Shown: in pieces, positions 1 through 64,000 of the stretch | How positions within the stretch are numbered: the first letter of the stretch is position 1 | Layout: each line of letters begins with the position of its first letter | Origin: Terriglobus saanensis SP1PR4 | GTDB taxonomy: Bacteria; Acidobacteriota; Terriglobia; Terriglobales; Acidobacteriaceae | Assembly (NCBI RefSeq): GCF_000179915.2 | Contig: NC_014963.1 | Span: 2,728,001 to 2,792,000 of the forward strand | DNA: 64,000 nt | Reading direction: 5' to 3' | Notes under the pieces: generated by a model | What the model saw: the letters and a program-made list of their open reading frames with translations, nothing else | Database searches by the model: none | What the model was told of the DNA's origin: nothing | Position numbers and translations under genes: made by a program

Positions 1-348
1 TGCGGGACGCAGAGTTACGTCTGCATTGGCAGCATCCGATCCGGTCAACACTACATTTTCCACAACAGATGTGCCGAAACCAGGTGCCGCCGCGCTGACC
101 CGATAGGTTCCGGAACGCAGTGCCGCCGCTCCAAAGTCTCCGTGGGCATCGCTTTTCAGCGAGCGTGTGATCTGGGTAGACAGATCCGTGACGTCCACGC
201 GCGCATTCGCAATGCGCGCGCCACTCGAATCAGTGACGGTTCCACGGATCGTACCAAGATCGGTTCCCTGAGCACGTAGATGAGCGGAAGACAAGCCAGA
301 CCCGAGAATGAGAGCCGAGAGAAATGGAAAAAATCGACGTAGGATCAT
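1..348 (-). CDS. TonB-dependent receptor, N-terminal part (cut by window edge)
   Basis: Reading leftward from ATG at 346-348, the first 116 codons are open to the window edge. They encode a signal peptide (basic MILRR start, hydrophobic stretch, AQG cleavage region), then a carboxypeptidase-regulatory-like beta-sandwich with the family pattern GTIRGTVTDSSGA near residues 32-44 and FRVSA-type strands after it (here YRVSAAAPGF). This layout is the N-terminus of acidobacterial TonB-dependent outer-membrane receptors, normally about 1000-1200 residues; the plug and barrel lie outside the window. A GAGGGG ribosome site precedes the ATG. A shorter secreted protein with only this domain cannot be excluded. 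Confidence 0.8.
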   Translation of the reverse strand, partial: MILRRFFPFLSALILGSGLSSAHLRAQGTDLGTIRGTVTDSSGARIANARVDVTDLSTQITRSLKSDAHGDFGAAALRSGTYRVSAAAPGFGTSVVENVVLTGSDAANADVTLRPA

Positions 349-719
349 GAGACCCCTCACTGGCTGATTGGCGGAGAGGCGAAACCAAAACAGACCGAGA
401 GACAAACGAACAAGGTCGGACCGCACCTGTCTTTCCTAACTAGCCGCGAACACAGCCATTCAGGCTCATATCGCCTCGTTAGACACGCGTAATTTCCTAT
501 ACCTGCCTCGCAAATAGTATGCACCTCACTTATCTGAAAGATCGGAATCAATGTTCATGGGATGAACTTCCCGGCAGGGATCATGAGAGACAAGTTTCTT
601 CGCTTGAACTTACTCGAAAGTATGTCTGCACAAATCTCCTCAGTACTTTTCTCACCAAGGCTGCACAATAACAGTAAGCCAACGATAAATACCTTCTAAT
701 AGGTAAGCTGGAGAGGTCG
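349..719. other. Intergenic region without a recognised gene
   Basis: About 370 bases between the divergent receptor fragment and the truncated Tat enzyme. Short open frames here do not resemble any protein I know. It should hold the promoters of both flanking genes; the only structure I can point to is the small inverted repeat listed at 690-705. Confidence 0.5.
690..705. promoter_or_regulatory. Small inverted repeat TACCT-N6-AGGTA
   Basis: TACCT (690-694) and AGGTA (701-705) are exact inverted repeats with a 6-base spacer, 15 bases before the ATG at 720. The right half AATAGGTA is also the right half of the larger repeat in front of the PadR gene (20381-20413). A shared regulator is a weak inference. 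Confidence 0.3.
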
Positions 720-1343
720 ATGCTGGACACTAAGAATATTCGCTTTGCGAACTTAAACGCGGCGCGCACGATCTCGGCAACACGACGCGACTTCCTTCGA
801 GGGGCCATCGGAGCCTTGTCGGCAATGTCGATAACGCGCGCAGCGATGAGTGCGCGTATAGGTACGGCTTTGCCGCCAGCGCAAAAGACAATTTTGGTAA
901 CCTTTGGGGGTGGAACGCGCGACGCAGAGACCTTTGCAGAGGAGGGCCAGGAGAACATTCCGAATCTCCTTCGCACATTGCTGCCGCAGGGTACATTCTT
1001 CACACGGGTTGTGAACGCCGGGATTCTTGGCCACTATGTGGCAACTGCGAGCGTTGTGACTGGGAGTTACGAGCGATTCGACAACTTTGTGGCGCCGCCG
1101 CCGCCGAACCCGACGCTGTTTGAGGCTTACCGCAAAGGGTTACGGCGACCGGTGACGGATGCTTGGGTAATTGCGCCAAGCAATGGATTTCAGAGGATAG
1201 GAAGCAGTAGTCACGCGGCATTCGGACCAGGATTCGAGAGTTCGACCACATATCGAACAACGACAAATCGCCCCCGGCCTTCGATCGAAGACAGATCAGC
1301 TTCACTTCAACATGGTTTGGGAGTAGCGTCCTTTTGCCATTAA
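720..1343 (+). pseudogene. Truncated Tat-exported enzyme (alkaline phosphatase/sulfatase-superfamily-like N-terminus)
   Basis: The ATG has a good GGAGAGG site. Residues 20-50 are a twin-arginine signal (TRRDFLRG followed by a hydrophobic Ala-rich segment). Residues 55-165 look like the start of secreted metal-dependent phosphatase/sulfatase-like proteins (ILVTFGGGTRD, GQENIPNLL, GHYVATASVVTGSYE, APSNGFQRIG). After about residue 170 the reading becomes Arg/Ser/Thr-rich and unlike the family, and stops at 207 residues where I would expect roughly 450-550. I therefore read it as a broken gene, possibly by frameshift plus deletion; a tandem 17-bp repeat lies 20 bases downstream. The family assignment is from memory of sequence style, so only moderate. 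Export of the remaining fragment is possible. Confidence 0.5.
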
Positions 1344-1364
1344 GAACCTCCACAGCTGCTCCTT

Positions 1365-1398
1365 CTTAACGGGACCCAGAACTTAACGGGACCCAGAA
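1365..1398. repeat. Two tandem copies of a 17-bp unit
   Basis: CTTAACGGGACCCAGAA occurs at 1365-1381 and again directly at 1382-1398 with no mismatch. It sits just after the truncated Tat enzyme and may be a slippage or deletion scar. Confidence 0.85.
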
Positions 1399-1590
1399 GC
1401 GCAGAAAAAATTACCGAATATACCGAAGAAGCATTCTTTGCCGTAGATCTTTTGTGATTATTTGTCTTAGGCTCTCAACATGTATGAGTTCGCGGCATTG
1501 TCTGCGGAGGCCGTGGGCTGCCTTCGCGTCGTTCCTCGGAGCAGTCTTACCCGCGCGAACAAAATCCTTAAGTCTTCCGCACGAGGTGCA

Positions 1591-3186
1591 ATGAAACTCT
1601 CCCCCGCTATGCTTGCTCTTCTTGCCACAAGCTTTGGCCTTTCGGCCCAACAGCCTGTCCCTCCGGTAAGTACACCTTCTTCGGCCACTCCCGCTATAAC
1701 TCCGGCGCAATTGCGCCCTCCCGCTCAGGGCACAACTCTGCAACCAGACGCATCCGGGCTCTATACGATCCGGCGCTATGCTTCTCTGGTCGTGCTCGAT
1801 GTAGTCGTACAGGACGCCAAGGGCAACATCGTCACGGACCTGAAGCGAAATGACTTCCATGTCACCGAGGCCAAGGAAGATCAGACCATCCTCAACTTCG
1901 AGGAGACAGGTTCGCACCTTCCCGATGTCTCTGCTGCGGCCATCAATTCGACGCAGGATCTGGATAAGACCGCTCCGCGAGCGCCGGTGAATATCATTCT
2001 GCTCGACGAGTTCAATACGCGCTTTGAGGACATGGCCTTCGCGCGGTACTCGCTCAAGAAATTTCTGGAGAAGCAGCCGGACAAGCTGACCACGCCGACG
2101 ATGCTTCTTTCTGTGAGCTTGGAAAAATTCACCGTACTCCACGACTACACGCAGAACAAGCAGGATCTGATCGACTCGCTCGACCATCATTTCGTGGCAT
2201 ATCCATGGCAGACGCACCAGTTCGCGTGGATTGCTGAGCGCTACGGTACGGCCTTCAGCACGTTGATGCGTGTGGCCGAGGCGACGCAGGGTCACCCCGG
2301 TCACAAAAACATGATTTGGATCGGCCGCGGGTTTCCGCCGTTCAATTTTCAAAACGTGCCGATTGATGCGCAGAACCGCGTGAACTCCTTGGTGCAGCAG
2401 TGTGTGAACATGTTGCGAGATGCGCGGATCACGCTGTATACAATCGACCCTGCTGGCCTGCAGGTGAACAACACCTACGGTTCAGCCGCTGAGTTCAACG
2501 ATCCCTTCGGTGGCAACTACCAGTTTGCAAAGCTGGCGACCGCGACAGGCGGTAAGGCTCTCTACGGACGCAACGACGTGGACGCGGAGATCGGCACAAC
2601 AGTGCGTGACGGCGCAAGCTTCTACACATTGACCTATCGGCCTGGAAACACTTCCCTGGATCCGCAGAAGTTTCGCAAGATCAGGATCACACTGGACCGC
2701 CCGGGGCTGGTGGCGACTACACGGGAGGGTTACTACCTGCAGGGTGGGCCCGCTCCGGTAAATCCACAGAACCCGTCCCGACGTCTGGCCTTCGACCTGA
2801 TCTCAGCAGCCGATAGCACCATGGTCTACGACGCCGTACCGATCAGCGTGTTGCCTTCGCCGACCGATCCCGACAGCTTTACCGTGCGCATCGATGCGAA
2901 AGGTCTCGTATGGACCTTTGCAACCGACATAGAGAAGCGTCACGCCGACCTGGTGATGATGGTCACGACCTTCGACAAAAAGGGCAAGGAGCTTAAGCGC
3001 TCGGCGCATTCGATGAAAATTACCGCGCCAGACGGGGTTCCTCCTACCGGTCGAATTGAGATCGGAACGCAGCTTCCGGCGAAGATCGAGCATGACACGA
3101 AGGCGGTGCGGGTGCGATTCGTGGTTCGCGTGAGCCAGACCGGCCGTATAGGAACGGCTGACCTGACTCTGCCGGGCAAGCCTTAG
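1591..3186 (+). CDS. Secreted VWFA-related protein (acidobacterial type)
   Basis: 531 residues. I chose ATG 1591 because it starts a signal peptide (MKLSPAMLALLATSFGLSAQQ) and has a GAGG site; an in-frame ATG at 1480 would put 37 non-signal-like residues in front. After a Pro/Thr-rich linker comes the pattern typical of the acidobacterial VWFA-related family: VVLDVVVQDAKGN, DLKRNDFHVTE, then NIILLDEFNTRFED, a degenerate metal-ion site (DxxNT instead of DxSxS), and further VWA strands (NMIWIGRGFPPF, ITLYTIDPAGLQ) with a C-terminal beta-rich region that ends in RVRFVVRVSQTGRIG. The role is unknown; such proteins are abundant in Terriglobia and are thought to act in extracytoplasmic binding. Its 3' end is only 17 bases from the end of the convergent S9 peptidase gene. 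Confidence 0.85.
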   Translation: MKLSPAMLALLATSFGLSAQQPVPPVSTPSSATPAITPAQLRPPAQGTTLQPDASGLYTIRRYASLVVLDVVVQDAKGNIVTDLKRNDFHVTEAKEDQTILNFEETGSHLPDVSAAAINSTQDLDKTAPRAPVNIILLDEFNTRFEDMAFARYSLKKFLEKQPDKLTTPTMLLSVSLEKFTVLHDYTQNKQDLIDSLDHHFVAYPWQTHQFAWIAERYGTAFSTLMRVAEATQGHPGHKNMIWIGRGFPPFNFQNVPIDAQNRVNSLVQQCVNMLRDARITLYTIDPAGLQVNNTYGSAAEFNDPFGGNYQFAKLATATGGKALYGRNDVDAEIGTTVRDGASFYTLTYRPGNTSLDPQKFRKIRITLDRPGLVATTREGYYLQGGPAPVNPQNPSRRLAFDLISAADSTMVYDAVPISVLPSPTDPDSFTVRIDAKGLVWTFATDIEKRHADLVMMVTTFDKKGKELKRSAHSMKITAPDGVPPTGRIEIGTQLPAKIEHDTKAVRVRFVVRVSQTGRIGTADLTLPGKP

Positions 3187-3203
3187 GCCAAATTCACTAA
3201 AAT

Positions 3204-5198
3204 TCATTTTTCGCTGTGTGCGTTTGCTTGTTTATCGCCTGAAGGAAACGTAACCTCATCCGTCGATGTCGTCGTCGTTCCAAACCTGGGGTTCAGGTAA
3301 TGTTCGAGAAAGGCTAACTCTTTCTGCCATGCATCCAGCCGATGCGCTGGCTGAGAAAATCCATGCATCTCACCGGGATAGGTAAAGTAGAAGTAGGTCT
3401 TGTGGTGTCCGGCGAGGGCCTTGGCAAACTCTGCCGATTCCGCAGGTGGAACCTGTGGATCATTCTCTCCATGCAGAATCAACAAGGGAGTCTTGATTTT
3501 ATCGATGGAGAGCAGTACGTTGGCACGGCGATAGACTTCGGGCTTCTCTGTAGGGCTGCCTCCCATCTTCATCTGCCAGCGAATCGACGATGAGGGATTA
3601 GTACGGTAGACGAAGAGTTCACGGTCGACTACTCCATACATCTCGATTGCTGCGGCAAAGAGTTCGGGATAACGAGAAACAGCATAGGCGACCATTGTTC
3701 CACCGTGGCTACCGCCAGCGATGGCGACACGCGCTGGATCGACGAGACCACGATCGATCAGGTAGTGAACGCCAGCTGCAACGTCATCCACTTCGCCGCC
3801 ATTTGAGTCTTCTACGTTGAGATTGCGGAAGACTTCGCCGTAACCTGTGCTTCCACGGTAGTTCGGTTCGAGAACAGCATAGCCTGCCTGGGAGAGATAC
3901 TGTGCCCATTCGTCAAGCCGGAAGACGTCCTGCCCTTCCGGGCCACCGTGGATCAGCAGAACTGCAGGCAGCTTCGTTCCAGGCTTCGTTTGGCGAGGCG
4001 TATACAGAAGACCGACGATTTCCTTGCCGTCCTTGCTCTTCCACGTTACGCGTTCCGGAATCTGTGTGGCAGCGGAGAAGTTCTTTGGCGTTGTATGCGT
4101 CAGGTACTTCGGGGCCGATTGCGAACCAATCTGTTGCACGAGCAGGTCCGATGTTTCCTGCGGCGACTGATGGTGAAAATAAATACTGCTGCTATCGGGA
4201 GACCACTGCGGCTGAGAGCTGATTCCAGGGACGTCGAACTTCACGACTTGCTGAGCATCGCCGCCATTCGCTGGAATGGTCCACAGATTCGTTGCTTCAA
4301 GCAGGCCGCGGTTCGAGAGGAAGGCAAGACTCTTTCCGTCGGGAGAGTACGCGGGATCTTCGTCTTCGAATTTTCCATCGGTAATCTGTTTAGGCTGGCC
4401 GCCCGCAGCAGGGATGAGATAAATGTGGTTCCAGCCGGAGTTTTGCAGCACGGTAGCGAGAGTCTTACCGTCCGGAGACCAGATAGCACCGCGAATAGAC
4501 CATCCGCCTCCGCGATCGACAGGAGCGGTGTAGAGCACAGTGGGTTCGCCAGCTGGCAGGCCAGAATGCGCGTCAAGTTTAAGCACGTTGAGACGACCGC
4601 TGAAGTATTCCTTTTTGCGAGAGACGTAGACGATGGAGCTGCCGTCGGGAGACCAACGGCCATCTCCAGCCTCATCATGCGGACCGGTGAGGAAACTCGT
4701 GGTTGCACCGTCGGCGCTGACAACGAGCAAACTGTTTATGCCACGACGACCGCTCTGGAAGAGTATCCAGTGCGCATCCGGCGACCAACGCGGACTGCGA
4801 TCAGCCGCCTGGCGAGGATCGCCACCGCCAGCAGGCGAGTTCGTGAGACGCCGCGGCGAACCGCCCGACGTAGAGACGACCCAGATGCTGCCCTGACTGG
4901 CGAAGGCGATTTGCTTACTGTCCGGCGACCAGGCCAAGCCGGATTTGCCACCAAGCGAACTGGTCAACGGAATTGGCCAGCCGCCTTCCGCTGGCAGGAG
5001 AACGATCTGGCCTGAACGTGTCAGGGCCACAGTCTTGCCGTCGGGTGAGAGAGCGGATTCACCGATGGGTTCAGGCGAGAGCAAGTCTTGCAGGGTTAAG
5101 TGTTCACTATCTTGCGCATGCATGGTGGTCATCGCATCCGTTGATAGAAACAAAAGTGCAAGGGCAAGAACGCGAATGCTTCGATTCAACGTGTACAT
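3204..5198 (-). CDS. Secreted S9-family peptidase (prolyl oligopeptidase/DPP-like)
   Basis: 664 residues from ATG 5198, preceded by AAGGAAG. A longer frame would run into the upstream receptor gene and lacks a signal peptide at its start. Signal peptide at 1-29 (RVLALALLFLS, ends MHAQ). Residues ~35-380 are TolB/WD40-like propeller blades (repeated LSPDGK, WSPDSK, YSPDGKSLAFLS). The C-terminal alpha/beta-hydrolase domain has a nucleophile motif GGSHGG with Ser ~497, Asp ~580 (HGENDPQVPP) and His ~612 (GEMHGF), the full S9 triad. The family cleaves short peptides, often after proline, in the periplasm. It lies 82 bases downstream of a TonB receptor with an M14 carboxypeptidase upstream, which suggests a peptide-uptake operon. 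A strong hairpin in the 82-base gap probably sets its expression relative to the receptor. Confidence 0.9.
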   Translation of the reverse strand: MYTLNRSIRVLALALLFLSTDAMTTMHAQDSEHLTLQDLLSPEPIGESALSPDGKTVALTRSGQIVLLPAEGGWPIPLTSSLGGKSGLAWSPDSKQIAFASQGSIWVVSTSGGSPRRLTNSPAGGGDPRQAADRSPRWSPDAHWILFQSGRRGINSLLVVSADGATTSFLTGPHDEAGDGRWSPDGSSIVYVSRKKEYFSGRLNVLKLDAHSGLPAGEPTVLYTAPVDRGGGWSIRGAIWSPDGKTLATVLQNSGWNHIYLIPAAGGQPKQITDGKFEDEDPAYSPDGKSLAFLSNRGLLEATNLWTIPANGGDAQQVVKFDVPGISSQPQWSPDSSSIYFHHQSPQETSDLLVQQIGSQSAPKYLTHTTPKNFSAATQIPERVTWKSKDGKEIVGLLYTPRQTKPGTKLPAVLLIHGGPEGQDVFRLDEWAQYLSQAGYAVLEPNYRGSTGYGEVFRNLNVEDSNGGEVDDVAAGVHYLIDRGLVDPARVAIAGGSHGGTMVAYAVSRYPELFAAAIEMYGVVDRELFVYRTNPSSSIRWQMKMGGSPTEKPEVYRRANVLLSIDKIKTPLLILHGENDPQVPPAESAEFAKALAGHHKTYFYFTYPGEMHGFSQPAHRLDAWQKELAFLEHYLNPRFGTTTTSTDEVTFPSGDKQANAHSEK

Positions 5199-5235
5199 GA
5201 AATCTTCCTTGAGATCAGAGATCGGAGGCTGTTCG

Positions 5236-5269
5236 CTCTGCATGAGCAGGGATCTCCCTTCATGCAGAG
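5236..5269 (-). promoter_or_regulatory. Intercistronic hairpin after the TonB receptor gene
   Basis: CTCTGCATGA (5236-5245) and TCATGCAGAG (5260-5269) are perfect 10-base complements, and inside them AGGGA (5248-5252) pairs with TCCCT (5255-5259). The hairpin starts 11 bases after the receptor stop codon. No run of T follows on the minus strand, so it looks like an mRNA-stabilising or attenuating element rather than a full terminator. Confidence 0.65.
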
Positions 5270-5280
5270 ATAGGTGTGGA

Positions 5281-8244
5281 TTAGAAGTGATAGCGCAGGC
5301 TGATCTGCGCCGAGCGCGGCTGTTGAATGTTCTGTAGTGAACCGAACGTGGCAGAGGAAGCATTATTGCCATTTACAAACTGCTGTCCGGACCCATTATT
5401 CGTAACGTTATAAAGATTAAAATCGGCTTCCACTTTCTGACTGTCCGTAATTCTGAACTCACGGCCTGCCAGAACATTCCACTGGATAAGCCAGGGGCAC
5501 CAGATCTGTCCAACACCGCGGTTCGTATACTTGAACCGGTACGGTGTCGCCAGCGGATTCGAGACTGTACGACCATTAATGGTGAGTGTCGATGGACCGT
5601 ACTGATTTACATAAGGAGTGCCAAGGGCTGTCAATGTTGTAATGACAGGTCCACCTGGTGTACCTGACTGCGCCGTCACAGTACTTGATAGTCGAACTCC
5701 CCACGGGGCACGGTAGGTCAAACCGGTGCGCGATTGATTGCGCTGCCACATGCGGTTGCGTGTATCGCCGGTCCAGTCGTTGGTCACATTGCCGCGGACG
5801 GAACCGAGTCCGGCATTGTTTGCGAACTTTGTCGGCTCAATAATTGCACTAGGATCGTTGGGCTGCCATGTGCCGCCAAAGTGATCGGGAGAATAAGTAT
5901 AGGTGCTGAAGAGCTGTAGCTTCTTTGTCTGCTTGCTCACAGTGACCTCGACTCCCTGGTAGACGAACCAGTTCCATTTGTTATTTGTGACGTAGTACGT
6001 ATTGTTGAGCGCGGGATTGACGAGACCGCTCCAGACTGTCCCGCTCGCGGTCGTAGTGTAGACCTGGTTTGTATCGATCTGGACAGGACGATCTCTGTAC
6101 TCTCTATCAATGTAGCTCGCGTCAATGACGACCCCACCCGGCAACTGCGTCCTGTAACCAATCAGCCACTCGCGCACGTAACCTTGATGGCGGTTCGGAT
6201 CGAAGGTTTTTCCGAGTGAACTCGAGGTGCTGGCTGGCGTGACGATTGTGTCGTAGACTGTTCCGTTCGAGTTGTAGTAGGTATCCGTTGTAGCTACCGT
6301 GCTTGTTGCGGCGGTCCCCAAGTAGCTGGCATTGGTGATGTCCGTGATCTTAGTCCAGCTCGCACGAACTACGTTCTTCTGATTCTTTGTAAGAACATAG
6401 GCGACTCCTACACGCGGAGCGTAATTCCAGGAGTGCTGGGTTGTGACCTTGAACTGCTCATCGCGTCCGGATATCCAGTCAGGACGAAGCCCTGCCGTGA
6501 TCGAGAGCCGCGCGATGGGATGCCAACGGTCCTGAATGTACCATGCGTAGTCATTGGCGCCAATGTAGCTGCTGAGGAAACTCGTCGTACCGCCAACCGA
6601 CTGTGTGTGGAAGATTGTGTAGCCCTGCGTAGGATCGTTGGGATTGTTGAGAGCGGCATCCTGCTGAATAATGCCGCCGTTATTGGCATAGTAGGTCGTG
6701 ACTTTACTTAGCTCATGCGGTTCCAAATAAAAGCCTGCACCGAGTTCATGGGTCCCCCACGCCTTGGGAACATAGTAGGTGACGTCGCCTGTCAGAGTCG
6801 GCTTGTCGGCCGGATTCACCGACACCGAAGATAGATTATTCAGCGTGGCGAGCGAAGCGCCCTGACCCGTATATTTTCCACCTCCGGAGGTATAAGTGAG
6901 ATAGATATCCTCCTGGGGCTTGCTGCCTACACCGCCGATGGCGCCGAGGCTGCTGTTCACACTCTTATTGTTGTAAGAAACGAGGAAACGAGTCGTCAGA
7001 CGTGACGTCCATTGCGAGATGAGACGAAGCCCGTAGGCACCCCCACCGTATTGGCTGTGAGCGATGTTTGCGGTGTACCACTGATAGTTCGCATCCTGCT
7101 TGCGGCTATCGTACTGAACAAGCGCAGTCAGCCTGTGCCGAGTGCCGAGTTGCACTGAACTGTTGCCGAGGAACACAAATCCACGAGACTCATTTGGGAA
7201 CGTACCGAAGCTGGAAGAGATCTCTCGGAGATACGCGTCCTGCGCAGCTGTCTGACTGATCCCGTCGTTGCGATGAATGTACCGTCCAGAAGCAAAGAAC
7301 CACGCGCGCTGCTTGACGATGGGACCGCCAAATGAGAAGTCGGGCTGTTCCGAAGCAGAAGCGGCTGCATTGCCGCCGGCTACGTTGTTTCCATTGAATG
7401 ACGCCGGGCCTATGAGATAGAGAAGAGAGCCATGATACTGGTCCGCACCGACAGGGCTCGCCAGATTGATGACCATGCCCATCGCGGCTGGCGACGAAGC
7501 ATCGTTGCCGCCTGTCTTGATCTGGATGTCGCCGAGAGATTCGTTGGCGATGCTGATGGTATTGGATGGCCAGTTCTGCACGAAGCTCCCGATGTCCATG
7601 CCATCGACGAGTGTGGCATGGTTTTCGTTCTCGGAGCCGCGGAGAAAATAAGTCTGGCCGCCTTGCGCGTCGCTCGAAGCACTGACGATGCCCGGTGTAA
7701 TCTGCAGGGAGTCCGACCAGTCGTGACGGCCCGTGACCGGGATGTTGCGCAACAGTTCTCCACTAAGATTGACCGCCTGCTCAGCGCTTTGCGTATCTAT
7801 CAAAGGCGCATCACCCGAGACTTCAACGGACTGCTGCTCGGAGCCGACTTTCAAAGGAACGTCGACCGCAACATTCAAACCCGCGCGGACGATCAAGCCC
7901 AGACGGATGAACTTCTCGAAGCCCGGAGCCTCGGCTTCGACCGTGTAATCCGTGCCCTGCGGCAGATCGGTCAGGCGGTAATTACCCTCCTGGTCGCTGA
8001 CAGCTTTGAATGTTCCACCAACGGCTGGGCTATGCGCCGTAATGCTAACCCCGGCGAGCACCGCACCCGAACCGTCGATGACACGACCATGGATTGTGCC
8101 ATCGGCGGATGTTTGTGCACAAAGTGGCGTTGCAGTTCCCGAGACAACGAGCAGAAGAAGCGAGAGAGCTATGAACATGATGCTTCGCACAAGCGAAGGG
8201 GTGAGTTGGCATTTTGCTAAATCAACTTGCTGTCGGGCAAACAT
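5281..8244 (-). CDS. TonB-dependent receptor with carboxypeptidase-regulatory-like domain
   Basis: 987 residues; ATG 8244 has a GGAG site (an internal ATG at 8178 has none). A long basic n-region leads into the hydrophobic MFIALSLLLLVVSG signal. Residues ~50-130 form the regulatory-like beta-sandwich (DGTIHGRVIDGSGAVLAG), followed by a plug (GSEQQSVEVSGDAPLI, LVDGMDIGS) and a 22-strand-type barrel that ends in aromatic ...SLRYHF, the usual outer-membrane C-terminus. These receptors import substrates across the outer membrane with TonB energy. The neighbours are two secreted peptidases in the same direction (M14 upstream, S9 downstream), so peptides or their fragments are the likely cargo; this is inference from context. 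Confidence 0.92.
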   Translation of the reverse strand: MFARQQVDLAKCQLTPSLVRSIMFIALSLLLLVVSGTATPLCAQTSADGTIHGRVIDGSGAVLAGVSITAHSPAVGGTFKAVSDQEGNYRLTDLPQGTDYTVEAEAPGFEKFIRLGLIVRAGLNVAVDVPLKVGSEQQSVEVSGDAPLIDTQSAEQAVNLSGELLRNIPVTGRHDWSDSLQITPGIVSASSDAQGGQTYFLRGSENENHATLVDGMDIGSFVQNWPSNTISIANESLGDIQIKTGGNDASSPAAMGMVINLASPVGADQYHGSLLYLIGPASFNGNNVAGGNAAASASEQPDFSFGGPIVKQRAWFFASGRYIHRNDGISQTAAQDAYLREISSSFGTFPNESRGFVFLGNSSVQLGTRHRLTALVQYDSRKQDANYQWYTANIAHSQYGGGAYGLRLISQWTSRLTTRFLVSYNNKSVNSSLGAIGGVGSKPQEDIYLTYTSGGGKYTGQGASLATLNNLSSVSVNPADKPTLTGDVTYYVPKAWGTHELGAGFYLEPHELSKVTTYYANNGGIIQQDAALNNPNDPTQGYTIFHTQSVGGTTSFLSSYIGANDYAWYIQDRWHPIARLSITAGLRPDWISGRDEQFKVTTQHSWNYAPRVGVAYVLTKNQKNVVRASWTKITDITNASYLGTAATSTVATTDTYYNSNGTVYDTIVTPASTSSSLGKTFDPNRHQGYVREWLIGYRTQLPGGVVIDASYIDREYRDRPVQIDTNQVYTTTASGTVWSGLVNPALNNTYYVTNNKWNWFVYQGVEVTVSKQTKKLQLFSTYTYSPDHFGGTWQPNDPSAIIEPTKFANNAGLGSVRGNVTNDWTGDTRNRMWQRNQSRTGLTYRAPWGVRLSSTVTAQSGTPGGPVITTLTALGTPYVNQYGPSTLTINGRTVSNPLATPYRFKYTNRGVGQIWCPWLIQWNVLAGREFRITDSQKVEADFNLYNVTNNGSGQQFVNGNNASSATFGSLQNIQQPRSAQISLRYHF

Positions 8245-8395
8245 AGAACTCTCCGGATTTTTCGTAAAGCGTGAAATACAGAAACAGACGCACGCATGCG
8301 AGCCTTTGACGGCGCCAATGACAGCGTGCTTTTCAAATTGTGCGTAGGTGCTTAGTGTTGGCTACAACAGCGAAAGTGCAGTTGACGGAACGTCA

Positions 8396-11053
8396 CTAGT
8401 CACCTCCTTTGCGACCTGCGACTTCTGCAAGCGAGACACTCTTCGAACTGGAGTAGAGCAAGGAGTTGAAGAGGAACTTGTAAGTGACCTCAGACTGCGC
8501 GCGGTACTGTGGACGAAATCCGAAGAGCACGATACGGCCTTTGCCAACAGGCTCTTCCGCAATGGCTGCGGTGCCCTTGAGATATTTTCCGCCGAGGACC
8601 CAGCCACTGAGTAGTGGGTTGTCGCGCGTGTATGTGGCTACAGGGCGTGCGTCATTCGTAAGATTGAAACTAGGGCTGAGCTCGAAGAAGACTGGCACCG
8701 TTGGCGTAGAGCCGAAGGCGATCGGGTTGGAAGGGTCGACGGTTACTTCAAGAATAGAGCCCGGGATATAGAAGTCTTTGTTCGTAATGCCTTCAAGAGC
8801 ATTAGTGACCGCACCGGGATTTTTTGTAGCATAGACCTGTGATGCGCGGTTCAATGTCACAATGGTGCCGCCCGCTTCGGCAAATGCTTTAAGACCGGCT
8901 ATGCCTGCTTCGCCAAGCCCGCCACGGAACTCCGGAGGTATCTGCGGACCGCGCTCGGTCTCAGACGTCGCGGTACTTTGTAGGTTGCCGTTGCGCCTTG
9001 CTGCTCGCGCCGCTTGAGGCTCAGGGGCAGCGCCTTCTCCGCCGCCAAACCGACCAGTAGTGATAGCTCTGGGGGCGTTATCGGGAAGCACGATGACATC
9101 GAAGCGCTTATCGAGATCTCCCTTGCGGATGTCGGCGTCGACGACACGGGTGTAGGGGATGTTGTTCTGATCGAAGATCCAACGGGTCCAGCCTTCATCC
9201 ATGGATGCAACCCAGCTCTGATAAAGCGCAATGCGCGGCAGCCTAACCGATAAGGCAGTGCCTGTAGGCGCGCTGGTTGCAGGACGGATCTTTATAGGAA
9301 ACTTTTCAGCGAGTGCGGCCAAACGCTCATCGAGTCCTTTTTGACGAGGAATGTAGATGGTCCCTGGGCTTGTGCCTGGGCCGGTAAGGCGATAGGCACG
9401 CACGCCATCCTTGAGCAAGACGAAAAGCGCGTAGAGGCTACTGTTTGTCTCATCGTCGATGAGATAGCCCTTTGCGTTCGCTGTTTTTTCAAAGCGGCCG
9501 GGTGTAACCGTAGCCACCTCGACTTTGCGCGATGGAACGGAGAACTCTTTCTCGACGGGGGTTGCAGTTACGCCGAATAAGAGCGGCAGTGTCTGTGCGG
9601 TCACGTCGTACGGACGCTGGAGTGGGCCACCGGGGTATTCGGGAATATTGGGATACTTCTGAATCTCGAGGACGGTCTTGGCAAAGGCCCCATATGGTTG
9701 GGCAAGGTGAACGATATAGCTGCCGCTGGTGTAGTGCTTTCCATCCACGTCGAAGTCGGCAGTTGCTTGCTCGACTTCGTTATCGGCGATGCGAAGCGTG
9801 TTGATGAGGCGCGTGGTTGTGGCGGAATCGGTTTGCTCCGCAGGGATGATGTAGGCATAGGGGCCGGACTTGGAATGAACGGCGTGTTCGCCGATCTTGT
9901 AGTAGTTGCTGAGATAGCGCTCGCGATAAGTCGCGGCGTTGCTGGCGATCGAGAAGAAAGCGTCTATCTGGTATGCGACGATGTCGCCAAGTGTCCAGTG
10001 CCCGCCCTTCCAAGGGTCCGGGAAGTTCCAGGCCGCGACCTTTGCGTCATAGCCGATACCGCGGTCAAGTCGCTCGAAGGGGATATCGATCGGCGACGCG
10101 ATGTTTACGCTCGCGGACTCGGTGAGCACTCGCAAGCCGTTATGCAGAGCGATGTAGTCGCGCAGCGGCGACCAGAAGTCGTAGACGCCATGAACTAGGA
10201 CACCCTGCTTACCGGTGGCGGCAATGTCCAACGCTGTATTAGTTCCGAGAGCGTTCATGGAAGAGACGAGCAACGGGTCGACGTTTGGATCTATGGGATC
10301 GACCCACGGCGGTAAATAGATGCGCGGACCGTTCGAGCCCATCTGGTGGATATCGTAAAGAATCTGCGGATGCCAGGGATTAATGACCTTTTCAACGGCT
10401 AACCGCGTTTCGATCTGCGTGAAAGAACTCCAGTCGCGGTTGTCGTCGTGGCCCGTATAGTGCGCCCACAATACAACAGGGTTCGTTCCTTCATAGGGCG
10501 TACCGAGGTACTTCTTATACCAGTCGACCACTAGTTGCTGCCCATCGGGGTTGAGGGACGGAACAAGCACAATGATGACGTTGTTAAGGATCGACTGAAT
10601 CTCCAGCGTGTTTCCGGTGGCGAGCCGGTAGGCGAACTCGGTTGCGCTTTGCGAGCTGGCAATCTCGGTAGAGTGGATGTTGCATGTAACCACTAGCACC
10701 GTCTTGCCCTGCGTGATGAGCTCCTTTGCCTGCTCCTCCGTCGTGATGCGGGGGTCGGCGAGTCGAGCCTGAATCTGCTTGTACTTGTCAAGATGGGCGA
10801 TGTTATCCGCCGAGGAGATGGTAACTGCGATGAAGGGGCGACCCTCGGTAGTCTTGCCTATCTCCTCGGAGCGAATCCGGTCGGACTCTGTGCTGAGCTT
10901 CTTGAAGTATGCAGTCAGCTCCTTCCAGTCCGCGAGTTTGCGGTCTGTACCTGGCTTGAATCCAAAAGCAGCTTCCGGAGAAGTGACGGTTTGCTGGGCC
11001 GCGCTAGACCCTAAGCCGATCAGAAGAATAAGAAGGGATACAGCTCGTTTCAT
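8396..11053 (-). CDS. Secreted M14-family zinc carboxypeptidase
   Basis: 885 residues from ATG 11053 (GAGGAG site 4 bases upstream), with signal peptide MKRAVSLLILLIGLGSSAAQ. The M14 zinc ligands are visible: NIHSTEI gives His ~127 and Glu ~130, and the third His ~236 is in ILYDIHQMG. The substrate-binding region has NPDG and RDWSSFTQIET. The remaining ~500 residues continue as a second module with a glutamine-amidotransferase-like/beta-rich region near the C-terminus (RIALYQSWVASMDEGWTRW, AFAEAGGTIVTLN), a layout common in large acidobacterial and Bacteroidetes M14 proteins. It should trim C-terminal residues from peptides in the periplasm or outside. It is the first gene of a leftward block with a TonB receptor and an S9 peptidase (gap 151 bases). 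Confidence 0.9.
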   Translation of the reverse strand: MKRAVSLLILLIGLGSSAAQQTVTSPEAAFGFKPGTDRKLADWKELTAYFKKLSTESDRIRSEEIGKTTEGRPFIAVTISSADNIAHLDKYKQIQARLADPRITTEEQAKELITQGKTVLVVTCNIHSTEIASSQSATEFAYRLATGNTLEIQSILNNVIIVLVPSLNPDGQQLVVDWYKKYLGTPYEGTNPVVLWAHYTGHDDNRDWSSFTQIETRLAVEKVINPWHPQILYDIHQMGSNGPRIYLPPWVDPIDPNVDPLLVSSMNALGTNTALDIAATGKQGVLVHGVYDFWSPLRDYIALHNGLRVLTESASVNIASPIDIPFERLDRGIGYDAKVAAWNFPDPWKGGHWTLGDIVAYQIDAFFSIASNAATYRERYLSNYYKIGEHAVHSKSGPYAYIIPAEQTDSATTTRLINTLRIADNEVEQATADFDVDGKHYTSGSYIVHLAQPYGAFAKTVLEIQKYPNIPEYPGGPLQRPYDVTAQTLPLLFGVTATPVEKEFSVPSRKVEVATVTPGRFEKTANAKGYLIDDETNSSLYALFVLLKDGVRAYRLTGPGTSPGTIYIPRQKGLDERLAALAEKFPIKIRPATSAPTGTALSVRLPRIALYQSWVASMDEGWTRWIFDQNNIPYTRVVDADIRKGDLDKRFDVIVLPDNAPRAITTGRFGGGEGAAPEPQAARAARRNGNLQSTATSETERGPQIPPEFRGGLGEAGIAGLKAFAEAGGTIVTLNRASQVYATKNPGAVTNALEGITNKDFYIPGSILEVTVDPSNPIAFGSTPTVPVFFELSPSFNLTNDARPVATYTRDNPLLSGWVLGGKYLKGTAAIAEEPVGKGRIVLFGFRPQYRAQSEVTYKFLFNSLLYSSSKSVSLAEVAGRKGGD

Positions 11054-11484
11054 AAACTCCTCAAACACAATCAATCAGTTGGAAAACGGATCGACAGCTC
11101 TCTTCTTCCACAACACACAATAGGGTGCGGCATAAGATGAGCCCGAGCAATCAGTCTGAATAATGAGAAATTAGTCTTGGGGGGATGACACTAGGAGCGA
11201 ACGGGCATGAAGCAACAACAGAGCGCGAGGCAATGGCGACGGTCTGCGAAATGGATGGTGTTCCTCATGCGTAGCCTCATAATACACAAGGAATAACCTA
11301 AGTGAATAAATCGCCTGCAAAAAATTGCGCCCCGTGAACCAGACGGCTCCGGACAAGTCGCGAGACTTGAAGCCGAATCCGCCCTATGTGTCCAAGGGCA
11401 GGCACATGAATCGGCTTTGCGCAGTTCGATCTAAATAGAGAAGGCGCCAAAGCGCTTCTTATCCCGCCTAACTCGACCTACGTT
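11054..11484. other. Intergenic region, no gene recognised
   Basis: About 430 bases between the M14 gene and ribokinase, both leftward. It must hold the promoter of the M14 block and the end of the ribokinase transcript. Two or three peptide-sized open frames (about 30 codons, one with a G-rich stretch before its ATG near 11184) have no recognisable content. An imperfect hairpin lies at its right end. Confidence 0.5.
11438..11460 (-). terminator. Possible terminator after ribokinase
   Basis: On the minus strand GAAGCGC-TTTG-GCGCCTTC forms a short stem with one bulged base, followed by TCTATTT. It is 25 bases after the ribokinase stop. The stem is imperfect and the T run short, so this is tentative. 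Confidence 0.35.
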
Positions 11485-12405
11485 TTATCCCACCAGCATT
11501 CTGTTGACATCTGCGAGCTTAGGCATTGAAGGCTGTGCTCCTGTCTTTGAAACTGAAACTGCAGCTACTGCATTCGCGAATCGTGCCGCTTCGATCGGTT
11601 CCATGCCGTCACTTAGACCATAGGCAAAACCACCATTAAAGGCGTCCCCTGCGGCCGTGGTATCCACCACCTCGACAGGAAATGCTGGGAGGTACGTCGT
11701 TTCCATCGCCTCTCCAGCTAGAAAAACGCCTCTAGATCCCATTTTCAAGATGACGTTCCGAACGCCGGTATCTAAAAGGTGTTGTGCGGCAACTGCTGGC
11801 TCAAAATTTGGATTCCCACGTAATCCCTGAAGCAGAATCTGTGTCTCACTCTCATTCGGTGTAAGCCAAGTCACGTTGCGCAACAGTGTCGGCGGCAATT
11901 CGCGCGCTGGAGCAGGATCGAGCATGAACGGAACGCCAAACTCCCTGGCCAATTCGGCGAGTCGTTCCACCGTAGGGAGCGGTATCTCCAGTTGCGACAG
12001 GATGAGAGAAGCGCTCCGAAGCTCATCAAGGTAGAGATCCAGATCGGCTGGTTGCAGTGAATCATTCGCACCAGGAATGACCACGATCGAGTTGTCCCCA
12101 GCAGGGGTGACCATGACTACAGCGGAGCCAGAGGGACCAGGTACGCTCTCAACACAGTGCCTTGAAACACCGGCAGAGCTCAACTCATCGAGAAGTTGCG
12201 TTGCAAAGAGATCTTCTCCAACACGGCCTATCATCACCACATTGCCACCAAGCCTGGCGGCGCCGACAGCCTGATTCGCTCCTTTACCGCCAGGATATGT
12301 GGCAAAACTTTGTCCCGTGATGGTCTCTCCCGAAACAGGCATCCGCGGCACGAAGGCCACGAGATCGAGATTGATACTGCCAACGACAACAATTTTCTTC
12401 TTCAT
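11485..12405 (-). CDS. rbsK: Ribokinase
   Basis: 306 residues, the usual ribokinase length, with ATG preceded by GGAGAAT. PfkB/ribokinase signatures are intact: IVVVGSINLDLV at the N-terminus, PGGKGANQA at ~39-47 (first PfkB signature) and DTTAAGDAFNGGFAYG from ~248, where Asp ~254 is the catalytic base and AAGD forms the anion hole. It phosphorylates D-ribose to ribose-5-phosphate in the cytoplasm using ATP. It is the last gene of a leftward operon behind a GRP-type sugar transporter (31-base gap) and a TonB receptor, which fits uptake and activation of ribose or a closely related pentose. Other PfkB substrates such as 2-deoxyribose are possible. Confidence 0.9.
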   Translation of the reverse strand: MKKKIVVVGSINLDLVAFVPRMPVSGETITGQSFATYPGGKGANQAVGAARLGGNVVMIGRVGEDLFATQLLDELSSAGVSRHCVESVPGPSGSAVVMVTPAGDNSIVVIPGANDSLQPADLDLYLDELRSASLILSQLEIPLPTVERLAELAREFGVPFMLDPAPARELPPTLLRNVTWLTPNESETQILLQGLRGNPNFEPAVAAQHLLDTGVRNVILKMGSRGVFLAGEAMETTYLPAFPVEVVDTTAAGDAFNGGFAYGLSDGMEPIEAARFANAVAAVSVSKTGAQPSMPKLADVNRMLVG

Positions 12406-12436
12406 GCAGCCGATTCTCCATGTGCTCTATCTAGAG

Positions 12437-13429
12437 CTAGCGGGGGATGAGAGGAGCAACGGCAATTGCGCCGAGTCCCGTTAGAAAGAAGAAAAACATC
12501 CAGGGAATAAGTCGCTTTGAAGTGGCAGGAGCCGAGGCAAACTCTTTCCAGATCACAACACCCCAAAAGGCAGAGATCATCGTTGCGCCCTGTCCGATAG
12601 CGTAAGAAACGGCTGGTCCAACGGCACCCGCGCGTGCTGCTACAAAGCTGGCCACTGCGCCGGTGCACCATACCAAACCGCCAACCATTCCCCAGAAGTG
12701 CCACGACTTGCACGCAACTCGATATTCGGAAAATGCAACAGCACTCTCCCCTGTGAGCGAGTGCTTCATGAGCCACGCATTGAGTGGCAGAGAACAGAGA
12801 GCAACACCGACGGCGAAAACAAATGCGACCGCATAGGGCCCAAGAGAGCCTGTCCCGATGCTCGAGCGTGCCACGAAGGGATAGAAGCTTCCCATCAATA
12901 CGCCACTCACCACACTCAAAACCACGCCTCGCTTACTAATTGCCTTGCCCGCTTCACGCCTTTTATAGGCGAGAGCATCCAGCACAATTGCAACCGCAAC
13001 CAAAGCAACTCCGCCAAAGATCAGAAGCGGATTGCTTGTAGGTTGAATGAGGTAATTCAACACAACACCCACAATGAGTGCGAGGCCGATACCAACCGGA
13101 AACGCGACGGCCATTCCTGCGATGTCAATGGCGGCTACTAAGAGGAGGTTCGCGATGTTGAAAATCACTCCACCTAGAATTGCGAACAGAACGTGAGAAT
13201 GGTCGGCTGAGCGCAGGTTCTGCAGGAACGACGCCGGCCCACCGTATATGCTGCCGAGTGTGAAGCCCCAGACAAGGCTACCGAGTACGATGCCAATCAC
13301 GTAATCCCAATAGAAAAGCGAGAACGCATAGCCCATGGTGAGCTTGCGCGTATTTGCCCAGGATCCCCAGCACAGCATGCTGGCAATCATGAGCAGTAGA
13401 GCGATCCAATACGCTTCTGGTTGATACAA
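12437..13429 (-). CDS. GRP/DMT-family sugar transporter (RbsU/GlcU/RhaT-like)
   Basis: 330 residues if translation starts at TTG 13429, which has an AGAGG site 6 bases upstream and gives MYQPEAYWIALLL..., a typical start for this family. An upstream frame to 13507 would add 26 residues without membrane character. The protein is a ten-helix DMT-type permease: MLCWGSWANTRK in helix 1 is highly characteristic of the glucose/ribose porter group, and paired helices follow to the C-terminus (FFFLTGLGAIAVAPLIPR). It would carry sugar over the inner membrane, probably with protons. Its position between a TonB receptor and ribokinase suggests ribose as substrate; that is inferred, not seen. Confidence 0.85.
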   Translation of the reverse strand: MYQPEAYWIALLLMIASMLCWGSWANTRKLTMGYAFSLFYWDYVIGIVLGSLVWGFTLGSIYGGPASFLQNLRSADHSHVLFAILGGVIFNIANLLLVAAIDIAGMAVAFPVGIGLALIVGVVLNYLIQPTSNPLLIFGGVALVAVAIVLDALAYKRREAGKAISKRGVVLSVVSGVLMGSFYPFVARSSIGTGSLGPYAVAFVFAVGVALCSLPLNAWLMKHSLTGESAVAFSEYRVACKSWHFWGMVGGLVWCTGAVASFVAARAGAVGPAVSYAIGQGATMISAFWGVVIWKEFASAPATSKRLIPWMFFFFLTGLGAIAVAPLIPR

Positions 13430-13497
13430 CAGACACCTCTTGGCATGAATACATACTTGCACTTGAACGAAAAGATAGTGGATGCGCAATCCTCCAA

Positions 13498-13525
13498 GAG
13501 AGGCCACCGCATCAGGCAGCCTCTC
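13498..13525 (-). promoter_or_regulatory. Intercistronic hairpin after the TonB receptor gene
   Basis: GAGAGGC (13498-13504) pairs with GCCTCTC (13519-13525), with further pairing inside (CACC/GGC). It begins 12 bases after the receptor stop codon, and no T run follows on the minus strand. Its position matches the hairpin at 5236-5269 behind another receptor gene. Confidence 0.55.
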
Positions 13526-13536
13526 CTCGAAGATTG

Positions 13537-16500
13537 TCAGAATCGGATGTGTCCTACAAGCTGAATCTGACGTGGCATATACTGGCCTGTTGACTGGCCA
13601 AAGGTTGAGTTTGTGAGATCTCCGGTAGGCTGTGAGAGATTGACTCGATTGAAGGCATTCAGGAACTCTCCACGCAACTCCAATTTACCTGCGTCCCCCA
13701 GGAACCTGAGGTTAAAGGCACGCTGTATGGCCACGTTCACACTTACGAAACCCGGTCCGTTATACACATTGCGCCCGAGGTTCCCTTCCCGACCAGCCGC
13801 GGGCTTGCCGAAGTCGGATGCTTTGAATACGCCCTTCAGGAAAGCCGATCGATCTGCATTGAGGGACCGGCCGAAAGTTGGGGCATTCGGCACGTCATAT
13901 CCGTAGCCGTCCGCGTTATAGTCGCCGCCACTTGCATAGGTTGCAGACGTATAGACGTTGAACGGTCTGCCAGATTGCAGAATCACAATCGGAGAGAGAG
14001 TGAAGCCGCTCGTTACCGTGTGAAGCAATCCATTGCCCGCACTTGGAATGTTCCACACGGCGTCTGCGGAAAGCCGATGACGCGTGTCGTAATCGGATCG
14101 GGCATACTGCCGCTCTGGATGCTGGGCATCGAAGATGGCTTGGCCTCCGCCCACTCCATTGTCGTTGCTGCTGGTGTAGTCAAGGGATTTTCCGTACGTA
14201 TAGGTCGTATGCATCGTCCATCCCCGCGAGAAGCTTCGCGAAACGCCAAATGCACCAAGGTTAGAGTTTGCAATTCCTGCGTTGTTTCCATACGTCACAG
14301 CATTGAAGCTGGTGTTGAGTCGCGTCGAGCTACCTGCATGCGCAATGTAGTCTCCTGCATATCGATTTACATCAGTTTGCAGGTAGAGATCGGTACTCGA
14401 CGTGCCAAGATAATCGGCTTCAAAGACAAAGCCTTTGATCGCACGCTGCACGCCAAGTGCCCAACTATGCACCAGCGGAGGACGCAGGTTCGGATCGATA
14501 CCACCGACAGCAGTGCGCGTTCCTACCAGGCCGCCATGGGCGTCGGCGGTATAGCTGATTCCGGGTGGCGGAGCGAAGCCCTGCGCGCCTGAGTTGCTTG
14601 TGCCATAAGAGAAGTTTGCGAGCGTGACCCCGGCATTAAAGATGCTCAGAGCCGGATTTGCATACCCAGGAGGGTTAGTGCGCATGTTATTCACATAGGC
14701 ATACTCGCCCACTTTATTGCTGAAAAGACCATAGCCACCATGGGCAGAGGTCTTTCCATCTCCGAAGACGTCCCATGCGAATCCGATCCTGGGTGCGAAT
14801 CGGTATTGTGCATTGATCGTTGCTGCGCCGCTAGCGTTACGCGTCTGCATGCTTCCGTTCGCGATCTGGTCGGCGACGGTAGCTCCGGCTCCAGGCGTAA
14901 AGAAGGCGACGTTGTTCCTTCCATTCTGCACGGTCGACAAACGACCAAAATAGTCCATGCGCACTCCCAGATTCAGAGTGAAACGAGAGGTGATCTTCCA
15001 GTCTTCTTGAACGTAGGGCGCAAGATAAAGCATCATCACACGTTGGTAAAGGTTATGCGCCGTCGTATGTGTCGCCAGATCGACAACGGGGCCACCTTGA
15101 TAAAAAGGATGATCCGCCGCAAAATCCAGAACATTCAGAAAATAGAAGAAGGGTCGAACAAGTCCATTGGTAAAGTCATCCAGATCCTGCTGCCGGTCCA
15201 CATCGATGCCAAAGTGCAGGCTATGCTTTCCGCGCGTGTAGGAGATGTTGTCCTGGTAGATAAAGTTGTTCTGTGTCCAGCTTGATGGGCCCCACTGTGA
15301 AAAGGTGTCCGTAATGCCGCCAATGTAATAAATGTTTGGAAGCGATGGGATCTTATCTGGTTGATTTCCTGTGTTGCGGGTAAGGCTGACACCGATTTCA
15401 TTCACAAGCCGCGATGAGAATGTGTGCAGGTAATCGAACTTCGCATAGAGAGTCGCATTGGGATTGATGTAGGAATAAACGGGACGGCCATCCGCGGACT
15501 CTCCTTCCGTTGTATTGCGAAACATGCTGAAGAAGACCTTGTCATTGCCCTGGCGCATGTTGTGGTCGAGTCGAAGATGACCCTGAAAGCCATTGCTGAT
15601 CGGAGAAACATTGATCGTCGCAGTGCCCATAGCAACAAGATCGTTCGGGATCGCCGGTGCCGCGTAGCTGCTTCCATAGGCGGTCTTTACCTGGCCAACG
15701 GTGAGGAAGTTCGAGGTTGGCGCATTCTTAGGAGGCGCTTTACTCAAAAACTGCGCACCGAGTGTCGTAGGAAAATTAGTAGTCACGTAATTAGTGAACG
15801 CTGGCGTCTCTACGTTCACAATGCGCGTGCTGCCTAAAATCGAACGAAGCCAAAAGAGCGATCCAAAGAAGAACGTCTTGTCCTTCCAGACAGGTCCGCC
15901 AACCGTGCCACCGAAATCATTTCGATTGTACTTCGGAACGTCTTTCTGAAATTCAGTTCGAGAGGTCAGCGTCTTGTCCGTGTGGAACTCTGAAATCATG
16001 CCGTGAAAGCGGTTCGTTCCAGGCTTGGTAAAAAGCTCGATGAGCGCGCCACTCTGGCGCCCCTTCTCCGCAGAGAAGGTAGAAGCCGTCACCTTCATCT
16101 CCTGGATTGTCTCGGGTTCTGGAGTGATGTTGACTACGCCATCCCGCGAATTGCCATTCACAACCGTACCATCCACCTGGTATTCGTTCGTTTCCTGGCG
16201 CTGTCCGGCCGCATTGATCTGGAAACCAGATTCCGCGCTGAAGCTATTCGTACCAACCGAGCCCGCGGCAGATATATTTCCGGAGGCGTCTCCAAGTCCC
16301 GTTACGCCGGGCGCCAGTGTGGCGACAGAAGCATAAACGTTCTGCCCCACCATGGCCGACTCTTTCATCGTCTCGGTTTCAAGCGTGCGGCCGATGTTGC
16401 CCTTTGTTGTCTCGACCATTTCAGCCTGTGCAGTCACATCGACCGTCATGCTCTGCTCGCCGATCGCCAGTTTCGGATAGATCGTACGTACGTCGTGGCC

Positions 16501-16806
16501 TTCAATGGAAACGTCTTTCTGCTGCCAGGTTTTGAAGCCGCTTGCGTGAACCTCCGCACGATACTTGCCGGGGCCGAGTTGGAGGATGTGGACGTAGCCT
16601 TGTCCATCGGCAGTTGCCCTTTGGGCGACTTGCGTTCCCTGGTTGACGAAGATCAACTCCGCTCCTGGAACAGCCGCACCCGTGGAATCGACGACAGTGG
16701 CTTCCACGCCACTGGCGAACTGTGCCAAAGCCCTGGAAGGAAAGCACGTGCTTAAGATGACCAAAAGGGAGAGCAGGTAGAACCTAATTCTGTTTATGTT
16801 GGACAC
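13537..16806 (-). CDS. TonB-dependent receptor of the putative ribose locus
   Basis: 1089 residues from GTG 16806, chosen because GGGGAGG stands 6 bases before it; the farther in-frame TTG at 16821 lies upstream of that site. Signal peptide VSNINRIRFYLLSLLVILSTCFPSRALAQ. A carboxypeptidase-regulatory-like domain follows (GVEATVVDSTGAAVPGAEL), then the plug (TVDVTAQAEMVE, EYQVDGTVVNGNSRDG) and a long barrel ending with QLVGHIRF. It imports a substrate across the outer membrane. It heads the operon receptor-transporter-ribokinase and has a TTGACA/TACTAT promoter with a LacI-type operator just after the expected start of transcription, so it is very probably sugar-induced through the LacI regulator at 19330. 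Confidence 0.92.
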   Translation of the reverse strand: MSNINRIRFYLLSLLVILSTCFPSRALAQFASGVEATVVDSTGAAVPGAELIFVNQGTQVAQRATADGQGYVHILQLGPGKYRAEVHASGFKTWQQKDVSIEGHDVRTIYPKLAIGEQSMTVDVTAQAEMVETTKGNIGRTLETETMKESAMVGQNVYASVATLAPGVTGLGDASGNISAAGSVGTNSFSAESGFQINAAGQRQETNEYQVDGTVVNGNSRDGVVNITPEPETIQEMKVTASTFSAEKGRQSGALIELFTKPGTNRFHGMISEFHTDKTLTSRTEFQKDVPKYNRNDFGGTVGGPVWKDKTFFFGSLFWLRSILGSTRIVNVETPAFTNYVTTNFPTTLGAQFLSKAPPKNAPTSNFLTVGQVKTAYGSSYAAPAIPNDLVAMGTATINVSPISNGFQGHLRLDHNMRQGNDKVFFSMFRNTTEGESADGRPVYSYINPNATLYAKFDYLHTFSSRLVNEIGVSLTRNTGNQPDKIPSLPNIYYIGGITDTFSQWGPSSWTQNNFIYQDNISYTRGKHSLHFGIDVDRQQDLDDFTNGLVRPFFYFLNVLDFAADHPFYQGGPVVDLATHTTAHNLYQRVMMLYLAPYVQEDWKITSRFTLNLGVRMDYFGRLSTVQNGRNNVAFFTPGAGATVADQIANGSMQTRNASGAATINAQYRFAPRIGFAWDVFGDGKTSAHGGYGLFSNKVGEYAYVNNMRTNPPGYANPALSIFNAGVTLANFSYGTSNSGAQGFAPPPGISYTADAHGGLVGTRTAVGGIDPNLRPPLVHSWALGVQRAIKGFVFEADYLGTSSTDLYLQTDVNRYAGDYIAHAGSSTRLNTSFNAVTYGNNAGIANSNLGAFGVSRSFSRGWTMHTTYTYGKSLDYTSSNDNGVGGGQAIFDAQHPERQYARSDYDTRHRLSADAVWNIPSAGNGLLHTVTSGFTLSPIVILQSGRPFNVYTSATYASGGDYNADGYGYDVPNAPTFGRSLNADRSAFLKGVFKASDFGKPAAGREGNLGRNVYNGPGFVSVNVAIQRAFNLRFLGDAGKLELRGEFLNAFNRVNLSQPTGDLTNSTFGQSTGQYMPRQIQLVGHIRF

Positions 16807-16862
16807 TGAAAACCTCCCCAATAAAGGGAACTGAGATGTCAGCCGACCTAAGGCTTGGCTGT

Positions 16863-16876
16863 TTGAATCGTTTCAA
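16863..16876. promoter_or_regulatory. LacI-family operator
   Basis: TTGAATCGTTTCAA has perfect 5-base arms (TTGAA/TTCAA) around a central CG, the classical LacI/GalR-family half-site arrangement. It lies between the divergent receptor and FGE-fusion genes, about 10-23 bases downstream of the transcription start expected from the promoter at 16892-16921, where a bound repressor would block the leftward operon. The LacI gene of the same locus is 2.5 kb away. Confidence 0.75.
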
Positions 16877-16891
16877 TTTACGAGCGCGGCC

Positions 16892-16921
16892 ATAGTAGAA
16901 ATTCTCTTTCTCGCTTGTCAA
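16892..16921 (-). promoter_or_regulatory. Sigma-70-type promoter of the receptor operon
   Basis: On the minus strand TTGACA (16916-16921) and TACTAT (16892-16897) are separated by 18 bases. Both boxes are close to consensus and point at the receptor gene starting at 16806, giving a leader of about 80 bases. Confidence 0.7.
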
Positions 16922-16931
16922 GATAAAAAAT

Positions 16932-16947
16932 GAGAAATTGATTTCTC
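16932..16947. promoter_or_regulatory. Inverted repeat GAGAAAT-TG-ATTTCTC
   Basis: Perfect 7-base arms with a 2-base spacer, ending 10 bases upstream of the -35 box of the leftward promoter. This is a typical place for an activator or second repressor site serving both divergent genes. No regulator can be assigned. Confidence 0.45.
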
Positions 16948-17148
16948 GGGTAAAAAGAACTCCTTTTGCAGATCGGAAGACTGCTATACATGCTTTATTT
17001 ATTGGATATTCATCCATCCTCTGGTTCTAAAAAAGAGTAACGAACGTCATTGCGGGCGCCCTAAATGCAGACCGATATCTCAGAGTGCTGCTTGCGTCCT
17101 CTCTCTGAAAGCTTTTATATTGGCTCCCTAATCCAATCGAGGTGTGCA

Positions 17149-19320
17149 ATGGGATTTCGCTGTCTTCTTCAACTCGTGGCGCTTGCCTCAGCCTCCGTTT
17201 CCGTGTCGGCATTCGCGCAGGACGCCAATGTCCAGATGCAGGGTGAGCAGATCGCCGGGCCAACATGCGCGGGCCTTCCCCAATGGTTTATGCACTCTGC
17301 ACCTCGGCCCTGTACTACGGAAGAAGTGCGCACGTGGATCAAGGACGTTCGTCACTGGCGCATAGAACGAAAGATCCGTGTCGGCATGGACGACACCGAG
17401 TACAAGCGCCCCGACCTGCTGTGGACACAGTCCAGCTTTGTGCAGCCGCAGATGATGGTGCACGATCGCTTTTTCTACGATCCAAAGACCCGTCATTACT
17501 CGGTAGACCGTTACCTCGAAGATGCGAATGCGCGCTATGGAGGCATCGATAGCGTTCTGGTGTGGCCGACGTATCCAAACATCGGCGTCGATGATCGCAA
17601 CCAGTACGATCTCGTTCGCGATATGCCCGGCGGGTTGGAAGGCGTCAAGAGTTTTGTGGATGCCTTTCACCAGAAGGGCGTGCGCGTTCTCTTTCCGACC
17701 ATGTTGTGGGACCAGGGAACGCACGTTGAGGGAACAGCCGATGCGGAAGCTCTTTCCAAGGAACTGGTGTCAGTCGGGGCTGATGGTATCAACGGAGACA
17801 CCCTGCAGGGCGTGCCGCGTTCGTTTCGCGATGCCTCCGATTCACTTCATCATCCACTCGCACTCGAACCGGAGCTTGGCCCAGGTTCGGATGAGATGTT
17901 GAACTACAACAACATGACCTGGGGTTACTGGAAGTACGAATTTGTGCCGTCAGTCAGCCGGTACAAATGGCTCGAACCTCGTCATTTGGTGCATATCTCG
18001 AACCGCTGGGCACACAATCATGTGGACGATCTGCAATCCGCTTTCTTCAACGGAACTGGCTTCGAATCGTGGGAAAACGTCTGGGGCATCTGGAACCAGA
18101 TGACGCCGCGCGACGCAGAGGCCTTGCGTCGCATCTCCATCATCGAGCACGCCTACAGCAAGCTACTCGTATCGCAGGATTGGGAACCGCACACGCCGAC
18201 ACAGCAGTACGGAGTCTTTGCCAGCAAATGGCCGAGCGACACTGCAACGTTATGGACCATCGTCAATCGGAACATGTATCCCGTAGGCGGATCAGAACTG
18301 ACGCTTCCCTTCCGTGAAAACACGCGTTACTACGATCTTTGGAACGGCGTGGAGTTAACGCCGCAGAAGAACGGCGAAAAGATAACACTGGCCTTCTCCA
18401 TCGAAGCGAATGGCTATGGTGTAATTCTGGCGACCAGCGAACATGCAGAGGATCTGACATCGCTCTTGAAAAAGATGCAGACGCTCAGTCGCAAACCTTT
18501 GAGCTCCTACTCCGATCAATGGACGACCCTCCCCCAGCAGATGATTGCGATTGCAAAAACCAAAACGGTCTCACAAAAGCCTGACAGAATGTCGCACATT
18601 CCAGCGACCGACTTTCTCTTCCGCGTCAACGGCATCGAGATTGAAGGAACCAACGACGAAGGAGTGGACGTGCAATATGCAGGCGAAACTTCAGCACGGC
18701 GCTACCACGAGAACCAGGTTAAAATCGCTTCTTTCTGGATCGATACCTATCCCGTCACCAATGCTGAGTTCAAAAAATTCGTCGACGCAACAAAGTATCG
18801 CCCCGCAGACGACCACAATTTTCTCAAGGACTGGACACACAACTCCTTCCCTCCAGGGTGGGAGAACAAGCCGGTCACCTGGGTTTCGATCGAAGATGCA
18901 CGCGCTTATGCCAGCTGGGCTGGCAAACGCCTTCCACATGAGTGGGAATGGCAGTATGCAGCGCAGGGGAACGACGGAAGAACGTATCCCTGGGGGAATG
19001 ATTGGATCCGCGACAATATGCCTGCAACAGATAACGGTCGCACGTTGCTGCCCCCAAGCGATGTGGGCGCCCATCCACAGGCAGCGAGCCCATTCGGAGT
19101 GCAAGACCTCATTGGGAATGTATGGCAGTGGACCGACGAGTACGTAGACACACACACACGCGCGGCCATTTTGCGAGGCGGAAGCCACTATCAGCCGCAG
19201 GGTTCCCGGTGGTATTTCCCGCAGGCGTATAAGCTGTCAGAACACGGCAAATATCTGCTGATGGCGCCGAGCTTGGACAGGTCTGGCACGATTGGCTTCC
19301 GCTGTGTGCTGGATGAATAA
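17149..19320 (+). CDS. Secreted TIM-barrel glycosidase-like protein fused to a cysteine-less FGE-sulfatase domain
   Basis: 723 residues from ATG 17149 (GAGG 6 bases upstream; the 28 codons before it are not signal-like). Signal peptide to SAFAQ. Residues ~30-480 look like a (beta/alpha)8 glycosidase-type domain: strand-like segments with acidic ends such as IDSVLVWPTY, GVRVLFPTMLWDQGTH, VGADGINGDTLQG, then a beta-sandwich-like tail (NTRYYDLWNGVELTP). I cannot name its glycosidase family. Residues ~485-722 are a formylglycine-generating-enzyme-type (SUMF1/EgtB) domain: FWIDTYPVTNAEFKKFV, PVTWVSIEDARAYASWAGKRLPHE, YPWGND, GNVWQWTDEY, RGGS, GFRC. The cysteine pair used for catalysis in true FGE is absent from the segment after RGGS, so this half is unlikely to make formylglycine and may bind sugar. 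It is divergent from the receptor operon and 9 bases ahead of lacI. Confidence 0.8.
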   Translation: MGFRCLLQLVALASASVSVSAFAQDANVQMQGEQIAGPTCAGLPQWFMHSAPRPCTTEEVRTWIKDVRHWRIERKIRVGMDDTEYKRPDLLWTQSSFVQPQMMVHDRFFYDPKTRHYSVDRYLEDANARYGGIDSVLVWPTYPNIGVDDRNQYDLVRDMPGGLEGVKSFVDAFHQKGVRVLFPTMLWDQGTHVEGTADAEALSKELVSVGADGINGDTLQGVPRSFRDASDSLHHPLALEPELGPGSDEMLNYNNMTWGYWKYEFVPSVSRYKWLEPRHLVHISNRWAHNHVDDLQSAFFNGTGFESWENVWGIWNQMTPRDAEALRRISIIEHAYSKLLVSQDWEPHTPTQQYGVFASKWPSDTATLWTIVNRNMYPVGGSELTLPFRENTRYYDLWNGVELTPQKNGEKITLAFSIEANGYGVILATSEHAEDLTSLLKKMQTLSRKPLSSYSDQWTTLPQQMIAIAKTKTVSQKPDRMSHIPATDFLFRVNGIEIEGTNDEGVDVQYAGETSARRYHENQVKIASFWIDTYPVTNAEFKKFVDATKYRPADDHNFLKDWTHNSFPPGWENKPVTWVSIEDARAYASWAGKRLPHEWEWQYAAQGNDGRTYPWGNDWIRDNMPATDNGRTLLPPSDVGAHPQAASPFGVQDLIGNVWQWTDEYVDTHTRAAILRGGSHYQPQGSRWYFPQAYKLSEHGKYLLMAPSLDRSGTIGFRCVLDE

Positions 19321-19329
19321 GACGCACGC

Positions 19330-20355
19330 ATGAAACCTCAAAATAAGAAAAATCCGCCACTCGAACGAGCAACGATGCATGACATCGCCTCACGGGCAGA
19401 CGTCTCGCTCGGTACGGTTTCGCATGTCATCAATGGGACCGCACCGGTGCGCGATGTCCTCAAGAAGCGTGTACTGCAGGCAATCGACGATCTTGGTTAT
19501 CAGCCCAATCACCTCTCCCGAGGCCTGCGTCGCAACCAAACCAACCTGATCGGCATGATCATCCCGGACATTATGAATCCGTTCTTTCCTTCGGTAGTTC
19601 GGGGGGTCGAAGACATGGCATACAAGGCGTCATATCGCCTTTTGCTATGCAACGCCGACAACGACGTTCAGAAGGAGACGGCCTATCTGAATGATCTCCG
19701 ATCGTTTCTCCCCGCGGGCATTATCCTCATTCCTTCGCTCGATCATAAGATCGCTTCCCAGGGAGCAGGGCCGCCGGTTGTATGTATGGATCGCGTGCCC
19801 AAAGGATGGAAGGGCGACAGCGTAACCGTAGCCAACGAGGCAGGCGGTCACGCGGCAGCGGAACACTTGATAGAGATGGGGCACAAGATCATCGGTATTG
19901 TGCGTGGCCCATCGAATGTTGTTACGGCCGAAGAGCGCGTGACCGGATTCGTGAAAGCGATGAAGGCAGCCAGGCTTTCGATTTCGCCTGAATACATTCA
20001 GGAAGGCCAGTTTGATCGCGAGAGCGGATACACCTGCACGCTCCGTCTTTTGAATATGCTGCCTCGCCCCACAGCCATCTTCACTGCAAGCGATCTAATG
20101 GCGACCGGGGCGCTCGCGGCGATCAAGGCAAGCAAACTGAAGTGTCCCGACGATATTTCAATTGTAAGTTTCGACGGCCTGGCCTTCACCGAACTCACCG
20201 AACCAGCATTGACAAGCATCTTCCAGCCCAGCTACCAGCTTGGTTATACGGCCGCTCGTCTCCTGCTGGACAGAATCAATGGCGAGGACTTCCCTCCTCA
20301 GAACGTGATGCTTGATACAGAACTTAAGATCAGAGACTCTGTTCGGCGAATTTAG
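19330..20355 (+). CDS. LacI-family transcriptional regulator
   Basis: 341 residues, a full-length LacI/GalR protein. The helix-turn-helix is at ~15-40 (TMHDIASRADVSLGTVSHVINGTAPV region), followed by the hinge helix (YQPNHLSRGLRR) and a periplasmic-binding-protein-like effector domain (LIGMIIPDIMNPFF, GYTAARLLLDRI). It starts 9 bases after the FGE-fusion stop, without a clear ribosome site, so translational coupling is likely. It probably represses the divergent receptor-transporter-ribokinase operon through the TTGAANCGNTTCAA site at 16863 and releases it when a sugar (ribose or a derivative) binds. The assignment of operator and effector is inference from position. Confidence 0.9.
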   Translation: MKPQNKKNPPLERATMHDIASRADVSLGTVSHVINGTAPVRDVLKKRVLQAIDDLGYQPNHLSRGLRRNQTNLIGMIIPDIMNPFFPSVVRGVEDMAYKASYRLLLCNADNDVQKETAYLNDLRSFLPAGIILIPSLDHKIASQGAGPPVVCMDRVPKGWKGDSVTVANEAGGHAAAEHLIEMGHKIIGIVRGPSNVVTAEERVTGFVKAMKAARLSISPEYIQEGQFDRESGYTCTLRLLNMLPRPTAIFTASDLMATGALAAIKASKLKCPDDISIVSFDGLAFTELTEPALTSIFQPSYQLGYTAARLLLDRINGEDFPPQNVMLDTELKIRDSVRRI

Positions 20356-20380
20356 AAATTGCTCAGACTATCGAGAGCCA

Positions 20381-20413
20381 CCGGAATACCTATTGCCAAA
20401 ATAGGTATTCCGG
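20381..20413. promoter_or_regulatory. Perfect 14-base inverted repeat over the padR promoter
   Basis: CCGGAATACCTATT (20381-20394) and AATAGGTATTCCGG (20400-20413) are exact complements with the 5-base loop GCCAA. It covers the -35 box and most of the spacer of the promoter proposed at 20393-20422, so it is a good candidate for the operator of the PadR protein. It could also end the lacI transcript, but no T run follows. Confidence 0.7.
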
Positions 20414-20422
20414 CCATACACT
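20393..20422 (+). promoter_or_regulatory. Probable padR promoter giving a leaderless mRNA
   Basis: TTGCCA (20393-20398), an 18-base spacer and TACACT (20417-20422). Transcription would begin about 7 bases later, at or next to the ATG at 20430, and there is no ribosome site before that ATG. Both facts point to a leaderless transcript. Confidence 0.5.
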
Positions 20423-20429
20423 CTCCAGC

Positions 20430-20774
20430 ATGGCTAAGAATTCCGAACATCGCGATCTCTTCCCCGGCGCTCTGGAGATGATGATTCTCCAATCCCTTCG
20501 GCTGAAGCCCATGCATGGCTATGCGCTGGTGAAACACATCAAGCAGGTCTCCGACGATCTGCTTCAAATAGAAGAGGGCTCACTCTATCCGGCGTTGCAG
20601 CGGATGTTAAAGGCTGGCTGGCTGGAAGCTGAGGCGGGAACCTCGGCCAAGGGCAGACCAACGAGGATCTATAAGCTCACGACCGCAGGCATGCGCCATC
20701 TCGAAAAAGAAGTGGTCAGTTTCGAGAGAATGTTTGCAGGCTTTAGCCGTGTGCTCGCCGCAGCCAAAGCATAG
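20430..20774 (+). CDS. PadR-family transcriptional regulator
   Basis: 114 residues with the family's winged helix: LFPGALEMMILQSLRLKPMHGYALVKHI at the N-terminus, EEGSLYPALQRMLKAGWLEAE as the recognition/wing part and GRPTRIYKLTTAGMRHLEKE near the end, plus the short C-terminal dimerisation helix of the PadR-s2 subgroup. It is followed after 10 bases by an ADOP-type ABC permease, a pairing repeated many times in Acidobacteriota genomes, so it most likely represses its own small operon. The inverted repeat at 20381-20413 is the candidate binding site. The effector is unknown. Confidence 0.92.
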   Translation: MAKNSEHRDLFPGALEMMILQSLRLKPMHGYALVKHIKQVSDDLLQIEEGSLYPALQRMLKAGWLEAEAGTSAKGRPTRIYKLTTAGMRHLEKEVVSFERMFAGFSRVLAAAKA

Positions 20775-20784
20775 GAGATAGAGC

Positions 20785-23475
20785 ATGTCACGATTCCGTC
20801 GCTTCTTTAGCAGAGATCGCCGCTATGACGACCTCTCTGTCTCCATTCAGGAACACCTCGACGAGCGTATCGAGGAACTGATAGAGGAGGGCATGTCGCG
20901 CGAAAAGGCTGAACGAACGGCACGTCGCGATTTCGGCAATGTGACAATCCTCCAGGAGCGGAGCCGTGAAGTCTGGCAGTGGCAAAGACTCGAATCGTTG
21001 CTAGTGGACCTGAAGCATGTGTGCCGTCGGCTAGGGCGATCGCCGGGCTTCGCGATCACGGTGGTGCTCACGCTGGCCATTGGCATCGGAGCGAATACGG
21101 CGATCTTCAGCGTACTCAACAGCGTGCTGATACGGCCGTTGCCCTATCCGGAGCCGGAACAGCTGGTTTCGCTTCATCTCAACGCGCCGGGTGCGCCCGG
21201 TCTCGCTGAGTTTCGCAATGAGCTGCGCCTGTCGCCGTCGATGTATCTCACCTTCGCTGGCCAGAACCGTGCCTTTCAGTCAATGGGAGTGTGGGGGCCA
21301 GGAACGGCAAGCATCACCGGCATCGCCCAACCAGAGCAGGTCAACACAGCGCTTCTTTCGAGCGGCATTCTTGAAACGCTGCATGTCCCGGCACTCATCG
21401 GGCAATGGCTTACGGCCGCCGATCAGGACTCCCATGGCCTGGGACGTGTGATGTTGAGTTATGGCTATTGGCAGCGCCGCTTCAGCGGTGACCCCGCCGT
21501 TGTAGGACGCACCATCAGCGTCAATTCTCAGCCGCGTGTGATCGCCGGGGTGATGCCGCGCGGATTCAAGGTCGTCAATTACGACTTCGACCTCCTGGTT
21601 CCGCTGGCCCTCGATCCGGTCAAAGAGCAGTTGGCTGGCTTTGCATATCGCGGCATCGCGCGGCTTCGGCCTGGAGTTGCCATCCCGCAGGCAAATGCCG
21701 ATCTGGCGCGCCTGCTCAACGTATGGATGGACTCGTGGTCCAACGGTCCGGGCACCAACTCCCACTTCTATCTGACCTGGAGAATCACCCCCGCGCTAGA
21801 GCCGCTGAAGGAGACTGTGGTGGGCAGCATCCACACGGTTCTCTGGGTGATTATGGGAACAATCGGCGTTGTCATGCTGATCGCCTGCACCAACGTGGCC
21901 AACCTGCTATTGGTTCGAGCGGATGCGCGCCAGCAAGAACTTGCAGTCCGCTCAGCGCTTGGCGCAGGACGATGGAGGATTGCGCGTGAGCTCTTGCTGG
22001 AGAGCGTGACGCTGGGTCTGTTGGGAGGAGCCGCCGGTGTGGCCGTAGCCTATGGCGGACTCCACCTGTTGTCGGCGATCGGGCCGATGGAACTCCCGCG
22101 CTTGAGCGAGATCTCGCTCGACGGTCGCTCCATTACCTTCACACTCATCCTCTCCGTACTCTCCGGTCTCTTCTTCGGTGCCATCCCGGTACTGCGCTAT
22201 GCCCCTTCGCAGCAGCGCCCGACCTTGCTTGGAGCGATGCGGACGTCGAGCGGAAACCGTGAGAGCCAACGCGGCCGCAACCTACTCGTGATGGCGCAAG
22301 TTGCCATGGCGCTCGTGCTGCTCATCAGCGCAGTCCTGATGATCCGCACCTTCCGGGCGATGCGCAATGTCGATCCCGGTTTCTCCAATCCTGCGTCCCT
22401 TCAGGTCATGCGCCTCTCCATTCCGGAGACGCTGGTCAGCGATGCCACAACAACCGTGCACCTGCAGAACAATATCCTCGACAAACTGGCTGCGATCCCG
22501 GGCGTCTCTTCTGCCGGCTTCGCAGCTTCTGTTCCCATGAGCGGAGCCGAACCGAGCTGGGATCAGATTCTCATCGAAGGGAAAGACTACTCAGCCGAAA
22601 ATCCCCCGATGCGCCTTTACAACTACGTCTCGCCCGGCTACTTCCACACCGCTGGCACACGTCTCGTAGCCGGGCGCGACTTTACGTGGGCGGAGGTCTA
22701 CAACGTGAGGCCGATCGGAATCCTATCCGAGAGCCTTGCCCACGAGCTTTGGGGATCGCCGGGTATAGCCATCGGTAAACGGTTTCGAGAGTTCCCAGGC
22801 ATGCCCTGGCATGAAGTAGTGGGCGTGGTGCAGGATGTACGTGAAAACGGCGTGGATCAGGTCTCGCCCGCAACGGTCTACTGGCCTTCGTTGCTGGGTG
22901 ATTCCCCCGCTCCGGAGAAGCTGGGAGCCTGGCGCAGGGTCTACTTCGCGATACGCAGCGATCGCGCCGGGACGCAGACCTTTATTAACGAGATGCAACA
23001 GGCCGTCTCGTCAGTAAATGCGAATCTGCCGGTCGCAGCCATCAGCACCATGCAGGATATCTATAGCGAATCCATGGCGCGCACTTCGTTCACACTCGTT
23101 ATGCTTGCGATGGCCGGTGCGATGGCGCTCGCTCTTGGCATCCTTGGCATCTACGGGGTGATCTCGTATGCCGTCTCGCAGCGAACGCGAGAGATTGGCA
23201 TACGCATCGCGCTGGGCGCGAAGAAGGGTGAACTGGTTTGGATGTTCGTTCGCTCAGCCCTGACGCTTACCGGAGTGGGTACGATCATTGGCCTCGCGGC
23301 CGCGGCCGCACTCATGCGCCTGATGCAAACGCTCTTCTTTGGTGTCAGTCCCTTCGATCCCATCACCTTCATGGCTGTACCGGTTGCTCTGATTGCTGCA
23401 GCGGCGCTGGCAAGCTATCTGCCAGCGCGCCGTTCTGCTGCTGTCGATCCCGTGGAAGCGCTTCGCGCCGAATGA
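20785..23475 (+). CDS. ADOP-type ABC transporter permease (FtsX/MacB fold)
   Basis: 896 residues; ATG preceded by AGGAGAT. The N-terminal ~85 residues are the permease prefix domain (SIQEHLDERIEELIEEGMSREKAERTARRDFGN split over residues ~13-50), then a first MacB/FtsX unit: SPGFAITVVLTLAIGIGANTAIFSVLNSVLIRPLPYP, a periplasmic domain, and helices with CTNVANLLLVRADARQQELAVRSALGAGR. A second copy follows (periplasmic part, then QRTREIGIRIALGAKKGELVW, FGVSPFDPITF, SYLPARRSAAVDPVEALRAE). This double-unit, eight-helix layout is the acidobacterial duplicated orphan permease. No ATPase gene is adjacent, as usual for the group. Its function (mechanotransmission or export) is not known. Confidence 0.92.
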   Translation: MSRFRRFFSRDRRYDDLSVSIQEHLDERIEELIEEGMSREKAERTARRDFGNVTILQERSREVWQWQRLESLLVDLKHVCRRLGRSPGFAITVVLTLAIGIGANTAIFSVLNSVLIRPLPYPEPEQLVSLHLNAPGAPGLAEFRNELRLSPSMYLTFAGQNRAFQSMGVWGPGTASITGIAQPEQVNTALLSSGILETLHVPALIGQWLTAADQDSHGLGRVMLSYGYWQRRFSGDPAVVGRTISVNSQPRVIAGVMPRGFKVVNYDFDLLVPLALDPVKEQLAGFAYRGIARLRPGVAIPQANADLARLLNVWMDSWSNGPGTNSHFYLTWRITPALEPLKETVVGSIHTVLWVIMGTIGVVMLIACTNVANLLLVRADARQQELAVRSALGAGRWRIARELLLESVTLGLLGGAAGVAVAYGGLHLLSAIGPMELPRLSEISLDGRSITFTLILSVLSGLFFGAIPVLRYAPSQQRPTLLGAMRTSSGNRESQRGRNLLVMAQVAMALVLLISAVLMIRTFRAMRNVDPGFSNPASLQVMRLSIPETLVSDATTTVHLQNNILDKLAAIPGVSSAGFAASVPMSGAEPSWDQILIEGKDYSAENPPMRLYNYVSPGYFHTAGTRLVAGRDFTWAEVYNVRPIGILSESLAHELWGSPGIAIGKRFREFPGMPWHEVVGVVQDVRENGVDQVSPATVYWPSLLGDSPAPEKLGAWRRVYFAIRSDRAGTQTFINEMQQAVSSVNANLPVAAISTMQDIYSESMARTSFTLVMLAMAGAMALALGILGIYGVISYAVSQRTREIGIRIALGAKKGELVWMFVRSALTLTGVGTIIGLAAAAALMRLMQTLFFGVSPFDPITFMAVPVALIAAAALASYLPARRSAAVDPVEALRAE

Positions 23476-23721
23476 ATCATTTCGAAGGCGATGCAGGCTA
23501 GTTGAGCTAGGTCGGGCCTGTCGGCTACATCAGACGGAGGCGTAAGTTCGGTGAGTATCGCGTCGACCACCCGCTACAAAGCGACCCGAAAGCTGGGTGG
23601 CGCTACGGGAGCCCGCCTTTGTGAAAGTCAAAGTCCAAAGCGAACACTGCTTGCAGTGAGGTTGTGAGAAGACAAGGCAAAAAGATAAGCGGGATTCGTG
23701 CGTGAAGGATCATCATCGTTT

Positions 23722-23940
23722 CTAATTGCTCGGATTAACACGATAAACAAGTAGAGCGGCAATATCTACGTCGGTTTTGGGGTGGATCACGAAGAACCGA
23801 TGAAGCTGGAGGAGATAGAACGATGTCTTGCCCCCGTTCGTTGGAATGTTGGCGAGCAGCTTGTAGATGTTCGGATCTTACTGATGGAAGATCGAGATTC
23901 CTTGGGTTCCGCTGCCGTAGACTCGCTTCATGACGGGATC
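23722..23940 (-). pseudogene. C-terminal remnant of a YncE-like beta-propeller protein
   Basis: Reading leftward in one frame from ~23940 gives MKRVYGSGTQGISIFHQ, an in-frame TAA, then DPNIYKLLANIPTNGGKTSF, LHRFFVIHPKTDVDIAALLVYRV and a stop at 23722. This matches the style of the last blade of secreted 40-residue YVTN/YncE-type propellers (Tyr-Lys-Leu-Leu-Ala-x-Ile-Pro-Thr; final x-V-Y-x-V). Everything upstream is missing, so it is a dead fragment. The rest of the 23476-23966 gap has nothing I recognise. Confidence 0.55.
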
Positions 23941-23966
23941 ATGTCGTCATTTATATTTACAAGCTT

Positions 23967-24212
23967 CTATGACAGATCGTGTTTAAAGAAACCAAAAAGC
24001 GTTGCCAAGATGGCGACTGCGGCGAACAGGAACAGAATCGAGAGTACCAATTTTGACCATGGATTTTCCTTCTCCTGGACCTCACTGCTTCCTTCCGTAT
24101 GCTTCGTGAACATCAAAAAAAGACGCCTGCCCCGTCCGGATTTAATCGTGTTCAGCATGAGACCCCAGTTGTTCTTCACTCTTTGCAACTCCAATGCTGC
24201 ACCGGCAGACAT
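23967..24212 (-). CDS. Small membrane protein downstream of the response regulator
   Basis: Up to 81 residues, 18 bases after the stop of the KdpE-like gene and in the same direction. It has a soluble N-terminal half and one clear transmembrane helix near the C-terminus (LVLSILFLFAAVAILATLF) followed by GFFKHD. The ATG at 24212 has no ribosome site; an ATG at 24158 (GGGGTCTC just before it) or 24113 may be the real start. No family is recognised. It is too long and too different to be KdpF. It could be an accessory of the two-component system or a chance frame. Confidence 0.4.
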   Translation of the reverse strand: MSAGAALELQRVKNNWGLMLNTIKSGRGRRLFLMFTKHTEGSSEVQEKENPWSKLVLSILFLFAAVAILATLFGFFKHDLS

Positions 24213-24230
24213 AAGGAATGCATAAAGACG

Positions 24231-24926
24231 CTACAAAAGATCTTGGAATCGATAGCCGATATAGTTTTCCGTAAGTAGATACCTTGGATTGGAAGGGTCA
24301 TCCTCAATCTTTCTCCGAAGTTGGCTGATATACGTGCGAAGATATTCGCGCTCATTTCCGTATTCATCCCCCCATACCTCGGACAGAAGTTTGTGATGTG
24401 TGATTGGCGTTCCCGCGTGCCGCATCAGAACATGCGTCAGTTCGAACTCTTTGGGCGTTAGATGAAGCTCAGCGCCATTCTTTGTTAGGCGACGCGCCAA
24501 AGGATCGATTTTCAACTCCCCAATCTCAATCGGGCCAAGTTCGCTTCCTTCGGGCTGGCGCACCCGTCTCACGCCAGCCCGCATGCGCGCGGCCAATTCA
24601 GGAAGTCCGAAGGGCTTGGTAACATAATCATCCGCACCGGCATCCAAAGCAGCAATCTTATCCTCGTCCCGGTTACGCACAGTGAGTACGATGATGGACA
24701 AACAGGGATGTGCGGCACGAATTTTCTCGCACGCAGACATGCCGCCCATACCTGGCATATTGAGATCCAGTAACACCACCTCGAATTTATGATTTCGAAG
24801 TTCCACCAGAGCGGTCTCTCCGTTTGGTGCCTCCATGATTTCAAAGCCCAGCGCGCTCAAAGTTGCTGACAGTGTGTGTCGCAGCGCAACATCATCTTCA
24901 ACAATCAAAACCGTTCCGTGACTCAT
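24231..24926 (-). CDS. OmpR/KdpE-type response regulator
   Basis: 231 residues, the standard length. Receiver domain: acidic pair at 11-12 (VEDD), phospho-acceptor Asp54 (VLLDLNMPG), switch Thr82 and Lys104 (YVTKPF). The C-terminal winged helix has LTPKEFELTHVLMRHAG, VWGDEYGNEREYLRTYISQLRRKIE and a YRF end, as in KdpE. The GAGGGAG ribosome site lies inside the end of the kinase gene, and the start ATG overlaps the kinase stop by 4 bases (ATGA), so the two are co-translated. No kdpFABC genes are in the window; the target may instead be the TonB receptor transcribed away from the kinase gene. Confidence 0.9.
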   Translation of the reverse strand: MSHGTVLIVEDDVALRHTLSATLSALGFEIMEAPNGETALVELRNHKFEVVLLDLNMPGMGGMSACEKIRAAHPCLSIIVLTVRNRDEDKIAALDAGADDYVTKPFGLPELAARMRAGVRRVRQPEGSELGPIEIGELKIDPLARRLTKNGAELHLTPKEFELTHVLMRHAGTPITHHKLLSEVWGDEYGNEREYLRTYISQLRRKIEDDPSNPRYLLTENYIGYRFQDLL

Positions 24927-26362
24927 CTCCGAACTCCCTCGAGTGGAATGGAAACGTGAAACGTAGTTCCCTTTTCAGGGTCACTTTCGATCCAAATCCG
25001 TCCGTTATGGGCTTCCACTGCTCGCCTCGCGACCGAAAGGCCGATGCCAGTGCCTGGTGCACCGTGTTCGACTGAGGGGCTTCGGAAATATCGCTCAAAC
25101 ACAAGTTCTCTCTCTTCCGCAGGGATGTAGGAACCCTCGTTGTGAATCGCAATTTCTATCTCTTCCAAGAACACCCTCACGGACATCAGCACCTTTGAAC
25201 CACCCAGACTGTATTTCAACGCGTTCTCTAACAACTGGACGAGCGCCATCCGCACTAGATCCTGATCCATGTCGCACTCGATCCTGCTCTCTGGAAAGCA
25301 GGGGACGATGCGACTGATATCGAACTCGATCCGCAACTCTTCCACGGCTGATTCAAAAATGTCACGGAGACTAGTCTTATGCTTCTGAACGAAGAGCTCG
25401 CGAGACTCCAGCTTCGAAGTGCGCAGCAACTTATCAGTCAGTGTCGCAAGGTAAGAGGCTTGATTTTCGATGACTTCGGCCAACTCTATTTGCAACGGGG
25501 ACAGGTTTCCCAATTCCTTTAATCCCGAACTGGAAACCAGAATGGTAGTCAGAGGCGTTTTGACTGCATGGGCAAGACCGTCGAGCACCGCGGTCCTTAG
25601 CTGTTCTGAGACCATCTGCGAAGCTGCCGTCACTTCTGCCTTGAGAGCCCTGATTCTTTCCAAATGAGTTGCAAGCAGAGTCGCAACCGTATCCGCCATG
25701 AGCAGTTCCAGCTCACCGTGAAAATAGATCGTACCAACGGTACGCACCCCGAAACGAAGAAGACGTATTCGTTGGTCTTTTGATGGCAGATTGAAATCCT
25801 TCATAGCTCGGAAGGAAGCCTGTAAAGAATCGAATGAGTCGGATGCATCTCCGGAGTAGCTAAACGATCTCTCGCGATCGTCCCAAATCCCCACACCGTA
25901 AAGCCGAAGTTTCTCCTGTATCAAAGCGCAAAACTGCTCGCCCCCCGAGCTATTCCAATCGATGAGCAACGTACTTCGTGAGATCTCATAGAGCGCGCGT
26001 TGCTGCTGTTCCGCTTCTTTCAACCGCTCGGAATGATTCCGAATGCGATTTGACAGATGACTTACGAGCAGCGAAACTCCCGCAAACGATGCCAGCGAAA
26101 AAACATCCTGCGGAGAAGCTACACGCAGATTGAATCGCGGTTCAGTGAAGAGGAAATCGAGACCGAGGGTTGCGCAAATCGCAACCGGAATAGAAGCCCG
26201 AAAGCCGCCTCTCCACGCCACGATCAAAGTAAGAAAAATGTAGAGCGGTACGGAAGCTGCCGCACCACGTTCGTAGCGAAACGTCAGTGCGCCCAGAGCC
26301 AGGATGCCGACACATCCGCCGCATCCCCAGAGAAACGGCCGGATTCGAAAAGCTCTCTTCAT
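24923..26362 (-). CDS. Short KdpD-like sensor histidine kinase
   Basis: 479 residues. The N-terminus carries the four-helix DUF4118 membrane unit of KdpD (VPLYIFLTLIVAWRGGF, GLDFLFTEPRF), then a coiled-coil and GAF-like linker (~110-235), the H-box with His ~265 (LAHAVKTPL), N-box (LLENALKYS) and G-box (GTGIGLSVARRAVEAHNGRI). True KdpD is about 900 residues with an N-terminal KdpD/USP region; that whole part is missing here, so osmotic/K+ control by that region is not possible. It pairs with the overlapping KdpE-like gene and is divergent from a TonB receptor, 126 bases apart. The signal is unknown. Confidence 0.88.
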   Translation of the reverse strand: MKRAFRIRPFLWGCGGCVGILALGALTFRYERGAAASVPLYIFLTLIVAWRGGFRASIPVAICATLGLDFLFTEPRFNLRVASPQDVFSLASFAGVSLLVSHLSNRIRNHSERLKEAEQQQRALYEISRSTLLIDWNSSGGEQFCALIQEKLRLYGVGIWDDRERSFSYSGDASDSFDSLQASFRAMKDFNLPSKDQRIRLLRFGVRTVGTIYFHGELELLMADTVATLLATHLERIRALKAEVTAASQMVSEQLRTAVLDGLAHAVKTPLTTILVSSSGLKELGNLSPLQIELAEVIENQASYLATLTDKLLRTSKLESRELFVQKHKTSLRDIFESAVEELRIEFDISRIVPCFPESRIECDMDQDLVRMALVQLLENALKYSLGGSKVLMSVRVFLEEIEIAIHNEGSYIPAEERELVFERYFRSPSVEHGAPGTGIGLSVARRAVEAHNGRIWIESDPEKGTTFHVSIPLEGVRR

Positions 26363-26404
26363 TTGTCCTGCATCGAGACTAGGCAGAAAGCCATAAGAAA
26401 GTTG

Positions 26405-26423
26405 TAAAGATCACAGATCTTTA
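26405..26423. promoter_or_regulatory. Perfect inverted repeat between kinase and TonB receptor genes
   Basis: TAAAGATC (26405-26412) and GATCTTTA (26416-26423), spacer ACA. It lies midway between the divergent starts at 26362 and 26489, where a dimeric regulator such as the neighbouring response regulator could control both. Binding is inferred only from position and symmetry. Confidence 0.5.
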
Positions 26424-26488
26424 TGCCTTCCTGATTGGTAACGAGATGGAATGAGTATGGCCGGCACGCACCGGCAGGAGATAGAAAC

Positions 26489-29400
26489 ATGATGCACAGC
26501 ACTTTTGGAGGATTCTTCGACCACACCACGGATCTCACGGAACGGGAAAAATTGGCGTTGCGTTTGAGACAACGAGTTCATGAAAAATTAGGCCACAACG
26601 AAATGCTATCCACGAAGAGACCGATTGCGGCACGAGAGATCTTGATGCTGGCTGCGCTGCTGCTCCTCTTTTCTGGCATGTGCTTCGGACAATCTACTTT
26701 CGGCACCATACGTGGCACGGTGCAGGATACAAGCAATTCCATGATCCCGGAAGCCACCGTTACGTTGCATTCCGTTGCTGAGAATACAGAGCGGGTCACG
26801 ACAACAGACGGCAGCGGCGAATTCAACTTTGAGAATGTCAAGCCTGGATCTTATCGTGTGACCGTACATCATAATGGGTTCAATGATTCGGCTCTACTCG
26901 CGATATCGCTTGCCGCTCGGCAGGAGCTGCGCATTCCTTTCAAGATGGCGATTGCATCGCAGGACACCGTTGTTGACGTCCAAGCCGACGCGGGCGGTGT
27001 CAATACCGAAAACGCGATCATCTCGGACGAGAAGGACAACATCCAGATCACGCAGCTTCCGCTAAATAACCGCGCCACCACAACGAGCCCACTAGGCGCT
27101 CTCGCGCTGTCTTCCAATGTGCAGCAGGATAGCCAAGGCAACATGACTGTCGGCGGTGCGAGTTCTTCGATGGTTAACTTTTCGGTCGATGGTATCTCGA
27201 CCGCGAACGTCCGTCAGAACGGCCCGCTCCAGGATGCTTATCCTTCTCAGGAAGGTATCTCCGCGGTCAAAGTGACGGCCTTCAATAACAGTGCTGAGTT
27301 CTCTCAGGTGGGTGACGTCACGTTCGTGACAAAGAGCGGCTCAAATGCCGTGCACGGAAGCCTTTTTGAATATCTGCAGAACGATTCCCTGGATGCTTCG
27401 CCCTACGGCTTCAACGGCAAAGCGCCAAAGAAGTTCAACACCTTTGGCGGATCGCTTGGTGGGCCACTTCAGATCCCGCACCTCTATAACGGTCATAACC
27501 GTACGTTCTTCTTCTTTACCTATGAAGGCAATCGTCGTCACACAGCAACCGCACAACAATTTCTCGTTCCCACCGCTGCAGAACGCAATGGCGATCTCTC
27601 TGATATGCAGACTTGCGACAGTAACAACAGCTGCGTTGCCGGTCCAGTCATCGCTCCTGGTTCCATCAGTCCGACGGCAATCGCACTGTTGAAGTACTAC
27701 CCTTTGCCGAACGTCGCGGGACAGTCCAACTTCAACTACGAAAACTTTCAGAGCACGCCGGCGTCAACAGACGGCGCAGACATCCGTATGGATCAAACGA
27801 TCAATCCAAGACAGTCGGTCTATGCACGTTTCAGCCGAAAGAACATTACTTCCAACTTTGCCAACGCACTCCTGCCGAACGACGTCGATAGCGTCCACAA
27901 CCGAAGCTTCCTGCTGTCCCACACCTACACCATTACGCCGCGGCTTCTGAACGAGTTTCGCTTCGGTTTCACAAATGTCATTACCAATGTGAACTTCGCG
28001 ATTCGAGGGGCCGACGCTCTCCAGCAACTCGGTTTACAGGGAGTCGATATCAGCCAGCATCCTGAGAGCCATGCCTTCCCTACGTTCAACTTTAGCAACG
28101 GGACGGGCTTTACACCCATCGGACGAGATAAAACCGGTGCGACGCAGTCGAAGACACTCCAGTTCACCGACAACGTTACCTACACCTTCGGAAAACATAC
28201 CCTCAAAGGTGGGCTCGATGCCCGCCGCGTTCGCTACTTTGACATTGAAACATTCGTGGCATCGGATGACTTCGGTCAGTTCACCTTTCAACCCACGTTC
28301 ACAGGAAACTCCTTCGGAGACTTACTGATCGGGGCACCGACAACCTTGTTCTTTGCCGTCTCAAGCCCGGATGTGGCTGGTACGGCTTGGCAGTACAGCC
28401 TGTTTGCTCAGGACGAATTTCAGGTCAACTCCCGGCTGACCTTAAGTTACGGTCTCCGCTGGACGGTGCTTCCGGCATTCAAAGGGGACGGTGGCAACTT
28501 CGCAAACTTCGATCAAAATACGAACTCCATCGTTGTGCCCGATCAGCTGTCCTCGTATTTGACGCAGAACAATCTGGTGAGCTCGAACCTGGCTTTCCAG
28601 CAATCATTCAACGCCTGCAATCTGAACCATACTGGCCTTCCCTGCACGAAGTACTTGACCGCAAGCCAGGACAGACTGCCTCAGAGTCTGCGCTCTACCT
28701 ACTATGGCAATGTGCAACCCCGCTTTTCCTTGGCTTACCGCCCCTTTAACGACACAAAAACTGCGGTGCGTGCGGGCTTCGGAATTTTCACGATGACGAA
28801 TCTCGGTCCGCTCTCGTTCAACAACAGCGGTAATCCTACTTCCAACCTGCACACTTATTCTAATTCTTCCGTGACGGACGCAAGTGGCACACATCCTCTC
28901 ATCCAGTTTCCCAACACCGCGCCTGTCAGCACTGGCATCCAGTATGGTGGCGGAGGTCTGGATCAGGGGGTTGATCCAAACTATCGTGATCCGCAGGCGA
29001 ATCAGTGGAACCTGACTGTCGAAAGACAGCTTTCAAAGACCGATACACTCCGCATGAGCTACGCCGGGATGCATACCTACCGTCTCAGCATCACGGAAGA
29101 TCTGAACCAGATACCAGCGAGCACAACTCCTTTTCAAACAACGGCCGCGAGTCCCTATGTAGATCCTCGTTCTCCATATCCCAACTGGTTCGAAATTTTC
29201 AGCACCTTCAATGCGGGTAAGCAGAATTATCATGCCCTTGAAGCAGAGATAACGCACGCCATGTCGCGCGGCCTCTATTTCAATGCCAGCTATACCCTCG
29301 CCAAAAACCTCGCCAACAATCAGGGTGACACTCCTACCGGATTTGCGGGGGAAGTAAACTACGGTCTCCCCATAACGGATCGCTTCAATCCTGGACGAAA

Positions 29401-29992
29401 TTATGGCAACGTGGAAGGCACCCGACGCCATCGCGCCCTCTTTACGGGCGCTTACCAACTTCCCTTCGGTCCCGGACGAAGCCATATTACAAACGGATGG
29501 ATGAGTCAGGTTATCGGTGGATGGGAAGTCAATACGGTCACGCTTCTGGAGACAGGACCTTGGCTTACTCCCAGCATCAGTTCAAGCAGCGATCAGTCCA
29601 ACACAAACGTTACGAATCGTGGAGCGACATTGCGACCGGATGTTGTCTCAAAGAACTTCTACCAAGGACAATCTCGTTCACACTTTTTCGATGCATCAGC
29701 CTTTTCTGCAACACCTGTCGGAGCGGGACGATTCGGTAACGCGGGTGTAGGCATCTTGCAGGGTCCAGGGACTGCTGCTGTCAGCCTCGGTATGGCAAAG
29801 GTCTTCGATCTCCATGAACGTGCCAAACTGAGGTTCGAGTCGAGCTTCACGAATGTACTCAACCACACGAACTTCGCTCCTCCTGCTACACAGATCGACA
29901 ACCCTGCCACGTTTGGTGTGCTGAGCGCTCCTCAAACAGCCGAGAATGCCGGGAACAGAACCGGACAAGTAGCACTGCGCATCGATTTCTAA
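26489..29992 (+). CDS. TonB-dependent receptor divergent from the two-component system
   Basis: 1167 residues from ATG 26489, which has a GGAG site (GGCAGGAGATAGAAAC); the hydrophobic signal (ILMLAALLLLFSGMCFGQ) comes only ~50 residues later, so either the protein has a long charged N-terminal extension or the real start is ATG 26603, which lacks a ribosome site. After the signal: carboxypeptidase-regulatory-like domain (TIRGTVQDTSNSMIPEATV), plug (NNRATTTSPLG, VDGISTANVRQNG, VTFVTKSGSNAVHGS) and barrel ending GQVALRIDF. It is an outer-membrane importer of unknown substrate. Control by the divergent KdpD/KdpE-like pair is plausible through the repeat at 26405. Confidence 0.9.
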   Translation: MMHSTFGGFFDHTTDLTEREKLALRLRQRVHEKLGHNEMLSTKRPIAAREILMLAALLLLFSGMCFGQSTFGTIRGTVQDTSNSMIPEATVTLHSVAENTERVTTTDGSGEFNFENVKPGSYRVTVHHNGFNDSALLAISLAARQELRIPFKMAIASQDTVVDVQADAGGVNTENAIISDEKDNIQITQLPLNNRATTTSPLGALALSSNVQQDSQGNMTVGGASSSMVNFSVDGISTANVRQNGPLQDAYPSQEGISAVKVTAFNNSAEFSQVGDVTFVTKSGSNAVHGSLFEYLQNDSLDASPYGFNGKAPKKFNTFGGSLGGPLQIPHLYNGHNRTFFFFTYEGNRRHTATAQQFLVPTAAERNGDLSDMQTCDSNNSCVAGPVIAPGSISPTAIALLKYYPLPNVAGQSNFNYENFQSTPASTDGADIRMDQTINPRQSVYARFSRKNITSNFANALLPNDVDSVHNRSFLLSHTYTITPRLLNEFRFGFTNVITNVNFAIRGADALQQLGLQGVDISQHPESHAFPTFNFSNGTGFTPIGRDKTGATQSKTLQFTDNVTYTFGKHTLKGGLDARRVRYFDIETFVASDDFGQFTFQPTFTGNSFGDLLIGAPTTLFFAVSSPDVAGTAWQYSLFAQDEFQVNSRLTLSYGLRWTVLPAFKGDGGNFANFDQNTNSIVVPDQLSSYLTQNNLVSSNLAFQQSFNACNLNHTGLPCTKYLTASQDRLPQSLRSTYYGNVQPRFSLAYRPFNDTKTAVRAGFGIFTMTNLGPLSFNNSGNPTSNLHTYSNSSVTDASGTHPLIQFPNTAPVSTGIQYGGGGLDQGVDPNYRDPQANQWNLTVERQLSKTDTLRMSYAGMHTYRLSITEDLNQIPASTTPFQTTAASPYVDPRSPYPNWFEIFSTFNAGKQNYHALEAEITHAMSRGLYFNASYTLAKNLANNQGDTPTGFAGEVNYGLPITDRFNPGRNYGNVEGTRRHRALFTGAYQLPFGPGRSHITNGWMSQVIGGWEVNTVTLLETGPWLTPSISSSSDQSNTNVTNRGATLRPDVVSKNFYQGQSRSHFFDASAFSATPVGAGRFGNAGVGILQGPGTAAVSLGMAKVFDLHERAKLRFESSFTNVLNHTNFAPPATQIDNPATFGVLSAPQTAENAGNRTGQVALRIDF

Positions 29993-30005
29993 ACTAAGCC
30001 GGAAC

Positions 30006-30040
30006 AATGAAGGCGGGGCCAAAAGCCCCGCTCTTTCATT
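30006..30040 (+). terminator. Rho-independent terminator after the TonB receptor
   Basis: GCGGGGC (30013-30019) pairs with GCCCCGC (30025-30031) around CAAAA; flanking AATGAA and TTTCATT extend the stem. It starts 14 bases after the stop codon. The outer arms make it symmetrical, so it may also stop leftward transcription from the WD40 gene. Confidence 0.75.
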
Positions 30041-30088
30041 GACAGTGTAGAGCCATAAACGGAACCCAATAGATAGGATGATCGGCTT

Positions 30089-31816
30089 TCACCGAACAGC
30101 CTCTCTTTTCGTCTGCTGCTGAGGTATCCCGGAGGAAAGAGCCTTTTGTGCAGCGTCGATCTTTAGCGCCCATGCCGGATGCTCGAAAGTAATCTGTCGC
30201 GCGTAGATTAGGGATTCCTTCGTATTCAAAGCGATAAGCTGATCGACGTATTGCTGCAGTGAGAGTTTGCTCCAAGGCGATACTGTACGCTGATCCGGTG
30301 TGGAGAAATACCACTTACCGAATCGTGTCCACGGATCGTCCCTTTGTGACGCAAGCAAATCGTCGCGCATTTTTTCTATCTTGGAAAGATCGGGTGTGGC
30401 GGACTGAGAAAAGCGCGAACGGCTGGCTGTAAACTCAGCTAAATCGGCAAGCCACACCGGCGCGGGATCGCTCGGAGGCATGTCTAGAATTTCGGCCGTA
30501 TTGCCGTCGGTGACCAGCAACGAGGAATCCGTGGGGCTAAACTCGGCTCCATTCTTATTGCTGTTGTAGTGAATGGGTAACATTGTGGCTTCCCCCGTTA
30601 CGGCACTCCATATCCGCATCGACTGGTCTCGTCCACGAGTAAAAACGAGCGACGCATCACCACTGAAGCCGCCGTCTATAAGCGGCGCATTGTGTTGTAG
30701 TAAAGGTGTAAGAGCGCTGCCCGTGCGCGCATCCCACACGCGAGCTGTGTGATCGTGCGAGATGGTCAAAATATGTGTGGCATCCGGGCTGAACTCTGCG
30801 TCGCTAATGGGACCAGTCTGCGTGAAGTCTCTTCCCTGCTGCGCACCAGTATTGGCATCCCAGATCTTCGCAGTGTGATCTCCCGAACTGGTCAGCACAA
30901 ACCGACTGTCGGGGCTAAATGTCGCGCTGAAGATTGCATTACCATGCACCATACGATGCAGGCGTTTGCCGGTCATTGGATCCAGAAGCTCGGCAAAGTC
31001 ATCATCCGTTCCAATCAGCGCGTGCTTTCCGTCATTGCTCAAAGCAACAACATTTACGTCGTCGTGATATGTGAGCTTCGGCGAGAGAACTTCGCCAGTC
31101 ACAGCATCCAACAGATAGACTTCTCCCCCCGCGCTGCCTAACACTCGCTTGCCATCCGGGCTGAGCGCAATATGTGAGAGAGGCTTCACCGTGTGGAATG
31201 GAAGATGCAGGGGCTGACCGCTGCTTGCACCCCATAGATGAACCGTCCCATCGTTCAAGCTGGCAACAACACGATGCCCGTCGGCACTCCACGCAACGGC
31301 AACGACCTCATTATCGTGATGCATCAGCCCAGCCGTTTGCTCGCCTGTATGCGCATCCCAGACGCTCAACGTATTGTCATCAAGTACGGTCAGGATCCGA
31401 GCGCCATCTGCGCTGAATTTGGCTCCAATGAAGTTCGCAGTGACACAACACAGTCTGATGTGGATGTTCTGACGTTGCTCGGCGATGAGTTGAAACGCGA
31501 GGGATGCCGCGGGATTACCCTCACGCTGCGCACGAAGACTTGCCGCAGCCTCCCTAAGTGCCTCGTGTTTGATTCCATCTGTTGCAAACCTAAGGGCCAG
31601 CAGATAATGGATGTATGCGGCCTGTGACTGACCTGGGCCGTCGGCGGAAGAGGCCGCTTTAGCCGCAGTCGAAGTGAGGGGCATGAAGGTGCCTCTCGCA
31701 TGTTCTTGAGGCATCGCTTGAGACACGGCAACCCCGAAGGCAATGAGGCATGCGGTCGCGATGAGAGTACGGCGGTGTGGTCTCTCGTGGGAGGCTGACA
31801 GAAAGTTTTTTTTCAT
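30089..31816 (-). CDS. Secreted WD40-repeat protein
   Basis: 575 residues; ATG with AAGGAC upstream. The N-terminus has a Tat-like or long Sec signal (RPHRRTLIATACLIAFGVAVSQA). A helical segment (~60-115, QAAYIHYLLALRFATDG...) resembles the hinge found before propellers in large kinase-linked WD40 proteins. Residues ~125-445 hold about seven WD40 blades with the usual endings (NTLSVWDAHTGE, TVHLWGASSGQ, TAKIWDANTG, TARVWDARTG, SMRIWSAVTGE). The C-terminal ~120 residues are helical and unknown. It is probably an extracytoplasmic protein-binding scaffold; it stands alone between a terminator and the malectin-protein gene. Confidence 0.85.
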   Translation of the reverse strand: MKKNFLSASHERPHRRTLIATACLIAFGVAVSQAMPQEHARGTFMPLTSTAAKAASSADGPGQSQAAYIHYLLALRFATDGIKHEALREAAASLRAQREGNPAASLAFQLIAEQRQNIHIRLCCVTANFIGAKFSADGARILTVLDDNTLSVWDAHTGEQTAGLMHHDNEVVAVAWSADGHRVVASLNDGTVHLWGASSGQPLHLPFHTVKPLSHIALSPDGKRVLGSAGGEVYLLDAVTGEVLSPKLTYHDDVNVVALSNDGKHALIGTDDDFAELLDPMTGKRLHRMVHGNAIFSATFSPDSRFVLTSSGDHTAKIWDANTGAQQGRDFTQTGPISDAEFSPDATHILTISHDHTARVWDARTGSALTPLLQHNAPLIDGGFSGDASLVFTRGRDQSMRIWSAVTGEATMLPIHYNSNKNGAEFSPTDSSLLVTDGNTAEILDMPPSDPAPVWLADLAEFTASRSRFSQSATPDLSKIEKMRDDLLASQRDDPWTRFGKWYFSTPDQRTVSPWSKLSLQQYVDQLIALNTKESLIYARQITFEHPAWALKIDAAQKALSSGIPQQQTKREAVR

Positions 31817-31895
31817 GAATGTCCTTGAATCTTCTTATAGACGGCTTAGCTTGAGTGGCGCTATGCGCGCACCCTTCAAGGTGATGCATGACCTC

Positions 31896-31942
31896 GAAGA
31901 AAATGCAGAGAACGTCCGCAAGCATCGCGGGCGTTCTCTGCA
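31896..31942 (-). terminator. Rho-independent terminator of the malectin-protein gene
   Basis: 16-base arms 31904-31919 and 31927-31942 (TGCAGAGAACG.CCGC against its complement, one T-G wobble) with a 7-base loop, followed on the minus strand by TTTTCTT. It lies 35 bases after the stop of the 1737-residue gene. One of the strongest terminators in the window. Confidence 0.85.
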
Positions 31943-31951
31943 GAAGCTATC

Positions 31952-31972
31952 GGCTGGAGCAGCGCTCCAGCC
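31952..31972 (-). other. Second hairpin directly after the malectin-protein gene
   Basis: GGCTGGAGC (31952-31960) and GCTCCAGCC (31964-31972) are perfect complements with a 3-base loop, 5 bases after the stop codon and just ahead of the terminator at 31896-31942. No T run of its own; it may protect the 3' end of the message. Confidence 0.6.
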
Positions 31973-31977
31973 AGAGG

Positions 31978-34900
31978 TTAGCGATAGAGTTCAAGTGCGG
32001 AGATCTTCGGCTGATCCGCAATCGCCCCCGAAAGGGTGACTGTAATGTTGCCGTTCGGATCCGGTTGAACGGTGAACTCCTCCACTATGGCAGTCCCCGG
32101 AGCTCCGGCGGCTGCGATGATATCGAAGTTCGGCAAGACTGTATCGCCGTTCACGATGACATTGAAGACGCGTTGACCGGGCTGCTTCCAGTAAAACTCG
32201 TTGAAATGAAGGCGCAGCTTATAGTTCGTTCCAACAAGGAGGTTCGGAAGCGTGTAGGTAATAGTTCCTCCAGCCCGCTCCTGTTGATAGACCTGTTCCG
32301 GAGCAGGATTGACCACTGCGGACAGATCCGGGTTACCGGCACCAGTGGCAGTTCCGCCGCCAGCGAAAAATGCGTCCGCCTGAAAAGGTACGATCGGCGT
32401 GACACTTCCAGCGGCAATTCGGTAAACAGGCGCACCAGTCAGGGACGATCCAGGGGTGGCGCTTACTTCACTCGAAGCAAACGATGCTACCGTGGCGTTG
32501 GCGTTTTGAACCGTATAAAAGAACGGCTGTCCGTTTGGCAGATTCGCGTCGATAAACGATGTGCCAGTAAGTCCGGAAGCGATCGGAGTCGTTGCCTCCG
32601 ATCCCGCTGCATTGCCCCGGAAGACACTGTACGTTCCGCTCGCAGCTGAAGCCCAGGTAAGTGCAACCCGACCGACACCAGCCGCGGCATGCAGAGACGT
32701 CGGCGCATTCGGTCGTGGCATCATGCTTCCATCGCCGATGACCTCAATGCCGCTCACCAGTGCATTGTCTTTTACAGTCTGATACTGCACCGTAATCTGG
32801 CCGTTCTGTGCTGTCGCGGGCAGGTCCAGGGTCGTCGCAATATCCTTGCCACCGGCCGTTGCAAAGATATCGTAATTAGACTGCGCAACCTGGTCGTTGA
32901 TGAGGATATTGAAGAGACGTGCGCCTGGTGCGTTCCAGTACGTCTCTGCAAAGTGTGAGCGGATGATGTAGGGACTGCCGGTTTTCAGTCCAGTGAATGT
33001 GTACGTTGAGGTACCAAAGCGGTTGCTCTGGTAGACAGCGGCGGGGGCTGCATTTTTCACCCCCGTCGTCGTGATGGTGTCATTGGTCTGGGAAGTGTTT
33101 CCTCCCGAGAAGGAGCTATCTGCGAAAAAAACACCCGCTGAGACTGCGCTGCCCGAATCAACTTGATAGACCAGCGAAGTCGAGGGAGCCTGCGTCGCAG
33201 TGTTGAGCAATTCCAGACCACTGACCAGTGCGTTGTCTTTCACAGTTTGGAAGGTAATCGCGACCTGACCATTCTGCGCTGTTACGGGATAATCAACAGA
33301 GATAGCAACATCTTTACCGCCTGCTGCCGCGACAATGTCGAAGTTGGATTGGACAGTCTGCCCGTTCACAAGGATGTCGAACAAACGTGAACCTGGATCG
33401 GTCCAGAACGTCTCCGCGAAGTGAAGCCGCAGAATGTAAGACGTACCCGAAGTGAGATTCGGAATGGTATAGGTGAAAGTGCCGAACCGGTTGGTTTGGT
33501 AAACCTCCATGGGTGCAAGGTTTTGCCCCCTTGAAGTATCGATTGGCACTCCAACGTTCCCCGTTGTGTTGCCACCGCTGACGAACTCGTCCGCAACAAA
33601 GGTACCCACGGCTGTCGTGCTGCCAGAATCAATCTGTATAACCGCGCTAACGGCTGTCTGGTTGTTACCTGGCAGAACTGCCTGTGCCTCATTTGAGAAA
33701 GAGGATGGTCCTGCGCCGTTCACAGCCTCCACTTTGTAGAAGTAGGTCGTACCGGGGATCACGTTGTTATCCGTGAATTGAGTACCGGTCAGGTTCTGCA
33801 TCAGTTGGAATTCATTGCCCGAAGAAGTGCCTCGGAACAAGGTATAGGAGATAGCGTTGTTGCTTGGACTCCAGCTCAGACCGACGCTTGATGTACCCAC
33901 GGTTGCGGTGAGGTTCGCGGGCGCTGCAGGGGGAGTTTGGCCGCCCGGAGTCTGACCCAAAAGCAGGCTCACGTCAGCACTGTTAAGCAAACCGTCACCA
34001 TTGATATCGAACGCGGCGTTGGTCGGCAGAACTGAAGCGTTAGTGATGCTGGCATTTTCCAATGAAACGTCATTGTTGTCGACGACACCATCACCATTCA
34101 CGTCACCCGCAAGCACCTGGAACGTAATGTCTGCGGTTCCCGGAACAACAGATTTTTGATCGGCCGCCAAAATTCCCGACAGATGCAGATTCAATTGCTG
34201 GCTATTGGCAACGCCGGTCAACGGAATTGAAACACTCGTCTGGGTGGAATCATAAATGGGTGTGCCTACGACTCCTTGAGCCTGTGCGCCACCATTCTTC
34301 TGTGTCAGTGTGGGGGAAATTCCTGTCACTGCCTTCGCAAAGTGCGCAACCACGGTGTAACTTCCTGCGGTTTTGCTGATGCGAGCCTCGCTCACAGGGG
34401 CCTTGATCGGAAACAAGGTTGTACCAAGTTGATCGGTAGTGTCCGGCGAAGGCATAGAACTGGCATCCAGCAGTGTTACTGGAAGCAGGTCTGCGATCTC
34501 CGACGCGGAGAGTGCGCGGTTATATAGCCTCGTTTCGTCGATCACACCCTGGAAGCCAAACTGTACGTGATCGCTTCCTGAAGGCAGATCTTCTTCGCCC
34601 CACTCCAGCGCTCCTGGTCCATTCGCATCCTGTGCCACACCGTTGGCCACGGCTTGGCCGTTCACGTAGAGCGTACGCGTATTGGCCGTTCCGTCCTGCA
34701 CCATAGCTACATGCGCCCATACCCCCTTTGTCGCTGCTACAGTGCCAGCAACATCGCCTGCTGGTCCGCGCATCACAAATTGGTTATTTCCATTGAAAAG
34801 TAAGCCGTATACGTTGCCATTGTTTGCCGATTTAAGAACGATCGGCTGCTCCACTCCGGTGATAGCGTCCAATCGAACCCAGGTCGCTAACGTGAAGCTC

Positions 34901-37191
34901 TGGGATGCGGTGAAATCCAGATCAGAGCTGTCCGGAACCGTGATGTTGTCAGCAATCGTGGTGCCATGGAAGGCCACGCCATCGTTGATGTAGCCGTCTG
35001 AGGTAAACAACGACTCTCCTCCGTTAGGCAGAGAACCGCTATGGCCGTTACCACTTGCATCGCTAACGGTGTTCCCCGTGCCATCTTCCATGGGCCAGAA
35101 TCCCACCAGACCGGGCTGCGTGTAACTTGGAAACGTTGTGGCCGAAGCAGTATTACTCGGAGAGGAGTCCGCGCTATTGAACGCTGACACCTGGTAGAAG
35201 TATTGCGTGTTCGGCGAGAGGGTCGAGTCGGCAAATGTTGTGCCCTGAGCAGATACGTTCAACACCGTAAATGGTCCATTGGCACTGGTCGCGCGCGACA
35301 CATGGAAACCCGCCAACGAGGGATCGTTGGCGGCATTGTTCGTCCAACTCAGGTTGATTGCTGTAGAAGATACAGCCGTTGCGGAGAGGGCAGTCGGCGC
35401 TGCAGGTGGTACCGCCGCCGCCGCTTTCAGACCGGCCACGAAGAGGAAGCCCTGGCTCGTACCGGAGAAGCAGGTGTAATAGGCATGTCCGTTCGCTACG
35501 GCCAAACTATTGTTGAATTTGGTGGTTTGGCATCGTCCAGAACCGTCCGGAGCAGAGATATCTCCGTTGAAGCCGGTGGAAATAAGTTGCAGAGTATTTG
35601 CATCATAGGCTTTCAGATTTCCGTCAATGGCCCATGCGATGCCATTCAAGGTACCGTTCGAAGTAATAAACGGTGACGCGCCCTTATTGTTGATGTTACC
35701 GCCTGTTCCGAGCGTGGGTGCTGTTTCCAGCTTCGTCACGTTATCTACCGCGTCAAAGACCAGCTTGAGCCTCTCCATCGGATGTCCGCCGGAGGCGTAG
35801 TACACGGCCCCGTTGAAGTAACTTGGCGTAAGTGTGAGCTGTGGAAAGTCTGGCTCAGGAACCAATTGAATGGGCTGCTTGCTATTGGGATCATCAATCG
35901 ATACACCGCCAAGAATATCCCGGTCGATCAGGTACCAGGTACCTTCTTTGCCACCGAACAGCATCATGTGCGGATGCTCACCCTGCTGCGTAGGCAACAA
36001 TAGAGGCCCGCCCGCGCCGAGGTCCGAATCGCCATTGATGGAATGACCATTCACTGTACCGCCCTGGTTCAGGAGCGCCCAGTTGAACGGGGTGAAAAAA
36101 GAGTTTGTATCCGTAATCGCCAGTTGGAATTGCTGTTGGCCATCCATCGCTGCCGGCAACTTGAGCGCGCTCTCGCCCCAATCCACCAATCCAGTGCTGG
36201 GATCCTGATCAAATTGACCATTTCCTGTCACGAAGACGATGTTCTGGTTCTCGTCCAGGGCTACCGAAGCTCCTCCTTGCCAAATGCCTCCCGTCCCACT
36301 GCCGTTTGGAGTCGTCACAAAACTATGGATGAGCTTAAGCGTAGAGCTATCGAATCCGAGCACCAAACCGTAATAGCGCATTTCGTCGCTATGCGAAGCA
36401 TAGGCCAGGTAGACGATGTGGTTCTTCGAATCGAAGGCCATGGCGGCCCGCAAGTGCTCATGCAAAGGTGAAAACGGGATCTGACCTATAGGCGCAGTGA
36501 CTGGATCCTGATCGCTGTCATGCGTACCCGTATTCGCAGTTCCCTGAAACGTCAGATTTGCGTCGAGTACGAACGGCGTAACCTTGTCCAGCCCGGTCTT
36601 TAGATCGAGGGCGTGAAGTTCCTGCCGATAGAGGTTGTTCAGCGACTGTCCTGGAAACTTGAGCAGCGAAACCACGTAGAGCGTGCCAGATACGGGATCA
36701 ATCACCGGAGTCGTACTGATGCCAAATTCAGGGGTGATATCGTTTCCATTGGCATCTGTAGATGGTACCGACGTGGGTGTACCTAATTGGGAATTGGGTA
36801 CCAAAAAACTGGTATGCCACAGAGGTGCGGAATCGTTCGGACCGATATTCTGAGCGTCGCCATCAAAGGCGTACACGCTGTCATGCTGCGTGACCACATA
36901 GACAACATTGTGCGACTTGCCATCTCGAAAAGTTCCAGGCAATTTATTTAAGGTTGCGGCGCTCATAAAAAGTGGAGCACCATATACCTGTCCATCCAAT
37001 TTCTGAGCGAACAAAGGTGCGAATTTTGTCGCGTCTCCAACGAGGGCCGGGGTCAGGATTGTTTCCTGGGAATTCAGACCCGTATGTTGTGGATCGACCT
37101 TCCACATCGTAACGTCCTGCGCAAGTGCAGGTACCGCAAGCAGGCAAGATAGAAGAATAGAAAACCTGAAATTGCCAAACTGAACTTTCAA
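31978..37191 (-). CDS. 1737-residue secreted multidomain protein with three malectin domains
   Basis: TTG start at 37191 with AAGGAAG upstream; signal peptide FSILLSCLLAVPALAQ. Domain order as I read it: PQQ/WD-like propeller ~25-595 (KLDGQVYGAPLF, VVYVVTQHDSVYAFDG), Fn3 ~597-690, LamG/concanavalin-like ~694-900 (GLVGFWPMEDGTGN, GVIDETRLYNRALSASEI), a CHB/Big-like strand region, dockerin-type calcium repeats ~1027-1082 (GDVNGDGVVDNNDV and DINGDGLLNSADV), Fn3 ~1095-1180, malectin ~1184-1335, malectin ~1340-1490, Fn3 ~1500-1585 and malectin ~1589-1737. Malectin domains show IDSGS, LRLHFAE, FDILVNG signatures. These folds bind glycans, so the protein probably attaches to or senses polysaccharide outside the cell. 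No catalytic domain was identified. Confidence 0.85.
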   Translation of the reverse strand: MKVQFGNFRFSILLSCLLAVPALAQDVTMWKVDPQHTGLNSQETILTPALVGDATKFAPLFAQKLDGQVYGAPLFMSAATLNKLPGTFRDGKSHNVVYVVTQHDSVYAFDGDAQNIGPNDSAPLWHTSFLVPNSQLGTPTSVPSTDANGNDITPEFGISTTPVIDPVSGTLYVVSLLKFPGQSLNNLYRQELHALDLKTGLDKVTPFVLDANLTFQGTANTGTHDSDQDPVTAPIGQIPFSPLHEHLRAAMAFDSKNHIVYLAYASHSDEMRYYGLVLGFDSSTLKLIHSFVTTPNGSGTGGIWQGGASVALDENQNIVFVTGNGQFDQDPSTGLVDWGESALKLPAAMDGQQQFQLAITDTNSFFTPFNWALLNQGGTVNGHSINGDSDLGAGGPLLLPTQQGEHPHMMLFGGKEGTWYLIDRDILGGVSIDDPNSKQPIQLVPEPDFPQLTLTPSYFNGAVYYASGGHPMERLKLVFDAVDNVTKLETAPTLGTGGNINNKGASPFITSNGTLNGIAWAIDGNLKAYDANTLQLISTGFNGDISAPDGSGRCQTTKFNNSLAVANGHAYYTCFSGTSQGFLFVAGLKAAAAVPPAAPTALSATAVSSTAINLSWTNNAANDPSLAGFHVSRATSANGPFTVLNVSAQGTTFADSTLSPNTQYFYQVSAFNSADSSPSNTASATTFPSYTQPGLVGFWPMEDGTGNTVSDASGNGHSGSLPNGGESLFTSDGYINDGVAFHGTTIADNITVPDSSDLDFTASQSFTLATWVRLDAITGVEQPIVLKSANNGNVYGLLFNGNNQFVMRGPAGDVAGTVAATKGVWAHVAMVQDGTANTRTLYVNGQAVANGVAQDANGPGALEWGEEDLPSGSDHVQFGFQGVIDETRLYNRALSASEIADLLPVTLLDASSMPSPDTTDQLGTTLFPIKAPVSEARISKTAGSYTVVAHFAKAVTGISPTLTQKNGGAQAQGVVGTPIYDSTQTSVSIPLTGVANSQQLNLHLSGILAADQKSVVPGTADITFQVLAGDVNGDGVVDNNDVSLENASITNASVLPTNAAFDINGDGLLNSADVSLLLGQTPGGQTPPAAPANLTATVGTSSVGLSWSPSNNAISYTLFRGTSSGNEFQLMQNLTGTQFTDNNVIPGTTYFYKVEAVNGAGPSSFSNEAQAVLPGNNQTAVSAVIQIDSGSTTAVGTFVADEFVSGGNTTGNVGVPIDTSRGQNLAPMEVYQTNRFGTFTYTIPNLTSGTSYILRLHFAETFWTDPGSRLFDILVNGQTVQSNFDIVAAAGGKDVAISVDYPVTAQNGQVAITFQTVKDNALVSGLELLNTATQAPSTSLVYQVDSGSAVSAGVFFADSSFSGGNTSQTNDTITTTGVKNAAPAAVYQSNRFGTSTYTFTGLKTGSPYIIRSHFAETYWNAPGARLFNILINDQVAQSNYDIFATAGGKDIATTLDLPATAQNGQITVQYQTVKDNALVSGIEVIGDGSMMPRPNAPTSLHAAAGVGRVALTWASAASGTYSVFRGNAAGSEATTPIASGLTGTSFIDANLPNGQPFFYTVQNANATVASFASSEVSATPGSSLTGAPVYRIAAGSVTPIVPFQADAFFAGGGTATGAGNPDLSAVVNPAPEQVYQQERAGGTITYTLPNLLVGTNYKLRLHFNEFYWKQPGQRVFNVIVNGDTVLPNFDIIAAAGAPGTAIVEEFTVQPDPNGNITVTLSGAIADQPKISALELYR

Positions 37192-37883
37192 GAGAAGCTT
37201 CCTTTCGTTTGGTGAAGTGGAGTCAAGTGTTTAAGCTGCAGTTTTTCGCAGCTTCGGAGCGTCGATCTGAACCTCAGATAACGGAGTACCTGGATAGAAA
37301 AAACATAATTCCTGTCATCTGACAGCAGCTTCCGCCTCTTCTGCGATATATAAAATTCCCGAAGCCGTCAGCTCGGCACTCACCAGGAGAGATCTTTCGA
37401 GTGCAGGTAGACACTACACTCCCCAAGGATGTGACTCTGAAATTCATCTGTTGCCTCTGTAACAGTGAAGACTGTTACTCAGCTAGATTTATTCCCTACA
37501 GACGAAGATCTTTATAAAAAACGTATGAATACCGAAATGGGAGGAGCTCGACGGCCGTTCATTTGAATATTTGGAGATCGGCCGGGTAATCTGTCGTCCT
37601 GACGCCAGTCGCAGCCACCCAAGCTTGACCCAAAACGGGAAGACAGCCTCCGAACGCGGCTTCCCTTGGGAGTTCCGGCTTTTGCCCTGTTTGCTGACAG
37701 CAGCGTGCTGATCCTATCTAACGGAGCAAACACGCGCAGGTAGGCCCATATCACGCCAGGGCTCCCACTGAGCGCTACCAAAATTCTGGGCAGTCAGTCA
37801 CACGTTGCCGTTCAATCCTTCGAGCCTGTTTTAGGTAGGTTTACGCCGCCGCCTACAGATAAACTCCATTTCTGAGAATTTCT
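37192..37883. other. Intergenic region with two inverted repeats
   Basis: Nearly 700 bases with no convincing gene. Upstream of the malectin-protein gene are CTGTCA-TC-TGACAG (37312-37325) and GTAACAG-TGAAGA-CTGTTAC (37459-37478), both perfect. They may be operators or hairpins; their regulators are unknown. A leftward 89-codon frame at 37512-37781 resembles nothing I know. Confidence 0.4.
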
Positions 37884-38312
37884 TCAGGATGGTCGAATTT
37901 TGACGGAGGCAATAGTCCTGGGAGATGTGAACAAGAGGCTCGCATGGTGTGGACTCGGGTCTCTAACCTTCGAGGCTCGGCCATCGTTTCGCATTCGAGT
38001 GCCCGCTTCAAGCCAGGATGGTAACTTTGTGTCCAGCTGACTCCAATGCGCAACGGATGCCTCATCGCACCAGTCGAGGAGGTATGGCATCACAGCTTTA
38101 TGTGACCCGGTTGTTATGTATTGCCGCATACTTTCAACGCTGTCCCAAGCCGTGAGGGTCCAGAAGGTCAAGCGCCGGTCAGAAAGTAACGCGCCTTTCT
38201 GAAACCCGGGAGACCGTTTTATTTGTCTTACGGTCAGAAACAGATGAAAAAGGAAGCTCGGAAGCAACCGAACAGATCGAAGTCTCAGACGAGTAAGGCT
38301 AACAAATATCAT
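37884..38312 (-). CDS. Antibiotic-biosynthesis-monooxygenase/DUF3291-like protein
   Basis: 142 residues. Recognisable features: basic start with FVSLTRLRLRS, LPSFLFHLFLTVRQIKRSPGF, the acid-strand GALLSDRRLTFWTLTAWDSVESMRQY split across residues ~42-66, HKAVMPYLLDWCDEASVAHW and the tail GRASKVRDPSP. This is the pattern of a widespread ABM-like (ferredoxin-fold dimer) family in soil bacteria with no settled function. No signal peptide. ATG 38312 has only a weak AGAGAG before it. It is transcribed leftward, after the PLP enzyme gene in the same direction with a 103-base gap; co-transcription is possible. Confidence 0.75.
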   Translation of the reverse strand: MIFVSLTRLRLRSVRLLPSFLFHLFLTVRQIKRSPGFQKGALLSDRRLTFWTLTAWDSVESMRQYITTGSHKAVMPYLLDWCDEASVAHWSQLDTKLPSWLEAGTRMRNDGRASKVRDPSPHHASLLFTSPRTIASVKIRPS

Positions 38313-38415
38313 TTCTCTCTCTTATACCGAGGCTTTCGCACAGAAAATGGAGGGGTTTTCAGGTATCGAAGAAGCCAATTCCGTGCTAGGGACCACCGAG
38401 TAGGAGTGCGTTCTG

Positions 38416-39366
38416 TCAGTCGTAGAAGAGATCGCCAGCAAGATATTTTAGTCCACTATCTGCCGCGACGGTGACGACAGTATCTTGCGCGCTCATCTTT
38501 GCCGCCAATCTTGCGGCAGCAACGACGTTCAAGCCTGTCGAAATACCGGCAAAGACACCTTCTTGTCGTGCCAGTAGTCGCGCCATCTGCCTCGCTTCTT
38601 TCTCCTCGATTTCGATGACCTCATCGTAGTTCTCGCGAGTGAGAAGCGCAGGCACATATCCCACACCTATGCCTTCCACGCGGTGATTCCCTTTGAGGCT
38701 TCGACTTAGCATAGGAGATGAGGCAGGCTCGAGCGCAACGATATGGATCCTCGGATTCTGCGCTTTAAGCACCCGCGAAACACCCATTAGCATGCCAGCT
38801 GTTCCAACTGCCGCAGCGAACACATCAATCCTCGATGTCTGTAGAAGCAACTCTCGCCCTAGCTGCTCATATCCAGTAAACGCATCGGTGTTGTGGAATT
38901 GGTCGACAAAGAAGGTGCCGGGTTCAGCCGCGAGCCTCTGAGTTTCCTCTTCCATCCGCGTGAACAACCCAGGCGTAATGAGCCCCTCGTCGCTGGGCAC
39001 GAGGTGAAGATCCCCTCCAAATGCGCGAATAGTCTGGAGTTTTTCCTTTGCAAATGCATCGGAAGAGACGGCAATGAACTTGTAACCCTTCACAGCACAT
39101 ACCATAGCGAGCGACGAACCGGTGCTGCCACCGGTGTACTCGAGCACTCTCATACCGGGCCCGAGAGTGCCTTTTCGCTCTGCTCCCTCAATCACGGAAA
39201 GCGCCATGCGATCTTTATAAGAAGCGGTCGGATTCTGGTACTCAAGCTTCAGGAACAACTTTGCCCCAGTCGGCGGCACGATCTTCCGAAGTTGTATGAG
39301 TTGGGTATTCCCAACGGCAGATAGTGCAGAGACGCGTTGGCCGTTCAAATTAGGGATGACACTCAT
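38416..39366 (-). CDS. PLP-dependent cysteine synthase-family enzyme
   Basis: 316 residues from ATG 39366, with GAGG 6 bases upstream (TTG 39378 is possible but lies inside the ribosome-site region). Fold-type II PLP enzyme: Lys ~51 in NPTASYKDRMA is the Schiff-base residue, GGSTGSS (~79-85) binds the phosphate, GTAGMLMGVSRVL and GISTGLNVVAAARLA are the usual later motifs. O-acetylserine sulfhydrylases have TSGNTG where this has TGGSTG, a form seen in other members that act on related beta-substituted amino acids. It probably makes cysteine or a related amino acid, or acts in a small specialised pathway with the alpha/beta hydrolase that ends 15 bases upstream. Confidence 0.82.
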   Translation of the reverse strand: MSVIPNLNGQRVSALSAVGNTQLIQLRKIVPPTGAKLFLKLEYQNPTASYKDRMALSVIEGAERKGTLGPGMRVLEYTGGSTGSSLAMVCAVKGYKFIAVSSDAFAKEKLQTIRAFGGDLHLVPSDEGLITPGLFTRMEEETQRLAAEPGTFFVDQFHNTDAFTGYEQLGRELLLQTSRIDVFAAAVGTAGMLMGVSRVLKAQNPRIHIVALEPASSPMLSRSLKGNHRVEGIGVGYVPALLTRENYDEVIEIEEKEARQMARLLARQEGVFAGISTGLNVVAAARLAAKMSAQDTVVTVAADSGLKYLAGDLFYD

Positions 39367-39381
39367 GGACAACCTCAATTA

Positions 39382-40092
39382 TCACGCCGATTCGAGCAAC
39401 GTTTTCACTGTCAGCTCGGGATCGGTGAGCATACACAGGTGATTGACCGGAAGGTAGACAACCCGAACGCGGGGATCTTGCCCAATTCTTTCTGCCGCCT
39501 CTTGAAATGGAGTGTAACCATTTTTTTCGCATCGTATGTAGCTTGTCGGTTTAGGGGCAGACTTGGAAGCAAGTTGAACTTTCTCAAAGAACGTGCGCCA
39601 CGGCTGAGGCGCAATCCTTGGGGACACGAATTCAAGAAGAATTGGTGCAGAGACTTCGAAGTATTCCGGCGGAAGAGGTTGAATTGGAGAGTTCTCTGTC
39701 CTTGCCGTTTCCAGTGAGTCGCGAATCTCTTCAGGGACATAGTCAACAACTGACTTCCCATTCTCTGGAACGAACGCATCTAGATAGATAATCGATCTGA
39801 TTCGTTCCCCACATCGTGCGACGACACTCTGGAGAATCATTCCCCCGTAGCTCCATCCCACGAGAGTTAATCCACGAAGATCTTCCATCTCAATGTGATT
39901 GACGACATCTTCAATATGCGTTGAAAGGTTTACCGCATCATTGGCCAAATGTTTTCGCTCTCCAAGTCCCGTGAATGTCGGAGAGCTGACGCAATGTCCC
40001 TGAGCTCTTAGCAATGGCGCAACATCGCGCCAAACCCAGCCTCCGTACCAGGCACCCGGTACCAAAACAAATATGTATTTCTCATTGGCCAT
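39382..40092 (-). CDS. Alpha/beta hydrolase (esterase/hydroxynitrile-lyase-like)
   Basis: 236 residues, no signal peptide, so cytoplasmic. N-terminal FVLVPGAWYGGWVW is the oxyanion-hole strand; the nucleophile elbow is LVGWSYGG with Ser ~81; His ~218 is in LPVNHLCMLTDP. The usual catalytic Asp before the last helix is not evident: the segment reads CEKNGYTPF where relatives have an Asp in this loop, so activity may be altered or another acid may serve. Relatives are plant methylesterase/HNL-like and bacterial esterases. It lies 15 bases upstream of the PLP enzyme, likely the same transcript. Confidence 0.8.
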   Translation of the reverse strand: MANEKYIFVLVPGAWYGGWVWRDVAPLLRAQGHCVSSPTFTGLGERKHLANDAVNLSTHIEDVVNHIEMEDLRGLTLVGWSYGGMILQSVVARCGERIRSIIYLDAFVPENGKSVVDYVPEEIRDSLETARTENSPIQPLPPEYFEVSAPILLEFVSPRIAPQPWRTFFEKVQLASKSAPKPTSYIRCEKNGYTPFQEAAERIGQDPRVRVVYLPVNHLCMLTDPELTVKTLLESA

Positions 40093-40171
40093 GATATTAC
40101 CCCTATTTTTTAGCGCATATTAGATTGCTTTCCGCAGTGCGCAGTTTGCTGCCTCGTCTGATCGAATAGCT

Positions 40172-42289
40172 CTACCAGACCCGGCAGCTATTGACGGGCG
40201 CCATGGGCGATCCCTTCTTGCATGCGAAGGCATCTGCAAAGCCCGGTTGGTTGACAATTGTCCCATTCACCCGGTATTGATCCGGCGTGTGGGCGTTCGT
40301 AAGTAAATGCTGACGAGCATCTTCCGGTCTCGCGTTCTCGCACCAGTCCTGGGCAAATCCGAGATAGAAGCGTTGTTTTGGCGTGTATCCGTCTTTTTTG
40401 ATTTGCAGATCCAGACCGCTTAGCTTCGCCCGGTCCAAAAAGGCCAAATACGTGATCACCAAACCACTGTTGTCCGCCGTATTCTCACCCAATGTCAATT
40501 TTCCGTTCACTTTGAGATCGTCCACAACGGTGAAAGCGCTGTATTCTTTGACCAGGCAGTCGGTACGCTCTTCGAACTGCTTCTCATCCGCTGGTGTCCA
40601 CCAATTGCTCAGGTTTCCCTTGCCATCAAATTTCCGACCTTTATCGTCAAATCCGTGCGAGAGGTCATGTCCGAACGCAGCGCCGATATGTCCATAGTTC
40701 ACCGCGTCGTCCTGCTTTGGATCAAAGAAGGGCGGCAGTAAAACCCCTGCGGGGAACCCCACATCATTCAAGGTCGCTTCGTAGTATGCATTCACCGTTG
40801 GAGGCGTCATCCACCACTCGTCTCGATTGACGGGCTTACCGATCTTGCCTAGCTTTCGGTCATTCTCAAATGCAGCCGCCCGCTCCAAGTTGCCGAGCGC
40901 ATCGTCCGCCACCACGACCAACGAGCTATAGTCGCGCCACTTCTCCGGGTATCCCACCTTATTCACAACCAGGTGAAGCTTCTCTTTCGCACGCGCTTTT
41001 GTGACCGTGCTCATCCATTCCAGGGTGTCGATATCGCGGTCCATTGCGCTCTCCACATCCAGAATCATTTGCAGCGCTTTGGCTTTGCTGTCAGCAGAGA
41101 AATATTGCTCAACAAATGCTTTACCCAGTGCTTCGCCAATTCCCTTGTCGACAGCGCTAGTGCACAGCTTCGACCTCGGCTCTTTCTCCTGTACACCCAA
41201 AATCTGACGAGAATAGAAGGCAAAGTTTTCATCATCGAATGCCTTTGGCAACTGTGTCGCAAAGGCATGCAAGAGGTGATATCGCATGTACGCCTTCAAC
41301 ACCTGGATATCGGTGTCGCGCACAACGGCCACAAGCGCCGGGATAAAGTTGGGCGTTTTATTGTTGATCTCAGTGATCGTTGGCGAGTGGATCGCCTGTT
41401 TGAGTTGTCCAAAGTTCATCCCCGCCAGCTTGCTTTCAAAAACAGCGATCGGCTGCAGGTGGTAGACATTCTCCGGTTCGCGCATCTCGGCCACACTCAG
41501 GCTAGCCTTTGCCAATGCAGTCTCCATGGCCATGATGCCGCTGGCATCCTTCGCTGCCCGCTCCGGAGAACTACCTCCTAGGATTAACATCCTTCCGACA
41601 TGCGCTACATACTGTCTGCGCAGTTCCACATCTTTAGCTCCAGTGCGCAGGTAATAGTCCTTTTCTGGCATGCCCAGACCGCCTTGTGCGATGACCGCGA
41701 TCTGTCTTTCTGCATGCTTGCTATCCTGGTCCTCGCCATAGACAAAAAACACATCTACGCCAACCCTCTGCAGACTACCGACCACCGTCATCAAGTCGCG
41801 CTTGCTCCTCAGACGATCAATCTGCGTCATTAGAGGCTCCAAGGGAGTCAGCCCCTTCTTGGCAATAGTGTTCTCGTCCATGCATGCGCGATAGTAATCC
41901 CCGATCTTCTGCTCATCCGCGCTTCGGCCTGGACCACCTGACGCTGCTTTCTCCAGGATCTTCCGGAGCGCCTGATTATTTGCGTCTCGGAGGATGGTAA
42001 ATGTGCTGACGGTCCGATCGTCTGGCGGAATCGGGTGATTGGCCGCATATCTTCCACATGCAAATTTATAAAAATCACTACATGGATCCACAGTGTTGTC
42101 GATCGAGCTCAAATCCAACGACGGGGTTGGCTTATACACCTTCGACCCCAGATCGGTCGGTCCCATAATTTGCTGAGCCTTTAATACCGTCGGAGCTGCC
42201 AGCGACAGCCCTGCCATCAACGCGATCCATGCTGGTACGGTTCGTGGTCTGGCGGAAAATCCTGCCCTGTACATCGACTGCAACTGCAT
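40172..42289 (-). CDS. Secreted M13-family metallopeptidase with HDxxH zinc motif
   Basis: 705 residues from ATG 42289, which follows AGGAGG; a TTG at 42346 is less likely. Signal-like N-terminus (VPAWIALMAGLSLAAPTVLKAQ). Full neprilysin/PepO architecture: N-terminal M13 domain (CSDFYKFACGRYAANHPIPPD), NAYYEATLND (substrate-binding NAYY), INYG-type VNYGHIGAAFGHD, DDKGRKFDGKGNL, GENTADNSGL with the third zinc ligand Glu ~602, and the C-terminal VNSCRVW, typical of M13. The zinc helix reads HDLSHGFD (His ~541, His ~545): Asp ~542 stands where the family has the catalytic Glu of HExxH (codon 40664-40666, GAC). Activity may be lost or changed. Alone in transcription direction with its own promoter. 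Confidence 0.88.
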   Translation of the reverse strand: MQLQSMYRAGFSARPRTVPAWIALMAGLSLAAPTVLKAQQIMGPTDLGSKVYKPTPSLDLSSIDNTVDPCSDFYKFACGRYAANHPIPPDDRTVSTFTILRDANNQALRKILEKAASGGPGRSADEQKIGDYYRACMDENTIAKKGLTPLEPLMTQIDRLRSKRDLMTVVGSLQRVGVDVFFVYGEDQDSKHAERQIAVIAQGGLGMPEKDYYLRTGAKDVELRRQYVAHVGRMLILGGSSPERAAKDASGIMAMETALAKASLSVAEMREPENVYHLQPIAVFESKLAGMNFGQLKQAIHSPTITEINNKTPNFIPALVAVVRDTDIQVLKAYMRYHLLHAFATQLPKAFDDENFAFYSRQILGVQEKEPRSKLCTSAVDKGIGEALGKAFVEQYFSADSKAKALQMILDVESAMDRDIDTLEWMSTVTKARAKEKLHLVVNKVGYPEKWRDYSSLVVVADDALGNLERAAAFENDRKLGKIGKPVNRDEWWMTPPTVNAYYEATLNDVGFPAGVLLPPFFDPKQDDAVNYGHIGAAFGHDLSHGFDDKGRKFDGKGNLSNWWTPADEKQFEERTDCLVKEYSAFTVVDDLKVNGKLTLGENTADNSGLVITYLAFLDRAKLSGLDLQIKKDGYTPKQRFYLGFAQDWCENARPEDARQHLLTNAHTPDQYRVNGTIVNQPGFADAFACKKGSPMAPVNSCRVW

Positions 42290-43300
42290 TCTGCCTCCTG
42301 GCACTCTCTCTCTGAATATTGCGTCCAGACGCGCAAACGGCTTCAATCGCTATGCGTGAAACCCGAAAACATCCACCGCATAAAACACTAGGCTCGTCAG
42401 GCTACTACCAGCCAGATAAACCTAATTTTCAGCGATCCATTACGTCCAAGTTGATTTCATTTTTAGCAGAAGGCTGAGTTCCTTTCTGATAGCAAAACGT
42501 GGTTTTAGCAGCAAACGTCGCTTTATGAAAGAGACTTTGGAAACGAGTCACCCCTCATTAGCAGATTGATGAATATCAATACATCCTCTTGACCTGTCCC
42601 TTTTGAAGCGATTCAAACCCGCCTCATGAGGAGATATCTCTCTCATGGAGATGGGAGGCAAAGGACTTGCTCGGAACTTTAGGGGCGGTCTAACAAAATC
42701 CCGCGTTTATCGAGAATAATAGACGGAGATTTGGCCCCCACTTTGCAGAAGCAATCTCAACTGACTTGCCCCTATTGCTTAATCTTGACGGGGCTTATGT
42801 CCTCTATGACACGAGTGTGACAATTCCGCCTCCTCATTGAGCAATAATGTGCGAAGTCATTTCCGACAGACAATTAAGCAGGAGAGACTTGTAAGCGTGA
42901 TCCAGAGGTCCACCGTGAGAGATTTAGACAGAGTCGTCCTCTGTGCCGAGGAGCGCAAACGTGACCTGTCTGGATATCAGGGGCTCCAGGTAAAGGAGGC
43001 TGATTGTCCGTTGGTCCTGCTTGGCCTTCATATCGAGTCGCGCACGAGCACCGTGGCGAAGGCTTGGCGGAGCGGCGGGTCTCTTCCGGGAAGCACCGAA
43101 CATATGTTGGGTGAGTCCTACCGGAATGCCAAGACAGACTGCCTGAACCTTGATCGGCACAAGCGAGCAAAGGTATACACGACAAGCCGCCGCTCTGTCA
43201 TCACTGCTTACGCATCTACTCGCTTCCATACACGTTCAACTGGGACAAACAGATCACTTCTTGCCAGCCTTGACAAACACTGTCATCTCGAGTTGACAGC
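42290..43300. other. Kilobase intergenic region
   Basis: About 1 kb between the M13 gene (leftward) and the first AraC gene (rightward). Overlapping open frames of 100-155 codons exist on both strands around 42837-43304 but none shows a family pattern. The only structured element is the LacI-like palindrome at 42602-42617, followed by GAGATATCTC (perfect palindrome) near 42632. Confidence 0.5.
42602..42617. promoter_or_regulatory. Second LacI-type operator-like palindrome
   Basis: TTTGAAGCGATTCAAA has perfect 6-base arms around GCGA and shares the form TTGAANCGNTTCAA with the site at 16863. It is 313 bases upstream of the M13 peptidase start and has TTGACC just before it. Which gene it serves is unclear. 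Confidence 0.5.
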
Positions 43301-44194
43301 TTGAAAATGGTCGGTTCCATATCGGATTCAGAGAGCAAGACGTTCGATTCCTTCTTGCTAGGGCCGTCGGTGCGAACGCTATGGAATTGTGAGTTCCCAG
43401 AGAAGGGTTTCTCTATCGGAAAGTACAGTACTGTCGCCGGGGAGCAACAGCAGGCGATTACAGAACAACATAGACTCGCGATCTGGCGTGGTACGGGCGC
43501 GGTCGAGTTTCGGAATGCGCTTGGTGAATACATCCCACAGATGAAGCGTCACGGACCAATGAATTTCTTTCCGGCGGGCATCGTTCCGGCCATGCGCCGC
43601 AAACGACAAAGTGATTTCATCTTGTTCACGCTAGAACCGTGGTTTGTGAAAAACGTAAGCGAACAAATGGAACAAAGGCCCACCGAAGATCTGCAACTGA
43701 ATGAGGGCTTTCGTCACCAGCCACTCCATCAATTGACAACACTCCTCTCGATCGAAGCGGCTCAAGGAGGAATGCATGGAAGCCCGTATACCGACCACCT
43801 CATGCAGGCGCTCACCATGGAACTCCTTCTTCTGGTGGCAACAGAGCGGAAGCCAACTCGCTTTGAAAAATCAGGTCTCTCTCAGCCCATTCTGCGACGG
43901 GTTGTCGAACGCATGCAGGATCTCAGTGCTGACCTGGATCTGAAAACCCTGGCCTCAGAGATTGGATACAGCCAAAGCCACTTTCTGCGCATATTCCAAG
44001 CGGCTACGGGCCAAACGCCCTACCAGTACTTGCTAGATCTACGCTTAGCGCGTGCCCAGGATCTGATCCGAAGCCGGCGTGTGTCAATGATCGATATCGC
44101 TTCGACATGTGGCTTTTCAAGCCATTCTCATATGTCCAGAATTTTTCGCCAGATCAAGGGGTTCACTCCGAGCGAATACCGTCGCAATTTATAA
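43301..44194 (+). CDS. AraC-family regulator, copy 1
   Basis: 297 residues counted from TTG 43301; I prefer it over ATG 43307 because MKMVG then lines up with MKFVG of the paralogue downstream. The N-terminal ~170 residues are an effector/dimerisation region without an obvious cupin motif. The C-terminal ~100 residues carry both AraC helix-turn-helix units: LDLKTLASEIGYSQSHFLRIF and MIDIASTCGFSSHSHMSRIFR, ending GFTPSEYRRNL. It is followed after 75 bases by a paralogue. Targets are unknown; the S33 hydrolase and secreted protein downstream are candidates. Confidence 0.88.
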   Translation: MKMVGSISDSESKTFDSFLLGPSVRTLWNCEFPEKGFSIGKYSTVAGEQQQAITEQHRLAIWRGTGAVEFRNALGEYIPQMKRHGPMNFFPAGIVPAMRRKRQSDFILFTLEPWFVKNVSEQMEQRPTEDLQLNEGFRHQPLHQLTTLLSIEAAQGGMHGSPYTDHLMQALTMELLLLVATERKPTRFEKSGLSQPILRRVVERMQDLSADLDLKTLASEIGYSQSHFLRIFQAATGQTPYQYLLDLRLARAQDLIRSRRVSMIDIASTCGFSSHSHMSRIFRQIKGFTPSEYRRNL

Positions 44195-44269
44195 GCGAGA
44201 CCGTATTGATATAGGGCAGTTAACAACCTTCACAGCAAAGCGAGACAGTTATAGGTCCGGGCAAAAAAT

Positions 44270-45157
44270 ATGAAATTTGTCGGTGTGGAAGAGAGTAAAG
44301 AGTTTCGCGCATTCTTACGAGGCCCCTCTCGGATAGGAATTTCGAGCAGCAAGCTTAACTGGAAGGGTGTTGTGGTCGAGGAACACAGCGCGGAATCGGG
44401 CGAACGTTCCGCGGCGATCGCGGATCGCCACATTCTCGGACTAGTATGCGGGCGGCCTTGGACTGGTGAGCATCCGGACGGCCGGGGTGGCTTTATCTCT
44501 AACCCAAATCTCCCTGGCATGATCACTTTTATTAAAGACGGAAGCACCGTTCCGGCGATTTCGACACGGGACGTTTGTGAACACGTACTATGTTCCCTGG
44601 AATCGAGCTTTCTGAATAGCGTGCTCGATGAACTCGAGAAAAGACCCGCCGAGGAGCTTCACTCTCGATTGGGCTTCTACGACCCGCCGGCGCGCCAAAT
44701 CATTCGATTGCTCATAGCCGAAGCGGGAATGGGGGGGCCGCTCGGACGGCTTTACGCCGACCATTTGGGCCACGCTCTTGCTACGCGCCTGCTGCTCATG
44801 GGAGCGCCAGAGAGGCGCCCACGCAGGAGCCCGTCACCGCTTCCGCGTCACCTTTTGCAGCGGACCTTGGAACAAATGAGTGACCTACACGCGGAGCTGG
44901 ATCTTAAGACGCTGGCAGCCGAAAGTGGATATAGCCGTGGGCAATTTCTACGCATGTTCAATGCGGCGATGGGTTGCACACCACACCAACACATCCTGCA
45001 GGTCCGGGTAATGCGCGCTCAGGAACTCATGAGGCAGAAAGCTTTTCCGCTTTCAGATGTAGCCGCCGCCTGCGGTTTTTCAAGCCACGCCCATATGTCC
45101 AGAGTATTTCATCAGGTGTTAGGTGTGACTCCGAGCACATATCGAAGAAGTATCTAG
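44270..45157 (+). CDS. AraC-family regulator, copy 2
   Basis: 295 residues from ATG. It is the same architecture as the gene just upstream and alignable over its whole length: MKFVG start, FLRGPS near residue 20, a central segment ending DHLGHALATRLLL, then LDLKTLAAESGYSRGQFLRMF, LSDVAAACGFSSHAHMSRVFHQ and GVTPSTYRRSI. The two arose by tandem duplication and have diverged strongly in the N-terminal sensing part, so they probably answer different signals. No operator site is evident in the 75-base gap between them. Confidence 0.88.
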   Translation: MKFVGVEESKEFRAFLRGPSRIGISSSKLNWKGVVVEEHSAESGERSAAIADRHILGLVCGRPWTGEHPDGRGGFISNPNLPGMITFIKDGSTVPAISTRDVCEHVLCSLESSFLNSVLDELEKRPAEELHSRLGFYDPPARQIIRLLIAEAGMGGPLGRLYADHLGHALATRLLLMGAPERRPRRSPSPLPRHLLQRTLEQMSDLHAELDLKTLAAESGYSRGQFLRMFNAAMGCTPHQHILQVRVMRAQELMRQKAFPLSDVAAACGFSSHAHMSRVFHQVLGVTPSTYRRSI

Positions 45158-45314
45158 GTTACTGGTGATGACTCCCGATAGCCTCCTGCCCGGGCGACGC
45201 ATAACAAGCTTAATAACTCAACTTCCGGCAAGAAGAGCAGTTTTATATCAGCACCCACCGAGGAGCTGCATGCAAAGTGGTATCCGCTGGCACTTTTCAT
45301 TCATGTGAGGAAGT

Positions 45315-46235
45315 ATGTACAGATATTTACTGTTGACACTGGGATTCTTTCCTGGGATCAAAGCAGCACAGCCGCAAGAGATTAAGCATGGTATCGTCCA
45401 CACTGCTGACGTCGATTTATCGTACGAGATTTATGGACTGCCTAGCCCTGCATCGCCGCTCATCGTCATCCATGGCGGACCGGGAATCCCGCACGACTAT
45501 TTTCTACTCACGAATGCTTGGAGCACACTTGCTCAGAGACGCCAAATCGTCTTTTACGATCAACGAGGTGTCGGAGCATCGAAGCTACTTCGCGCCGACG
45601 CGTCACAAGACATGGATGCTCAAGCCTCTGATCTTGATGCACTTCGGGCGGGACTTGGGTTTAGTAAATTTACTCCCGTAGGACACTCTTGGGGCGGCGT
45701 GGTGGCGATGGGTTACGCTTCACGCCATCCCGAACACGTAAAGAACATCATCCTTGTCGATTCAGGATCTCCGAGCATCTCCGATACTCCCGTCCTTTTC
45801 AGCAAAGTATTTCCAGATCTGAGCGATAAAGATAACAAGCAGATGAACGTTGGGGAAGCTGAATTTGGACCTCTCTTCCGCTACTTAAGCATGCTTTTCT
45901 ACGACCCCGAGCATCGCGATACCTTTATCGCCAGCATGAAGGGCGCTCACTTATCCACCGAAGTCAATGAGGCAGCAGGTGCTGCAACGAAACGCTTGGA
46001 TCTTACCGGCGTTCTCTCTAAATTTTCTTTTCCCGCATTGGTGATCCACGGCAGGTTCGACATGAATGTCGCCTTACTCTCAAGCTGGAAGATATATAAA
46101 ACAATCCCACATGCACAGTTTTCTGTTTTCGAAAAAAGTGGACATATGCCCTTCTATGAAGAGCCTAGCAAGTTCGTCCAGGTGTTGAACCAATTCCTTT
46201 TCGAACATGAGCAGGAGGACCAGACGGAGAGATAG
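45315..46235 (+). CDS. Alpha/beta hydrolase, proline iminopeptidase-like (S33)
   Basis: 306 residues; GAGGAAG lies right before the ATG. A short signal peptide (YLLLTLGFFPGIKAAQ) suggests export. HGGPG at 53-57 is the S33 oxyanion signature, VGHSWGG gives nucleophile Ser125, Asp249 is in HGRFDMN and His277 in KSGHMPF, a complete triad. YDQRGVGAS is also typical. The family removes N-terminal proline from peptides or cleaves small esters and epoxides; an exported version may join the other periplasmic peptidases here. It follows two AraC regulators in the same direction (157-base gap). Confidence 0.85.
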   Translation: MYRYLLLTLGFFPGIKAAQPQEIKHGIVHTADVDLSYEIYGLPSPASPLIVIHGGPGIPHDYFLLTNAWSTLAQRRQIVFYDQRGVGASKLLRADASQDMDAQASDLDALRAGLGFSKFTPVGHSWGGVVAMGYASRHPEHVKNIILVDSGSPSISDTPVLFSKVFPDLSDKDNKQMNVGEAEFGPLFRYLSMLFYDPEHRDTFIASMKGAHLSTEVNEAAGAATKRLDLTGVLSKFSFPALVIHGRFDMNVALLSSWKIYKTIPHAQFSVFEKSGHMPFYEEPSKFVQVLNQFLFEHEQEDQTER

Positions 46236-46436
46236 ATCTCAGAGGGAATATATTGACGCTACTTTATCTCGCCATCGTCGCTCTGTAGCCTCCGTAACTG
46301 CTTGCACACGATTCCATCAAGGAATAGACCCGCCAATTGGAACTTCTATAATCCCAACGGGAAGGCTGCAGCGACAGCAGCACCGAATGTTTCTAAAGCC
46401 GAAAGTCATTAATGAAAGAAGGATGGCCAAAACACT

Positions 46437-47036
46437 ATGCACTCTAAATTCTTACTCGCTTGCTTCATTCTGTTCACCGGCATATTTCAATCCTCTGGGC
46501 AGGAAAAATCTTCGGACAGTAAGTTACTTGCACCTCCTGGATGGAGGTCGGAGAGATTTAGTCTTCCTCCTGCCTTTGCAAAGAGTATCCCCTTTGCGGG
46601 AAAGGAAGATATTAGGTTCTCTCCCAACTGGGCAAAGAAGAACACAGAAGGATACTGGACCTACTGCTTTTTATGGGCGATCGATGACAGTCCTTCTTTT
46701 GCCGCCAAAGATATCGGTATCTATTTGAAGGACTACTTCACAGGCCTTATCAAGGCCAACCTTGCTGCATCTAAAACTGATGTCTCCAAAGCTATTCCAG
46801 TTGAGATATCCCTGAGAGAAGCAGAGGAAAAGAATACTGCGGACAAGGTCTACGAAGGAGATATCAGGATGCTCGACTATAAGGAACAAGCTCCCATTAC
46901 TTTACATCTGCGTATCTTTGTCAGAGACCAAAAGAAAGTCAATTCCGGCCTGATCGTTTTCGTTGAAGCGTCTCCCCAACCTTATAACGACAAGGTTTGG
47001 AGATACTTTGATTCGATCTACAAGAGCATCAACTAG
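46437..47036 (+). CDS. Secreted protein of unknown function
   Basis: 199 residues with a clean signal peptide (FLLACFILFTGIFQSSGQ). The mature part is rich in Lys and aromatic residues: FSLPPAFAKSIPFAGKEDIRFSPNW, a YWTYCFLWAIDD segment, IYLKDYFTGLI, and a beta-rich C-terminal half ending KVWRYFDSIYKSIN. I have seen this style in Bacteroidetes secreted proteins but cannot name a family. Base composition is visibly lower in GC than the neighbouring genes, which hints at transfer. The 200-base stretch before it has nothing recognisable and no strong ribosome site precedes the ATG. Confidence 0.7.
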   Translation: MHSKFLLACFILFTGIFQSSGQEKSSDSKLLAPPGWRSERFSLPPAFAKSIPFAGKEDIRFSPNWAKKNTEGYWTYCFLWAIDDSPSFAAKDIGIYLKDYFTGLIKANLAASKTDVSKAIPVEISLREAEEKNTADKVYEGDIRMLDYKEQAPITLHLRIFVRDQKKVNSGLIVFVEASPQPYNDKVWRYFDSIYKSIN

Positions 47037-47200
47037 GAATGCGCCACTATACTGAAGACGCAAATTGTGGAACGACGCAGCAAAACTTCCGTGAAGCTCA
47101 GCAATATTCGTTCAAATCGCTGTGGTTGCCAGTTAGCCTTAGATTTTAATGCAAGAGCACACGAAGTGAAAGATCGCGAACAACGTTGGATTCGTCGTAA

Positions 47201-48523
47201 TTAGCAAAACCGAATTGGGCGCCCTGAATTCCTTGATGAGATGCGAAGCGCGGAATCTGCAGTTATGACCCTCGCTATGAGTCGCTCAATAAATTCCGCC
47301 GCCTCCAGCGCCTTATTCTCCTTTGTGATCAGAACGCCCATCTTCTGTGCGTTGCGTTTGTATTCTGGGTTTGAGAGCAACTGGTCTATTAGCCTCCTTA
47401 GCTTGGGTACGGTAAGTTCAAGTAGCGGTACGAAGAGTCCTGTTTCGCTGTGGGCGATCCGAGCCGCCACTCCAGGCTGGTCATTTGTCACGGGAATAGC
47501 CACCAGTGGAACTCCATGCGCTAACGATTCCAACGTTGTATTCAATCCAGCATGGGTTATGCACAAATGAGCCCGCTTGAGGAGTTCAAGTTGAGGGGCA
47601 TACCGCACCATTACGGCATTAGGTGGAAGAGGCGCTATTTTTCCGAGATCGATTTCAGGTCCCACGGACAAAACCAACTGGAATCCGGGACGAGCTCCAA
47701 CTGCTTCCACAATAGTACTGAAAACAGATTCGAGACCATTTTGCAGAGTTCCCATGGAGGCGTAGATAAGAGGCTCTCCCGTCAAAAGGTGCCAAGGAAA
47801 GTTAGATTCAATTCGTCCTTCGGCATGTTGTAGTGGGCCTATATGATGGAACTGGCGAGGCATCCCAACGGATGGAAAATCAAATGCAGCCGGGATCTGC
47901 GTAATCCAAGCCAGTTCGGAGAGCGTTGCAAATAGATTTGACCAGTCGATATCCGCTCCAATCTCCCGCGAATAAGACCTTGCGACTGATATAACTGGCT
48001 CATAAGCTTGCATAAAGCCCTGCAATCCGGCCTTGTTGCGTGCCAGTCCCTGCTCTGAAGGATCATGAGGCCAATCGAACACGCAAAGCGGAGTGCTTCC
48101 AGAATAGTCGAGGTGAATGGCACTCGACACATGGATATAGGGAATTCCCATGTGTCGCGGCACTAGACCTAAGCCTGTCTTCAATTCGTCCAAGACAATT
48201 GCATCGAAGTTGGCGCTTTTGAGGACGCCAGGCAAATGGCGAAAGGAAGCTGCTAAATCATCAGCTATCAGCCGGATGGAAAACTCTAACGCCTCTTGCC
48301 CTTGCAGTCTACCCAACTGCCTGAAAATCTCTCGCGTCGAACCAAGTGGATATTCCCCTTCGCAAAATGGGAGGAAAGGGATACCTGCAGCCCGGGCAAA
48401 TGGCTCTCCATCCAGCGTGCCAATAAAGCACACGTCGTGTCCACGTTCCTTGAGCTGTTGTGCTAATGCGATCATCGTCTGCATGTGACCATGATTGCTG
48501 TATGTCAAAAAAGCGATTTTCAT
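47201..48523 (-). CDS. GT1-family glycosyltransferase (UGT/macrolide glycosyltransferase-like)
   Basis: 440 residues from ATG 48523 (GAGGG upstream); a longer frame adds 28 residues that do not fit the fold. The N-terminal Rossmann domain begins MKIAFLTYSNHGHMQTMIALAQQLKERGH, the acceptor-side signature of GT1/GT28 enzymes. The donor-binding domain has IYASMGTLQNG, FQLVLSVGPEIDLG, and the PSPG-like motif THAGLNTTLESLAHGVPL from ~323 with NDQPGVAARI. Such enzymes transfer a sugar from UDP- or dTDP-sugar to small lipophilic acceptors (carotenoids, macrolides, sterols). No biosynthetic partner is adjacent. A frameshifted fragment of a second GT1 lies at 55221-55475. Confidence 0.87.
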   Translation of the reverse strand: MKIAFLTYSNHGHMQTMIALAQQLKERGHDVCFIGTLDGEPFARAAGIPFLPFCEGEYPLGSTREIFRQLGRLQGQEALEFSIRLIADDLAASFRHLPGVLKSANFDAIVLDELKTGLGLVPRHMGIPYIHVSSAIHLDYSGSTPLCVFDWPHDPSEQGLARNKAGLQGFMQAYEPVISVARSYSREIGADIDWSNLFATLSELAWITQIPAAFDFPSVGMPRQFHHIGPLQHAEGRIESNFPWHLLTGEPLIYASMGTLQNGLESVFSTIVEAVGARPGFQLVLSVGPEIDLGKIAPLPPNAVMVRYAPQLELLKRAHLCITHAGLNTTLESLAHGVPLVAIPVTNDQPGVAARIAHSETGLFVPLLELTVPKLRRLIDQLLSNPEYKRNAQKMGVLITKENKALEAAEFIERLIARVITADSALRISSRNSGRPIRFC

Positions 48524-48929
48524 TTGCAACCCTCTAAAACAAATCGTTGAAACTCTATAAGCACAGAATGGTCTACCCCAAGGACTTCCTCGTCTGTATC
48601 GCGGCAACCCATGACCCAGCCAACTCCACCTTCATCGGGATAAGGCTGTATCTAGGAACAGCTCACCCGTGCCTCACAAATTCAAAAGGTCTCGATACAG
48701 ATTCTTCACTGAGACTTGAGATGCTGCTGGCAGGAAAGTGCTTTTATGTGCGTAAACTGCTACAAGCTGTTCGGTACCCGGTGCAGGGTGTCGCTTATCT
48801 AAAATTAAGCGTGGGTCTAGCTCACTTTGGTGAACTGGATATGTCGTTTTTCATTTACCTGTAGAAGAATTGCGCATGCATTTTTCATGGCAAAACCGCC
48901 GGTGAAGCCGGCCGGGGATACTGCGAGCG
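48524..48929. other. Intergenic region, no gene recognised
   Basis: About 400 bases upstream of the glycosyltransferase. Open frames on both strands run through it but none has a family pattern. It ends where the transposase remnant begins. Confidence 0.45.
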
Positions 48930-49393
48930 AGTCGACTGGCAGATTGCAAGCCAACGCGAGGGCGCGCTGAAGATGCCGCCGAGGTTACGGTAGACCTCCG
49001 GCTCAGTTCCGCCATGGTGTATGGGCTGCTGGCCGTATATCGTCGAAATCCATCGATCAGTTCCCTTCTACCCAATCGGGGCGACCGTGTCTCGGGAACA
49101 AGGCTGCTCAGCGCAGAGGTCGAGACCGTCATCCAAACGTTGATCTCCGGTACTACTTGAAGAGACAGCAGCCGCGTGTTACAGATCTCCACCGGCAGAT
49201 GATTCTAGAATGCCGAAGGGCCAAACTTGCACCCCCTTCGTACAAAGCAGGGAGCAAAAGTGGACCGGACGTATGGGTGTTCCGCTGGTTGAAGGCTCCC
49301 GAACGAAAGACTGGCAGGCTATCCGATGGCTCTGCAGGGCGCTCGCGCCACCGACCTCGCCGGAGCTTAAGGAGCGAAATAGCTACAGTCTAG
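48930..49393 (+). pseudogene. Remnant of a Mu/TniA-type transposase (N-terminal region)
   Basis: One forward frame from ~48970 gives AAEVTVDLRLSSAMVYGLLAVYRRNPSISSLLPNRG, VSGTRLLSAEVETVIQTLISG and then a stop; shifting one base near 49150 continues as YYLKRQQPRVTDLHRQMILECRRAKLAPPSYKA. Together this is the helix-turn-helix region (VS.xTVYRLLxRYR..P..SSLLP.RRG) and the IxxxYLxxxRPxxxxLHxxIxxxCxxxGLxxPSYxTV pattern of Mu/TnsB/TniA transposases just ahead of the DDE core. The DDE domain is missing, so the element is dead. No terminal repeats were found. Confidence 0.65.
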
Positions 49394-49633
49394 TAATGCG
49401 TCTTTCGCAGTTGCATGGGATACGAGCAGTTCGCGAATCCTGTTGTACCCATTAAAGGCAATCTAATGAATAAGCTTCCGCATCGCGAAGGGGCTCTGCC
49501 TAGAGCGATGGAAGGAGTCACAATGAGGTTCCACAGTGAAGGTGGCTTTGTCACCCCAACAAGAGCCCGGAGATGAGGGTGAAGTGACTGACCCTCGTTG
49601 CGCTTCTCAAGGACTATTCGAGCGCGATGCTGA

Positions 49634-50296
49634 TCAAATAGTCTCGATATATTTGAACGGTCGGTTTCCCGCGCTTTTCCAGAAGTAGACGAGAATGATC
49701 ACGCTGGCCAGCGCGGCGTATCCACACCAGACCGATGTGCCTGCGTATCGTTTTACGGCGATGACTACCAGCAGGATGATTAAATTTTCCACTCCAAAAG
49801 CCACCATTATCAAAACCCTAGAGAAGAACAGCGACCCGCAGGTTGCGATAATGTAGAGCACCGCAACCCAAGTCATGTTGGTTGCGTCGTTTACATAGAC
49901 GATACTGTTACGCTCCACCGAGACTCTTAGCGGATACGCCGTTAGCCCCCAGAGCATGTAAAGCGTCAGCAGACCTCCGAGCACGACAAATGGCATCATC
50001 ACCCGTCGTCGAGCTCGCGTCTGCTCAAATAGCATGACACTCAGTGGCATCAGGAACGGCAACAGGCCCTGGGCATATAGCACAAAAGCCGCCCCCATAT
50101 TATGGGCCACCTTCGCCGACAGCACTCCGTCAAGTCCCAGCCATACGAAACCTTCGATGAACTGATGCAATGCAAAAAGAGTGGGCAGCGATGCAAACAG
50201 CAGTTCGCGCCTGTGCTTGACCTTTGTCAGCGTCACGATTCCCACGGCCCCAAGCACACCGCTGCCGACAAAGTTTGCCGTCGCCGAAAAACACAT
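49634..50296 (-). CDS. DUF6629-type integral membrane protein
   Basis: 220 residues starting MCFSATANFVGSGVLGAVGIVTL, the characteristic opening of this family (MCFSAxASF). About seven transmembrane helices follow, with a HQFIEGFVWLGL motif in helix 2-3 and a conserved aromatic C-terminus (YFWKSAGNRPFKYI). Function is unknown; members occur singly in many bacteria. The gene is complete and flanked on both sides by gene debris, so it is an intact survivor in a decaying region. The 240 bases after its stop hold nothing recognised. Confidence 0.8.
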   Translation of the reverse strand: MCFSATANFVGSGVLGAVGIVTLTKVKHRRELLFASLPTLFALHQFIEGFVWLGLDGVLSAKVAHNMGAAFVLYAQGLLPFLMPLSVMLFEQTRARRRVMMPFVVLGGLLTLYMLWGLTAYPLRVSVERNSIVYVNDATNMTWVAVLYIIATCGSLFFSRVLIMVAFGVENLIILLVVIAVKRYAGTSVWCGYAALASVIILVYFWKSAGNRPFKYIETI

Positions 50297-50357
50297 ATTG
50301 GTTCACCTGTCAGCAGTAGACCAGATATGCACCGAGGCAATGGCACAAAAACGCGGG

Positions 50358-50486
50358 AAGTCTGAAGCCGCCGACGGAGGCACGATCTTCCTCGATGCGA
50401 TCGGCCAATTACCACTGGCACTCGAACCCAAAGTCCCGCGTCCTGTAAGAACGCACCTTCGAGCGGATCGGCATACGGCTTCGCTT
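50358..50486 (+). pseudogene. Fragment of a sigma-54-dependent activator (AAA+ core)
   Basis: The forward frame reads [20 protein letters not shown] followed by EPKVPRP, the Walker-B region of NtrC-type ATPases (ADGGTLFLDEIGxLPLxLQxKLLRVLQ). The essential Glu after Asp is Ala here. One base shift later gives VL[12 protein letters not shown], matching the next family motif (LQExxFERIG). Only ~45 codons survive. Confidence 0.6.
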
Positions 50487-50536
50487 CATGTCGATGTCAC
50501 GTTGCCCACAACCCTTTAACCCGACCAACACAGTTT

Positions 50537-50683
50537 GTGGATTGTCGTAAGGCAGCAATTGTAAAGAAGCTTCAGGATGCTGGCGGAATCGTTGCCATGG
50601 CAGGCGATGGTGTTAACGATGCTCCCGCTCTGGTGCAAGCTCATGTTGGGATTGCGACGGGGCCTGGGACTGACGTCGCGAAC
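50537..50683 (+). pseudogene. Fragment of a P-type (heavy-metal) ATPase
   Basis: [44 protein letters not shown] (positions 50549-50680) is the hinge motif region of P1B ATPases such as CopA (GDGxNDAPALxxAxVGIAMGxGTDVA). Nothing of the phosphorylation or membrane domains is nearby. The fragment ends abruptly where a leftward gene start begins at 50687. Confidence 0.7.
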
Positions 50684-50686
50684 CGC

Positions 50687-50761
50687 TTAGCTTTGAGCGA
50701 AGACGCCAACAGTGGCAACAGACAACAGCGCAAGGATAGAGGCAAACCGAAGCAATCTCAT
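50687..50761 (-). pseudogene. 5' end of a secreted protein gene (signal peptide only)
   Basis: ATG 50761 has GAGGTGAGT before it and encodes [24 protein letters not shown], a complete signal peptide, followed at once by TAA. This looks like the start of a secreted or TonB-receptor gene cut off by a rearrangement whose breakpoint touches the P-type ATPase fragment. Confidence 0.55.
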
Positions 50762-50844
50762 ACTCACCTCACGACTAAGGATCGTGGATCTTAGGCACTT
50801 GGAATAATGGCTAATGCGGATCTCGTTACATAGCAGTAGTTGCT

Positions 50845-51564
50845 TCAGCATTGGGAAGTTTGTGTAACCTTTGCAATCCTCTTGAACAAAGACTTGTCGA
50901 AGTTTTCTTGAAAATTCCATTTGTAGCGAGGAACAGTCCCCCCGTTGCCGTCACCCATACGTGGACTGTCGTGAGTAGCGCTATTGAAAAGCGGGACGCC
51001 ATCGGAGTCAAAGAAGTGGAACGTGGCGTGCCAGATATCACCAGACGAAGTGTGGTTTGTGTAGGTGACACCTTCATAGTCGATCTCGCCGGTATTCTTG
51101 ATTGTGATCACCCCCGACTGAAGGACACAGTCTCCAGCCCGAATCGGCTTCCCATTATTGGTATCGTCACCCCAATGAAATTGCCATGCCGGCACAAAAC
51201 CAGGAAATGGGTCAGTCCCAATTCCCTGAGCGTCGCAGGATTCTATCGTAGGAGTTCTGTCGCCGCCACCGTGGCTCAAGCCTAAAGACCGATCCGAATA
51301 ACAGGAAGCCTTTCTGGCACAGAACAACTGACCAGCAGGACTTCCAGCCGAGCCGCAAGCACTGTTCAACGCGTTTGAATAAGTCAGACAAGCAGAAGCA
51401 ACGCCAGCCTTGCACTGATTGAGATCTGTCGGATTTGGAGTGGCCGTCGCCGTTACAGGTGCTTGCGGCGTTGGTTTCGGCTGACACTGCACGCTGAATG
51501 GGAGAAGAAGGCTAATCAAAGCTACGGAATATAGCCAGGAGCGCTTGTTGCTCAGGAAGGACAT
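50845..51564 (-). CDS. Secreted cysteine-rich protein of unknown function
   Basis: 239 residues from ATG 51564 (GGGAG 7 bases upstream). Signal peptide WLYSVALISLLLPFSVQCQ, with a Cys at the end of the hydrophobic part that could be a weak lipobox. A Pro/Thr linker leads into DLNQCKAGVASACLTYSNALNSACG, further cysteines (LFCARKASCYSD, IESCDAQG, GDCVLQSG), then a beta-rich part with Asp/Asn/His-rich strands (WQFHWGDDTNNGKPI, YTNHTSSGDIWHATFHFFDSDG) and a terminal Cys. Disulfides are likely. Family unknown. It lies among gene fragments but is itself complete. Confidence 0.65.
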   Translation of the reverse strand: MSFLSNKRSWLYSVALISLLLPFSVQCQPKPTPQAPVTATATPNPTDLNQCKAGVASACLTYSNALNSACGSAGSPAGQLFCARKASCYSDRSLGLSHGGGDRTPTIESCDAQGIGTDPFPGFVPAWQFHWGDDTNNGKPIRAGDCVLQSGVITIKNTGEIDYEGVTYTNHTSSGDIWHATFHFFDSDGVPLFNSATHDSPRMGDGNGGTVPRYKWNFQENFDKSLFKRIAKVTQTSQC

Positions 51565-51899
51565 CCGAATTCTCCCTTTCGATCTCGAAGAATGTGCCCG
51601 GCTCGAAAGTTCAAATCTCGCATCCGTCAGGAGCCGAAAGTCCGAAACGTCAGAAGTATATCGAAGCCGCGAAAATTGAACAATCATAATTCGCAGAAGC
51701 AATATAGACATCCACCAACGCGCAACGAAGGCGTCCTCTTCCATCGTGCAATCGGCGATCTCCTATCCGATGCTTAGCATAACCTCAGCCGGCTCACTTG
51801 GCGTCAAATCGCCAATGCACTCATCGAGCCAAGGACTACTTCGGGTAAACAGACTTTGCCGTTTTGACGCACCGAAACTTCGCTCACGGACGGAGAGTG
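51565..51899. other. Intergenic region, nothing recognised
   Basis: About 335 bases between the Cys-rich gene and the ChrA fragment. No gene, repeat or promoter could be supported beyond the ribosome site of the Cys-rich gene. Confidence 0.45.
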
Positions 51900-52247
51900 C
51901 TATTGAAAGCTAAAGTACCATCGAGCTATTCCAAAGAGCAGGCTCACGACAATCGTCGTCCCGGAATTCATCTTGAATACACGGAGCAAGACGAACGAGA
52001 TTACGGTCCACTCTAACGCCAGCGAGTCAAGCTCCCAAAGACCGACTCGGCCTTGCGGAAAGAGTATTCCGGGGGCCAGAAAGATGGTGAGATCCAGCAT
52101 CGCCGCCACGACCAACGCGGTAATGAGATTCAAAGCCATTGCGATTGCCGGCTTCTCATGGGTCTTCTCCACAAATGGTGCGCCAGCAAAAACAAACAGA
52201 AAACAGGGTAGAAACGTGTAGAACGTAGTCAGATAACTAACGAGGAC
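51900..52247 (-). pseudogene. chrA: C-terminal fragment of a ChrA chromate transporter
   Basis: The leftward frame encodes VLVSYLTTFYTFLPCFLFVF, AGAPFVEKTHEKPAIAMALN, LITALVVAAMLDLTIFLAPG, ILFP and a last helix, stop at 51900. The order TFLPCFLFVFAGAPFVE, then ITALVVxxxLDL, then ILFP matches the last quarter of CHR-family chromate permeases (about 400 residues). The first ~290 residues are absent: the next upstream gene (NHL protein) ends within 10 bases of where homology begins. A GTG at 52172 could start a 90-residue membrane peptide, but I read this as a remnant. Confidence 0.7.
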
Positions 52248-52255
52248 CCGAGGAG

Positions 52256-54577
52256 TTATTGCAACGCCGCCTGCTGGTGTGTGCTTACACCCGTTCCGGT
52301 TAGATGGATGGCATTCAAGACAAAAGCATCGCCGTCGTTCTGGTCTAGAATTTGCACCTCAAAAGGTCCGTAGCGACCTGCCGCGGAGGGCGAAAAACTC
52401 AGGTTTATTTCGGTCAGAGCTGTAGCGAAGATAGTGTCGTTGGGAGTGAAGTTAGGATCTGGGGTGCCGTAGAAAGTCGCGCTTCCCGCCGGGCCTCTTG
52501 TACCGGCGTTCGCTCCAACGGACACGGCGCTTAACGTGATGGAGCGGCTGCCACCTACCGCGACCTTGCCGAAGTCATAGTTGAAAACGTCCTGGAAGAG
52601 CAATGTGATGGGAGACACGGTGAATTGCCCGCCCGGAATTGCAGCGTCTTCTCCGCTGATCGCGCCGCCCTCCGCGCAGTGCAGATTGATCGGACTGGTG
52701 AGGGCAAACCCGATATACTTTTCCAGCTTATTGCCCGGAACTACTGCGAGCGTCCCGCGTTCCGCATCTGCAAAGAAGAGAGCGCCGCAAGGATAGACGG
52801 CAAGGCCAGTCGGCTTTTTCGTATCGGTCGGAACCAGACTGTGCGCGCCTGCAGCAGAGAACTTCAAGATGGCCCCATGGGTGGCATTGGGGCTCGTGGC
52901 ATAGCCAGCATAGACGTTGTAGAACAGGTCGACAGCAATCGAGAGCGGCGCAGCATAGCCGCCATTGGTGGCGGGAGTAGCGAACACAACTTCGCTGCCG
53001 TCGGGAGCTACCCTGACAATGTTGTCTCCGTCCAGCACGAAGAGATTGCCCAGGCCATCCATTGCCGAGCCGTTCGGATAGGCGATGTCCGTGGCAATGC
53101 GCGAAGACGAGCCATCCGCAGCCACGCGCAGAACCCCCGTGACGCCCTGTTGCGTTACATAGAGATTCCCCTTTCCGTCCACATCCGCTCCGCGGACGTT
53201 CAAGAGGCCAGATACGATCTGCTGTCCGTCGCGCGTGATGACGCCCGTCTCACGATCGAGAGCGAACGTTCCACAGGAGCAGCGCGAGAGTACTGTCGGT
53301 ACGACGGCCGGTGTGGTTGAATTTGCTGTCACGGGCTGAAAGTTCGGGTGCGCCTTCAGATTGGGTGCCGGCAGGTAATAGGCCTCATATCCTCCGTCTA
53401 TGGCAGTCGCGACCAGAGGGATGCTGAGCGTTGTTACGTTGTTCAGATCCGTAATGTTGACGATGCCCGTGGTGGACCCCGAAGTTCGAGGGTCGGGGAA
53501 GAAGTAGAAGTAGAGCTGAGATTGGTCGACCAGTGGACCACTGCCGGAGGACAGATCTCCCTCCAGGAACTGCCCACCTGTCGGTTCATCCGAGATAACC
53601 CAGTGCACGTTGGGTGTACGGCCGAAGTTGAGCGTTATTTCAGTTTCAGGGAATACGGATCCGGATCCGTCCCTTGAATATTGGGAGTCGAAGTTCACGG
53701 CGCCGAGCTGGATCTTAATCAGGTTTGGGCCATTGACGTAGTAAAGATTTCCGATGGCGTCCTCAGCCATGGGCACAGTGGGTATGCTGGCGGTGACAAG
53801 GGCTTGCTTGTATCCACTGGTTGAGCTGATCACGATCTTTCCATGCCCGGCGACGTTGGCTTCAGTAAGTATGTCGCCCTGCGGGTCCACGAAGATGCCT
53901 TCAAGAGGTGCGCCTGCCAGATTCGGAAGGAAATTCTTCAGTGGACCGGAAAACTTACCGATCCCGCCGCTATAGCTGTAGGTGTAGAGTTCCGTCGAAT
54001 ACCCCCCGCTTTGCGCACTGACGATGTATAAGTGTCCGTTCGTGTCGGCTCCCGGCCCCATGCCCAGCAGGCTTGCGCCGGGAAGGGTGCTGATTGGCAC
54101 AGGGCTCCCGTTCACAGGGATTTCGACGAGCTGATCTCCGCTGAGCAGGAACAGATTGCTTCCATTGTCCAGTGCAAGCGCATGCACTTTGGTCACCGAC
54201 GCCAATACGCTCGTCGTGCGGGTAGGCAATGCGGCTATCTTGAGAACGCGGCCCGTTCCGGTATCCGCAACAAACACGTCACCGAGGAAATCGACCGTGA
54301 TGATTGGCTGGCTCAGGCCGGTGGCGATCGTCGTACTCGTTCCGGATGGCGCGACTTCGATCACGCGACCGGCGACAACATCGGCATAATAATGGTTTCC
54401 AACGGCATCGACGCCTAGGCTGCCGATATTCCCCATGGGAACGGGTGCTTTGCCGACAGTTACAGGGTTTGTTCCAAGAAAGACCGGACCAGCCGGGTGC
54501 GCGATAGCCGGTGCCATGAGAAGACTCGTGAGAAGGAGAAACAATCCGGACTGAAGCCCGGGCTTTGGTGAGAGCAT
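52256..54577 (-). CDS. Secreted NHL-repeat beta-propeller protein
   Basis: 773 residues; AAGGAGG stands 5 bases before ATG 54577. Signal peptide GLFLLLTSLLMAPAIAHP. Two sets of NHL-like blades (~45-290 and ~430-650) show repeats such as GNHYYADVVAGRVIEVAPSG, GDVFVADTGTGRVLKIA, GNLFVLDGDNIVRVAPDG. Between them is a beta-sandwich-like segment (~295-400), and the last ~110 residues (FNYDFGKVAVGGSRSITL, INLSFSPSAAGRYGPFEV, LTGTGV) are a choice-of-anchor-D/ASPM-SPD2-Hydin-like Ig module. Such proteins are common in Acidobacteriota and likely bind partners or surfaces outside the cell; no enzyme motif is seen. Confidence 0.85.
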   Translation of the reverse strand: MLSPKPGLQSGLFLLLTSLLMAPAIAHPAGPVFLGTNPVTVGKAPVPMGNIGSLGVDAVGNHYYADVVAGRVIEVAPSGTSTTIATGLSQPIITVDFLGDVFVADTGTGRVLKIAALPTRTTSVLASVTKVHALALDNGSNLFLLSGDQLVEIPVNGSPVPISTLPGASLLGMGPGADTNGHLYIVSAQSGGYSTELYTYSYSGGIGKFSGPLKNFLPNLAGAPLEGIFVDPQGDILTEANVAGHGKIVISSTSGYKQALVTASIPTVPMAEDAIGNLYYVNGPNLIKIQLGAVNFDSQYSRDGSGSVFPETEITLNFGRTPNVHWVISDEPTGGQFLEGDLSSGSGPLVDQSQLYFYFFPDPRTSGSTTGIVNITDLNNVTTLSIPLVATAIDGGYEAYYLPAPNLKAHPNFQPVTANSTTPAVVPTVLSRCSCGTFALDRETGVITRDGQQIVSGLLNVRGADVDGKGNLYVTQQGVTGVLRVAADGSSSRIATDIAYPNGSAMDGLGNLFVLDGDNIVRVAPDGSEVVFATPATNGGYAAPLSIAVDLFYNVYAGYATSPNATHGAILKFSAAGAHSLVPTDTKKPTGLAVYPCGALFFADAERGTLAVVPGNKLEKYIGFALTSPINLHCAEGGAISGEDAAIPGGQFTVSPITLLFQDVFNYDFGKVAVGGSRSITLSAVSVGANAGTRGPAGSATFYGTPDPNFTPNDTIFATALTEINLSFSPSAAGRYGPFEVQILDQNDGDAFVLNAIHLTGTGVSTHQQAALQ

Positions 54578-55220
54578 GACAGCCTCCTTGCGTTGTGTAA
54601 CGTCCTCTTTTGATCAGCCCCGTCGTCAGAGTTCAGGCTGTGAGGCCAGGGCTAGACCTTGCTGAAGGAATGCAAACTCAATGCAAGGTCGCCGGACAGC
54701 CGACGGCATAATAACGCTGTTCTGTTTCCCTTGTCGTTAATTGCGAGGTAGATTTCCAGAGACGGATGTAACTCCTTCAGCGTCAAGGTGACTCGCTACA
54801 TCCAGGTGCCCGTCGACGTGCAGTGATGCTCTCATTGCACAGACAAGGTCCGGTTCCGAGAAAAGTCGATTCGCCACCGCGCCATTCTCCATCTTGTCGC
54901 GGATCGTCGGATCGTCTGGCTGCTCCTCTTCGTCGACTTGGGGCGCGGGGGACAGCATCGGAAGTTGGGATATTCGCTCATGTCCCACTGCGTCTGCACA
55001 GGTCACCGACAACCTCAAGGGGAGCTTTAGCACCGCCCGGGCGTAAGCGACGGTACTCTGCTACGAAGAGCCGTAATGTCGACTACGTCTCGTGGCCATC
55101 TGATAACCGCTATGAAGCGGCGCTTTGTCCTTTAGACATCATAGTCACTCCCTCATTACCTTTCTGCTTGTGCTAGACGATGATCCCCCGACTCTCCACC
55201 AATTGTTCATAACACCAGCT
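54578..55220. other. Intergenic region, no gene recognised
   Basis: About 640 bases between the NHL gene and the GT1 remnant. A leftward 98-codon frame (54737-55033) and overlapping forward frames exist, but their compositions are atypical and match no family I know. The promoter of the NHL gene should be here. Confidence 0.45.
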
Positions 55221-55475
55221 TTACGCACCCATATGGCCCGGGCCTCGTTTCCCATCCCCGGAGCGAGGCGTGAAAGCCTGCTCCAACAGATCGGCCGCTT
55301 TATCCAGCCCTCTGGTCTCGACAATGCTCTTCTTCATTTGGGTCGCATTTTGCCGGTACTCCGGATTGCCAAGCACTTCCCAAATAGCGGCTGAGAGCCG
55401 CTCGGTGGACAACTGTTCTATTGGCAAAACGGCCCCGTCTTGGTGTAGGCAATTCGTGCGGTGTTTCCGGGTTTT
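55221..55475 (-). pseudogene. Frameshifted C-terminal remnant of a second GT1 glycosyltransferase
   Basis: Leftward, one frame gives PGNTARIAYTKTG; a one-base shift near 55430 continues as AVLPIEQLSTERLSAAIWEV, LGNPEYRQNATQMKKSIVET, RGLDKAADLLEQAF, stop 55221. This matches the end of the intact GT1 at 47201 (PGVAARIAHSETG, then LLSNPEYKRNAQKM, ALEAAEFIERL). Only ~80 residues remain and the sequences differ too much for a recent copy, so it is the relic of a distinct paralogue. Confidence 0.65.
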
Positions 55476-55789
55476 CGGCGCCGCCAGATTGCGAGCTTTT
55501 CCCGCAGGGGGTAGCTTCATTTATCCAACCCTAGCAAGAAAGTATTGGAGTCTCAAGCTGATTTGATCTTGGCTCGAAGCGAACTCATCACAATTGAGTG
55601 CGTTCAAGTGATTTCCCCTCGGCGTAAACTTGCAAGCGCTGGATTTCGTCACATAATCAGTTGTACGGAGTCTGCATTTAAGAATCACAAATCTTTTCAT
55701 CGTCAGAAACAGGCAATGCAGAGCATGCCATATACGCAGCCTGTCGGCAAAGCTGGATCGATTCGATCCGCCGCTTGAAGGAGTTGGAC
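55476..55789. other. Intergenic region before the efflux regulator
   Basis: About 310 bases with no recognisable gene. It should hold the promoter of the TetR gene. No operator-like symmetry stood out. Confidence 0.4.
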
Positions 55790-56461
55790 TTGAAAAAAAG
55801 ATCGGGATCTTTGCCTGTACAGGAGAATAAGTCTCGCGGACGACAGAGAAGTCTTGAGGCAGAAGCATCCATCCTCAAAGCGACGCTCTACTTGTTGGAA
55901 CGTAAATCGCTACGGGAAATTACGACGGATGCGATTGCACGTAGTGCTGGCGTCAGCAAGGCGACGATCTATAAGTGGTGGCCCAATAAAAGTTTAGTTG
56001 CCCTGGATGCCTATCTCGGCAGCATGGCAGAACGCGTCGTCATGCCTGATACGGGCTCCGCATTCAAGGATTTTACCCTTCAGTTACAGTCGGTTATGTC
56101 TTTTTACAAGTCGCCTTCTGGCCGGCTCTTCTGCCAGTTTATTGCGGAAGGCCAAAGCGATCCCGCATTTCTCACTTTATTTCGAGAACGTTTCCTTTAT
56201 GCACGACGAGACGCTGTGCGTGTGATGTGGCAAAGAGGCGTAATGCGTGGAGAGATTCGAAAAGAGGTCGATTCCGAAATTGCTCTTGACCTCATATACG
56301 GCCCAATGATCTTTCGTTTGTTGGCAGGTCACGGATCTTTGAACCAGCATGATTCGGACGCCATGGTGGAGGCCGTATTCGGGGGCATTCAGGTGTCTGC
56401 AAATAATAAATATAAGACATCTAAAAACTTGTCGAATAGAACCATCGCGAAAAATACCTGA
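55790..56461 (+). CDS. TetR-family repressor of the RND efflux operon
   Basis: 223 residues from TTG 55790, with AAGGAG exactly 6 bases upstream; an in-frame TTG at 55775 overlaps that site. The helix-turn-helix is ITTDAIARSAGVSKATIYKWWPNKSLV at ~43-69, followed by a C-terminal ligand domain with the TetR_C-type pattern (FCQFIAEGQSDPAFLTLFRERF, EIALDLIYGPMIFRLLAGH). The Lys/Asn-rich tail after ~205 is unusual. It is 108 bases upstream of and co-directional with the RND pump, adaptor and channel genes, so it most likely represses them and responds to a pump substrate. Confidence 0.88.
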   Translation: MKKRSGSLPVQENKSRGRQRSLEAEASILKATLYLLERKSLREITTDAIARSAGVSKATIYKWWPNKSLVALDAYLGSMAERVVMPDTGSAFKDFTLQLQSVMSFYKSPSGRLFCQFIAEGQSDPAFLTLFRERFLYARRDAVRVMWQRGVMRGEIRKEVDSEIALDLIYGPMIFRLLAGHGSLNQHDSDAMVEAVFGGIQVSANNKYKTSKNLSNRTIAKNT

Positions 56462-56504
56462 TATATCGTTGAGTCCCTTCCACGGTGAGGTTCGTCTATT
56501 TACT

Positions 56505-56529
56505 GAACGGATAGTCTAGTATCTCGTTC
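56505..56529. promoter_or_regulatory. Possible TetR operator before the RND operon
   Basis: GAACG (56505-56509) and CGTTC (56525-56529) face each other across 15 bases, 41 bases before the pump start. The half-sites are short, so this is only a candidate. Confidence 0.3.
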
Positions 56530-56569
56530 GGCTCGGTATCTAGAGCTCTCCCGCATTAAAGGAGCCTCG

Positions 56570-59500
56570 ATGTGGATTGTCCGTTTAGCGCTTAGGCGAC
56601 CTTATACTTTCGTCGTCTTCTCGCTATTGCTCTTTATTGTTGGCCCCGTGGCGATGCTGCGCACGCCGGTCGATATTTTCCCGAATATCAACATCCCCGT
56701 GGTCTCGGTTGTCTGGAGTTACGCGGGACTTTCGCCGGGGGAGTTGAGCGATCGCATCGTTCTGCCGTTTGAGCGCAATCTAACCACAACGGTAAATGAT
56801 ATTGAGCACACTGAGTCGCAGACGTTGACCGGGGTCTCGGTTACAAAGATCTTCTTTCGTCCTTCAGTGAATATCTCGCAGGCCGTGGCGCAAGTGACGG
56901 CAATTGCTCAAACCCAGCTGCGACAGTATCCGCCGGGCACAACACCTCCCCTAGTGATTCAGTACAGCGCGTCCAGTGTTCCGGTTTTGCAGCTCGGGCT
57001 TTCGGGTGCAGGTCTCAGCGAACAGCAGTTGTACGACTTCGGAACGAATTTCATTAGGACCCAGCTTGCAACGGTCCAGGGCGCCTCTATGCCTTTCCCC
57101 TATGGAGGAAAGCAGAGACAGGTCCAGGTCGACATCAACACTGCGAAACTTCAAGCGTATGGACTTTCTCCTTCAGATGTTGTGAACGCGGTAAACGCAC
57201 AGAACATCATCTTGCCAGCGGGAGATGTGAAGATAGGGTCGACCGATTACCAGGTAGAGACTAACAGTGCCCCCAACTCCATTGCGGCTCTGAATGCTCT
57301 TCCAATCAAGACGGTCAACGGTGCCACGATCTATATACGTGATGTCGGCAATGTACGAGATGGCTTTCCACCACAGACCAACGTGGTGCGTGTGGATGGA
57401 CAACGTGCAGCTTTAATGACCGTTCAGAAAACCGGCGACTCTTCTACGCTGGACATCATTGCGAATGTGCGGGCGCAGTTGCCAGCCATTGCCGCGCAGT
57501 TGCCAGCCGCTCTCAAGATCAAGCCGATTTCAGATCAATCTGTATTTGTAAGGGCCGCCATTAGCGGTGTGGTCCGCGAGGCTCTAATTGCTGCTTGTTT
57601 GACTGCGGCGATGATTCTCATATTCCTTGGGAGTTGGAGATCGACCGTTATCATCGCGGTTTCGATTCCGCTTTCGGTCATTTGTTCGCTGCTGATGCTG
57701 TCAGCGCTGGGCGAAACGATCAACATCATGACGCTGGGCGGTCTTGCGTTGGCAGTGGGTATTCTCGTCGACGACGCCACGGTAGAGATCGAAAATATCA
57801 ATCGAAATCTGGAAGAAGGTAAAGAAGTAGAGCAAGCGATTCTGGACGGAGCGGCACAGATCGCGGTTCCTGCCTTTGTGTCGACAATCTCGATCTGCAT
57901 CGTGTTCGTACCAATGTTCTTTCTCGGTGGTGTAGCGCGGTATCTGTTTGTACCCCTGGCAGAAGCTGTTGTCTTCGCGATGCTTGCGTCCTACTTTCTC
58001 TCACGCACAATCGTGCCCACGATGGCGAAATACCTTCTAAAAGGGCATGAACATGATCGCGCGGAGTCAGTCGGAAAGAGTCGCAATCCCTTTATCCGAT
58101 TTCAGATCATGTTTGAGCATAGCTTCGAGAAGCTGAGGAACTGGTACCACGGTGTACTGAGCCTGTGCCTTGAGTACCGTCTCACCTTTCTTTTCGCGAT
58201 CGCGGCCTTCTGGGTCGGATCCATTGTGTTGCTCTATCCATGGCTTGGTCAGGATTTCTTCCCGTCGGTGGACGGCGGACAGTTCAAGCTACATGTGAGA
58301 GCACATACCGGGACGCGGATTGAAGATACTGCTCGCCTTTGCGATCAGATCGAAGACACGATCCGCAAGACCATCCCTGCCGATGAGCTTGGTACGGTTA
58401 TCGATAACATTGGAATCCCGTACTCCGGACTGAATCTGTCGTATTCAAACTCGGCCACTGTGGGAACGGGAGACGCGGATATTCTGGTCACGCTCGCAGA
58501 AAAACATCGGCCAACAGGTGAGTACACGCATACTCTGCGGAACAGGCTGACGCAACAGTTTCCGGGGACGGTATTCTATTACCTTCCAACGGACATGGTG
58601 AGCCAAATTCTTAACTTTGGCTTGCCTGCACAGATCGATCTTCAAGTCGTCGGACAACAGCTCACACAGAATCGGGCTCTTGCCAAAGAGATGATGCAGA
58701 AGATCAGCAGGATTCCGGGCACAACCGACTTGCGAATCCAGCAACCGTTCAACCTGCCCAAGTGGACCGTCAATGTAGACAGGACACGGGCGCAACAGGT
58801 CGGATATAGCCAAAGGGATGTCGCCACAGATGTGTTGATCGGTCTAAGCGGAAGCTTTCAGACGCAGCCGACGTTCTATCTGAATCCGCAGAATCATGTC
58901 AGCTATAACATTGCTGTGCAGACGCCGCAATACGATGTACAGAGCCTTTCCCAACTCGAGAACTTCCCTATTGCGACCAATGGATCGAACCAGCAACCCC
59001 AGATTTTACGCAATCTGGCATCCATTGAACGCGGGATGGAACAAGGTACAGTCAGTCACTACAACGCCCGATCGGTGATCGATATTTATGGTTCAGTGGA
59101 GGGCACTGACCTGGCAACCGTGGCAACACGGATTGATGCGTTGGTGAAGGACACCAACGCACATCTGCCGCGAGGCACAGAGATCATCGTGCGCGGTCAG
59201 ATACAAACGATGCGCACATCGTTTGTCGGACTTATCGTTGGCCTACTCTTTTCCATTGTTCTGGTCTATGCCTTGATCGTAGTGAACTTCCAGAGCTGGC
59301 TTGATCCGTTCATCATCATTACGGCTCTGCCGGGTGCTCTGGCCGGTATCGTGTGGCTGCTTTTCCTCACCGGGACGCATATCAGCGTCCCTGCACTCAC
59401 GGGCGCCATTATGTGTGTGGGTGTTGCTACGGCTAATTCCATCCTTGTGGTGAGTTTCGCAAAAGAGCAGATGGAGCTTGGATTAAATTCCCTGGACGCA

Positions 59501-59764
59501 GCGCTCTCGGCGGGCTATACGCGTTTTCGCCCGGTCATTATGACGGCACTCGCGATGATGATCGGAATGGTGCCCATGGCGCTCGGTCTCGGAGATGGAG
59601 GTGAGCAAAACGCACCGCTGGGACGCGCCGTGATCGGTGGCTTGCTGCTGGCGACTTTTGGCACCCTGACGTTCGTACCGGTCTTCTTTTCCTTCATGCA
59701 CCGCAACGATCCAGGCATTACTTCACCGTCCACAGACGAACAGCTCCCAGAGGCAAACGCATGA
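56570..59764 (+). CDS. RND-family multidrug efflux permease
   Basis: 1064 residues, ATG preceded by AAAGGAG. Complete RND layout: first helix after MWIVRLALRRPYTFVVFSLLLF, then FPNINIPVVSVVWSYAG, first periplasmic loop, helices 2-6 with LVDDATVEIENINRNLEEG (the proton-relay Asp pair), second loop, and helices 8-12 with GVATANSILVVSFAKEQ and FRPVIMTALAMMIGMVPMAL. It differs from AcrB/MexB-type pumps in the VDDATVEIEN reading and belongs to the AcrB/CusA-like superfamily group common in soil bacteria. It forms the inner-membrane part of a tripartite pump with the two next genes; its stop overlaps the adaptor start by 4 bases. Confidence 0.93.
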   Translation: MWIVRLALRRPYTFVVFSLLLFIVGPVAMLRTPVDIFPNINIPVVSVVWSYAGLSPGELSDRIVLPFERNLTTTVNDIEHTESQTLTGVSVTKIFFRPSVNISQAVAQVTAIAQTQLRQYPPGTTPPLVIQYSASSVPVLQLGLSGAGLSEQQLYDFGTNFIRTQLATVQGASMPFPYGGKQRQVQVDINTAKLQAYGLSPSDVVNAVNAQNIILPAGDVKIGSTDYQVETNSAPNSIAALNALPIKTVNGATIYIRDVGNVRDGFPPQTNVVRVDGQRAALMTVQKTGDSSTLDIIANVRAQLPAIAAQLPAALKIKPISDQSVFVRAAISGVVREALIAACLTAAMILIFLGSWRSTVIIAVSIPLSVICSLLMLSALGETINIMTLGGLALAVGILVDDATVEIENINRNLEEGKEVEQAILDGAAQIAVPAFVSTISICIVFVPMFFLGGVARYLFVPLAEAVVFAMLASYFLSRTIVPTMAKYLLKGHEHDRAESVGKSRNPFIRFQIMFEHSFEKLRNWYHGVLSLCLEYRLTFLFAIAAFWVGSIVLLYPWLGQDFFPSVDGGQFKLHVRAHTGTRIEDTARLCDQIEDTIRKTIPADELGTVIDNIGIPYSGLNLSYSNSATVGTGDADILVTLAEKHRPTGEYTHTLRNRLTQQFPGTVFYYLPTDMVSQILNFGLPAQIDLQVVGQQLTQNRALAKEMMQKISRIPGTTDLRIQQPFNLPKWTVNVDRTRAQQVGYSQRDVATDVLIGLSGSFQTQPTFYLNPQNHVSYNIAVQTPQYDVQSLSQLENFPIATNGSNQQPQILRNLASIERGMEQGTVSHYNARSVIDIYGSVEGTDLATVATRIDALVKDTNAHLPRGTEIIVRGQIQTMRTSFVGLIVGLLFSIVLVYALIVVNFQSWLDPFIIITALPGALAGIVWLLFLTGTHISVPALTGAIMCVGVATANSILVVSFAKEQMELGLNSLDAALSAGYTRFRPVIMTALAMMIGMVPMALGLGDGGEQNAPLGRAVIGGLLLATFGTLTFVPVFFSFMHRNDPGITSPSTDEQLPEANA

Positions 59765-61128
59765 GCGATCAACGAAGACCGGAAGATATGGAAACTGGCG
59801 CAAATGAGCGGCAAGAGGAACGAGCGATGAGCGTCGAAAGACAAAGAACGCAACAAGCACACGCGAAGCCTGAAGGAGGATCGAGGTATAGCGAGGTGCA
59901 CAGCTATGAGCAGTTACGAGAAGAGAGGCCGAGGACTTCCCGCAGAGGCTTGGGCGTACTCGTGCTTCTTGTGTTGATCGCGGCGGTTGGCCTTGGCGCG
60001 CTCGGCGTATTGAAACGGAAACATTCAGCCTCGAATTTGAAGACGTATACCGATGCAATGGCTGCGCCGACAGTGGAGTTGCAGCAACCAGTGATGCAAT
60101 CGACCGCCCAGGAGATCGTGCTTCCTGGCAATATGCAGGCCTACACGTTAGCGCCGATCTACGCGCGAACGACCGGCTATGTAAAAGCCTGGTATCACGA
60201 CATCGGCAGTCGTGTAAGTAAGGGAGAGCTTCTAGCTGTGATCGAAACGCCAGAGCTTGACCAACAGCTAATGCAGGCCCGGGCTGACTTGGCTACTGCA
60301 CAAAGCAATGCCGCGCTGGCGAAGACAACCTCAGACCGCTTTGGAGATCTGATCGGGAAAAATGCAGTTTCGCAGCAGGACACGGACAATGCGAAGAGCC
60401 AGTATGATGCCCGCGTCACGCAGGTAAACTCGGCCGAAGCGAATGTGAAACGTCTCGAGGAACTGCAATCCTTCGAAAAGATTACAGCTCCCTTCGATGG
60501 TGTGGTCACGGCCCGAAATATCGACACTGGGCAGCTCATCTCGAGCACTGGAAGTACAACCACTGCCGGCGCTGGAACGATCACCGGAAACAAAGAGATC
60601 TTCGATATTTCGGCAAACCAGGTGTTGCGCGTTTTTGTAAACGTACCCCAGATCAATTCACCCGATGCAAAGAGCGGCGTCATCGCAACATTGACGCTAC
60701 CTCAATACCCCGGCCGTAGCTTCCCAGGACGACTCGTGCGAACCTCCGATGCGGTAGACCCGGCGAGCAGAACACTGCTTGCTGAAGTGGATGTTGAAAA
60801 TAAGACGGGAGAACTGCTCCCAGGAAGCTACACCGAAGTTCACCTGCATGTATCGCATGCGGCTCCAGCGCTGATCGTTCCCGCCAATGCGCTTCTTCTG
60901 GAGCAGGACGGTATGCGGATTGCCACAGTCGACGCGAATCATCATGTGCACCTGGTTCGAGTCACTCCAGGTCGCGACTTTGGTACGACCGTCGAGGTAT
61001 TGAGTGGATTGCAGCCCGGACAAGCAATCGTGGGCAATCCTTCAGATTCGCTTTCGGAGGGCGAAGAGGTTCGCGTGGTGAATCCAAACGCGTCCAAGCC
61101 TCCAATGATGGCGGAGAACAAACGATGA
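59761..61128 (+). CDS. Efflux RND periplasmic adaptor (HlyD/MFP family)
   Basis: 455 residues; ATG overlaps the pump stop (ATGA). A ~60-residue charged cytoplasmic N-terminal segment precedes one transmembrane anchor (LGVLVLLVLIAAVGLGALGV), so it is anchored as a signal-anchor and not a lipoprotein. Then the lipoyl/barrel-sandwich halves (APIYARTTGYVKAWYHDIGSRVSKGELLAVIE and FEKITAPFDGVVTARNIDTGQLI, separated by the coiled-coil hairpin ~160-230), beta-barrel (FVNVPQINSPDAKSG) and membrane-proximal domain. It links the pump to the outer-membrane factor. The long N-terminal tail is unusual for the family. Confidence 0.92.
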   Translation: MSDQRRPEDMETGANERQEERAMSVERQRTQQAHAKPEGGSRYSEVHSYEQLREERPRTSRRGLGVLVLLVLIAAVGLGALGVLKRKHSASNLKTYTDAMAAPTVELQQPVMQSTAQEIVLPGNMQAYTLAPIYARTTGYVKAWYHDIGSRVSKGELLAVIETPELDQQLMQARADLATAQSNAALAKTTSDRFGDLIGKNAVSQQDTDNAKSQYDARVTQVNSAEANVKRLEELQSFEKITAPFDGVVTARNIDTGQLISSTGSTTTAGAGTITGNKEIFDISANQVLRVFVNVPQINSPDAKSGVIATLTLPQYPGRSFPGRLVRTSDAVDPASRTLLAEVDVENKTGELLPGSYTEVHLHVSHAAPALIVPANALLLEQDGMRIATVDANHHVHLVRVTPGRDFGTTVEVLSGLQPGQAIVGNPSDSLSEGEEVRVVNPNASKPPMMAENKR

Positions 61129-62564
61129 GTGCCCGGGGTATATCGAGCATGGCTGCGCTGTTAGGGTTGCTGGTAATCGCCGGATGCAAGGTCGGCCCAA
61201 ACTATAAGGCTCCCGCCATGCCGGCCCCTCCTGCGTATTCCGATAACGGGCACAACGGAAACTGGACAGAAGCAGAGCCTGCGGACGGTGCCGATCGTGG
61301 CTCATGGTGGGCTATCTACAAAGATGAAAAGCTGAATTCCCTCGAACAACAGTGCGCCACCGCCAACCAGAATATTGCTGCGGCATTGCATGCTTATGAA
61401 CAAGCGCACGACCTGGTTCGAGAGAACAAGGCTTCCCTTTATCCAACCGTGTCCCTGAGTGGTTTCGCGAGTCGAAACCGAATCTCAAATACACGTCCCC
61501 TGCTACCGGCAAATGCTCAGCATGATTATTGGGATTTTTTGATTCCTCTCAATATCTCATGGGAGCCGGATCTCTGGGGCCGCATTCGGAGACAGATTGA
61601 GTCAAGTGCAGCGAATGCACAGGCAAGCGCAGCCAATCTTGCAAGTACGCGGCTCAGCCTTCAAGGAATGCTGGCGGTCACCTATCTGCAGATACGAGGG
61701 ATTGATCTACAGTCGCAGTTATTGCGGTCGACGATCGATGCTTTTTCTGAGTCATTGAAGCTAACACAGGATCGGCTGACGGGTGGCCTCGCGTCCGAAA
61801 GCGATGTCGAGCAGGCAAAGGCGCAGCTTGAAGAAGCGCGTGCGCAGTTGATCGACCTCGGCGTACAACGCGCACAATTTGAAGATGCGATCGCCGTGCT
61901 GGTAGGCATACCAGCCACCGGCTTTCATATTGCGGAGCTGCCGCTTGTTGGCGATCCTCCGAGTATCCCTACAGGGCTTCCCTCCGAACTACTGCAACGT
62001 CGGCCGGACATTGCAACTTCGGAACGCCTGATCTCATCGTCGAACGCGCTCATCGGCGTAGCAAAATCTGCCTACTATCCCAGTGTCGTACTGGGCGCTA
62101 ACGGTGGCATTGAAAGCTCGCAGGTCAGCGATGTATTCAACGCCGGTAGCGCCTTATGGAGCGCTGGTCCAAGCGTGAATGAAGTGCTTATCGACGGAGG
62201 TCGTCGAAGAGCCCAGGTAGATTTTGCGATCGCTCAACGCGAACAAGCAGCCGCGCTCTACAGACAGCAGGTCCTCTCTGCATTCCGCGATGTAGAAGAT
62301 CAACTTGCAGCACTCCGCGTATTGGCAGACGAGGCCACTGTACAAGATCGAGCGGTGGCAGCGGCGAAGAGAAGCACGGACCTCTCCATGATGCGGTATA
62401 AGCGAGGCCTCGCTCAGTATCTTGAAGTGCTAACGAACCAAACGATTGAGCTGAATGATGAGCGTGCTGCGGCAGCATTGACCGCTCGGAGAATCGTTGC
62501 AAGCGCACAGTTGCAAATCGCGCTGGGAGGCGGATGGGATAGTGCCCTCCTGCCTAAGAACTAG
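61125..62564 (+). CDS. Outer membrane efflux lipoprotein (NodT/OprM family)
   Basis: 479 residues; ATG overlaps the adaptor stop (ATGA). Lipoprotein signal with lipobox VIAGC (Cys21), then the family start KVGPNYKAPAMPAPPAY. Two repeats of the TolC-like coiled-coil/beta unit follow: SWWAIYKDEKLNSLEQQ, YPTVSLSGFASRN, ISWEPDLWGRIRRQIES; and second-half ELLQRRPDIATSERLISSSNALIGVAKSAYYPSV, FRDVEDQLAALR, YKRGLAQYLEVLTNQ. It forms the exit duct of the tripartite pump. The operon order pump-adaptor-channel with 4-base overlaps shows tight co-translation. Confidence 0.93.
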   Translation: MSARGISSMAALLGLLVIAGCKVGPNYKAPAMPAPPAYSDNGHNGNWTEAEPADGADRGSWWAIYKDEKLNSLEQQCATANQNIAAALHAYEQAHDLVRENKASLYPTVSLSGFASRNRISNTRPLLPANAQHDYWDFLIPLNISWEPDLWGRIRRQIESSAANAQASAANLASTRLSLQGMLAVTYLQIRGIDLQSQLLRSTIDAFSESLKLTQDRLTGGLASESDVEQAKAQLEEARAQLIDLGVQRAQFEDAIAVLVGIPATGFHIAELPLVGDPPSIPTGLPSELLQRRPDIATSERLISSSNALIGVAKSAYYPSVVLGANGGIESSQVSDVFNAGSALWSAGPSVNEVLIDGGRRRAQVDFAIAQREQAAALYRQQVLSAFRDVEDQLAALRVLADEATVQDRAVAAAKRSTDLSMMRYKRGLAQYLEVLTNQTIELNDERAAAALTARRIVASAQLQIALGGGWDSALLPKN

Positions 62565-62944
62565 GGCCTGTCATGAACTTTGCACCGGAGTAGATTCTTT
62601 TGCAGCCTGTTTGATATTGAGAACGCTATAGATCCCGCAGAAAGGATGCCCTCGAGCAACGGCATGGTGAAAGGGCACATTCACCGACTGTATCCACCGT
62701 TTGGAGCAAAACCTGTTCGTGTTGGCCGGCGCGCTTCATTTTGGGGCAGCAGTCCCTTATAAAGAATGGCCCTGAAGGTTCGGGGACGTTGCTACAGGGA
62801 GCGGGGAGGCGCGGAAGAGTACAAGTTGCCCATTGCTGGTGTGATCCACGTATTGCCGTCCAGCACTGTACGGAGGTATGGTGTTATTTCTTACGCAGAT
62901 GGTCTGTATCGCTGAATATCCTGTGTCATAGACGTCGTAGTTCA
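62565..62944. other. Intergenic region after the efflux operon
   Basis: About 380 bases with no gene I can support. It opens with GGGCCTGTCATGAACTTTG right after the channel stop, a sequence that resembles ends of some insertion sequences, but no matching inverted copy was found. A 69-codon leftward frame (62757-62966) is unrecognised. Confidence 0.4.
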
Positions 62945-63140
62945 GAGTTGAAGACGCCGATCCCAAGGCCTGACCACTCCTGGAATCATCCTTGGGCTGG
63001 CGCTGGCTTTAAGCCTGGGCCGTTTTGTACAAACCCTGCTCTATGGTGCGCATCCAGCCGACCCGCTCATCCTTGCCAGCGTCAGTCTGTTCATGTTTAT
63101 CGTGTCCCTGCTTGCCTCGTATGCGCCAGCGCGGCGATAA
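62945..63140 (+). pseudogene. C-terminal remnant of an ADOP-type permease
   Basis: The forward frame reads GLTTPGIILGLALALSLGRF, VQTLLYGAHPADPLILASVS, LFMFIVSLLASYAPARR, stop. It aligns with the end of the intact ADOP at 20785 (LMRLMQTLFFGVSPFDPITF ... SYLPARRS). The ~800 residues before it are missing and the stop comes right after PARR, ahead of the family's DPVEALR end. Confidence 0.75.
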
Positions 63141-63148
63141 AGCCGGCT

Positions 63149-63739
63149 TCACAAGGTTAAGCCGGAGTCCGTCGCCAAGGTTATCTCGAGCGATCCGCTA
63201 GTCAGGATGGCATTCGCGATGATGTGAAAGAGATGATCGGCCCGCGGCGCAAATGAGGGTTGGTCGACCGCCCAGCCAAGCGCAGCCATCAAGGCGAACA
63301 GATCGTCCCCATTCATATCAGCGTGCGCCGTTCCTTCGGCCTGAGCGCGGAGCAGTAGTCGCGCGCTTGCTGAGTGGATCGCTGCGCATGAAGCATAAAG
63401 AGCGGAGTCCGGGTTCGTGTGGGCGGCCGCCATCAGGGTGACAACGCCCTTATAGCTTTGGGTGAATTCCACCCATTCGCGAAACCAGGACAAGAGCGCT
63501 TCGTCAGGTGAATTCGCCGTTTCAAGTTCGCCTGCCTTCTGCGTCAGTGCGTCCAGATTGGTGCAAAGCAACGCTTCGTATAGGGCTTCTCGCGTCGGGA
63601 AGTGACGAAGCAGCGTGGCTAATCCGACGCCGGCGCGACGGGCGATATCGCGCATGGACGCATTGACACCGTGCTCGGCGATGACGTCGCGCGCCACTGC
63701 AAGTACGTGGCTGTAATTCTTTCTGGCATCAGCTCTCAT
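63149..63739 (-). CDS. TetR-family regulator divergent from an SDR gene
   Basis: 196 residues from ATG 63739 (AAGGAG 4 bases upstream); a longer frame of 37 residues has no ribosome site and is not HTH-like. [35 protein letters not shown] at ~22-53, then a TetR_C-type ligand domain with [21 protein letters not shown] and a C-terminal helix region ([19 protein letters not shown]). It resembles SDR-associated TetR repressors. The divergent short-chain dehydrogenase 139 bases away is the likely target, through the repeats in the shared intergenic region. Confidence 0.88.
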
Positions 63740-63750
63740 GGACTCCTTGA

Positions 63751-63794
63751 CAAATGGATCACCGATCCACATACTGAAGATAAGCAAATGGATC
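63751..63794. repeat. Direct repeats of CAAATGGATC with an internal palindrome
   Basis: CAAATGGATC at 63751-63760 recurs at 63785-63794. The first copy is part of TGGATC-ACC-GATCCA (63755-63769), a perfect inverted repeat close to the tetR start. Candidate autoregulatory site. Confidence 0.45.
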
Positions 63795-63808
63795 GCTGCT
63801 CCAGATGC

Positions 63809-63844
63809 TTCCTGAATGATACAGCTCATGCATGCATTCAGGAA
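63809..63844. promoter_or_regulatory. Ten-base inverted repeat between tetR and SDR genes
   Basis: TTCCTGAATG (63809-63818) and CATTCAGGAA (63835-63844) are perfect complements 16 bases apart, 34 bases before the SDR start. This size and location fit a TetR operator controlling the divergent pair. Confidence 0.6.
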
Positions 63845-63877
63845 ACACAAGAAGAACAGCGATCAAGGGAAGTCATT

Positions 63878-64000
63878 ATGGGAAAGCTTGAAGGTAAGGT
63901 TGCGGTAATCACAGGCGGAAGCAGCGGGATTGGCTTGGCCACGGCCAAGCGCTTCGTAGAACAAGGCGCCCACGTAGTGATCACTGGGCGACGTGAGAAG
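63878..64000 (+). CDS. Short-chain dehydrogenase/reductase, N-terminal part (cut by window edge)
   Basis: 41 codons from ATG 63878, with AAGGGAAG upstream, open to the edge. The frame gives [20 protein letters not shown] with the classical SDR cofactor motif TGGSSGIG (TGxxxGIG), then [20 protein letters not shown]; the Arg pair after the second strand (TGRR) suggests NADP(H). The catalytic Tyr/Lys lie outside. Function cannot be given beyond an SDR oxidoreductase; it is likely repressed by the divergent TetR. Confidence 0.88.

Follow-up and report, generated by a model that had tools for sequence, protein, structure and literature searches.

A barrel-FGE-fold fusion protein of Terriglobus saanensis is a probable exported glycosidase of a ribose-scavenging locus

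The gene described here joins a glycosidase-like barrel to a domain with the fold of formylglycine-generating enzymes (FGEs), and its product is probably a retaining glycosidase that is exported, carries a non-oxidizing FGE-fold module, and belongs to a ribose-scavenging locus. It lies in a window of 64,000 nucleotides of the Terriglobus saanensis SP1PR4 genome, the whole stretch of DNA that was analyzed. Judged from sequence, the identity as a glycosidase is well supported, and ribose as the target sugar is moderately supported; catalysis, the retaining mechanism, the ribose product, the anomer and the aglycone are predictions. The alpha linkage is a guess by analogy, based on the specificity of enzymes of the GH13 type for 1,2-cis linkages and on neighboring proteins with an ADP-ribosylglycohydrolase domain. 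A sequence-only reading of this DNA had noted an FGE-like domain without catalytic cysteines, fused to a secreted barrel of no recognizable family, and had proposed a new carbohydrate-binding or catalytic use of the fold. The observation was borne out and the interpretation was upheld in part: a binding use of the FGE-fold domain is plausible, and a new catalytic use of the fold received no support in this analysis.

The open reading frame was as first read, running on the + strand from the ATG at 17149 to the end of the stop codon at 19320 and encoding 723 amino acids; the frame stays open in the 5' direction as far as an ATG at 17065. Residues 1 to 24 (17149 to 17220, +) form a probable signal peptide, identified by eye from a hydrophobic stretch that ends in SVSAFA and is followed by QDA, and the predicted model has a helix at residues 2 to 24. 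The protein is probably exported to the periplasm, in agreement with the secreted barrel half proposed earlier. Structure prediction and fold comparison, which had been suggested as a check, gave a confident AlphaFold2 model (70 sequences; mean pLDDT, 93.0; pTM, 0.90) with a GH13/GH129-like barrel, then a beta-sandwich, and then an FGE fold at the C terminus. By the model and structural alignment, the (beta/alpha)8 barrel spans residues ~64 to 335 (17338 to 18153, +), and its predicted strands 1 to 8 are residues 98-103, 135-139, 179-184, 213-216, 238-241, 256-259, 280-283, and 304-308. The beta-sandwich of the model follows 3' of the barrel (residues ~346 to 430; 18184 to 18438, +). The FGE-fold domain, of the C-type-lectin type, covers residues 476 to 723 (18574 to 19317, +) by Pfam and structural alignment.

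Conservation was judged from an alignment of 109 distinct sequences that were chosen as complete, the window's included, comprising 97 of a short class and 12 of a long class. Rows were left out when they repeated the window's own gene (L001 and L003), were a stand-alone FGE (L002), duplicated other loci (L147 to L149, the same genes as L037 to L039), or were identical to rows that were kept (L043, L050, L080, L092, L094, L101, L110, and L115). Incomplete, broken, or insert-bearing rows (L021, L040, L053, L055, L076, L085, L087, L095, L097, and L104) and the broken L157, a long-class gene split into two frames, were also left out. Nine of the dropped incomplete loci were checked: seven run off their contigs, L053 has an insert and then, without a change of frame, the FGE part, and in L055 the FGE part lies in another frame. 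The end of the FGE domain was kept in all 109 rows, themselves chosen as complete (GFR in 108 and GVR in 1), and a chance fusion or a misassembly was rejected as the origin of the gene.

The fusion was found in Acidobacteriota, Bacteroidota, Verrucomicrobiota, and Alphaproteobacteria. Within Acidobacteriaceae, 44 of 150 genomes had a match, a count that includes the T. saanensis genome and a few fragments. In samples of whole phyla, each including its centre genome, matches were found in 11 of 199 Acidobacteriota genomes, 11 of 296 genomes for the Bacteroidales locus (mostly of the long class), 10 of 240 for the Opitutaceae locus (five of them DUF6259-like), and 4 of 299 for Asticcacaulis. One scan of named public genomes, many of whose records are metagenome assembled, gave at least 495 barrel relatives among the 593 candidate stretches listed, and 79 loci were kept. 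Among 72,556 plasmid records, two carried the fusion, from Sphingopyxis and Spirosoma, and both copies are annotated as a SUMF1/EgtB/PvdO family nonheme iron enzyme.

The long class (~930 amino acids) has an additional N-terminal beta domain. Its model was weaker (pLDDT, 77.5), with a poor FGE part; the first Foldseek match was a Flavonifractor galactosaminidase, and the matches listed included GH97, GH101, GH31-type, and alpha-galactosidase structures with low TM-scores. No ribokinase was found at the 13 long-class loci. Three of these loci (L150, L151, and L154) adjoin GH127, DUF2961, and MGH1-like glycosidase genes, which suggests that the long class is aimed at a different target.

In the window, a receptor, a permease, and a ribokinase lie on one side of the fusion gene, and a LacI-family gene lies on the other. 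An Oar-like TonB-dependent receptor (13537 to 16821, -; PF25183, E 1e-129; PF13620) is divergent from the fusion gene. Beyond it are a Ureide_permease/RhaT-GlcU type sugar permease (12437 to 13507, -; PF07168, E 4.5e-15; TIGR00776, E 8.8e-8, below the cut-off) and a ribokinase (11485 to 12405, -), which scored 322.7 bits for TIGR02152 against a cut-off of 299.65 and is matched over its length by PDB ribokinases. Directly 3' of the fusion gene is the LacI-family regulator (19330 to 20355, +; PF00356 and PF13377), whose best NCBIfam matches are PurR, CytR, and RbsR, all below the cut-off. In the proposed pathway, the TonB-dependent receptor would import a ribose-bearing glycoside or oligosaccharide across the outer membrane and the barrel would cleave it, with D217 as the nucleophile and E242 as the acid/base. 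The permease would then take up D-ribose, the ribokinase would yield ribose-5-phosphate, and the LacI protein would control the divergent cluster.

The linkage to ribokinase recurred in the family. Of 44 Acidobacteriaceae loci, namely the matches over 1000 bases in the 150 genomes, 25 had a ribokinase (TIGR02152, E ≤ 1e-60) no more than 10 kb away (27 of 49 when all matches are taken), versus ~0.25 expected by random placement in 4.7-Mb genomes. Of the 43 genomes that carry the fusion, 40 also had a ribokinase, versus 47 of the 106 that lack it (Fisher p 1.1e-8; own genome excluded, relatedness uncorrected); both the linkage and the co-occurrence statistics ignore genome kinship and incompleteness. 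As a control, FGE genes that stand alone were located in these genomes, and 4 of 42 lay within 10 kb of a ribokinase, by a ribokinase list trimmed by hand to the contigs that could matter (25/44 versus 4/42, Fisher p 3.1e-6). Three of these four genes sit on contigs that also carry the fusion locus. Separately, at G101:C5:1615037-1616953 an FGE-like gene directly adjoins a ribokinase, in a genome that gave no match in the barrel search for fusion genes.

Neighborhoods were also counted with a simple longest-ORF caller, so that the counts are lower bounds; the caller took antisense frames over the fusion gene in L070, L083, and L110 and missed the ribokinase of G083. Among the 79 named loci, many of which have only short flanks, a ribokinase was counted at 24, a permease at 25, a receptor at 25, a LacI gene at 26, and a cluster of ADP_ribosyl_GH proteins at 11. 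None of these five kinds of gene was found within 8 kb at 32 of the 79 loci; among the 39 loci flanked by 5 kb or more on each side, 12 had none. From the 49 family matches, 20 were selected for having enough contig around them, and of these a ribokinase was found at 15, a permease at 12, a receptor at 16, and a LacI gene at 11. Two Bacteroidota loci (L118 and L160) have SusC/SusD, ribokinase, permease, and ADP_ribosyl_GH genes near the fusion gene, and the order on the Sphingopyxis plasmid is TonB receptor, ribokinase, fusion, GH127. A nucleoside hydrolase gene adjoins the fusion gene in L083, and RpiB is encoded in L109.

ADP_ribosyl_GH-domain proteins recur beside the fusion gene, at L109:11558-13273, at L118:12939-14492, and at nine further loci of the same cluster; the total of 11 of 79 was obtained by clustering, and two of the 11 were tested by Pfam. 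These neighbors may act on the same ribosides. The rus locus of Bacteroides thetaiotaomicron (BT2803-2809) also encodes ribokinases, SusC/D, and an ADP-ribosylglycohydrolase-like protein. A published account describes rus as a regulated locus that is needed for growth to draw on ribose and names RusT as its proposed ribose transporter (PMC12596196). Compared at the level of the locus, rus is the nearest functional parallel to the fusion locus.

A LacI-operator-like palindrome, TTGAATCGTTTCAA, lies in the divergent promoter region (16863 to 16876), ~40 bases from where the receptor gene starts. No other site in the window matches the CG-centred pattern perfectly; with two mismatches allowed, there were three sites versus 0.94 expected, an unremarkable count. 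Across the 79 loci (1.05 Mb), the consensus occurred nine times, and seven of the nine sites lay in the regions upstream of cluster genes, regions that account for 7% of the sequence, with a p of 2.6e-7 that is optimistic because the pattern was picked after some sites had been viewed. All nine sites were in LacI-bearing loci; 8 of 26 such loci had a site and 18 had none. Searching the promoter region for inverted repeats in general gave nothing useful, and a stricter 16-base search missed the window site.

Ribose is not the only sugar to be considered. The protein might instead be a glycosidase for other sugars, such as arabinofuranosides or a mixed furanoside polysaccharide, with the ribokinase locus as one of several contexts. 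Such a reading draws on the GH127 beta-L-arabinofuranosidase genes that neighbor the fusion in L054, on the Sphingopyxis plasmid, and in long-class L150 and L154, on the DUF2961 gene adjoining a long-class gene, and on the 19 of 44 family loci with no ribokinase nearby. We consider it unlikely, although worth weighing, because ribokinase linkage was ~100-fold over random placement, ribokinase co-occurred in 40 of 43 genomes, and the only gene above the TIGR02152 cut-off in the 5.1-Mb window genome is the one beside the fusion. The 19 family loci lacking a ribokinase within 10 kb, together with the 32 named loci lacking cluster genes, mean that other substrates or unlinked arrangements are possible. 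In a more specific form of the ribose assignment, which we put forward tentatively and hold to be somewhat less probable than not, the fusion would found a new GH family of D-ribofuranosidases on a GH13/GH129-like barrel, with the cysteine-less FGE-type C-type-lectin domain completing the substrate site.

The assignment as a glycosidase of the ribose locus depends on the barrel, which the earlier reading could not place in a family. This was also our experience: the N-terminal half had no Pfam match at E ≤ 10 and no NCBIfam match, and nothing convincing was found among PDB sequences, where a single-sequence search gave one chance-level match (E 2.4) and a 15-sequence profile gave none. A placement by fold came from Foldseek searches and structural alignments with VIA-align. 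Model residues 64 to 430 aligned with alpha-amylase II/neopullulanase structures of GH13 (1jf5; Z 19.5; rmsd, 3.6 Å; 333 residues; 11% identity), and with the GH129 3,6-anhydro-D-galactosidase 5opq (Z 19.4; rmsd, 3.9 Å; 328 residues; 15% identity). Because the two Z values are tied, the fold does not name the nearest family; for GH129/GH101, the fold match to 5opq was accompanied by no sequence match in Pfam or in the PDB profile search. The predicted barrel fold resembles that of the retaining alpha-glycosidases of GH13 and GH129/GH101, whereas identity in the structural alignments is only ~10 to 15% and no Pfam glycosidase model matches. A GH13-like barrel is reported for a GH101 enzyme, and the catalytic domains of GH129 and GH101 are described as alike (PMC8106489).

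Two acidic residues of the barrel stand out. D217 (codon 17797 to 17799, +), the predicted nucleophile, lies directly after strand 4 and is conserved in 109 of 109 rows; E242 (codon 17872 to 17874, +), the predicted acid/base, lies directly after strand 5 and is conserved in 108 of 109, with L027 as the exception. Both codons were checked. GH13 enzymes have an Asp nucleophile after strand 4 and a Glu acid/base after strand 5, and D217 and E242 agree with this placement, by position and conservation only. Region II of GH13 has the motif D-G-x-R-x-D, in which the Arg is invariant. Its counterpart in the window protein is D212-G-I-N215-G-D217, so that the Arg position is replaced, by Asn in all 97 short-class rows and by Val or Ile in all 12 long-class rows. 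The missing region II arginine rules out membership in GH13. Position 285, after strand 7, also has no fixed acid (Asp in 58, Asn in 15, Gly in 12, and Arg in 5 of the 97 short-class rows; Asn in the window), and with the region II arginine absent, the mechanism may differ from that of GH13.

Remote relatives, recognized by profile, were DUF6259 (PF19773) proteins. When the barrel profile was run over the 240 genomes of the phylum of the Opitutaceae locus, five of the 10 matches, including that of the centre genome, were strong (E < 1e-160) and five were weak (best E, 2e-28 to 9e-13), and by Pfam the weak five are DUF6259 proteins. Alignment of the barrel set with these five in hhalign gave a probability of 99.85% (E 1.4e-30, 328 columns), and D217 and E242 aligned with an Asp and a Glu that are invariant in the five sequences. 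The barrels are thus homologous and have the same Asp and Glu, but neither the barrel of the window protein nor the N-terminal portion of a long-class relative was matched by the Pfam DUF6259 model at E ≤ 10, and no FGE domain was seen in the five DUF6259 stretches scanned, not all of which are a full frame. Profile-profile homology without a direct Pfam match makes the barrel a separate family inside the wider DUF6259 group, and it looks like a distant relation of DUF6259 within the alpha-glycosidase superfamily that has yet to be classified. No paper naming DUF6259 was found in a full-text literature search.

A barrel of this type need not be an enzyme. The CD98 heavy chain, with a degenerate barrel, was one of the structures matched in fold by the long-class model, and the absence of the GH13 arginine could likewise suggest a noncatalytic sugar sensor or transport partner. 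This is improbable for a barrel that has kept D217 in 109 of 109 rows and E242 in 108 of 109 and has both in common with DUF6259 proteins.

For the C-terminal half, PF03781 (FGE-sulfatase) was the sole Pfam match in the 723-residue protein, at residues 517 to 720 (E 2.4e-37; 129.4 bits versus a gathering cut-off of 23.3). Six FGE-like NCBIfam models also matched, with their best stretches all within residues 516 to 677 and all below the cut-off. Model residues 476 to 723 aligned with CalU17, SUMF2, and FGE at Z 20 to 22, so that, as first noted, the fold is well kept apart from the cysteines. The catalytic cysteines of FGE form a C-x4-C pair after RGGS. In the window protein the corresponding segment, residues 676 to 716 (RGGSHYQPQ...TIG; 19174 to 19296, +), is free of cysteine, and only C719 of GFRC follows. 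The same was true of the family: C-x4-C occurred in this segment in 0 of 109 distinct sequences (97 short class and 12 long class, the window's included), any Cys in 3 of 109. Positions 682 and 687, paired by eye with the cysteines of an FGE from the same genome, are Gln682 and Arg687 in the window protein and never Cys in the 109 rows. C719 was kept in 106 of 109 rows, and W688 and Y689, within the segment, in all 109. Since the pair is absent from all 109 aligned sequences, the loss is old and fixed and not a recent decay.

The fusion thus has the C-terminal fold of FGE and SUMF2 but lacks the Cys pair of FGE and has a barrel attached. SUMF2 (pFGE), a known FGE-fold protein without the catalytic cysteines, headed the matches of the fusion protein both among PDB sequences and in Foldseek; because it shows the same loss, such loss is not rare within the fold. 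A DinB domain is the hallmark of EgtB sulfoxide synthases. No DinB match was found in the Pfam scan, and the score for EgtB was 63.9 bits versus an NCBIfam equivalog cut-off of 360. The missing Cys pair and the missing DinB domain rule out an active FGE or EgtB-like enzyme. A broader reading, in which the FGE-fold domain is itself a nonheme iron or copper oxidase and the barrel holds its substrate, appeals to the fold common to FGE, EgtB, and PvdO, the subthreshold NCBIfam similarity, and the public annotation as a SUMF1/EgtB/PvdO family nonheme iron enzyme, but it is highly improbable given the absent Cys pair in 109 sequences, the absent DinB partner in the Pfam scan, NCBIfam matches far below the cut-off, and a separate FGE-like gene (L124) elsewhere in the T. 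saanensis genome that does carry C-x4-C.

Instead, we infer that the FGE-fold domain of the proposed glycosidase is a binding or scaffold module; it would be non-oxidizing and would help to shape or cap the substrate site. The C-type-lectin fold has been described as a general ligand-binding motif that is sometimes enzymatic, as in FGE (PMC5006420), which would make a binding role for the domain reasonable. Stand-alone FGE genes with C-x4-C also occur at L174 (369 amino acids) and L175 (362 amino acids), beside the receptor in the fusion-gene cluster.

The barrel has a known glycosidase fold but forms a family not yet classified, the fusion is stable and unusual, and what is new is more the barrel and the gene context than the Cys loss. 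Full-text literature searches gave no description of the barrel-FGE fusion among the matches listed and no paper that combines ribofuranosidase with a glycoside hydrolase family; the ribosidase papers among the matches listed describe no ribofuranosidase family, judged by their titles. The name given in the two plasmid records, nonheme iron enzyme, is taken from the C-terminal domain and misdirects users of a protein that is widespread in soil bacteria. If ribose is released, the protein would be a carbohydrate-active enzyme for ribofuranosides, and the locus would offer a route, open to testing, by which soil ribose bound in nucleosides, ADP-ribosylated material, or bacterial polysaccharides could be recycled. 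A D-ribofuranosidase family, if real, would provide soil bacteria with an exo-enzyme for ribose-containing glycans, and if the glycosidase reading is true, the fusion shows that the FGE fold has been stably reused for breaking down carbohydrates.

Other genes of the window were also recorded. The 892-residue protein encoded at 8396 to 11074 (-) has an M14 zinc carboxypeptidase match at residues 54 to 217 only, with no Pfam match at E ≤ 0.001 in the remainder. The listed open reading frames at 3204 to 5372 (prolyl-oligopeptidase-like) and 5281 to 8244 (TonB-receptor-like), both on the - strand, overlap by 92 bases in different frames, and a 575-residue WD40 beta-propeller protein is encoded at 30089 to 31816 (-).
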